NCBI GenBank assembly: GCA_021805985.1
Contig: JAJZDN010000047.1
Coordinates: forward strand, 1-32,760
Direction of reading: 5' to 3'
Source of the DNA: Planctomycetota bacterium
GTDB lineage: Bacteria > Planctomycetota > Phycisphaerae > WQYP01
DNA length: 32,760 nt
In this document: positions 1-32,760 of the stretch, piece after piece
How positions within the stretch are numbered: position 1 is the stretch's first letter
Layout: each line of letters opens with the position of its first letter
Translations under genes and position numbers: made by a program
Notes under the pieces: generated by a model
Databases searched by the model: none
The model's input: the letters and a program-made list of their open reading frames with translations, nothing else
What the model was told of the DNA's origin: nothing

Positions 1-208
1 TGAGATACTGGCCCATAGTCTGGCCCGGCTTCCCATAAGCCGCGCAGTCCATAAACAGCACCTCGTCCCGCATCTGACCGTCGGCGTCCTTCCAGCGCCG
101 ATTGACCGCTAATCCGAATTCGCAGACAGTTGCCCCACTGGGCAACGTGCCTGTGCTCGGATCCCGGGTCAGATTGCCCAAGAGAACCACCTTGCTGAAG
201 GAACCCAT
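1..208 (-). CDS. ssb: Single-stranded DNA-binding protein, N-terminal part (runs off the window)
   Basis: The minus strand from an ATG at 208 encodes 69 codons up to the window edge. The start MGSFSKVVLLGNLTRDP, the later CEFGLAVNRRW and FMDCAAYGKPGQ are the classic opening of a bacterial SSB OB-fold (known family pattern). SSB coats single-stranded DNA in replication, repair and recombination. The start is fixed by a strong GGAGGTG Shine-Dalgarno at 213-219, five bases before the ATG. No rpsF-like gene lies upstream, so this ssb is not in the common rpsF-ssb-rpsR order on this side. The C-terminal acidic tail lies outside the window. Confidence 0.95.
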   Translation of the reverse strand, partial: MGSFSKVVLLGNLTRDPSTGTLPSGATVCEFGLAVNRRWKDADGQMRDEVLFMDCAAYGKPGQTMGQYL

Positions 209-279
209 ACAACACCTCCATAAAATAGGAGCCAAAACGTAGAGAGCCTAAAGGCGCGTCGGCCCATCGCCGCCGCATT

Positions 280-329
280 TTTTTTCACCTCCGGCCTACG
301 CCAGACTGCGAGGCCGCGAGGTGAAAAAA
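280..329. repeat. Long inverted repeat with A/T-rich outer stem
   Basis: The left arm 280-297 (six T, then CACCTC and GGCCT) pairs with 311-329 (AGGCC, then GAGGTG and six A) with a single bulge and a 13-base loop. The T-run is 5' and the A-run is 3' on both strands, so the stem ends in A-U pairs and has no free U-tract. This is not a standard intrinsic terminator for either direction. Confidence 0.6.
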
Positions 330-661
330 GAATCAAAAGCCCTCTGTTTGAGCCGGGGATGTCCGAGGAAACGGAAAAAAGACATGCCACGCGCACGCCT
401 GGAATGCAGCAACGCGCAGTGAAGCCGGAGCATGGCAAGCGCAGCGGTGGCTTTTTGTAGTGGACTTCGGACCGGGACCACGGCGATTTCCTTTTTCCCG
501 GTTATGCAAGGGTGTGATTTGCGTTAAACATGAATAGATGGCACCACATTTTGGCGCTACGCCAACACATGTTCGCGCCACATAATATGAGGCCAGTAGA
601 AGGGTCGTTCCAAGATTGGAATTTAACGCCCGATAGAAAGGACGCTTGCCGGTTAAACCTT

Positions 662-701
662 CAACAAAAGTCATATTGAAATTCTGGCGGAATTTTTGTT
701 G
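662..701. repeat. Inverted repeat upstream of the SapC-family gene
   Basis: Outer arms CAACAAAA (662-669) and TTTTGTTG (694-701) enclose a second pair, AAATTC (679-684) and GAATTT (690-695). It lies about 100 bp before the chosen SapC start. It could be an operator or an RNA hairpin. Only the symmetry is seen; function is inferred. Confidence 0.35.
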
Positions 702-802
702 CGTGGTAGGAGATGTCAGATTATTATTACTTTGTCGCCCGCTTGATCCATCATCACAAGCGGGGTTTTGAAGAGTTGTTTCTTTTTTTCACGGAGGCTT
801 TT

Positions 803-1540
803 ATGACCGACGGAACCAACACGGTATTGTTTTATCAGAAACCGGTACTGCTGGATCGTGCCGCGCATCGCAACGCCAAAATTAAATTGCGCGACGCCAA
901 CTTTGAGTTCGCACGGGAGACCAATTCTGTACCCGTTACCGCTTTGGAATTCGCCCGTGCCGCCACCGAGTATCCCATCGTCTTTGCCGGCCCATCCATG
1001 GATCGGCTTATGCCTGTAGTCGTGCTGGGATTACGCAACAATGAAAATCTCTTTGTGGATATTACTGGCAAATGGGTCAACAGTTACATTCCAGCGTTTA
1101 TTCGCCGCTACCCGTTTGTTCTGGCGGAACGCAACAACGGACAGGATTTCAGCGTCTGCATTGATACGGCATTTTCCGGCTGGGAAGCCCCGGACGGCGA
1201 TCCGTTATTCGATGAAGCTGGCGCAGAAACACCGCTTCTTAAAAATGTATTGGCCTTCTTGGGCCAGTATCAGGGCAACATCCGGCAGACTCAGGCCCTC
1301 ACCGGGAAACTCAATGAATTGAATTTGCTGGTAGGAAGAGAGATTCGGGCGCGTGATACGAAGAATCAGCCCTTGGCCCTGCGCGGCTTCTATGCCGTCG
1401 ATGACGGTAAACTCAATGCCCTTTCCAATGAACAAATCACCGAACTCTATCGCTCCGGTTTTCTGGGGTTGATCCATGCCCATTTAATTTCGCTGGGAAA
1501 TGTAGTAAAACTTGAACAGCAACTGCGCGACCGGGAATAG
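803..1540 (+). CDS. SapC family protein
   Basis: The 245-residue product matches the SapC family (PF07277) in layout. It opens with a LFYQKPVLLDRAAHRN segment, then SVPVTALEFARAATEYPIVFAG, then a region on citing the current protein (WVNSYIPAFIRRYPFVL), and ends in a helical C-terminus (LRGFYAVDDGKLNALSNEQ). SapC was named from an S-layer locus; its biochemical role is unsettled, and proteobacterial copies often sit near TonB-dependent receptors. The frame is open back to an ATG at 713, but the ATG at 803 has GGAGG at 793-797 and starts right before the family homology. The 713 ATG has its AGGAG almost touching it. No signal peptide is seen. The next gene is 221 bp downstream on the same strand. 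Confidence 0.85.
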   Translation: MTDGTNTVLFYQKPVLLDRAAHRNAKIKLRDANFEFARETNSVPVTALEFARAATEYPIVFAGPSMDRLMPVVVLGLRNNENLFVDITGKWVNSYIPAFIRRYPFVLAERNNGQDFSVCIDTAFSGWEAPDGDPLFDEAGAETPLLKNVLAFLGQYQGNIRQTQALTGKLNELNLLVGREIRARDTKNQPLALRGFYAVDDGKLNALSNEQITELYRSGFLGLIHAHLISLGNVVKLEQQLRDRE

Positions 1541-1721
1541 AATTCGGACGATTGTGTGATTCGTGCCCGATACGGTGCGCCTTTTGACTGGCGTTGGAGT
1601 GACATCGCAGGCATGAGCTTATTGCGACGTAAGCGAAAAAAGCGGGTTGCCTGAAATCTGCCGCGACAACGTGCCGACTTGTTATGCTTTTGGGAATGCG
1701 ATAGAAACGTCGTTCTCCTCG

Positions 1722-1740
1722 CCCGGTCTATTTAGACGGG
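1722..1740 (+). promoter_or_regulatory. Short hairpin in the leader of the radical SAM gene
   Basis: CCCGGTCTA (1722-1730) can pair with TAGACGGG (1733-1740) with one bulged G and a two-base spacer. It lies about 20 bp before the ATG at 1762. It may modulate translation or end transcripts arriving from SapC, but there is no U-run after it. Seen only as symmetry. Confidence 0.3.
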
Positions 1741-1761
1741 TACGAACCAGGGCTATTAGGT

Positions 1762-3030
1762 ATGAACAGTCAGCCAACAACAAAAATGCCCTTTCATATC
1801 ATGACCAAGCCCATCGGGCCGATCTGCAATTTGGATTGCAGTTACTGCTACTACCTTGAAAAGGAGAAGCTCTTCCCAAGCCACCGGAAGGCCGCCGATT
1901 TTCGGATCAGTGACGCCACGCTGGAATCTTTTGTAAGGCAGTACATCCAATCGCAACCCAATGACGTAATTTCTTTCGCCTGGCAGGGTGGTGAACCCAC
2001 GCTGATGGGAATAGAGTTTTTCCGCCGGGTGGTAGAACTTCAAAAGCGATTCTGCCCACCGGAAAAGCGCGTCGAAAACGTCCTACAAACCAATGGCACA
2101 CTGTTGAATTCAAACTGGTGCAAGTTCTTCAAGGAACATCACTTCCTGCTCGGCTTGTCGATCGACGGGCCACGCGAATTGCATGATCGCTATCGCGTCA
2201 CCCGTGGAGGCAAGCCGAGTTTTGATCTGGTCATGCATGGTCTGAAATTACTCAAAGACCACGGTGTGGATTTCAACACCCTTACCGTGGTACACCGGGA
2301 ATCGGCCTATCATGCTCTTGATGTTTATGAATTCCTGCGTGAACATGGCAGCGGCTACATGCAGTTTATTCCCGTTGTGGAGCGATTTACCAAAAGCGAG
2401 GAAACGGAACTGGCCAATCCGCCGATGCTGAAAGTATTGTCGCCCGAACTCAAAGTTGCCCCGTGGTCGGTCGAGCCTTTACAATTCGGGCTGTTTTTAA
2501 CCGACATGTTCGACCAATGGGTCCGACGGGATGTCGGCAAAATATTTGTTCAAACCTTTGATGTGCAACTGGGAATATGGGCCGGGCGTGGTGCGGGCTT
2601 GTGCATTTTTGCCGAAACCTGCGGCGGCGCTATGGCCCTGGAACACAATGGCGATCTCTATGCCTGCGACCATTATGTTTTTCCGGAATACCGCCTGGGC
2701 AATATTCACCAGCAGACCATCCGTGAAATGGTCGAGTCTCCCGTCCAGAAGAAATTCGGCCTCGACAAACAAAACTCTCTCCCCGCTTATTGCCGGCGCT
2801 GCGAAGTGCGTTTCGCCTGCAACGGTGAATGCCCCAAAAACCGCTTTGCCGTAACACCGGACGGCGAACCGGGGTTGAATTACCTGTGCGCGGGCTACAA
2901 GCATTTTCTCAATCACATCCGGCCACACATGGAGATCATGGCGCAGCTAATCAATTCCGGTCGCCCCGCCTCCGGAATTATGCAAATTATAGCGGAACGC
3001 GAGAAGGCCAAAGTCAGCGGCGGAACGTGA
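1762..3030 (+). CDS. Anaerobic sulfatase-maturating enzyme (radical SAM, SPASM domain)
   Basis: This 422-residue protein oxidises the active-site Cys or Ser of sulfatases to formylglycine without oxygen, using SAM and three [4Fe-4S] clusters (family knowledge). The radical-SAM CX3CX2C motif is C22-NLD-C26-SY-C29, with GGEPT at 76-80 binding SAM. The C-terminal SPASM region shows CGGAMALEHNGDLYACDHYVFPE and CRRCEVRFACNGECPKN, including the CD-x-YV segment whose Asp is the likely catalytic base. Length is normal for the family. No strong Shine-Dalgarno precedes the ATG. No sulfatase gene is in the window, so it probably acts in trans on sulfatases elsewhere, as is common in sulfatase-rich planctomycetes. 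Confidence 0.93.
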   Translation: MNSQPTTKMPFHIMTKPIGPICNLDCSYCYYLEKEKLFPSHRKAADFRISDATLESFVRQYIQSQPNDVISFAWQGGEPTLMGIEFFRRVVELQKRFCPPEKRVENVLQTNGTLLNSNWCKFFKEHHFLLGLSIDGPRELHDRYRVTRGGKPSFDLVMHGLKLLKDHGVDFNTLTVVHRESAYHALDVYEFLREHGSGYMQFIPVVERFTKSEETELANPPMLKVLSPELKVAPWSVEPLQFGLFLTDMFDQWVRRDVGKIFVQTFDVQLGIWAGRGAGLCIFAETCGGAMALEHNGDLYACDHYVFPEYRLGNIHQQTIREMVESPVQKKFGLDKQNSLPAYCRRCEVRFACNGECPKNRFAVTPDGEPGLNYLCAGYKHFLNHIRPHMEIMAQLINSGRPASGIMQIIAEREKAKVSGGT

Positions 3031-3140
3031 TGGCCCGCCAACGCGACCAAGGCGTCGATGAAACCGCTCGTGTTGAGATGCGCGTCGCTGGTGGTGCTGC
3101 CGCTTTCCGTGCAGACTCAATTTGACCATGGAGAATCGGA
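3031..3140 (+). other. Gap between maturase and transposase with a 31-codon frame
   Basis: An ATG at 3029 overlaps the maturase stop as TGATG and opens a 31-codon frame to 3125 (MARQRDQGVDETARV...). The overlap suggests the stub of a translationally coupled gene cut off when the transposase element arrived, but 31 codons are too few to be sure. No terminal inverted repeat of the transposase element was recognised here. Confidence 0.25.
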
Positions 3141-4070
3141 ATGGTGAAATTCTCCCCCGCTGCCGTTCTGTGTATTGCTGATGCCATGGCCAGTACGTTG
3201 GGGCAGGCCATGCAACTGGCCCGCACACGGTTGGCTTCCGCTGCTTCGCCGATATTGCGATTGATGATCCAGCGGGACCATGAAGTTACGGAATCCGAAC
3301 TGCTGCGGCGAGAATTGGATATTCTCCGTGCCGGGCGGGAGAATATGCCGCCACAGAAAAGACCCGATTACCGCCCTGCCCAACGTCTGGCAATCCTGCA
3401 TCTGATGCGACTGCGAGACTGGAACACCAAGACCGTCGCCCAGCGTTTTGTGATTCACGAGAACACCGTGCGGGCCTGGATCAATGCTGTCGAGGGCAAC
3501 GGCAGGCCAAATCTCCTGGCCGGAGCTATTGTTTGGAATCGTATGGATGACGCCGTTCGTTGGGCAGCCCACGAACTTCGCCGCCTCTGCCCGGAACCGG
3601 AATTTGGCACGCGCACCACGGCCCGGCATCTGCTGCGCGCGGGAATCGCCATCAGCCGGTCGAGTGTACAACGAATGCTGCGGGAACCGGAGCAAAAAAA
3701 GCCGGCGCGAAAAGCCAGACCGGCCATGGAGGAACCGGTCGGAGTGCAGCCGCACGACCTGCTGAAGCCGAAGAAGCCCAATCAGGTGTGGCGCATGGAT
3801 TTGACGCAATTCCGCGTCCTGTGGTTCACGTTTTTCATCGCAGCGACTCTGGATGGGTTTTCGCGCAAGATTCTGGCTTTGAAAGTCTACGCCAAAACAC
3901 CCTGCGCCAAGAACCTGGCCGCGCTTGTGAAGAGCGCCGCCGTGCGGCATGGCAAGCCAGAGTTCATCATCACGGACAACGGCGGCCAGTTCCGGAAGCA
4001 GTTTGGGCGGGCAGTGCGGCGGCAGCGTATCCGTCATGTCCACACGCGGGTGCGAAGTCCGTTTTTGAAC
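3141..4070 (+). pseudogene. DDE (rve-type) transposase, 5' part, interrupted
   Basis: The 310 codons before the break show an N-terminal segment, a helix-turn-helix region (about 80-125, RLAILHLMRLRDWNTKTVA and HENTVRAWI), a second DNA-binding region (about 140-185), and the start of an integrase catalytic core. The first Asp is D220 (WRMDLTQ) and the second D279 (ITDNGGQF). The frame breaks after N310, just before the NGRMERFF motif that holds the third catalytic residue. The missing part lies at 7474-7776; joining 4070 to 7474 keeps the frame and gives 410 residues with E314 as third acid. The intact enzyme would cut and join DNA in transposition. It is broken by the serine-recombinase element. 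Confidence 0.92.
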
Positions 4071-4084
4071 GACTGCGCTTCATG

Positions 4085-6178
4085 TTACACCTCATTGGTA
4101 CAATTGTGTTCTGGTGCCACTTGGCACTGCCCAGATTTATCCATTCGCTTACGTCCTTTTTGGCTGATCGGTCCATCGGGGCCGGGGCATTCGTACAGAC
4201 ACCCATTTCTGGCATTGTAGCGATGGGCGGTAAGGAGTCCTTTACGCAGCCACACCGCCACGGTGCCGCGCGTGACGTGCCGTTGGGCCGCCACTTCGCA
4301 TATTGTTAACAACCCCGTGGCCCGCAGGCGATCAAAACGACTGCGGAGATGATACACGCGACAAATGGTTCGTACCAGACGGGCGGTAAACGGCTGGCCG
4401 GTGCCGGAATGAAAGCCGCGGTGGTTGAGTTCCTCGGCGACTTGTTCTTCGCGATATGTATCCAGCAGACTATCGATGTTCGACACGACCGTGGCGGGGG
4501 TTTTGCGCTGTTCCCCGACCGTCAGAGGTCGAGGCACGGTCAACACCTTTGTAGCGCCTCCGCGGAAGCGTATCTGAACTTTGAGACCGTCGGCTCTGGT
4601 CAAGGTAACGTCCTCAATCAGGAGACGTACCATACGCTTGCGATCTTGATCGGAAGTGTGAGTATCGCGCCAAAGCCGGGGCAAATCCTGCGATAGGGCC
4701 AGCACCTGCTGACGCGAAGTTTCATCCAGCGTGTTTCCATCTGTCTTCCGCTGTTCCCGGTAATGTTCCTGAGCCTGTGATAGTATCCGCAGGCTGACAT
4801 TCCAATCGGCCTCCAGAGTATCGGCCACGAGCCGATTGCGCGGATCGACCTGCATATAACGATTCCGCGCCAGATCAGCTTCATATTGAGCACGTTCCAC
4901 CTGCTGGCGGCGCAGTTGGTCGGCCTGCTCCATCCGGGTTTGCAGTTCAACCTGTACGGCAAAGGCCAATTCCAGACTCACGGGCCCCATCATCTCCAAC
5001 AGCAGCGCGCCGATGGCCGCGTCAATTCCGGCACCGGGCATATGCTGGCATGGATCCCGCGCATGTTCGACAATCTCCTTTTGACACACATAATCGCCGA
5101 CCATCCCCCCATGCCGCTGGTGATAGCGAACCGTCATCCGGCGGCCACAGACGCCGCAGATTACCAGTCCCTGCAGCAGCGCCGGCCCTTGTCCGGGCGG
5201 ACTTTTTCGGCGGTCCTGCCCATGGGCCTGGGCGCAAGCCCGCAGACTACGCAAATTATCCTGGTATTGTTGCCAACTGATATAACCGGCGTGTGCGTCG
5301 GGGATCAGGGTGTGCCAGTCTTCCTGCGCCTGTTGTTTCTGCGACTTACGCCCATTGAAAGATTGACACATCTTGCTGCGACCGAAGACAAAGGCACCCG
5401 TGTAACGCGGATTGCGCAACATTTGCAGCGCCCGGGTGTGGCCCAAGGGCCCCCATGCCAATTGCCCTTTGTTCGCCCCGCCCAAACGCCGGGGGAAGCA
5501 CAGGCCGTTTTTATTAAAATATTTGACGGCCCCCCACGCTGAACCTTCCCTCTGGTAGGCCTCGAAGAAGTTACGGAGCGCCTGTTGAACCTGACGATCC
5601 GGATCGAGAACCACGCGACCTTGAATGTCATATTCCAAACCTATCGGCAGGCGCATCCGTAATTCTCCACGTCGGGCTTTGCTGCGAATGCCGCCCGTAA
5701 GACGCGCCCGGAGCACATGGAGTTCGGCTTCACTCATCGCGCCCTTGAGGCCCAACAGCAATCGGTCGTTGAAGTCATCGGGATCGTACAGGCCATCCTC
5801 GTCCAAGATCAGCGTCCCGGACAAAGAGCATATCTCCAGCAGACGATGCCAATCGCTGCAGTTGCGGGCCAGCCGCGAGACCTCCAACCCCAGGACAATG
5901 CCGGCCCGGCCCATTCCCACTTCGGCCACCAACTTCTGGAAGCCTTCCCGATCCGCCGAGGATGCGCCGGATTGCCCCAAGTCATTATCGATCACCACCA
6001 CCCGTTCCACCGGCCAGCCCAAAGCCACGGCACGCTGCCGCAGGGCATATTGCCGCTGCGTACTTTCGGTATTGTGTAATACCTGCTGCAGAGTGGATTG
6101 GCGGATGTAAAGATAGGCGTCCCGCCGAAGATGCTCGGCCCGCACTTTCTGATGTGGATCATGCTCAAGACTGGTCAT
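4085..6178 (-). CDS. Large serine recombinase
   Basis: The 697-residue product has an N-terminal resolvase catalytic domain with nucleophile S28 (AYLYIRQST) and LEVSRLARN. It then has a Recombinase domain (GLEYDIQGRVVLDPD ... LRNPRYTGAFVFGR), a zinc-ribbon (CGVCGRRMTVRYHQ ... C), a coiled-coil-like stretch (MEQADQLRRQQVERAQYEADLARNR) and a C-terminal helix-turn-helix (ICEVAAQRHVTRGTVAVWLR). It catalyses cut-and-rejoin through 2-bp staggered breaks with 5'-phosphoserine links. The start at 6178 has AGGAGT eight bases upstream and overlaps the preceding frame's stop as ATGA; the longer open frame to 6376 has neither. It presumably moved this element into the transposase. Confidence 0.93.
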   Translation of the reverse strand: MTSLEHDPHQKVRAEHLRRDAYLYIRQSTLQQVLHNTESTQRQYALRQRAVALGWPVERVVVIDNDLGQSGASSADREGFQKLVAEVGMGRAGIVLGLEVSRLARNCSDWHRLLEICSLSGTLILDEDGLYDPDDFNDRLLLGLKGAMSEAELHVLRARLTGGIRSKARRGELRMRLPIGLEYDIQGRVVLDPDRQVQQALRNFFEAYQREGSAWGAVKYFNKNGLCFPRRLGGANKGQLAWGPLGHTRALQMLRNPRYTGAFVFGRSKMCQSFNGRKSQKQQAQEDWHTLIPDAHAGYISWQQYQDNLRSLRACAQAHGQDRRKSPPGQGPALLQGLVICGVCGRRMTVRYHQRHGGMVGDYVCQKEIVEHARDPCQHMPGAGIDAAIGALLLEMMGPVSLELAFAVQVELQTRMEQADQLRRQQVERAQYEADLARNRYMQVDPRNRLVADTLEADWNVSLRILSQAQEHYREQRKTDGNTLDETSRQQVLALSQDLPRLWRDTHTSDQDRKRMVRLLIEDVTLTRADGLKVQIRFRGGATKVLTVPRPLTVGEQRKTPATVVSNIDSLLDTYREEQVAEELNHRGFHSGTGQPFTARLVRTICRVYHLRSRFDRLRATGLLTICEVAAQRHVTRGTVAVWLRKGLLTAHRYNARNGCLYECPGPDGPISQKGRKRMDKSGQCQVAPEHNCTNEV

Positions 6179-6489
6179 ACATAAGACTCCTGTATGCGTG
6201 TAAGAATCATGGACGCCAGAACACGCACCAATGGCCCACGTCCGGATGCGGCCAATGGAACGTTCGACAAAGAGCCAACCGCCGGCGGTGTGTCGGATAG
6301 AATAGCGCGCGTCGGTTTCGGCCATGCACCCATCCAAGCCGCCAGCCCGCAACGCAGGAACATCGCCAGCCCCCACGAACCGCCCTGACCGCCGGAATCC
6401 CGCCGGGCGGCACGGCGCAGGTCTTCGTAACGCTCGGTCCAGGTTTGGGTGGACTCCGTGGATTCGGGTGCGACAAAATCTACCGCCCC
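6175..6489 (-). CDS. Accessory protein of the serine element, probably reached by -1 frameshift
   Basis: From 6489 the frame reads GAVDFVAPESTEST, then QTWTERYEDLRRAARRD, then WGLAMFLRCGLAAWMGAW, and ends ESYV, 104 residues. The TGA stop overlaps the recombinase ATG as ATGA, strong evidence of translational coupling. No ATG, GTG or TTG exists in this frame near its beginning. The frame starts where the upstream helix-turn-helix gene crosses A_AAA_AAG, and a -1 slip there joins 151 residues of that protein to these 104 (255 in total). The RYEDLRR and GLAxWMxAW segments resemble small proteins I recall beside such recombinases. Function is unknown; control or targeting of the recombinase is a guess. 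Confidence 0.7.
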   Translation of the reverse strand, partial: GAVDFVAPESTESTQTWTERYEDLRRAARRDSGGQGGSWGLAMFLRCGLAAWMGAWPKPTRAILSDTPPAVGSLSNVPLAASGRGPLVRVLASMILTRIQESYV

Positions 6490-6941
6490 TTTTTTTCCCG
6501 CCGTGCCAGCGCCCGTTCGATGCTTCGTGGATGAATTGATAATCCCAGCCGCTTGCGAATCATGGCGGCCAATTCCAGCGCCCGCAGGCTTGAATCGACG
6601 GCCCGCTGTCGGTCGATCATATCCATCACGACCGCAGTCATTTTGTGAGCTTGTTTGGGGCCGCGCCGCTTTGGCACCAGTCCCGGCAGCCCCTCCTGAT
6701 GGAAAACCGTCTGCGTTTGATAGAACGCCACCCGTGAGAAGCCGAAGGCCCGCACGGTCCGGCTGACCGGCCAGTTCTCGACACGCACCCGGCGAAGCAT
6801 CTCGTATTTGACTTGCACCAGATCGCGGGCATCGAAAAATTCCCGCTCTTGGAACAACGGGTCGCGCACGCGTTCGGGGCGCGGATTGCGTGTTCCGTTC
6901 TCCCTTAATATTCGTTCCTTGCTTGAGCGGTCGTCTTCCAT
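6480..6941 (-). CDS. Helix-turn-helix protein of the serine element
   Basis: The 153-residue product has a helix-turn-helix core of the transposase-like type (VKYEMLRRVRVENWPVSRTVRAFGFSRVAFYQ) followed by GLPGLVPKRRGPKQAHKMT and a second winged-helix-like part (RALELAAMIRKRLGLSIHPRSIERALAR). It likely binds DNA, perhaps the element ends or its own promoter (inference). The ATG at 6941 has AAGGAGA eight bases upstream and a good promoter at 6980-7007. The gene ends in REKKGR across a run of seven A, where a -1 frameshift would extend the protein by 104 residues. It is followed by the recombinase. Confidence 0.82.
   Translation of the reverse strand: MEDDRSSKERILRENGTRNPRPERVRDPLFQEREFFDARDLVQVKYEMLRRVRVENWPVSRTVRAFGFSRVAFYQTQTVFHQEGLPGLVPKRRGPKQAHKMTAVVMDMIDRQRAVDSSLRALELAAMIRKRLGLSIHPRSIERALARREKKGR
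6489..6495 (-). promoter_or_regulatory. Candidate -1 ribosomal frameshift site A_AAA_AAG
   Basis: In the zero frame the helix-turn-helix gene reads GAA AAA AAG GGG CGG TAG. The heptamer A_AAA_AAG is the same type as the Escherichia coli dnaX slippery site. The zero-frame stop follows two codons later. A -1 slip leads straight into the 104-codon frame that ends at the recombinase start. No clear upstream Shine-Dalgarno stimulator and only weak downstream pairing were seen. Confidence 0.65.
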
Positions 6942-6979
6942 GAGCGTCTCCTTGCGACAACGAAATATATGTAAAGTAA

Positions 6980-7007
6980 ATTATATACACATTTAGGACG
7001 AAATCAA
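6980..7007 (-). promoter_or_regulatory. Sigma-70-type promoter for the helix-turn-helix/recombinase genes
   Basis: On the minus strand TTGATT (7007-7002) is followed after 16 bases by a perfect TATAAT (6985-6980). Transcription would start near 6973, about 30 bases before the ATG at 6941. The region is AT-rich against GC-rich surroundings. Confidence 0.6.
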
Positions 7008-7159
7008 GGCGCAAGCAACACATACACCTACTATCGGTCAAATGAATTAGACATAATTCCAAGATATGCGGCATCACACGCCGGAACTCCGCCAGACAAA
7101 AAGGCGTAATATTCTTTACACTTTCGGCGTAATTTCCTTGGCGCACGGCCAAGCCATGA

Positions 7160-7423
7160 TCATGAACCATCGTGCCCTCCCTTCCGAATCCGCTCCACCA
7201 GTCGTGCCAATTCCGCAAGATCCTGGAGCCGAAACGGCGCTCGCCCGGCGGAGATCACCACGGTGGGGTCCGCCGCCATGGCGTCAGTCCAAGCCGCGGG
7301 AATGGCCTGGAGATGTCCTCCCTCATCGTGGTAGTAGACCCGGTCCTCGCCCCAGTTGTTCCGGATTGTAACAACGATGAATTCCCGCCCATGCAGCGGA
7401 TGAAATGGGTGTGTCACCCGCAC
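7160..7423 (-). CDS. DUF5372-like protein of the serine element
   Basis: The product reads VRVTHPFHPLHGREF, NNWGEDRVYYHDEGG, IPAAWTDAMAADP, VVISAGRAPFRLQDLAELARLVE. I recognise this as the DUF5372 pattern, small proteins of unknown function that I recall beside serine recombinases. The start is uncertain. A GTG at 7423 has AGGTGAA nine bases upstream and gives 87 residues. The frame stays open to a TTG at 7471, exactly at the element border, where a start would depend on flanking DNA. It is the first gene inward from the right end, 218 bp from the helix-turn-helix gene. Confidence 0.75.
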   Translation of the reverse strand: MRVTHPFHPLHGREFIVVTIRNNWGEDRVYYHDEGGHLQAIPAAWTDAMAADPTVVISAGRAPFRLQDLAELARLVERIRKGGHDGS

Positions 7424-7454
7424 ACGTTGCGCTTCACCTGACGGATTGAGTGCA

Positions 7455-7470
7455 TTTGACAGTGTTGACA
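7455..7470. repeat. Paired TTGACA direct repeats at the right end of the serine element
   Basis: TTGACA occurs at 7455-7460 and again at 7465-7470, ten bases apart, directly against the AACG junction. One helical turn of spacing next to the crossover suggests a recombinase-binding half-site. Nothing equivalent was seen at the left end. Confidence 0.4.
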
Positions 7471-7473
7471 AAC

Positions 7474-7776
7474 GGCCGGATGGAAAGATTTTTTCGATCG
7501 CTGAAGCTCGGGCAGCGGTTGACGCTCATGGCGGCGACGACCAGCGGCATTCAGCGATGGCTTGATTCTTTTGCGGCATGGTACAACACCCACCGCCCGC
7601 ATAGCGCATTGGAATTCAGAACGCCTGAAGAAGCGTTTTGCGGGAAAGCGCTGTTGAAACCGGTGGCCTACCGCACCCGTGACGGGCCAGACATCCAAAT
7701 CCAGATCGCACGACGACATTATCGCGGTGATCCGCGACTGCCGATATTTGATATCCGTGTTCGCAAAGCGGCTTGA
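7474..7776 (+). pseudogene. DDE transposase, 3' part, displaced by the inserted element
   Basis: This is the C-terminal 100 residues of the transposase that starts at 3141. It reads GRMERFFRSLK, then AAWYNTHRPHSALEFRTPEEAF, the standard end of rve-type transposases (catalytic Glu motif followed by YN-x-HRPHSAL). It has no start of its own. The base composition and frame continue exactly from 4070, so the break is a clean insertion rather than decay. Confidence 0.92.
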
Positions 7777-7849
7777 TCGTTCGCGGAGATGCGAGGCATA
7801 CGATGCCGCCCCGGCATCCGTGCCCCCGGTGCGCGCACGGCGGGATTTT
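7777..7849. other. Short gap after the transposase
   Basis: Seventy-three bases between the transposase stop and the end of truncated module E. The right end of the transposase element must lie near here, but no inverted repeat matching 3031-3140 was found. Confidence 0.3.
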
Positions 7850-8116
7850 TCACCCGAGAGCGGGCGTAAGATGCCGAAATTGTTCCACATATTGCCATGA
7901 TTCCATATCATCCAGCCGTTGGACAACCGCGTAATCATCCGTTATCATGAATATTAGCACCTTCACAATTAGCTGGGCCTTCACAGCATTCTGGTCGCTA
8001 ACCGGCGCATTCGAACCGGCACCTCCTGCGGCGGCGGCGGCTTGGGCACTGCCCAGCGGAAGATTTGGATTGGCAAGGGGCGACAGCACACCGGCTTTGG
8101 TACGATTTCTTTTCAT
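7850..8116 (-). pseudogene. Module E: truncated copy of the giant protein's C-terminal module
   Basis: The first ~45 residues (LANPNLPLGSAQ ... SNAPVSDQNA) match the start of the C-terminal module in the giant protein (DNPNLPLGSTQ ... SNSDQNAYNGG) and module B. After SDQNA the sequence changes to VKAQLIVKVLIFMITDDYAVV with no module similarity, stopping at 7850. It looks like a copy cut short by a rearrangement, perhaps linked to the arrival of the adjacent transposase. The ATG at 8116 is 11 bases after the membrane E stop, the same spacing as between membrane B and module C. An 88-residue peptide could still be made. Confidence 0.65.
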
Positions 8117-8127
8117 CTATCGCCGCT

Positions 8128-8577
8128 CTATTTCGGGTCTTGCTCTACCGTTCTCCGGCGGCGGGTTGGGACAATCCAAGTCGCAATCGCGTCCAAAAGG
8201 ATGCCCGCAGCCAGAATGTATGCCCCAGGATACCGGGCCGCCTCGTTGTAGCCGGCGACAAGCCAAATTGTCATTGCGCCAACCAAGAGGGAAAGAACAC
8301 GCGCCACCCAGATGATCCGGCAGGTGCCGAACATTGCCGCTCCCGCCATGAGAAGAACGCTCAGCCAAAGCGGGACGAACACGGGCGGAAACATGAGGGT
8401 GAACACCCCGATAAACGCCCAAGTTGGCACCGCCCTACCGTGGAGATTAAGGCCAAAGGTTGCAGGCAGCGACGCGATTACTACGCCCAACGCGAGCAGA
8501 ACAAGAACACGGGCAATCCAAGCCCTCGGGGCCGCCAACCGTCGCACAGTAATATCACTGGGATAATCGCCTATCAT
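8128..8577 (-). CDS. Membrane protein E, small polytopic protein of unknown family
   Basis: The 149-residue product has about four hydrophobic helices (VLVLLALGVVIASLP, FTLMFPPVFVPLWLSVLL, IWVARVLSLLVGAMTIWLVAG, YILAAGILLDAIATWIVP) and ends in a basic tail TRRRR. It resembles membrane A (FTLMFWPIGVPICLAI; ALRAISVPLG; WVIPIRRRK), so the two are paralogues. The ATG at 8577 overlaps the stop of the upstream remnant as ATGA and is preceded by GGAAGGGG. It belongs to the module/membrane cassette array. Function is unknown; an immunity or accessory role for the module is only a hypothesis. Confidence 0.7.
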   Translation of the reverse strand: MIGDYPSDITVRRLAAPRAWIARVLVLLALGVVIASLPATFGLNLHGRAVPTWAFIGVFTLMFPPVFVPLWLSVLLMAGAAMFGTCRIIWVARVLSLLVGAMTIWLVAGYNEAARYPGAYILAAGILLDAIATWIVPTRRRRTVEQDPK

Positions 8578-8768
8578 GATACCCCTTCCGCGCTGGAATC
8601 CAGCAGATTTGGGAAAACCAAATTCCATAGGTTCCGCAAGATGCTCCTTTGACACGCCACCACTGGGTCAATCGGGCCGGTGGCCCGGCCGGCGGAATTG
8701 TGGGCCAGATCACGAGGCGCCAACGGGGACGCCTCGACGCATTGTTTGAGGTTACGATCCGGGCACAT
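8574..8768 (-). pseudogene. Fused remnant: membrane-protein N-terminus joined to a module C-terminus
   Basis: The ATG at 8768 lies inside the end of module D just as the membrane B start lies inside module B. The first residues MCPDRNLKQCVEASPLAP parallel MCRDRDTGRSVAPRLPAP of membrane B. From DLAHNSAGRATGPI onward the sequence instead matches the end of module C (DLGHNSSGQI ... EILQNFWESVLSNPLDSSTVGVQ), finishing LRNLWNLVFPNLLDSSAEGVS. A deletion therefore fused a membrane gene to the next module, removing a membrane protein and most of a module. The 64-residue frame is open and coupled to membrane E. Confidence 0.7.
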
Positions 8769-9205
8769 AAGCGTCTCCCGAATTTTTCGTCCCGATGATA
8801 CTCTGGTTAAGTTCTTGGAACAGGCCATCGTTCCAGGGCGCGGAGCCAAGCGGACCAGTCAATGTGTTATTGCTCAACGTCAAAGTCAGCGTGTCAGTAT
8901 ACGAAATCGCTAAACCCGCCCAATACACCGACACGCCTGATGGATTAATGTCGTTGAACTGATATTGAGCCAGCAGCGTGTCGGACCCCAATAAACCGCC
9001 ATCGGAATACAGACTGGCAGTCGCGTAGCTGCCGCTGCCCGATGGCTGAACCTGGTAAGCCCCGCTGAGCGTCACGATCACCTGATTCTGCGCGTTGGGA
9101 GCGCTAACTATCGGCGCAGGCGGCGTATACCTTGGCACATCCAATACGGTGGCCGCGGCAGTTAGGTTGTTGAGCGTGTAGGAAATATCGGCGTAAGGCG
9201 TGGGC
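8752..9205 (-). pseudogene. Module D, 3' part, separated by the IS66 element
   Basis: This part reads MPTPYADISYTLNNLT, then VPRYTPPAPIVSAPNAQNQ, LSGAYQVQPSGSGSY and ends WNDGLFQELNQSIIG ... YVPGS. The middle parallels the giant's module (VNLPTYTPTAPVVISDN, LNGAFQVTDATSG), while the end is nearly identical to module B. Joined to 12123-12298 with one copy of the 8-bp duplication it makes a 209-residue frame without stops. It was therefore an intact coding frame when IS66 entered. The MP start here is a by-product of the insertion. Confidence 0.8.
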
Positions 9206-9213
9206 ATCGAATC
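9206..9213. repeat. 8-bp target duplication, left copy
   Basis: ATCGAATC directly flanks the left IS66 terminus and is repeated exactly at 12123-12130. Eight bases is the standard target duplication of IS66 elements. Confidence 0.95.
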
Positions 9214-9236
9214 GTGTCCGTCCTACGAACCCCATC
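9214..9236. repeat. IS66 left terminal inverted repeat
   Basis: Begins GTGTCCGTCCTACGAACC and pairs with 12100-12122 with one mismatch at the nineteenth base. Confidence 0.93.
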
Positions 9237-9295
9237 TTCCAATGTGAATGAGGATATGAGAATCTGTTGGCGTCGCAAGCAAAAGGAGACAAGCG

Positions 9296-9769
9296 ATGTC
9301 GATGGAACGTGTTGGACAGGCCCCTTACCCGCAGCATCACGGGCGGGAATTCTGGATTCTGGCTTTGGAATTGCAACGTGAAAGCGGTCTGACGCCTGCG
9401 GCGTTTTGCCGGCGGGAGGGGATCAGCGATAAGGCTTTTTGGCGTTGGAAGCGTAAGTTATCGCAATCCAGGCAACCGGCCGACGCACCGGTGGCGTTCT
9501 TGCCGGTGACGGTAACAGATGGCCGACCGGTGCATTCTTCGCAAGCGGCCGTCACCGGCAGATCGGGCGAAGATTTGCCCACCTGCGCAGGCGTCAGTTC
9601 CGACGCATCCCCACTTACCGACTCTCAGGCTGCATCGCCTGTTACAGCATTGTCTGCACAGATTGAACTTCATATCCATCTGGCCAATGGGCGTTGTGTT
9701 CACGCACATGTACCCGCCGAGGCACATGGACTGCAATCAGTACTTGCGGCCGTGGAGGCTTTACGATGA
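9296..9769 (+). CDS. tnpA: IS66 accessory protein TnpA
   Basis: The 157-residue protein has the IS66 Orf1 layout. Its N-terminal helix-turn-helix region reads FWILALELQRESGLTPAAFCRREGISDKAFWRWKRKL, followed by a variable middle and a short C-terminal strand region (IELHIHLANGRCVHAHVP ... LQSVLAAVEALR). TnpA of IS66 is needed for transposition and probably binds DNA. The ATG at 9296 has AGGAG seven bases upstream. Its TGA overlaps the tnpB ATG as ATGA, so the two are translationally coupled. Confidence 0.9.
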   Translation: MSMERVGQAPYPQHHGREFWILALELQRESGLTPAAFCRREGISDKAFWRWKRKLSQSRQPADAPVAFLPVTVTDGRPVHSSQAAVTGRSGEDLPTCAGVSSDASPLTDSQAASPVTALSAQIELHIHLANGRCVHAHVPAEAHGLQSVLAAVEALR

Positions 9770-10191
9770 TAACACTGCCAAGCCTTCGGGATATGGATCG
9801 TTGCGTACCCATGCGGATATATCTGTGCCTGACCCCTGCGGACATGCGTTGGGGCTTTTATACGCTGGCCCAGATTGTTCAGCAGGCCATGCAAGCGGAC
9901 CCTCTGTCCGGGGACCTGTTTTTATTTACCGCCCGCCGCAGAGATCGCCTGAAAATCCTGTACTGGGATCGCGATGGACTGGCGCTTTGGTATAAGCGAC
10001 TGGAACAAGGGGCGTTTCGGATTCCCAAACCTGCCCATAGTTCCGCTGCTGTGGAACTGACGGCCAGCGAACTGGCGATGTTACTGGAAGGTATTGATCT
10101 GGGCAGTATCCGACGGTCCCCACGGTACGCCAAGCCCGCAGCGGCGGTGAACCTCACAGGTCCGACGGCGGGCGTTGCAGGCGGGACATAA
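9766..10191 (+). CDS. tnpB: IS66 accessory protein TnpB
   Basis: This 141-residue protein is the IS66 Orf2 type, with YLCLTPADMRWGFYTLAQIVQ, DPLSGDLFLFTARRRDRLKILYWDRDGLALWYKRLEQGAF and ASELAMLLEGIDL, all standard for the family. It is required for IS66 transposition by an unclear role. The start at 9766 is chosen because GGAGG lies seven bases upstream and the ATG overlaps the tnpA stop. The frame is open further upstream inside tnpA, but that part is a shadow. Confidence 0.93.
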   Translation: MITLPSLRDMDRCVPMRIYLCLTPADMRWGFYTLAQIVQQAMQADPLSGDLFLFTARRRDRLKILYWDRDGLALWYKRLEQGAFRIPKPAHSSAAVELTASELAMLLEGIDLGSIRRSPRYAKPAAAVNLTGPTAGVAGGT

Positions 10192-10259
10192 CATAATCGT
10201 GATAGACATAACGCTATTACCTGATATTAAAATAATAGTAATATACATGACAATATGAC

Positions 10260-10288
10260 TTGACATGATAGACCCGATCCGTTATACT
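10260..10288 (+). promoter_or_regulatory. Internal promoter for tnpC, probably giving a leaderless mRNA
   Basis: TTGACA (10260-10265) and TATACT (10283-10288) are 17 bases apart, a near-consensus sigma-70 promoter. The tnpC ATG starts at 10296, about where transcription would begin. No Shine-Dalgarno is seen before that ATG. Confidence 0.7.
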
Positions 10289-10295
10289 CTCTGTC

Positions 10296-12047
10296 ATGTT
10301 GAACGCCGCGTTACCTGATGATCCCGCCGCCCTTAAAGCCCTGCTGCGTAAGCAGCGGCGGGAACACCTGCAGCAGATCGTCGCCGTTCAGAACCGCGTT
10401 GACACACTGGAACAAAACGCCCGGCAATGGGAATCCCAGGAACAGACACTGGCCGCCCGCCAGGCGGAATTGACAGCTCGTCTTACGGAATTGCAGAAGC
10501 GCAACGACGATCTGGCCATGGACAAGCTGCGTCTGCAATACCGGCTTAACATATTGCTGCAACACCATTACGGCTCCCGTGCCGATAAGATCAGCACCGG
10601 ACAACTGTTGTTGAAATTTGCCGAACTGCTGGAAGAAAAGCCGCTGGAATCGTCCCAGGATTCCCTGACAGAACCCGATTCGGCCGACTCGTCCACGACC
10701 GGCCTGACGCCTGTGAATGCCGTTACAGAACCCACGCGGCATATTCGCAAGGGACGGCGGGATGTGGAGAATATGAAACATCTGCCGATACAGCAGTGCC
10801 TTCATGACCTTCCGGAATCGGAAAAAGCCTGTCCGGTCTGTCAGCAGCAACGGCAGGAGATGGGACGGGATTCCAGTTGGCAGGTGGAACGCATTCCGCC
10901 CCACTTTGTGCGTATTGAGCATATCCAGGTCAAATATGTCTGCCGAAGCTGCGAGCAATCCGCCGCCGAGACCGGTTCGCAGATTGTTCTGGCGGACAAA
11001 CCCGAGGCTCCCATTGCCAAGGGATTGCCGGGGCCGGGGCTTCTGGCGCATGTGGTAAGCAGCAAATTCGCAGATCATCTGCCGCTGTATCGTCTGGAAG
11101 GGATATTTGCCCGGCAGGGATTTGACGTTACCCGTGGCACGATGTGTCAGTGGATGACGGATGTGGCCGATCTGGTTAAGCCGGTGTATGACGTAATGGT
11201 CCAGGAAGTCAAAGCCAGCCATGTGACGGCCACGGATGACACGATCATGCCGCTGTTGGCTCCGGAAAAGACCAAAAAAGCCCGGATGTGGATTTACCGG
11301 GGTGATGCGGAACATGCTTACAACGTCTTTGACTTTACCGAAAGTCGCAGTCGGGATGGTCCTGCGACATTTTTGGAAGGCTTTAATCAGACACTGCTGG
11401 CTGATGCGTATGGAGCCTACGATGGTATCTGCGTGGAAGGCAATATGACCAAGGCGGGCTGCTGGGCCCATGCGCGTAGAAAGTTCACGGATGTCAGTCC
11501 CATGGCACCGGAGATTGCCAGGGAGGCCGAGCACCTGATAGGTAAGCTCTTTGATCTGGAACGCCAGGCCCAAAAGCAGAACCTTGACCCGCAGGCCCAT
11601 CTGGCCCTGCGCCAGGAGAGAAGTGTGCCGATTCTGGCTCAACTCCATGAGAGGTTGCTGCACTGGAAAGCCACGGTGCTGCCCAAGCATCCGGTTAACA
11701 CAGCGATCGGGTATTGCCTGAACCAATGGGAATCCCTGAAGGTCTTTACCAGAGACTCGGCGGTACGAATGGATAACAACTTGGCGGAACAGGAAATGAA
11801 GCGTATTGCCCTGGGGCGAAAGAACTTCCTGTTTGTGGGGTCTGTCCGCGGCGGCCAAACCGCCGCCATCCTGGCCAGCATGACCAGCACCTGCCGCCGC
11901 CACGAGATCAATGTGGAATTGTATCTCACGCAATTGCTGGCCAATCTGCCCTCCACACCCATCACGCAGGTCCGCCAATGGCTGCCCGATGTCTGGAAAC
12001 AGCGCCAACTCGCTGAAAACAAAAGCGTTCTGATTCGCCAGGCCTGA
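10296..12047 (+). CDS. tnpC: IS66 transposase TnpC
   Basis: The 583-residue protein is the IS66 catalytic transposase. It has an N-terminal coiled coil rich in Glu, Gln and Leu (about residues 18-95), an acidic linker, a zinc-finger-like segment (CPVC and CRSC, about residues 178-220), the DDE core and a C-terminal IS66 tail. The core shows TATDDTIMPLL, LLADAYGAYDGI and DNNLAEQEMKRIALGRKN, which hold the catalytic acids. HAxRKF and FLFVGSVRGGQTAAIL are further family marks. It cuts and joins element ends, producing the 8-bp duplication. A promoter lies directly upstream, separate from tnpAB. The long antisense frame over this gene is a shadow. Confidence 0.96.
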   Translation: MLNAALPDDPAALKALLRKQRREHLQQIVAVQNRVDTLEQNARQWESQEQTLAARQAELTARLTELQKRNDDLAMDKLRLQYRLNILLQHHYGSRADKISTGQLLLKFAELLEEKPLESSQDSLTEPDSADSSTTGLTPVNAVTEPTRHIRKGRRDVENMKHLPIQQCLHDLPESEKACPVCQQQRQEMGRDSSWQVERIPPHFVRIEHIQVKYVCRSCEQSAAETGSQIVLADKPEAPIAKGLPGPGLLAHVVSSKFADHLPLYRLEGIFARQGFDVTRGTMCQWMTDVADLVKPVYDVMVQEVKASHVTATDDTIMPLLAPEKTKKARMWIYRGDAEHAYNVFDFTESRSRDGPATFLEGFNQTLLADAYGAYDGICVEGNMTKAGCWAHARRKFTDVSPMAPEIAREAEHLIGKLFDLERQAQKQNLDPQAHLALRQERSVPILAQLHERLLHWKATVLPKHPVNTAIGYCLNQWESLKVFTRDSAVRMDNNLAEQEMKRIALGRKNFLFVGSVRGGQTAAILASMTSTCRRHEINVELYLTQLLANLPSTPITQVRQWLPDVWKQRQLAENKSVLIRQA

Positions 12048-12099
12048 TAATCCGTTCCTCATGCCCGCAGATTATCCCCTATCAGAAAACTCCCCGGTA

Positions 12100-12122
12100 G
12101 ATGTGGTTCGTAGGACGGACAC
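12100..12122. repeat. IS66 right terminal inverted repeat
   Basis: Ends GGTTCGTAGGACGGACAC, the complement of the left end at 9214-9236 with one mismatch. Confidence 0.93.
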
Positions 12123-12130
12123 ATCGAATC
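12123..12130. repeat. 8-bp target duplication, right copy
   Basis: ATCGAATC, identical to 9206-9213, directly after the right IS66 terminus. Confidence 0.95.
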
Positions 12131-12252
12131 CGGCCCGCCCAATTCAAATGGCGCGGACATATAAGGCGAAGAAATACTCTCATCCACCCCCCGGCCCATG
12201 GCCAGCGTTGCGGCTAAGAATGGAACATAATCATTCGGCTCGGCCGCCGCCC

Positions 12253-12276
12253 AGTGAAAACTGAACACTGAAAACC
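12253..12276. repeat. Short imperfect tandem repeat of ACTGAA type
   Basis: On the plus strand AGTGAAAACTGAACACTGAA then AACC repeats an ACTGAA(A)AC unit. It lies exactly where module D loses similarity to its paralogues, so it marks the likely deletion joint. Simple repeats of this kind are common between genes in some GC-rich bacteria (recollection, unchecked). Confidence 0.5.
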
Positions 12277-12312
12277 GTGATCTGTTTGCATACACCATCA
12301 CGTTTCCCCCAT

Positions 12313-12852
12313 TCAGGAATCCCGATTGGCGTCGATCGCGGTGCGTTGTTTTCCACCTTTTCCGGCGGCCTTCCTATCATTTTTCCGGGGCGGAATCAGC
12401 CAGACTCCGATGAAGATCAGCATGCTGCCTAGAGCGAGAGTGGGGAGCCCAAAGAAAAGTGGCCTAGACGGCGACCACAGGTACAGCCACGCGATGGCCG
12501 GAGCTACCAGAAGGCCCAACGACGCGGTGCGAATGCACCAGCGCACGGCGGCCGGTGTCGGTCGATAGAAACCGGCCACGAGCGAGGCGATCGCGCCAAG
12601 GTAATAGATCCAGAAAACCGGTGCCAACTCCGGCGTAGCCCCCGCTCGCCCAAATAGGGTCGTCGCCGCCATCAACATCAGGTACCAGAGAACTACGTAG
12701 GCCCCCGTCGTTCCGAACGCCACTCCCGGCATCCAGAGCGACACGAAGCACACAACCCAGCCGAGGGCGTAGATCGTCCAGGCAATCGTTGAACGTAGGT
12801 TGGAGGGGGTGCCGCGCTCACCCTCCATCGTTTGGGCGATTTTTTCCGCCAT
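12313..12852 (-). CDS. Membrane protein C, small polytopic protein of unknown family
   Basis: The 179-residue product has about five hydrophobic stretches (AWTIYALGWVVCFVSLW, AYVVLWYLMLMAATTLF, VFWIYYLGAIASLVAGFY, ASLGLLVAPAIAWLYLW, LALGSMLIFIGVWLIP) and a basic C-terminal tail. It is related in layout to membranes A, B and E, all ending in a WIIP-like segment plus basic residues. The ATG at 12852 overlaps the module C stop as TGATG, with GGGGGTG upstream, so it is coupled to module C; a GTG at 12855 is possible. Function is unknown. Its fixed pairing with a module suggests that the two products work together. Confidence 0.78.
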   Translation of the reverse strand: MAEKIAQTMEGERGTPSNLRSTIAWTIYALGWVVCFVSLWMPGVAFGTTGAYVVLWYLMLMAATTLFGRAGATPELAPVFWIYYLGAIASLVAGFYRPTPAAVRWCIRTASLGLLVAPAIAWLYLWSPSRPLFFGLPTLALGSMLIFIGVWLIPPRKNDRKAAGKGGKQRTAIDANRDS

Positions 12853-13853
12853 CACTGCACCCCCACCGTGCTAGAATCAAGTGGATTTGAAAGCACTGAT
12901 TCCCAGAAGTTCTGCAAGATTTCCGCCGGGCTGGGTATCACTGCGCCCGTCGGGCAGATGATCTGGCCACTGGAATTGTGGCCCAGATCAACCACGAGCG
13001 AATAGCTCCACGCCAGCCCGTTCCATGTCCCCGCGTAACCTGATGTCGGCAAATCGTCCTCGTAGAGCAGGTGGCTGTTTGTGTCGTAAAGCTTGACCTC
13101 ATAGGAGTTTGATGTTGAGTCCGTGGCCTGGAATGCACCGTTGAGCGTAATCTGAATCGCTCCGGTGGGGCTATCGGCGGTGATCGCGGGTGTGGCTGGC
13201 GTGTATGCAGGAAGGTTCACCTGCGTTGCGGGCGACGTGAGATTACCAAGCGTGTAGCCCACCAGCGCATACCCTGTAACACCGTCATCCTGCACGCCAG
13301 CAAAAGTTGGGCCCGTGACACCCTGCGTCAGACCCCGGCCCATCTCAAGGGTATTAATCTCGAACGGGACATAATCATTCGGCCCAGCCGCCGACCACGC
13401 ATTGGCGTTAAGGGTGAGGCCCGGGTCGCCATATTTAATTGTGGCGGTGTCCATCGTGTCGTTGAAGCCGGTGTAGCCTCCCACGGAATCGAACTCTGGC
13501 GAGACCAGCGAAATGGTGATGCCAGTCTCGAGCTGACTCTTTTGCACCATACCGGTGAGCACCGGATTTTTAATACCAGCGCCGGCAGTAGCACCGGTTG
13601 TGACGGACAAGTCCCAAGTAGTCGTATTATAATCGCTGTTGTCCAGCCGCACACCGACAATAGCGTCTGGATTCAGACCCGCGTTTGTAACCTCCGTGCC
13701 GGCACCGTTGACACTCGTCCCGCCATTGTACGCGTTGCGATCCGACACCGGCGCATTCCAGCCAGTTTGGCCGGACGGATCGGCGGCGGCTGCGGCATCT
13801 GCGGCTTCGGCGTTGCCCGGCGAGGGCGTTGGATTAGAAAGCAACGCCAACAT
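12852..13853 (-). CDS. Module C: free-standing copy of the giant protein's C-terminal module
   Basis: The 333-residue protein parallels the last ~330 residues of the giant gene over its length: NAYNGG, GLNPDAIVGVRLDNSDYNT, NPVLTGMVQKSQL, ISLVSPE, AAGPNDYVPFEINTLEMGRG, VNLPAYTPATPAI, LNGAFQATDSTS, LYDTNSHLLYEDD, AGTWNGLAWSYSL, and an FW-containing end. It starts near the hydrolase/module border of the giant (LLSNP vs LDNPNLPLGS) and lacks the hydrolase. No signal peptide is evident, so it cannot be exported by a standard Sec signal. The ATG at 13853 has GGGAGG upstream, 11 bases after membrane B. The family is unrecognised; it looks beta-rich. Confidence 0.82.
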   Translation of the reverse strand: MLALLSNPTPSPGNAEAADAAAAADPSGQTGWNAPVSDRNAYNGGTSVNGAGTEVTNAGLNPDAIVGVRLDNSDYNTTTWDLSVTTGATAGAGIKNPVLTGMVQKSQLETGITISLVSPEFDSVGGYTGFNDTMDTATIKYGDPGLTLNANAWSAAGPNDYVPFEINTLEMGRGLTQGVTGPTFAGVQDDGVTGYALVGYTLGNLTSPATQVNLPAYTPATPAITADSPTGAIQITLNGAFQATDSTSNSYEVKLYDTNSHLLYEDDLPTSGYAGTWNGLAWSYSLVVDLGHNSSGQIICPTGAVIPSPAEILQNFWESVLSNPLDSSTVGVQ

Positions 13854-13864
13854 AGCGCCTCCCG

Positions 13865-14392
13865 TCAAAAAGTCCCATTTTTTTTCCTCCCCGGTAACCG
13901 CAGTTTAATCCAATAATAAAGGCCGGGCAGGGTGCTAATAAACATCAAACTACAGCCAACGGCGAAAACAACACCGCCGTAAAGATCGTGACCGCAACGC
14001 GCATCAAAGCCAGCAGATGCTAATATCCAACCAGCGAGTAGCCCCGACGACAGGAGTGGTCCCAGCAGCGAGGCCATCGGGCCGCCCGGGCGAAAAACCG
14101 TTATCACGCACGTCAGGGCACCTATCCAGAACCACAGCCCGATTAATGGAAGCCAAGGCATTGCAACCGCAACAATCAGCGAAAATACCACTGAGGCCGA
14201 AATCAGGTACCATGTCGGAAACGCATTGCAGTTGTTGAACCCAAGGTATGCTGCGGGCATCTGCAACGACGCTGCGCATGTCGCTACCCCAACAATACAC
14301 ATCGCACGCACGGCAATCTTGAGCGCCGGAGTTAATACTGGCGCAGGGAGACGAGGTGCAACGGACCGGCCTGTGTCACGATCCCGGCACAT
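13865..14392 (-). CDS. Membrane protein B, small polytopic protein of unknown family
   Basis: The 175-residue product has about five hydrophobic stretches (IAVRAMCIVGVATCAASL, WYLISASVVFSLIVAVAMPWL, IGLWFWIGALTCVITVF, SLLGPLLSSGLLAGWILAS, GGVVFAVGCSLMFISTLPGLYYW) and ends in LRLPGRKKNGTF. The ATG at 14392 lies inside the last codons of module B, with AGGAGA upstream. The overlap of about 17 bases lets the YVPGS codons double as the MCRDRD start. It belongs to the same loose group as membranes A, C and E. Longer upstream starts are shadows of module B. Confidence 0.77.
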   Translation of the reverse strand: MCRDRDTGRSVAPRLPAPVLTPALKIAVRAMCIVGVATCAASLQMPAAYLGFNNCNAFPTWYLISASVVFSLIVAVAMPWLPLIGLWFWIGALTCVITVFRPGGPMASLLGPLLSSGLLAGWILASAGFDARCGHDLYGGVVFAVGCSLMFISTLPGLYYWIKLRLPGRKKNGTF

Positions 14393-14858
14393 AACTGTCT
14401 CCTGAGCTAAAGTTTCCGATGATGCTTTGGTTAAGCTCTTGGAACAGGCCATCGTTCCACGGTGCTGATCCCAGCGGGCCGGTAAGCGTGTAATCGCTGA
14501 GTGCAAGGGTGTCATCATAACTTGCATTATAGGAGAAATTCACCCCTGCGGTAAGTTGCGACACATGCACCATCCCCGTGAACACGGGATATTGCGCACC
14601 GGCATTGTTATACGCATCCCAGCTTGTTAAGTTGTAATCGGTGCCGTCCAGTTTTACACCGACAATCGCACCTGGATTCAGGCCGGTGCCGGAAACTTCC
14701 GTGCTGGAGCCGGAGTTCGTTCCGCTCTGGAGAACGTTGCCGGCGCTGTTGCTGTATGCGTTCCGGTCACCGACAGGCGGCTGCCATCCGTTTGTGCCCG
14801 CGGCGGTCCTTTGGGAACTGCCCAGCGGAAGATTAGGATTGGCGAGGAGCGATACCAT
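14376..14858 (-). CDS. Module B: shortened copy of the C-terminal module
   Basis: The 160-residue protein starts MVSLLANPNLPLGSSQ and runs through GDRNAYSNSAGN, GLNPGAIVGVKLDGTDYNLTSW and YPVFTGMVHVSQLTAGVNFS, matching the giant's module. It then jumps to an end TLTGPLGSAPWNDGLFQE ... YVPGS shared with module D. Compared with module C the middle third is absent, so it looks like an internal deletion that kept the frame. The ATG at 14858 overlaps the membrane A stop as TGATG, with GGAGG upstream; an ATG at 14861 is an alternative. Confidence 0.8.
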   Translation of the reverse strand: MVSLLANPNLPLGSSQRTAAGTNGWQPPVGDRNAYSNSAGNVLQSGTNSGSSTEVSGTGLNPGAIVGVKLDGTDYNLTSWDAYNNAGAQYPVFTGMVHVSQLTAGVNFSYNASYDDTLALSDYTLTGPLGSAPWNDGLFQELNQSIIGNFSSGDSYVPGS

Positions 14859-15349
14859 CATTCGCCTCCGACATTTGGGGCGGGGCCTTCGAAGGGCGAT
14901 AAAGGTTTCCGCCGCCGGATGGGGATGACCCAAGGTGACAGCACAAACGCCGACATCACGAACGCTCCCCGATAGTCGAAGGGATTTCCTGTTTGTAATT
15001 CATTGGTGATGCCCCATGCCACATAGCACCCCAATGGAACGGAAATGGCTCGCAGTGCCCAGATAAGCCACGCCCTGCCTAAAAGTACCGACCAGAAACC
15101 GCCGAGGGCCAAACAAAATATAGCGAGGCAAATCGGAACCCCTATAGGCCAAAACATAAGCGTGAATTTCAAATCTACCTGCCAATTGGGAAGGCTATAG
15201 CCGTCAATGCCCCAAATGGACTGACCACCGCCGAACTCGTAAACCAACAGTGAAACCACTCCTTCCAGTACGAAGGCCAACCCAATCAATTTCCTGGCAC
15301 CCACCAAAACTTTTAGCATCAGACTTTTGCGGTCATCCAGCCTTCCCAT
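14858..15349 (-). CDS. Membrane protein A, coupled to the giant gene
   Basis: The 163-residue product has four clear hydrophobic stretches (ARKLIGLAFVLEGVVSLLVY, FTLMFWPIGVPICLAIFCLAL, WLIWALRAISVPLGCYVAWG, GAFVMSAFVLSPWVIPI) and a basic RRRK tail. The ATG at 15349 overlaps the giant gene's stop as TGATG. The Shine-Dalgarno GGAGGTG (15355-15361) lies inside the giant's last codons, so its translation depends on the giant being read to the end. It is paralogous to membrane E. Position and coupling suggest a partner, anchor or protective protein for the giant's C-terminus; no family is recognised. Confidence 0.82.
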   Translation of the reverse strand: MGRLDDRKSLMLKVLVGARKLIGLAFVLEGVVSLLVYEFGGGQSIWGIDGYSLPNWQVDLKFTLMFWPIGVPICLAIFCLALGGFWSVLLGRAWLIWALRAISVPLGCYVAWGITNELQTGNPFDYRGAFVMSAFVLSPWVIPIRRRKPLSPFEGPAPNVGGE

Positions 15350-18300
15350 CACTGCACCTCCACGGTGCCGGAGTTATAGCCGGAATCGCTGGTGACACCA
15401 GCCTGCCAGAAATTTTGAAAAATGTTCAGCGGGCCGGCATAAGAACCATCTACACCAATTATGTTACCGTTGGAATCATGATTCAATATCGCTGCCAGCG
15501 AGTACGTTAACGCCAATCCATTCCAGACACCGAGAGGTTCCGCGGCGGCGGAAACGTCGTCCTCCCATAGCAGATGACTGTTGCTATCGTAAATTTTTAC
15601 ACTGTATGAAGTCGGACTGCTGCCTGAAGTTGCATCCGTCACTTGGAATGCGCCATTAAGTTGAAGCTGAATCTGACCGGTGGGATTATCCGAGATCACC
15701 ACCGGCGCGGTCGGCGTATAGGTTGGCAGATTCACTTGCGTATCGGGCGAAAGAATGCCCCCCAGACTGTACTCCACCATAGCGGCCTGGGTGGCGGAGT
15801 CCGCCTGCACACCGTTGAGGGATGGGCCGGTGATGCCCGGGGCCACCGACCGCCCCATTTCCAGTGCCGATATTTCAAAGGGCACGTAGTCACCTGGCCC
15901 GGCGGCGGCCCACGCGGTAGGGTTCACCAACACGCCTGCTTCACCGTAGGTTACCGCTACCGAGTCCAGTGTATCCAGGGGGCCAACATATCCGCCGTGT
16001 TCATTTTCAGGCGACACAAGTGAAATGGTCAAGCCATTGACTAACTGGCTCTTGGTGGCCATGCCGGTAAGAATTGGCTTTTTGACGCCAGCACCTGCAT
16101 TCGGGCCGGTTGTCACGGAAAGGTTCCATGTTGCCGTGTTGTAATCAATTCCATCGAGCTGCACGCCGACGATGGCAGATGGATTCAGGCCGGCACCAGT
16201 GACCTCGCCATTGGACCCAATTTTACCGCCGTTGTAGGCATTCTGGTCTGAGTTTGAGACCACGAAGGCCTGATTCTGCGTGCCGTTGCTGGGTTGGATG
16301 TCCTGGCGCTGTGTGCTGCCGAGCGGCAAATTCGGGTTATCCAACCAGGCTAGAACTTGTGCTTCAACTTGCGGGTCAGACTCAAGGTTAATATGGTCCA
16401 TGTTCACACCGTAGTCATAAGCTGTGTCCGGCAGCATGGCGCTATAGGTCGGCACGATAGAGTCGTTGTTCGCGCCGTCAAGTTGCTGGATCCATGGAAA
16501 ATAGGAACCGCCGTTGGGGCCTAGCGGCTGGATATCGCCGAAAATCGGCAACTCAGTAAACGGTACAGGCCCCTCGAATTTTTGTAATTCGGTGTGTGTC
16601 CCATATACCGCCGCATACGAGACACCATTACTGAACACGGCGGCGAGCGCATTAAGCTGCGCCAACAGCGGGCTGTTAATAGCGGCGTCTTCAAAGAATG
16701 GATAAGGATTGGCCCCGTTCGGGCTTGTCGCGAGGTAGCCCTGGCTCTGCATCCAGGTGAGGACGTTCTTCTCGGTGTGCCCTCCAAGCGTGCCCAGCAG
16801 TCCTGAGTTGATTTGTGCATTACCAATTGTCGGATTGCTATATATCGCGTCAATCATATTCGCTAACGGCGATCCCAAATTCGGCGTGCCGATTTCAACC
16901 AGGCTGCGAATATTGCGGAAATCCTCAAACAGCTTGCCGCCGCTGGAGTTCGTGGCCTGTTCCATGTACCAGCGCGTCAAAAGCCCGCCATAGCTGTGCG
17001 CTACCACATCCACTTTCTGAACCGCGATCAACGTCCCCTCGGCAAGGCCGGTGGGGACGAGGGTCGGATTGCCCGAGGGAATATCGGGATTGTAAATGGA
17101 GTTATTCACCAGCCCGTACCGGAAGTCTTCGATCGTGGCTTCCACCGCGTTCTGGACAGACTGCCAATCGCTGGTCAGCGGTCCGGATCCGTAGTCGTTG
17201 GCGGCACCGGAATGATCCGCAAATGAGAAGGGCGTAATAATATATTTCTGGCCTTGCAGCGTTTGCGCCATTCCACCCGGCCCCTGCCAGGCGGAATAGG
17301 GATCACTGTTGATTCCATGCACAAACACCACCGGCGGGCGTGTGAGCATCAGCGCGCCGGGCTTCGCACCGGCATACAGAGGCGGCAGAGTGGTATTGGA
17401 ATAGTTCAGCGATACACCGACATGGATTTGCCGGAAAAAGGCATTGCTGCTTTCGCCCTGCGGCAGAAATTCCGCCGGCGGCTCGTAGAACTGCGTGCCC
17501 AGAACGTCCAGCGCCGCCCCTCCGGCTGCGGTGCCTTCCCATCGGGTTGAGCCTTGGGCGGGGTTGGTGTTGGTCTGCACGCCCTTCAGCGCTGTATCAG
17601 CGGTGAGATTGGACTGCCAAGTGCTCAAGGGCAACAATTCTCCATTACTGCCATCGGATTGCAACGAATAAATACCCGTACCAATATGCGGGAAGAGTTG
17701 GCCGAAATCGAGTGTCAGGTTGCCTTGGTGGATCAGATTCTCCAGTGCCTGCGAGCCTACCGCCCGCACCAGCAGCAGTGAGCCGTCATCGACACCATTT
17801 TGCCAATCGGCGGCAATGCCGCCGGGTTGCAAGTTTGGCGCAATACGGTTCTGGTCCATGTTGGTGGTAAATGCCTTAGTGGGGTTGGCGTGCGAGATTC
17901 CGGTGACATCGGTATAGACCAATTGCAGGCTGGCGACAGTTACATTTACCTTATCGGAAATCGTATTATCACCGCTGGCAAAATCCCCGGTTGGATCAAT
18001 CTTGACCGTGATGGTCACGGGGTTCGGATCACTGGGGTTGACGCCTTCGACATAAAGATCGGTCAGTGAACTGGACCCCTTGAGGATATCCGACAGCGGA
18101 ATGGCCGTATTATCAGGGATAAAATTGCCACCGGAGAGAATGCTGGCCGAGTTGCGCGGCGTGGTGGAATCGGCATTCCATATACGCAGGTATCCGCCGG
18201 AGCCGGGGGAATAAGTATCAATGCTCCCGGAACTGGGGGATGTCTGGGTGACGCTGGCGGGATCAGCGGCGGAATAATTAAATTCAACATAGGCACTGGA

Positions 18301-21300
18301 TGGATCAGCAATACCCAGCGCCGAAAGCTGGAGCGGCGCAAAAGTACCTTCCGGCAGACTATCGCCTGCGCCGGCGGCGATGGTGCTGATACCGTCGGCG
18401 TAGCCGGGGATGTTGTTGCCGTTAACATCCAAGGTATCGGCGATGATCACCTTGCCGGTTCCGGAGGCCTTGCCGGATTCATCGGCAGCGGTGATTTGGC
18501 CGTTGTTGTTGGTGTCCATAAGCAGATCGACGGTGGGCTTGGTGACGTTGAAGAAGATGGTGGCGTAGTTGCTTTGGGTGCCGTTGGGATCTTTGAGGGT
18601 GTAGGTGACGTAATCGGTGCCGACGAAATTCTTGTCCGTCGGCGTATAGGTGAAGCTGCCATCGGAATTGGGTGTGAACGTGCCGTGCTTAGGCGTCTGG
18701 TCAATGATTTGACCGAAGGAGATCGTGGGCGCGGTTTGACCCGCGGGGACGTTGATTTCATAAGCAGGCGGTTGCGTAAGCGGACTGTTGGAGGCTGCGA
18801 CGGTGAGGGTAGTGCCTTGCTGAACAGAGAAGGTATCGGGAAAGGTTGGGGCCAAAGGGGCTGACGGTGCCACTGCCGGGGGCGCTACAGGGAATTCGTT
18901 GGGGGTGAAGGTCGTACCCTCGCTTCCGTCGATATCATTTGAATCGGTTGGATCGCCGTCGCCGTCCCCATTCTTCTGTTGCCCGCCGACGAAATTCACG
19001 CTGGCAATGTTACTGGTTTCCAGCACATTGGAAGCGCTGGTGCCGGCGAGATGGTCGGTAACGTCAAAGGTGAAGGATGCATTCGGCAGGCTGCCCCCCG
19101 ATGCCAGCGGGGTGAAGCTGTACGTGTAAGCGCCGGTCGTTGGATCAACAGTGACACTTCCAAAGGCGGGCTGGGCCAGCAGCCTGTAGGTGAGCGGGTT
19201 GCCGTTCTGATCGTAGGCCCCCAGCGTCCCGGAAATCGTCCCGCCGCTTTGCGGGAAGTTCTGTACGTTGCTTTCCGCCTCCGGTATCTGGTTGGCGACT
19301 TGCAGCGTCACAGTGCCTTGCTCACTGGTTACCGCCGCCCCGCCTTGAGGCGTGTATTGAACGGTATATGTGAAGCTGTCGGTTCCATAAAATCCACTGC
19401 TGGCGGTGTAGGTATAAGTTCCGCTGCTGGAACCTTTTGCCAGCTTTCCATGCTGCGGCTGGCTGTAGGATGCTATAGAGATTTGCGCGTTGGCTTCCGA
19501 GCCGTCGTTGGGAAGGGGCACCGAGGCGTCGGAAAGCAGGTTGATCTTATACTGCTGATCATTATTCGGGCTGAACGCAAGGTTGGGTGCCGTGGGTGCC
19601 GGGGCGGTGACGGTGGCGGAAATCCAGCTTGAATCAGCCGACTTCCCGCTTGAATTCGTGCCTTGGAGTTGGAACCGATAGGTGCCCGGTTGCAGATATG
19701 ATCCCGAACCGATCGTCTGCGGGGTGAACTCAAAGCTCGCCTGGCCTGACTGCAGACTGCTGACAGAGTTGTAGGTGCCGGTAGGCGTTTCATAATTCAG
19801 AATCAGCGACGCATTGTATACCGACGGATCGCTCCACACCAATCCGATTCCCTGAACAGTGGCACCAATCACCGCCAGACCGGTGGGTGCCAGGGGTGGC
19901 TGCATTGAGGGATTGACATAGCCGGCACTGGATGTGGTTCCATCGGAGAACGTTGCGGCGACATAAGCGGACGAGCCGGCGGTATTGGCGGCGGCAACCT
20001 GGTATTGGTAAACATCTCCGGCGGCAACGGCGGTGTCCTGATAGGAATATGCGCCGGCGCTGACGGTTTGGATGGTCTGCCAACTGCCGCTGGAAGTCAC
20101 ATCTTCACGCTGGATGACAAAACTTGTCGCGGGATTGCCGCCTGATCCGGCCACCCAATTCAGGTCGATCTCGGTGGGCGAACTTTGTGTGGCATCGACA
20201 CTGGTCGGCGCGGCGGGCGCGGCGTTGGCGGGTGTGCTTGCGGAGACCGCGGTGAATCCGGAGTTTCCACTGGAATTTACCGCAGCCACCTGGTAACCGT
20301 AGCTTTCACCGGCGGAAAGTCCGGTGTCATCATAACTGGTGGTGGAAGCGGAGAGTGCGGCCAACGGAACCCAAGTGCCATTAAAGCTTTGCTGTTGCAC
20401 CACAAAGCCGGTTTCATCACTGGTGGTGTCATTCCAAGAAAGATTAATCTGTGTGGACGATACGGCGGTCGCCGTCAGACCGGTGACCGAGGCGGGGATC
20501 GCGGGGATCGTGACGCCGACGGTGCCGCTATTGGTGTAGCCGCCGCCGCCATTGAGGATTTGGACACGAAGATCATAGGTGGTTCCGGGCGTAAAGGGTG
20601 AGGTGGGGTTCCATGCGAAACTGGTAAATCCCGGGGTCAGCGGTGTGGATGTAACATTCGACCAGCTTGTTCCGCCATTGGTGGAATCCTGAATATTAAA
20701 GCCATAGGTACTGTTGGATGGATCAGTCCACGCCAGATCGATTTCACTGCCGGAGACGAAGGTGGCGTGCGGATTCAACGCCGATCCGTCGAGAGTGTAA
20801 ATGGGACCGGCGGCGGACGCGGTGGAGTTGTTGTTGGAGGGGCCGTTGGCGATAACCTGGTAATAATAAGGCCCGGTGCCGGTAACGGACGTATCGTTAT
20901 AACCGGTTGCAGTTGCCGCAAGCGCGGTTGGGGTAAGGCTGGTCCATGTTATATCGTCCGTGCTCTGCTCAACGGTATAACCGGTAGCGCCGGCGGAAGC
21001 CGTCCAGGAAAGACCAATTTCAGTTGCCGAGACGGCAATAGTGGTGAAATTCGCCGGCGACGCGACCAGCGTTGTCGCCGAAGCGGTGTCGGACGGTGCC
21101 GCCGCGGATTCGGCGGAGCCGTTGGCGGCGATGATCTGGAAGGTATAAGTTTGATTGGGCAGCAGGTTGGTTACGGTTGCTGATGACGCGTTGCCCGATG
21201 CGTAGAGAACGGCCGCGTATGTGGCACCGCCATCGGTTGAATCCTCAATAATCATGGCTTCAGCGACATAAGAGTTGTTCGTCCACGTCAGCGTGGCGGA

Positions 21301-24300
21301 GGTAGCTGTAACGCCGGTGACGGCGAGATTCGTTGCCCCGGCGGGGATGACCGCCACAGCCTGCGTGGCGCTGCCTGTGCCGTCGTCATCGGTGGCGAAG
21401 GCGGTGATGGTCGGTTCCGGCACTCCGGCGGCAAAGGTGTGGTTTATAGAGGCCGGCGATCCGGTAATGTTCTGGATGGGCGTTCCATCACCCCAGTTAA
21501 TGCTCCAACTCGTAACACTGTCTCCATCAGCGGTGGTGGGAGAAAGAGCCAGCGTGTAGGCTTGGCCTTCCGATACCGTGGATGTCCCGGAAATAACCGG
21601 TTGTGGCACCGCGTCGACAACCTGCGCGACAATGGGTGCGGCGGCTATAGAACCGGAAGCCGTTTGCGCGGTGATGGTGATGGTGTAATTGGCGGTACCA
21701 TCGGGGTAGAAATGGGTATCGGAAGTTACGCTGCCGGACAGTGTGTCGGCTGTTGTTCCATCGCCCCAGTTAATCTTCCAACCGGTCATGGCGGAAAAAT
21801 TATTGGTTGATAGATTCAACATATACGGCTGGTTTTCCAAAGCCGGTGGCGTAAGCGAACCGGAAATTTGGGGCAGACTGGCCGGGATTGTTACACTCAG
21901 TGATTGGGCACCGATCACAACGCCATCAGTGGATGCGCCGGCGGGATCGGACATCGTCAAGCCCGCGAGGATTGTGGCATTGCTGAACATGACGTTTTCG
22001 CTGGTGCCGATCTGCGCCCAACCGGAATCGCCGGTGGAATAGGAGTAATACGCGGAAACCGTGTCGCCCCAGCGGACCAGCCGCACCTGCACCGGCAGCG
22101 TTACACCGGTCACCACAGGGGCTGATTGTTCGGTTGCGCCATCTGAGGCAATCCACTGGAACGTCAGATCACCGCTATTGGAAACCATCACCAACGCCAT
22201 CGCCGCGCCGGAATTAGTTGAATCCACGAATGCTACACCACCGGCCAGCTGCGAGTTGGCTCCGGTAAAACCGAGGATTTGGGCGGTTACAGTTCCGCTG
22301 CTGGAAGCCAACGGCTGAATCGCGCTATTTGTGAGACCGGCCCCGGAGAGCAAATCCATCTGCGAAGCGGTTTGCTGGGCGATGGCAACGCCGGCCGCCT
22401 CGGCCAAGCCATTTTCAACATCAAGTACCGAATTAGTATTCAGCGTAAGGTTGCTATCCAGCGTCACACCGCTGAAGACGGTTGGGCTGGAACTTGTGCC
22501 GCCGACTTGCAGATAGCCGCCGGTCGACCCGAGCTTAACTCCTGAGATCGTATTATCAAAAATAATGGTGTTACCTGGATTCGCGCTGATGTAACCCGCA
22601 CCGGAAACACTGACTCCATTGCTGAAGGTGACGGTAGAACCGACTGCGCCGGTAGCGTTCACCTGTCCGGCGATCGCGTACACGTCGCCAGCGTTAAGGA
22701 TAAGGCTTCCGGCACCGCTGACGTCTTGGCTGATTCCGGGACTGCTGTCGAAACTCAACATGCCGCCCGCCTCGATTGTCAAAGTCTCGCTGTTTCCAAT
22801 CGCCAGATTTCCTCCGATATTGAGCGCTGCGCTGGGGGCGATGGTGACCGGTCCCGTCGTTCCGGCCGCGACGGAGAAACCGAGACCGGAATCATTGAGC
22901 GTTCCGCTGACGGTGGTGGTTCCGTATCCGTTGTTCGTCCAATTGGAGATGTCCAGGGTTGCCAAGTTTCCGTTATCCACCAAGTTCAGTAAACCGCCAT
23001 CATTTGCGATGGCACCGGCGTTAGTGACAGTTCCCCCGGCTTGGCCAAGAGCCAATGCGCTAGCGCTGCCAATGGTAACGCTGCCCCCGGATAGCAAGGT
23101 GAGTGTTCGGATATCGGCGTTGAGATACCCCCCACCGGAAGCCGCAAGCGATCCCGTGCTGGACATTGTCGATGCCAGCACTTCCAACATTTGTCCCGAA
23201 ACATTTCCTATGATCGTGCCACTGTTGACGGCGGTTCCAACACCGTTGTTCGCCACATCAAATTGGCCCGTCCCTTCGATTGTGCCGATGTTGTTAAAAA
23301 GTGGGGAAGATTGGTTTGAGGTCGCTTCAACTACGACCAGACCGTTGAGGTCGATCGTGGCGGCGCTATCAATATTTCCCAAGTCGCTGGCAATGATTCC
23401 ATCTCCGCTAATGAGCAATCCGCCGGTTAGCGTTGCCGTTCCGCCGCTATATGATGCGGCACTGAGCAAACCGCTCGTGGTATTGGTCAGGGTAAAGCCG
23501 CCGCTTGATCCGGGTAGAACAGCAAGCGGTGCCGCTCCGCCGCTGGAAGTGAAGAGGTAAAGGGATGATACCCCCTGATTCAGCACCGCGCCCGTCTGGA
23601 GGTACAAGCCGTTTGAACCGGGGAAATAGACGTTCATACCGCCGTCGATATTGACCGTCCCGGCCAACGTCACATTACTCAAGGTCAGGCTGGTTTGGCT
23701 GGAGCCGGAAAGAGCAACCGGGCCGTTACTCCCGTCGATCGTTCCGCCGGTAACCGTCTCATTATTGACGTTCCATGAACCGGCAGTCGAGGTGTCCAGA
23801 AGTGTTGAACCGCTGTTATTCAGCGTGCCGCTTAAATTGATCGCGCCGCCGTCATTGGTGAGTGTCGTGGAGCTGAGAGTGTCGTTGCCGGCGATGTTCA
23901 GGGTGGTACCGGCGTCCACGATCACTGGCACCGAAATGGTTCCCCCGCTCCAATTTCCGATGTCTGTCAGTGTCAACGCGCCGCTGGCATTCCCGGTTAG
24001 CGTTCCTCCGGTCATCGTCAGGTTGTTGGCGATGATTGCCGCGTTGAATGTCAATGTGCCTCCGGTTAACTCAATGGCACTTGTGCCCGAAGCTTGCAGT
24101 GCGGTCCCCGCGTCCAGCGTACTGATACCACCACTGAAATCGATGACACCTCCAGCCGCACCGAATGTCCCACTGTCCACGCCGCCGTCGGCAATCTGCA
24201 ACGTACCGGTAGTTGCCTCCACCGTGCCGCCGCTGTTATTCAATGCGCCGCCGGCTGTCACGTTTCCGGCGGTGTCCAGAACAGCCCCGGCGTTGACTGT

Positions 24301-27300
24301 CAATGCGGCATAATCGGTCCCGCCACTCCAGGTGTTGCTCGTGCCGGTTAGCGACACCGATCCAGGTCCGTTGAGCGCACCGCTGCTGAAGTTGAGGTTT
24401 TTGACACTCAGGGTGTCACCGGCATCAACCGTGATTGTTGCACCGTCGAACTCGATCTGCTGCAGGTTGCTGCTGCTGACGCTGTTCATCGTCGTGTCGG
24501 CATGGAGCGTGAACGTTCCGCCGCTGAACTGCAAGTACCCGCCGTCCGCCGTGAACGCCGCGTCGCTACCGGTACCGGTATTGGCGTTGTATCCGCCGCC
24601 AGCGATCTGCAACGTGCCGGTGTCCACTGTGACGGTCCCCGCTTGCGTACTGTCCACCACGTTGTCCAGCAGCACCCCGCTGTTGAAAGTAGCGGTTCCT
24701 GTGCCGGCTGTCTTCTCCAACTGGCCGGAATTGTTGAATGTTGCCGAACCTGTGTTTTGCAACTGGAAGCCCGCGCCGCCGGTGATGTCAAAGGTTCCGG
24801 CGTTGTTGATCTCGTCGCCGCTGTACATCAGCACATTGTAGGTCGGACTCGTCAGATTAATCACGCCACCAGTGCTGCCGCCACTGGTACTAAGGGTCAC
24901 ACCACCGCCGAGGCCGCCCAAGTATAGGTAACCGGTGGAAGCCGTTATATTCAGTGTCGCGCCGGCGGTCACCGTCGTGGCCACGTCCAGCGTGCCACCA
25001 TTCCAGTTGTCCGTACCGGTCAGCGACAACAGACTCCCCGTGCCACCGCTTTCGATCACCCCACTATTGAAATTCAGACTATTGACGCTTAACTTGGCGT
25101 CAAGGGTCAGTTTCCCGCCGGTAATATTAAGAGCGCCAACCGTTTGGCTGGAATCAATGGACAACTGGCCGCCGGTCAATTGAATTTGCCCTGTTCCGGA
25201 ACTAGTAATCCCCGCATTGTTGTCGATCGTTGTTGTTGTTCCACCGGCCACATCGACCACACCGCCGGACGCGTTCATCGTCACACCGTCCGTCGTATCA
25301 TCGAGAACCAGAGTATTGCCCGTCGCGACGGTAATCGCACCGGGAATGGTACCCGCGGGTACTTGGCCAGTGATATTGACCTGGAACGTGACTTGAGAGT
25401 TATTGGTGGTGCCGTCAATATTTATTTGCCCGGCCGCATAACCACCAGAGGCGGCATCAAGGATAATACTGCTGCCGCTGCTGCCGCTGCTGCCGCTGTC
25501 ACCGACCGTCTGACTGCTGAAAGTTCCCGTGGGGTCAATAAAATCGAGCTGCGCGCCTGCATCAAGCGTCAACGCGGCATTATTTGTGAATGTCAGTCCA
25601 TTTTCAACGTACACGAGGGTTCCTGAAGCGATCACTGTAGCTGTGCTGATCGTGGCCGCATTCCATATCTCCGTAGCGCTGTACAACTCTACATTGTTGA
25701 AAATGGCTGAATTGGAAGTGGTATTGTCGCCGCTCGCCGCTGCCATCCCCGCCACGGCGGTGCTGCCCATGCTCACTGTCTGGGATGAACTAATCTGCGT
25801 CCAGCTAAGGCCATTACTGGAGTAATATGCGCTGAAGCTGTTACCGGCGCGAACCAGCTTAATCCATCGCGGGGCACTGATTGATCCAATCTGAACGGTC
25901 TGAGCAGTGGAACCGTCGGCGGTTCGCCACTGAAATTCGGCGTCACCACCACCGGTAATAAATACACCGGCGAACATCGCGCCCGGATCGGCGGAGCCGC
26001 TGAACATCACCCCAGCCTGGGCACCGGTATTGATGCTGCTCATTGAACTGATGTTCGCGATGATTGTTCCATCGCCGGTCCATGACTGGCTTTGGTAGTT
26101 GAATTGATCGCTGGTACCACCGATGCCGCTGCCAGTTCCGGAAACACTCCAATTCCCCGAGCCTGGTGAATAAACAGCCGCCCTGGCAATTCCCGGCGTG
26201 CCAATATCCTGATCGCCGTATACCACACCGCCGAGGTTCATCGTTCCGCCACTGTAGATGGTGATCGTGTCACTGGCAACGCTCCAGCCACCGGGCAGGT
26301 CGAGCGTGGCACCGCCAGCCACCGAAATACCGGCGCTGGCAACGTAGTTGTCGAGGCTCAACGTATTCCCGGTGCTGACAGCAATGTTGCCGCCGGTGAT
26401 ATTCACGCCGTTGGCGAAGGTGACCGATGATTCTAGGCTGGTGCCATTGGCGATGAGTTGTGCAGCGGCGTAGGAACCGATGGCGGCATCCAGCATGATG
26501 GTGCCATTACCGGAAACGGTTTGGATGTTGCTGGTGCCGTCGATGAAGTTGAGGTTCGCCCCGGCATCCACCGTGATCGACGCGCCGCTGCCAAGCGTCA
26601 GGCCGTCGGCGATGTCAAGAGTTGCGCCAGAGGCGACATTGAGGTTGCTGTTCGTACCCAGCGTTACGCTGTCAAAGATTGCCGGAGTGGATGAAGTGCC
26701 GTTGGTTTGCAAATTTCCGCCGCTGGCGGCGAAAATAAGGGCGTTGGTTACAGAGTCATCGAAAATCACTGTGTTGCCGGATGCGACGGTGACACCACCC
26801 GGGCCGGTGATATTGTTGCCATTATTAAATGTCACTGAAGAACCAGCCACAGTCCCATCGACGTTGATCTGCCCGGCAGCGTAGGAACCGCTGGCGGCTC
26901 CTAAAGTAATTGAGCCTATGCCATACACGCTTTGTGAATTACTCGAACCGTCTACGAAATTCACGGTCGAGCCCGCATCAACGGTCAGCATCGCGCCGTT
27001 AAGCAATCCCAAGCTGTTCGTGACATCCACATCGGACGGGCCGAGAAGGGTTGGACTGGAAGCAAGCGTTACCGTGTCCAGTGTTCCGATCGTGGACTGA
27101 CCGCCCGTTTGCAGATAACCGCCGGAGGCCACGCTCAGGGTTAGTTGACTTATGGTGTCATCGAAGATCAGGGTGTTGTGGGCCGCGACATCAAGCACGG
27201 CTATTTCACTACGTCCTTGTATGCTCACGCCATTGTTGAAGGTGACTGATGATCCGGCGGCAGCACCATCAACGGCAACTTGCGCTGGCGCATAACTTCC

Positions 27301-30300
27301 ACTGGCACCTTGGAGGACGATGCTGCCGCTGCCGCCAATGGTCTGCGTGTTGGTCGTGCCGTCGACGAAGTTGAGAACTGCTCCGGCGTCCACGGTGATG
27401 GTCACCCCGCTGCCGAGCGTCAAGCCATCGGCAATGTTCAGCGTCGTGCCGGAGGCGACGGTCAGATTGGAATCAAGTGCCACACCATCCAGCGTCACGG
27501 AGTAACCGGTCAGATTAACCGTTTGCCCGGAGGTGCCAACTGTCCCACCGATGATGTCACCTCCGTCCATTGTCCATGTGTTCAATGTCGTCGCGGAAAG
27601 GGTGTTGCTTGTATTGGTCAGCTTCCCACTGAAATCAATAGTTCCGCTGCTATTAATCGTTCCGATGTCGGTGGTCGTAAAATTGCCGGCAAGATTAAGC
27701 GTTCCGCCACTGGCGACGGTGATGGTGCCGGTGTTGCTCCAACTATTGCCCGGCTGGCCGATATTGCCGCCCGGCTGCCCAAGTTGTAAAATTGCCTGGT
27801 TGACGTTTACCGTTCCGGTATTGTCAAAGTATACATTGGCGCTGCCGGACGGCAGAAATTCAGCTGCAAAATACGTCTCCGGGATATCAATATTCAGTGT
27901 GCCTGCATTGTTAAACGCCATTGATGAGGGGTCGTTGTAAAGTCCGGGCTGGAACCAATCGTCGCTGGTTATGGTAAATACACCGCCGACCGCGTTATTG
28001 ACCGTCGAGCCATCTTCAAAATACACCCACCATCCCGAAACATCGTTGACTATCCCATAATTCGTCAACGTGGCGTTTATCAAATACTGATCATTGTTCT
28101 CAAGCGTCAGCGTGGCACCTGAGTCAATGGTCATAGCACCGTTTTCCAGCGTCATGTTATAAAGTTGGACATCGCTTCCACTTGCAGCGGTGATCGTGGC
28201 ACCGTTCACGATATCTTCAAGTGCCAACGTGTTGCCGGAGGCCACATTGACGATGCCGGTGCCGGTGATGCTCACTCCAGCGCCGACGGTAACAGATGTT
28301 CCGGAGTTGGCTCCGTTGGCGTTGAGTTGTCCGGCGGCGAGGCTTCCGCTGGCGGCGGCCAAAGTGATGGTTCCGCTGCCGGAGACCGTTTGCGCGTTGC
28401 TGGTGCCGTCGACGAAATTCAGCGTTCCGCCAGCATCCACGGTGATGGTCGCGCCACTACCAAGGGTCAGGCCGTCGGCGATGCTCAGCGTTGTGCCGGC
28501 ACTTACGGTAACGTTGGAATCAAGGGTCGTTGCGTCAAAGGTTACACTGGAGCCTGCCAGATTGACTGTCGTACCGCTGCTGCCGATGGTCCCGCCTGCG
28601 ATCGTGCCCCCCGCCATGATCCAACTGCCAAGCGTGCCAGCGGAAAGGGTACTTGAGGCGTTGTTGAGTTTTCCGCTGACATCAATCGTGCCGCTGCTGT
28701 TGATCGTGCCAATGCCCGCCGTTGTGAAATTGCCACCCAAGTCCAGTAGGCCACCACTGTCGACGGTAATCGTGCCGGAGTTGGACCAACTTCCCGCCCA
28801 GGGCGCAAAATTTGTATTTAGATCGAGTTCGCCGCCAGCCGCCACAGAAATTGTGCCCCCGATTTCATTGACTATGTTCGTAACGCCAACGTCAAGGGTA
28901 CTATTTAATTCGACGGCTATTGTGCCGTAATTTTCAAAGGTCGTCTCTCCGAACGCCAATCCATGACCGTTGATGTTTGGTGCCTCAATGGTGCCGTAGT
29001 TAATTAAAGTGGCTCCGACATTACCGGCAATATACCCAGCGCCACTGATTGTGATGCCGCTGCCCACGGAAACTACGCTTGATGCATTCCAGACGCCCAT
29101 GCCGCTGGCATAAACCGTGCCGCTGGTATAAAATTGAATATTCCCCGTACCGCTAAGTGTTTGGGTATTACTTGTGCCATTAACGAAATGGATCGTCCGG
29201 TACGCGCCGTTGGCAAAGATCGTTGCGTTATTCACCAAAGTCATTCCGTCGGAAATGTCAAGTTCATCACCTGCCTGAATGGTGAGATTACTAGCGACAG
29301 TTACTGCGTCAAACGCATAAGTTGACTGCCAGGGTTGTGCCGCAATCAGGTAGCCGCCCGATGAAGCGGAAATGGCCACATTTGCTAAGTCGCCTGCAAA
29401 GATAGCAGTGTTGCCGGAAGCGGCATGAATGTTGTTCGGCGATCCCGCGGCTCCAAGCCCGGAAATGCTAACCCCGCCTCCAAATGTCACCAACGACCCC
29501 GCGTTGACCCCATTGGCATTAATCTGCCCGGCGGCATAGGAACCGGTGGCAGCGTCGAGAACGATGGCACCACTGCCGGAGACGGTTTGGATGTTACTGG
29601 TGCCGTCAATGAAGTTGAGCACTGCTCCGGCGTCCACGGTGACAGCCGCACCACTGCCCATTGTTAAGCCATCGGCGATGTTCAGCGTTGCGCCAGATTC
29701 GATGGTGAGATTAGAATCAAGCGCTACGCCATCGAGCGTGGCTATCGCTGGATTAATCGCTACCGAATCAATGAACGCAGTGTTGTCGCCGCCGGCGTTG
29801 TCGAGACCCACGATCGTGATGGTGTGTGCCCCTGCGGAAACGTTGAATGCGGGCGTCGTGTATTGCTGATAATTTGTGCCTTGCGGAACAAACGTATAAA
29901 CCGCTTGGCCGTCGATCTGGACTTGCAGGGTCTGGGCATTGAGATTAGCTCCGCCCCGCTGGGCCGCCAGAAGATTCAGCGAGTAAGTCCCGGCGGTGGC
30001 AAAATTGATGCTCTGGCTGATTTGGGTAGAGTAATCAATAAAAGCAACCTGATTACCTTGTGGAGCGTTGGAATTGCCGGATGTATAGCCGCTTCCATTG
30101 GCGGAAATTCCGCTATAGTAATATGGGAAATTCCATCCAGTACCGGAAGGCTCGCGCTGGTAGGCACCCGATGCCAGAACGGGCGTCTCGAAGCCGCTGT
30201 CGGCCAGGGGGATGGGCGCTGGGGCGGTTGGAACGACTTCCAGCCCCACGCCACCGGTAGCGCTGATGGCTCCACCTTGGATGGTACCGCCATTCAGCAG

Positions 30301-32760
30301 CAACGAACCCGTGGTGGTTGGGCTTAAGTTCAGCACATCGGTGGAAGTATTGGCGGTGTTGGCCAAATTAACCGCCGAGCCGTTGATGCTCCATGAAAGG
30401 ATTTGTTGCGTCGCCGTTAAGAATCCGCTGCCAGCTGTGAAACCCGCCCAACCCACTGGGCCGACATAGTTCGCGATATTGACGCTGTAGGTTTGCGTCA
30501 GACTGGTATTAGTAACCGTATCCGTCTCAGTGACGACAAGCGAATTGCTGGACGCGGTATAGCTGACCTGCACATTGATCACATCGCCGGAATGTAAATT
30601 GATATCAGCACTGTTCAGGCTGGTGCCGCCAAAGGGTTGATTTCCATTGAGAAACAAACCGGTTGAATTGTTGGATGGATCGCCCGTATTCGCATTCTGA
30701 TACAGATCAAACTTGACGGCGATACTGTTTTCAATACCGCCATAACCTAAATCTCCTTCCCCGCGACCCAGTGATTGCGGCCCCTGTCCCTGAATGGTAA
30801 ACGTGAAGCCATCAGCATTGGCATTCGTAAGCTGAAAAGAAAAATTGCTGGTGAAATTGGACGCAATGTTTATTGGAGTGTTATCAAATGCGCTGCCAGC
30901 TTCCCATTGCTGACCGTTCGTTAATTCTAACCCGCCCGGGATTAAAGACGTAACACCATTGAGCGTCAACGGCTCTCCCGTATTGTCAATGGTCCCAGTA
31001 AGTTCCACTTGTCCTGCGGTGTAATTCCAATTGGCCACGCCCAGATCGGCTGTAGTGACTAAGCCGCCAATATCCAGCGTGCCGCCCGATATGTTGATGG
31101 TTCCACTGTTAATCCATGGCGAAGTGCCGGAACCCAGCGTCACCGCGCTGCCGGTGTTGACCGTCAGCGTGCCGTCGGAATCCAGTGTGAAGCTGGCACC
31201 GGTAATCGCAAGGTTGCCGCCGTTCGCGGTGGTCAGCGTTCCATCATTCTGGAATGGTGCTGCGATGGTCAGCGCCGGGCCAGCGACATTGGCATCAATG
31301 GTTCCCTGATTAATCAGCAGGCCGTCATATTGATTTACAATATTGCCGGCACCGGCGAAAGTGATCCCAGCGCCGAGGGTGATTGCCCCATAATAAATGT
31401 GGACCGTGGAACCGGACCCCAAGTCGATTTGACCGGAACCACTTATAGCTTGGCCTGTCGTTCCGCCACCATCAAACCAAAGACTACCGCCCGATGCAAT
31501 GGTTACTGTGGCTCCAGCCTGCATCGTCAGACCACCATCAATCCACAACGTCGCGCCGGAGGCGACGGATAAGTTGGCCGCCAATGTCGCGCCGTTGAGA
31601 TACAAATAATTGTTGGCAACATTTACCGTCTGCCCGCTGGCACCAACCGTCCCGCCGATGATGGTACCATAGTCCATGGTCCATGAATTCAGCAGCACAA
31701 CTGAAACGGTCTGACCGGTGTTGGTCAGCGTGCCGCTGAAATCAATGGTTCCACCGCTATTGTTGATCGTCCCCAGATCGCCTTGTGTAAAGTAACCGCC
31801 AAGATGAAGTGTACCGCCGCTGGCGATGTTAATCGTGCCGGAAGCGTTGGTCCAAGAGGAAGAAGTGGAATTATAATAGTGGTTACTCAAATACAACGCT
31901 GCGCCGGAGGCGACGTTGAATGTTCCGTCATTGACGCCCTGAACATCCGATCCACCAGTGAAATAATTATAATAATCCTCAAGGTAGACATAGCCGCCAT
32001 TGATGGTTACCGCACCCTGAAGCGTGGCACCCTCCAAGTACAAGCCGGAACTACCGGAAATTATAATGGTATCGCCGGTTGCTCCGACGTTTCCACCAAT
32101 GACCGCGCCCCAGTCCATTGTCCATCCGTTCAGCAGCGCCGCGGAAAGATTGCCGCCGGTATTTGTCAATGCGCCGCTGAAATCAATGGTTCCACCGCTA
32201 TTGTTGATCGTCCCCAAGTCGCTCTGAGTGAAATCGCCACCAAGGTTAAGAGTGCCGCCGCCAGCGATGTTAATCGTGCCGGTGGCATTGGTCCAGGATG
32301 ACGTGAGGTTGTAATAGTCGTTACGTAGGTTTAATGTGGCACCCGAAGCAATGTTGATGGTTCCGTCGTTGACACCTACAACATCCGATCCCCCGCTGTA
32401 GTAATTGTAGTAGTCCTCCAGCGACACCGTACCGCTATTGATGTTCACCGTCCCGTCCACGGTTACACCTTCCAGCGTCAGGTTGGATTCCCCAGAGTAT
32501 TGTGGCGCTGAGACTGCCAGCGTTATGACCTGCCCGCTTATGCCAACGGTCCCCTCGATGACGGCACCTCCGCCCATGCTCCAAGAGTTTAGCAGTGTCT
32601 CAGAAAGCGTCTGTCCCGTATTCGTCAGCGTGCCACTGAAATCAATTGTTCCACCGACGTTGCTGATCACGCCCAAGTCACTCTGGGTGAAGTCACCGCC
32701 AAGCTTCAAGATTCCGCCGCTGGCGATGTCAATCGTGCCGGAAGCGTTGGTCCAAGAGGA
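15349..32760 (-). CDS. Giant multidomain surface/secreted protein with lectin-like and hydrolase domains (5' end outside window)
   Basis: An uninterrupted frame of at least 5803 residues runs to the window edge with no true start. Order from the N-terminal side: beta-helix adhesin-type repeats (32760 to ~22400; units like ASGTTLNIADGLTLGSGA and DFSGTLTNT); an L-type-lectin-like insert (~30950-30380; ADGFTFTIQGQG, ENSIAVKFD); a jelly-roll domain (~30215-29750; DSGFETPVL); laminin-G/DUF1349-like domains (~26170-25690 and ~22355-21890); two PKD domains (~21865-21340; WGDGT twice); six FN3 domains (~21335-19600); cadherin/Ig-like repeats (~19595-18540); an EF-hand-like DTNNNGQITAADE; an alpha/beta-hydrolase (~17345-16330); and the module (~16345-15349). 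The hydrolase shows VFVHGIN, AHSYGG (Ser codon 16993-16995), NDSIVP (Asp 16462-16464) and DHIN (His 16393-16395). No autotransporter barrel, LPXTG or PEP-CTERM end is present. It likely binds glycans and hydrolyses an ester (inference). Confidence 0.9.
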   Translation of the reverse strand, partial: SSWTNASGTIDIASGGILKLGGDFTQSDLGVISNVGGTIDFSGTLTNTGQTLSETLLNSWSMGGGAVIEGTVGISGQVITLAVSAPQYSGESNLTLEGVTVDGTVNINSGTVSLEDYYNYYSGGSDVVGVNDGTINIASGATLNLRNDYYNLTSSWTNATGTINIAGGGTLNLGGDFTQSDLGTINNSGGTIDFSGALTNTGGNLSAALLNGWTMDWGAVIGGNVGATGDTIIISGSSGLYLEGATLQGAVTINGGYVYLEDYYNYFTGGSDVQGVNDGTFNVASGAALYLSNHYYNSTSSSWTNASGTINIASGGTLHLGGYFTQGDLGTINNSGGTIDFSGTLTNTGQTVSVVLLNSWTMDYGTIIGGTVGASGQTVNVANNYLYLNGATLAANLSVASGATLWIDGGLTMQAGATVTIASGGSLWFDGGGTTGQAISGSGQIDLGSGSTVHIYYGAITLGAGITFAGAGNIVNQYDGLLINQGTIDANVAGPALTIAAPFQNDGTLTTANGGNLAITGASFTLDSDGTLTVNTGSAVTLGSGTSPWINSGTINISGGTLDIGGLVTTADLGVANWNYTAGQVELTGTIDNTGEPLTLNGVTSLIPGGLELTNGQQWEAGSAFDNTPINIASNFTSNFSFQLTNANADGFTFTIQGQGPQSLGRGEGDLGYGGIENSIAVKFDLYQNANTGDPSNNSTGLFLNGNQPFGGTSLNSADINLHSGDVINVQVSYTASSNSLVVTETDTVTNTSLTQTYSVNIANYVGPVGWAGFTAGSGFLTATQQILSWSINGSAVNLANTANTSTDVLNLSPTTTGSLLLNGGTIQGGAISATGGVGLEVVPTAPAPIPLADSGFETPVLASGAYQREPSGTGWNFPYYYSGISANGSGYTSGNSNAPQGNQVAFIDYSTQISQSINFATAGTYSLNLLAAQRGGANLNAQTLQVQIDGQAVYTFVPQGTNYQQYTTPAFNVSAGAHTITIVGLDNAGGDNTAFIDSVAINPAIATLDGVALDSNLTIESGATLNIADGLTMGSGAAVTVDAGAVLNFIDGTSNIQTVSGSGAIVLDAATGSYAAGQINANGVNAGSLVTFGGGVSISGLGAAGSPNNIHAASGNTAIFAGDLANVAISASSGGYLIAAQPWQSTYAFDAVTVASNLTIQAGDELDISDGMTLVNNATIFANGAYRTIHFVNGTSNTQTLSGTGNIQFYTSGTVYASGMGVWNASSVVSVGSGITISGAGYIAGNVGATLINYGTIEAPNINGHGLAFGETTFENYGTIAVELNSTLDVGVTNIVNEIGGTISVAAGGELDLNTNFAPWAGSWSNSGTITVDSGGLLDLGGNFTTAGIGTINSSGTIDVSGKLNNASSTLSAGTLGSWIMAGGTIAGGTIGSSGTTVNLAGSSVTFDATTLDSNVTVSAGTTLSIADGLTLGSGATITVDAGGTLNFVDGTSNAQTVSGSGTITLAAASGSLAAGQLNANGANSGTSVTVGAGVSITGTGIVNVASGNTLALEDIVNGATITAASGSDVQLYNMTLENGAMTIDSGATLTLENNDQYLINATLTNYGIVNDVSGWWVYFEDGSTVNNAVGGVFTITSDDWFQPGLYNDPSSMAFNNAGTLNIDIPETYFAAEFLPSGSANVYFDNTGTVNVNQAILQLGQPGGNIGQPGNSWSNTGTITVASGGTLNLAGNFTTTDIGTINSSGTIDFSGKLTNTSNTLSATTLNTWTMDGGDIIGGTVGTSGQTVNLTGYSVTLDGVALDSNLTVASGTTLNIADGLTLGSGVTITVDAGAVLNFVDGTTNTQTIGGSGSIVLQGASGSYAPAQVAVDGAAAGSSVTFNNGVSIQGRSEIAVLDVAAHNTLIFDDTISQLTLSVASGGYLQTGGQSTIGTLDTVTLASSPTLLGPSDVDVTNSLGLLNGAMLTVDAGSTVNFVDGSSNSQSVYGIGSITLGAASGSYAAGQINVDGTVAGSSVTFNNGNNITGPGGVTVASGNTVIFDDSVTNALIFAASGGNLQTNGTSSTPAIFDSVTLGTNSNLNVASGATLDIADGLTLGSGASITVDAGANLNFIDGTSNIQTVSGNGTIMLDAAIGSYAAAQLIANGTSLESSVTFANGVNITGGNIAVSTGNTLSLDNYVASAGISVAGGATLDLPGGWSVASDTITIYSGGTMNLGGVVYGDQDIGTPGIARAAVYSPGSGNWSVSGTGSGIGGTSDQFNYQSQSWTGDGTIIANISSMSSINTGAQAGVMFSGSADPGAMFAGVFITGGGDAEFQWRTADGSTAQTVQIGSISAPRWIKLVRAGNSFSAYYSSNGLSWTQISSSQTVSMGSTAVAGMAAASGDNTTSNSAIFNNVELYSATEIWNAATISTATVIASGTLVYVENGLTFTNNAALTLDAGAQLDFIDPTGTFSSQTVGDSGSSGSSGSSIILDAASGGYAAGQINIDGTTNNSQVTFQVNITGQVPAGTIPGAITVATGNTLVLDDTTDGVTMNASGGVVDVAGGTTTTIDNNAGITSSGTGQIQLTGGQLSIDSSQTVGALNITGGKLTLDAKLSVNSLNFNSGVIESGGTGSLLSLTGTDNWNGGTLDVATTVTAGATLNITASTGYLYLGGLGGGVTLSTSGGSTGGVINLTSPTYNVLMYSGDEINNAGTFDITGGAGFQLQNTGSATFNNSGQLEKTAGTGTATFNSGVLLDNVVDSTQAGTVTVDTGTLQIAGGGYNANTGTGSDAAFTADGGYLQFSGGTFTLHADTTMNSVSSSNLQQIEFDGATITVDAGDTLSVKNLNFSSGALNGPGSVSLTGTSNTWSGGTDYAALTVNAGAVLDTAGNVTAGGALNNSGGTVEATTGTLQIADGGVDSGTFGAAGGVIDFSGGISTLDAGTALQASGTSAIELTGGTLTFNAAIIANNLTMTGGTLTGNASGALTLTDIGNWSGGTISVPVIVDAGTTLNIAGNDTLSSTTLTNDGGAINLSGTLNNSGSTLLDTSTAGSWNVNNETVTGGTIDGSNGPVALSGSSQTSLTLSNVTLAGTVNIDGGMNVYFPGSNGLYLQTGAVLNQGVSSLYLFTSSGGAAPLAVLPGSSGGFTLTNTTSGLLSAASYSGGTATLTGGLLISGDGIIASDLGNIDSAATIDLNGLVVVEATSNQSSPLFNNIGTIEGTGQFDVANNGVGTAVNSGTIIGNVSGQMLEVLASTMSSTGSLAASGGGYLNADIRTLTLLSGGSVTIGSASALALGQAGGTVTNAGAIANDGGLLNLVDNGNLATLDISNWTNNGYGTTTVSGTLNDSGLGFSVAAGTTGPVTIAPSAALNIGGNLAIGNSETLTIEAGGMLSFDSSPGISQDVSGAGSLILNAGDVYAIAGQVNATGAVGSTVTFSNGVSVSGAGYISANPGNTIIFDNTISGVKLGSTGGYLQVGGTSSSPTVFSGVTLDSNLTLNTNSVLDVENGLAEAAGVAIAQQTASQMDLLSGAGLTNSAIQPLASSSGTVTAQILGFTGANSQLAGGVAFVDSTNSGAAMALVMVSNSGDLTFQWIASDGATEQSAPVVTGVTLPVQVRLVRWGDTVSAYYSYSTGDSGWAQIGTSENVMFSNATILAGLTMSDPAGASTDGVVIGAQSLSVTIPASLPQISGSLTPPALENQPYMLNLSTNNFSAMTGWKINWGDGTTADTLSGSVTSDTHFYPDGTANYTITITAQTASGSIAAAPIVAQVVDAVPQPVISGTSTVSEGQAYTLALSPTTADGDSVTSWSINWGDGTPIQNITGSPASINHTFAAGVPEPTITAFATDDDGTGSATQAVAVIPAGATNLAVTGVTATSATLTWTNNSYVAEAMIIEDSTDGGATYAAVLYASGNASSATVTNLLPNQTYTFQIIAANGSAESAAAPSDTASATTLVASPANFTTIAVSATEIGLSWTASAGATGYTVEQSTDDITWTSLTPTALAATATGYNDTSVTGTGPYYYQVIANGPSNNNSTASAAGPIYTLDGSALNPHATFVSGSEIDLAWTDPSNSTYGFNIQDSTNGGTSWSNVTSTPLTPGFTSFAWNPTSPFTPGTTYDLRVQILNGGGGYTNSGTVGVTIPAIPASVTGLTATAVSSTQINLSWNDTTSDETGFVVQQQSFNGTWVPLAALSASTTSYDDTGLSAGESYGYQVAAVNSSGNSGFTAVSASTPANAAPAAPTSVDATQSSPTEIDLNWVAGSGGNPATSFVIQREDVTSSGSWQTIQTVSAGAYSYQDTAVAAGDVYQYQVAAANTAGSSAYVAATFSDGTTSSAGYVNPSMQPPLAPTGLAVIGATVQGIGLVWSDPSVYNASLILNYETPTGTYNSVSSLQSGQASFEFTPQTIGSGSYLQPGTYRFQLQGTNSSGKSADSSWISATVTAPAPTAPNLAFSPNNDQQYKINLLSDASVPLPNDGSEANAQISIASYSQPQHGKLAKGSSSGTYTYTASSGFYGTDSFTYTVQYTPQGGAAVTSEQGTVTLQVANQIPEAESNVQNFPQSGGTISGTLGAYDQNGNPLTYRLLAQPAFGSVTVDPTTGAYTYSFTPLASGGSLPNASFTFDVTDHLAGTSASNVLETSNIASVNFVGGQQKNGDGDGDPTDSNDIDGSEGTTFTPNEFPVAPPAVAPSAPLAPTFPDTFSVQQGTTLTVAASNSPLTQPPAYEINVPAGQTAPTISFGQIIDQTPKHGTFTPNSDGSFTYTPTDKNFVGTDYVTYTLKDPNGTQSNYATIFFNVTKPTVDLLMDTNNNGQITAADESGKASGTGKVIIADTLDVNGNNIPGYADGISTIAAGAGDSLPEGTFAPLQLSALGIADPSSAYVEFNYSAADPASVTQTSPSSGSIDTYSPGSGGYLRIWNADSTTPRNSASILSGGNFIPDNTAIPLSDILKGSSSLTDLYVEGVNPSDPNPVTITVKIDPTGDFASGDNTISDKVNVTVASLQLVYTDVTGISHANPTKAFTTNMDQNRIAPNLQPGGIAADWQNGVDDGSLLLVRAVGSQALENLIHQGNLTLDFGQLFPHIGTGIYSLQSDGSNGELLPLSTWQSNLTADTALKGVQTNTNPAQGSTRWEGTAAGGAALDVLGTQFYEPPAEFLPQGESSNAFFRQIHVGVSLNYSNTTLPPLYAGAKPGALMLTRPPVVFVHGINSDPYSAWQGPGGMAQTLQGQKYIITPFSFADHSGAANDYGSGPLTSDWQSVQNAVEATIEDFRYGLVNNSIYNPDIPSGNPTLVPTGLAEGTLIAVQKVDVVAHSYGGLLTRWYMEQATNSSGGKLFEDFRNIRSLVEIGTPNLGSPLANMIDAIYSNPTIGNAQINSGLLGTLGGHTEKNVLTWMQSQGYLATSPNGANPYPFFEDAAINSPLLAQLNALAAVFSNGVSYAAVYGTHTELQKFEGPVPFTELPIFGDIQPLGPNGGSYFPWIQQLDGANNDSIVPTYSAMLPDTAYDYGVNMDHINLESDPQVEAQVLAWLDNPNLPLGSTQRQDIQPSNGTQNQAFVVSNSDQNAYNGGKIGSNGEVTGAGLNPSAIVGVQLDGIDYNTATWNLSVTTGPNAGAGVKKPILTGMATKSQLVNGLTISLVSPENEHGGYVGPLDTLDSVAVTYGEAGVLVNPTAWAAAGPGDYVPFEISALEMGRSVAPGITGPSLNGVQADSATQAAMVEYSLGGILSPDTQVNLPTYTPTAPVVISDNPTGQIQLQLNGAFQVTDATSGSSPTSYSVKIYDSNSHLLWEDDVSAAAEPLGVWNGLALTYSLAAILNHDSNGNIIGVDGSYAGPLNIFQNFWQAGVTSDSGYNSGTVEVQ
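25469..25498. repeat. 9-bp tandem repeat encoding Gly-Ser-Ser
   Basis: CTGCTGCCG is repeated about three times, giving a GSSGSSGSS linker on the minus strand within the beta-helix region. Such a microsatellite can change length without breaking the frame. Confidence 0.75.
31741..32760. repeat. Long tandem DNA repeats in the giant gene (about 440-460 bp period)
   Basis: Near-identical blocks start at 31741, 32182 and 32641 (each ATCAAT-GTTCCACCG), spaced 441 and 459 bp, i.e. 147 and 153 codons. Each encodes one adhesin unit (SWTNASGTINIASGGTL, NLGGDFTQSDLGTI, DFSGTLTNTGQ, WTMD, GGTVG). The repeat continues past the window edge. Confidence 0.85.

What the first reader, a model, noticed from the sequence alone, without database searches (positions are those of the whole stretch)
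7850..16345. Array of module/membrane-protein pairs behind a giant protein, laid out like a polymorphic-toxin locus
Seen: the giant gene ends in a ~330-residue module and overlaps a small membrane-protein gene (TGATG). Downstream are three more module copies (B, C, D), a fused remnant and a truncated copy (E), interleaved with membrane proteins B, C and E. All are on one strand and tightly coupled, and none of the copies carries the giant's N-terminal domains or hydrolase. Known: CDI and Rhs loci place orphan C-terminal/immunity pairs behind the giant effector, often with IS elements. Inference: this may be an undescribed effector-plus-partner cassette system, with membrane proteins as cognate protectors or anchors. 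Against it: the modules stay similar along most of their length instead of swapping toxin folds.
Basis: partly seen in the sequence, partly recalled or inferred. Interest (0 to 1): 0.82.

Follow-up and report, generated by a model that had tools for sequence, protein, structure and literature searches.

The report
Swappable protein-tail and membrane-partner array
Behind a giant surface-type gene of an uncultured planctomycete sits a row of spare protein tails, each overlapping a gene for a fast-diverging membrane protein, laid out as bacteria lay out reserve toxin and antidote pairs, although no toxic activity has been shown.

Summary
The minus strand carries the 3' end of a giant gene (hydrolase-like region + module A) followed by traces of five more module/membrane units, one split by IS66. 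Neither protein reaches a curated Pfam or NCBIfam cut-off. They occur together: modules in 12 of 28 genomes of the family; the membrane family in 11 of 61 relatives, all module-positive. Tail stop and membrane start overlap by 1 nt (class 1) or 17 nt (class 2) in 20 of 25 cases. Modules share an N-terminal joint beginning NPNLPLGS, then split into two C-terminal classes. A tail 89% identical to the giant's is fused to an RHS-repeat protein in a sister species, with a membrane partner only 36% identical. Membrane genes stay open where modules are stubs; some are tandem-fused. The layout matches CDI/Rhs orphan cassettes and polyimmunity loci; proteins and carrier appear new. Most likely: a polymorphic effector system with integral-membrane immunity-like partners, restricted to one planctomycete family. 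Toxicity, delivery and cognate specificity are inferred; tail/membrane co-variation is only moderate.

The parts
15349..32760 (-). Carrier: giant repeat-protein gene, 5' end beyond the window (6,434-codon open frame in the near-identical contig of G004)
16348..17418 (-). Hydrolase-like region of the carrier, ending at the module boundary; below Pfam cut-offs here (DUF7379 E=1.3e-6), the G017 relative passes the Lipase_2 cut-off
15349..16347 (-). Module A (class 1 tail), C-terminus of the carrier; boundary motif at 16315-16338
14858..15349 (-). Membrane protein A (163 aa), start overlaps the giant's stop by 1 nt
14376..14858 (-). Module B (160 aa, internal deletion, class 2 tail); boundary motif 14817-14840
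13865..14392 (-). Membrane protein B (175 aa), start overlaps module B by 17 nt
12852..13853 (-). Module C (333 aa, full, class 1 tail)
12313..12852 (-). Membrane protein C (179 aa), 1-nt overlap; four helices in the model
12123..12301 (-). Module D, 5' piece (replaced N-terminus, then profile positions 121-167)
9214..12122 (+). IS66-family element inside module D (TnpB 9694-10191, TnpC 10296-12047), flanked by GATTCGAT at 9206-9213 and 12123-12130
8752..9213 (-). Module D, 3' piece (class 2 tail)
8574..8768 (-). Fused remnant: start of a lost membrane protein D joined to the class-1-like tail of a lost module E
8128..8577 (-). Membrane protein E (149 aa)
7850..8116 (-). Module F, truncated after ~35 module residues; boundary motif 8048-8071
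7450..7776 (+). Integrase (rve_3) fragment that ends the array

Best explanation
A polymorphic effector locus of the CDI/Rhs kind with new parts. Shown from sequence: a giant carrier with a hydrolase-like region ends in a C-terminal module whose stop codon overlaps the start of a small polytopic membrane protein; further module/membrane units queue behind it; modules share a joint beginning NPNLPLGS and then split into two C-terminal classes; one tail is found on an RHS-repeat carrier in a sister species; membrane genes stay open where modules have collapsed to stubs. Inferred: the carrier is exported (in G004 it lies beside HlyD-like, outer-membrane-efflux and SecA-like genes) and presents its C-terminal region to neighbours; that region acts at the membrane; the membrane protein protects its owner; the array is a store of spare tails, recombined at the joint, and of immunity genes against kin.
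For: Co-occurrence: 11 of 11 membrane-positive genomes among 61 are module-positive. Coupling: of 25 membrane ORFs, 13 overlap the upstream frame by 1 nt, 7 by 17 nt, 4 by 0-8 nt, 1 has no convincing coupled frame. Joint then variable tail: between-class identity 0.63-0.70 in columns 1-100 and 0.23-0.33 in columns 263-393, against 0.55-0.78 within class there; in G017 two modules of different class share 210 nt at 87% and then stop matching. Carrier exchange: in G001 111 residues 89% identical to the end of module A are fused to an RHS-repeat frame (PF05593 above cut-off). A G017 orphan unit keeps part of the hydrolase region ahead of its joint, as orphan cdiA-CTs keep carrier sequence (PMC3150448, passages). 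Asymmetric decay over 11 loci: 29 membrane ORFs (32 domains, coverage >=0.75) against 7 full modules (coverage >=0.9); in stub-only arrays dN/dS is 0.276, 0.45 and 0.636. Tandem-fused membrane proteins in G022, compare polyimmunity proteins (PMC3482391 section 39). IS66 in an orphan module. G003 is 99.97% identical to the window over 12,771 nt, then switches inside module D to class-1-like sequence.
Against: No toxicity test and no known toxin fold; the hydrolase + module model failed (pLDDT 31.5). Tails are conserved within a class while partners diverge; precedent exists (76% CdiA-CT with 35% CdiI, Fig. S1 legend of PMC3150448) but it weakens one-to-one pairing. Membrane type E sits behind class 1 in the window and class 2 in G023, type A behind both class-1 subtypes; within class 2 the correlation is not significant (r=0.171, p=0.26). 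Stand-alone modules have start codons but no hydrophobic segment (0 of 15 rows), whereas CDI orphans generally lack translation initiation signals. The G003 switch lies 113 nt from a contig end. G000, G003, G004 and G005 carry practically the same DNA, so they count once. dN/dS has no significance test.
Confidence: 0.5

Rival explanations
1. Anchor or assembly partner: the module is a structural C-terminal domain of surface proteins and the membrane protein is its dedicated anchor or export helper; the array is tandem duplication.
For: Tails are conserved within class and nearly every one is coupled to a membrane gene; two of 15 module rows weakly resemble an Ig-like family (NF058592, best E=0.0019; cut-off 45 bits).
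Against: Membrane genes stay open, with dN/dS below 1, in G007, whose only module matches are tail stubs; partners diverge far more than the tails they would hold; two- and three-fold fusions.
Confidence: 0.2
2. Self-recognition without killing: the conserved tail is a surface ligand and the diversifying membrane protein a receptor or identity marker.
For: Fast-diverging membrane proteins against slowly changing tails; tail on several carriers.
Against: Stub-only arrays keep receptors without ligand in the same genome (G007); no signalling domain found in the membrane proteins.
Confidence: 0.15
3. Decaying tandem duplication of a gene 3' end and its neighbour, shuffled by IS elements and homologous recombination, without a dedicated conflict role.
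For: Many truncated or internally deleted modules and an IS66 insertion; recombinases and integrase fragments nearby.
Against: Membrane frames stay open far more often than modules; overlaps are kept at exactly 1 or 17 nt across three genera; same tail on an RHS carrier.
Confidence: 0.15

Closest known systems
CDI loci with orphan cdiA-CT/cdiI arrays (PMC3150448, passages)
   Same: Large carrier, exchangeable C-terminal cassette behind a conserved peptide, downstream small gene, orphan pairs, IS disruption, orphans that keep pieces of the carrier, immunity proteins that can diverge more than the toxin (76% vs 35%).
   Different: No VENN motif or CdiB gene was seen in the regions read; export-type neighbours in G004 are HlyD/OEP-like; new module and membrane families; orphan modules keep start codons; only two tail classes, which look homologous; no toxin shown.
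Rhs/YD-repeat polymorphic toxins (PMC3150448)
   Same: In G001 a class-1 tail is fused to an RHS-repeat frame and followed by a coupled small gene.
   Different: The window's carrier is a giant repeat protein with a hydrolase-like region, not an Rhs protein; the tail is no known Rhs toxin.
Polyimmunity loci and polyimmunity proteins (PMC3482391 section 39)
   Same: Same-strand paralogous small genes close together (L007, L045, L103) and tandem-fused copies in one polypeptide (L043).
   Different: Stubs of the module remain between the genes; the window array still holds a full module C; the paper's listed extended loci were not in planctomycetes.
CDI ionophore toxins with membrane CdiI (PMC11630599, abstract and passages) and T6SS Ssp4 with four-helix Sip4 (PMC12669606, passages)
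   Same: Integral-membrane immunity proteins; CdiI within a group share about 30% identity.
   Different: CdiI there are 72-100 residues with two helices; no sequence relation tested or expected; modules here have no hydrophobic segment.

Membership tests
Polymorphic toxin (CDI/Rhs-type) locus | Carrier with an exchangeable C-terminal region behind a conserved junction | tested here: met
   Joint and two tail classes, boundary motif, same tail on two carriers
Polymorphic toxin (CDI/Rhs-type) locus | Adjacent small immunity-type gene with each C-terminal cassette | tested here: met
   24 of 25 membrane ORFs overlap or abut an upstream tail or stub frame
Polymorphic toxin (CDI/Rhs-type) locus | C-terminal region is toxic and the neighbour neutralises it specifically | not testable with these tools
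   Needs expression; co-variation is only moderate
Polymorphic toxin (CDI/Rhs-type) locus | Structurally unrelated toxin folds exchanged | tested here: inconclusive
   Two tail classes, 0.23-0.44 identity beyond column 100, align over their length; module model failed
CDI (cdiBAI) proper | Two-partner secretion gene cdiB and VENN motif | tested here: inconclusive
   No such Pfam match among 5 upstream ORFs of G004 tested nor in the giant; whole genomes were not searched for CdiB
Homogeneous polyimmunity locus | Tandem same-strand paralogous immunity genes without intervening toxin genes | tested here: inconclusive
   L007, L045, L103: three or four membrane genes with only module stubs between; not met in the window, where module C is full; immunity function untested
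IS66 element | IS66 transposase genes, inverted ends, 8-bp target duplication | tested here: met
   (that 8 bp is typical is recalled)
Claudin/TARP or LetA-like membrane fold | Four helices with a beta element between helices 1 and 2 | tested here: inconclusive
   Model pLDDT 68.8; no Foldseek match at E<=0.001; best Z 11.3 to LetA 9n8w_A (rmsd 3.2, 148 aligned), claudins about 8, within the range of chance for helical models

The most novel reading that the evidence does not exclude
A previously undescribed, family-restricted conflict system of uncultured Planctomycetota: giant surface proteins next to a type I-like export set carry exchangeable C-terminal modules of unknown fold that attack or engage the cell membrane, each paired with a member of a new, rapidly diversifying four-helix immunity family that is also stockpiled in stub arrays and as two- and three-fold fusions.
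Probability: 0.4. Interest if true: 0.78.

Novelty: new variant of a known kind. Interest (0 to 1): 0.6.

Why it matters
If true, it adds two protein families and a new carrier type to polymorphic effector systems, and offers a natural series of membrane partners against two conserved tails, in which immunity specificity, retention of orphan immunity genes and cassette exchange can be tested directly. Even if no toxin is found, conserved tails with diversifying membrane partners would point to a self-recognition system.

Tried and rejected
Structure of hydrolase + module A with 7 rows: pLDDT 31.5, unusable and not searched. Membrane fold search: no Foldseek match at E<=0.001; LetA and claudin-like rows may be chance. 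PDB profile searches: nothing better than E=0.16 (module) and 0.42 (membrane). PADLOC: nothing at E<=0.1 for 6 proteins. Pfam on the 23 membrane proteins: single-member matches to 4 families at E 0.0011-0.043, taken as chance. Plasmids by tblastn and viral contigs, module C only: no relatives. Genome contigs with one module: only the G017 contig itself, a Planctomycetota MAG, isolate FK4.bin106. Phylum sample with the module profile: 1 of 392, the own genome (table shows at most 5 candidates scored per genome). Class sample with the membrane profile: 13 of 298, of which 11 are the known genomes and 2 are marginal (E=5.2e-6 and 4.7e-4), not pursued (at most 12 scored per genome).

Rejected: membrane protein as toxin with the module as antidote, because open membrane genes persist in G007, whose module matches are tail stubs only.

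The first co-variation run used two mis-framed tails and is discarded; one search replaces it. One search used 21 of the 25 membrane ORFs; L007_C, L045_C, L041_4 and L042_2 were left out. The near-identical arrays of G003, G004 and G005 were left out. Novelty in print was judged from search listings and four papers: PMC11630599 (abstract, passages), PMC3482391 (passages, section 39), PMC3150448 (passages), PMC12669606 (passages); none was read whole, and most subscription papers are not held.
Full report
The observation. Every element lies on the minus strand. The giant frame (15349 to beyond 32760) ends in a 332-residue module A that begins where the hydrolase-like region ends. Behind it follow memA, module B, memB, module C, memC, module D, a fused remnant, memE and module F. 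A and C are full; B lacks its middle; D is split by an IS66 insertion between two copies of GATTCGAT; the ORF at 8574-8768 joins the start of a lost membrane protein D to the tail of a lost module E; F keeps about 35 residues. So there are traces of six units. Similarity between copies is far from chance (module C against A: E=1.7e-99).

Families. No module or membrane protein reaches a curated Pfam or NCBIfam cut-off in the searches made (the last three list E-values only for most rows, and the best are weak). The 23 membrane proteins aligned are 12-77% identical to the first, with an invariant Gly and Trp, two to five hydrophobic segments by a simple scan, and four helices in the one model made (memC, pLDDT 68.8). 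None of the 15 module rows has a hydrophobic segment.

Carrier. The window's contig ends inside the giant. Blocks of the G004 contig match the window at 99.98-100%, and that contig holds a 6,434-codon frame. Its matches are a legume-lectin domain, fn3, bacterial Ig, PKD and cadherin-like domains, then the hydrolase-like region, which stays below Pfam cut-offs in the window while the G017 relative passes that of Lipase_2. By eye the region has the Ser, Asp and His motifs of such enzymes (motifs recalled). Upstream genes in G004 match HlyD (two genes), an outer membrane efflux protein and SecA above cut-off, and an M50 peptidase below it, so a type I-like export route is plausible; that is inference. 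The N-terminal LEPRLLL stretch recalls a motif of giant surface proteins; no call confirmed it (one search gave no match).

Distribution. Modules: 12 of 28 genomes of the family, 3 of 11 genera; 1 of 392 phylum genomes, the own one. Membrane family: 11 of 61 relatives, which include the 28 family members, and all 11 are module-positive. The one module-positive genome without a membrane match is G025, with one tail and at most a fragment of a membrane gene. G000, G003, G004 and G005 share practically the same DNA here, so 12 counts as about nine independent cases. The hydrolase-like region gives strong matches in G000, G003, G004, G005 and G017 and weak ones in three more genomes (8 of 61 in all).

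Cassette anatomy. The DNA pattern for the NPNLPLGS boundary hits 17 places in 7 of 28 genomes, all at module starts in these arrays (9 places if near-identical arrays count once), against 0 for the reversed control. Identity between the two tail classes along nine alignment bins is 0.63, 0.70, 0.42, 0.24, 0.37, 0.44, 0.33, 0.31 and 0.23; within class the last three bins are 0.66, 0.58, 0.55 (class 1) and 0.72, 0.73, 0.78 (class 2). In G017 modules 2 and 3 share 210 nt at 87% and then stop matching. The frame upstream overlaps the membrane start by 1 nt in 13 of 25 ORFs and by 17 nt in 7; four overlap by 0-8 nt, one has no convincing coupled frame.

Exchange between carriers. In G001 the last 111 residues, 89% identical to module A, are fused in frame to an RHS-repeat frame that runs off the contig. 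Its membrane partner is 36% identical to memA. In G023 two class-2 tails (C84 and C7) follow a shared stretch that looks YD-like to me but has no Pfam match. In G017 one array unit carries about 230 residues of the hydrolase-like region ahead of its class-2 module; the other hydrolase unit, on contig C49, starts abruptly inside sequence that corresponds to the giant, so it is not behind an intact giant. In G003 the DNA is 99.97% identical to the window for 12,771 nt and then changes inside module D to class-1-like sequence, 113 nt before the contig ends; assembly error is possible.

Decay and selection. Over 11 loci, 29 membrane ORFs with 32 domains pass 0.75 coverage, against 7 modules at 0.9 or more. 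Seven of the 29 follow a full module; 22 follow a partial module, a stub or nothing that the profile sees (one of these modules is cut by a contig end). In the stub-only arrays of the own genome (C152) and G007, dN/dS is 0.276 (memB), 0.45 (memA) and 0.636 (memC) (simple Nei-Gojobori counts, no significance test). G022 has membrane proteins fused twice and three times.

Co-variation. With corrected tails, tail identity correlates with membrane-body identity: r=0.496, p=0.0002 for 21 pairs; r=0.371, p=0.0012 for 15 dereplicated pairs. Membrane identity within against between tail classes after dereplication is 0.239 against 0.209 (p=0.034). Within class 1 r=0.252 (p=0.026, 13 pairs), within class 2 r=0.171 (p=0.26, 8 pairs). 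The two class-1 subtypes show no difference (0.246 against 0.248). Pairs are not independent. So partnership is shown; one-to-one specificity is not.

Comparison with the known. PMC3150448 (passages) describes orphan cdiA-CT/cdiI pairs behind the main locus, some split by IS elements, some keeping carrier sequence, with an orphan CdiI that is expressed; its Fig. S1 legend gives 76% CT identity with 35% CdiI identity, a precedent for conserved tail and diverged partner. PMC11630599 (abstract, passages) describes small hydrophobic CdiI with about 30% identity within a group. PMC3482391 (section 39) defines polyimmunity loci and proteins. PMC12669606 (passages) describes a T6SS effector with a four-helix inner-membrane immunity protein. 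These match the layout. What differs is the carrier, the joint, the protein families, the start codons on orphan modules, and the lack of a shown toxin. I therefore file it as a new variant that works like a polymorphic effector/immunity array, not as a proven toxin system.

Confidence. One half for the conflict-system reading; anchor (0.2), self-recognition (0.15) and decayed duplication (0.15) share the rest.

Noticed in passing
window 17791-17869 (+): ARAGORN calls a tRNA-Cys on the strand opposite to the giant gene, inside its coding region; real or chance not resolved.
   Followed up: no
window 4085-6376 (-) and 3141-4220 (+): A large serine recombinase and an rve integrase lie just beyond the array's end; recombinases are also reported next to some polyimmunity loci.
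   Followed up: partly
window 713-1540 and 1762-3030 (+): A SapC-family protein next to a radical SAM/SPASM protein.
   Followed up: no
window about 12255-12301; L043:12260 and 14663: A 'FSVFSF' stretch replaces the module N-terminus in module D and in two G022 modules, at the point where G003 departs from the window: a possible recombination sequence.
   Followed up: partly
L036, L037, L038 (G004, G005, G003): Genomes held as different species of the genus carry this locus at 99.97-100% DNA identity over blocks of 5-20 kb: recent transfer, or one contig binned several times.
   Followed up: partly
L106:1537-10235 (G004:C177): SecA-like, M50-like, two HlyD-like and one outer-membrane-efflux gene just upstream of the giant: a candidate export set.
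   Followed up: partly
window 26417-32760: The giant's own 5' half is built of diverged tandem repeats of 120-260 nt, and the repeat region of G004 also matches it at about 75% out of register.
   Followed up: no
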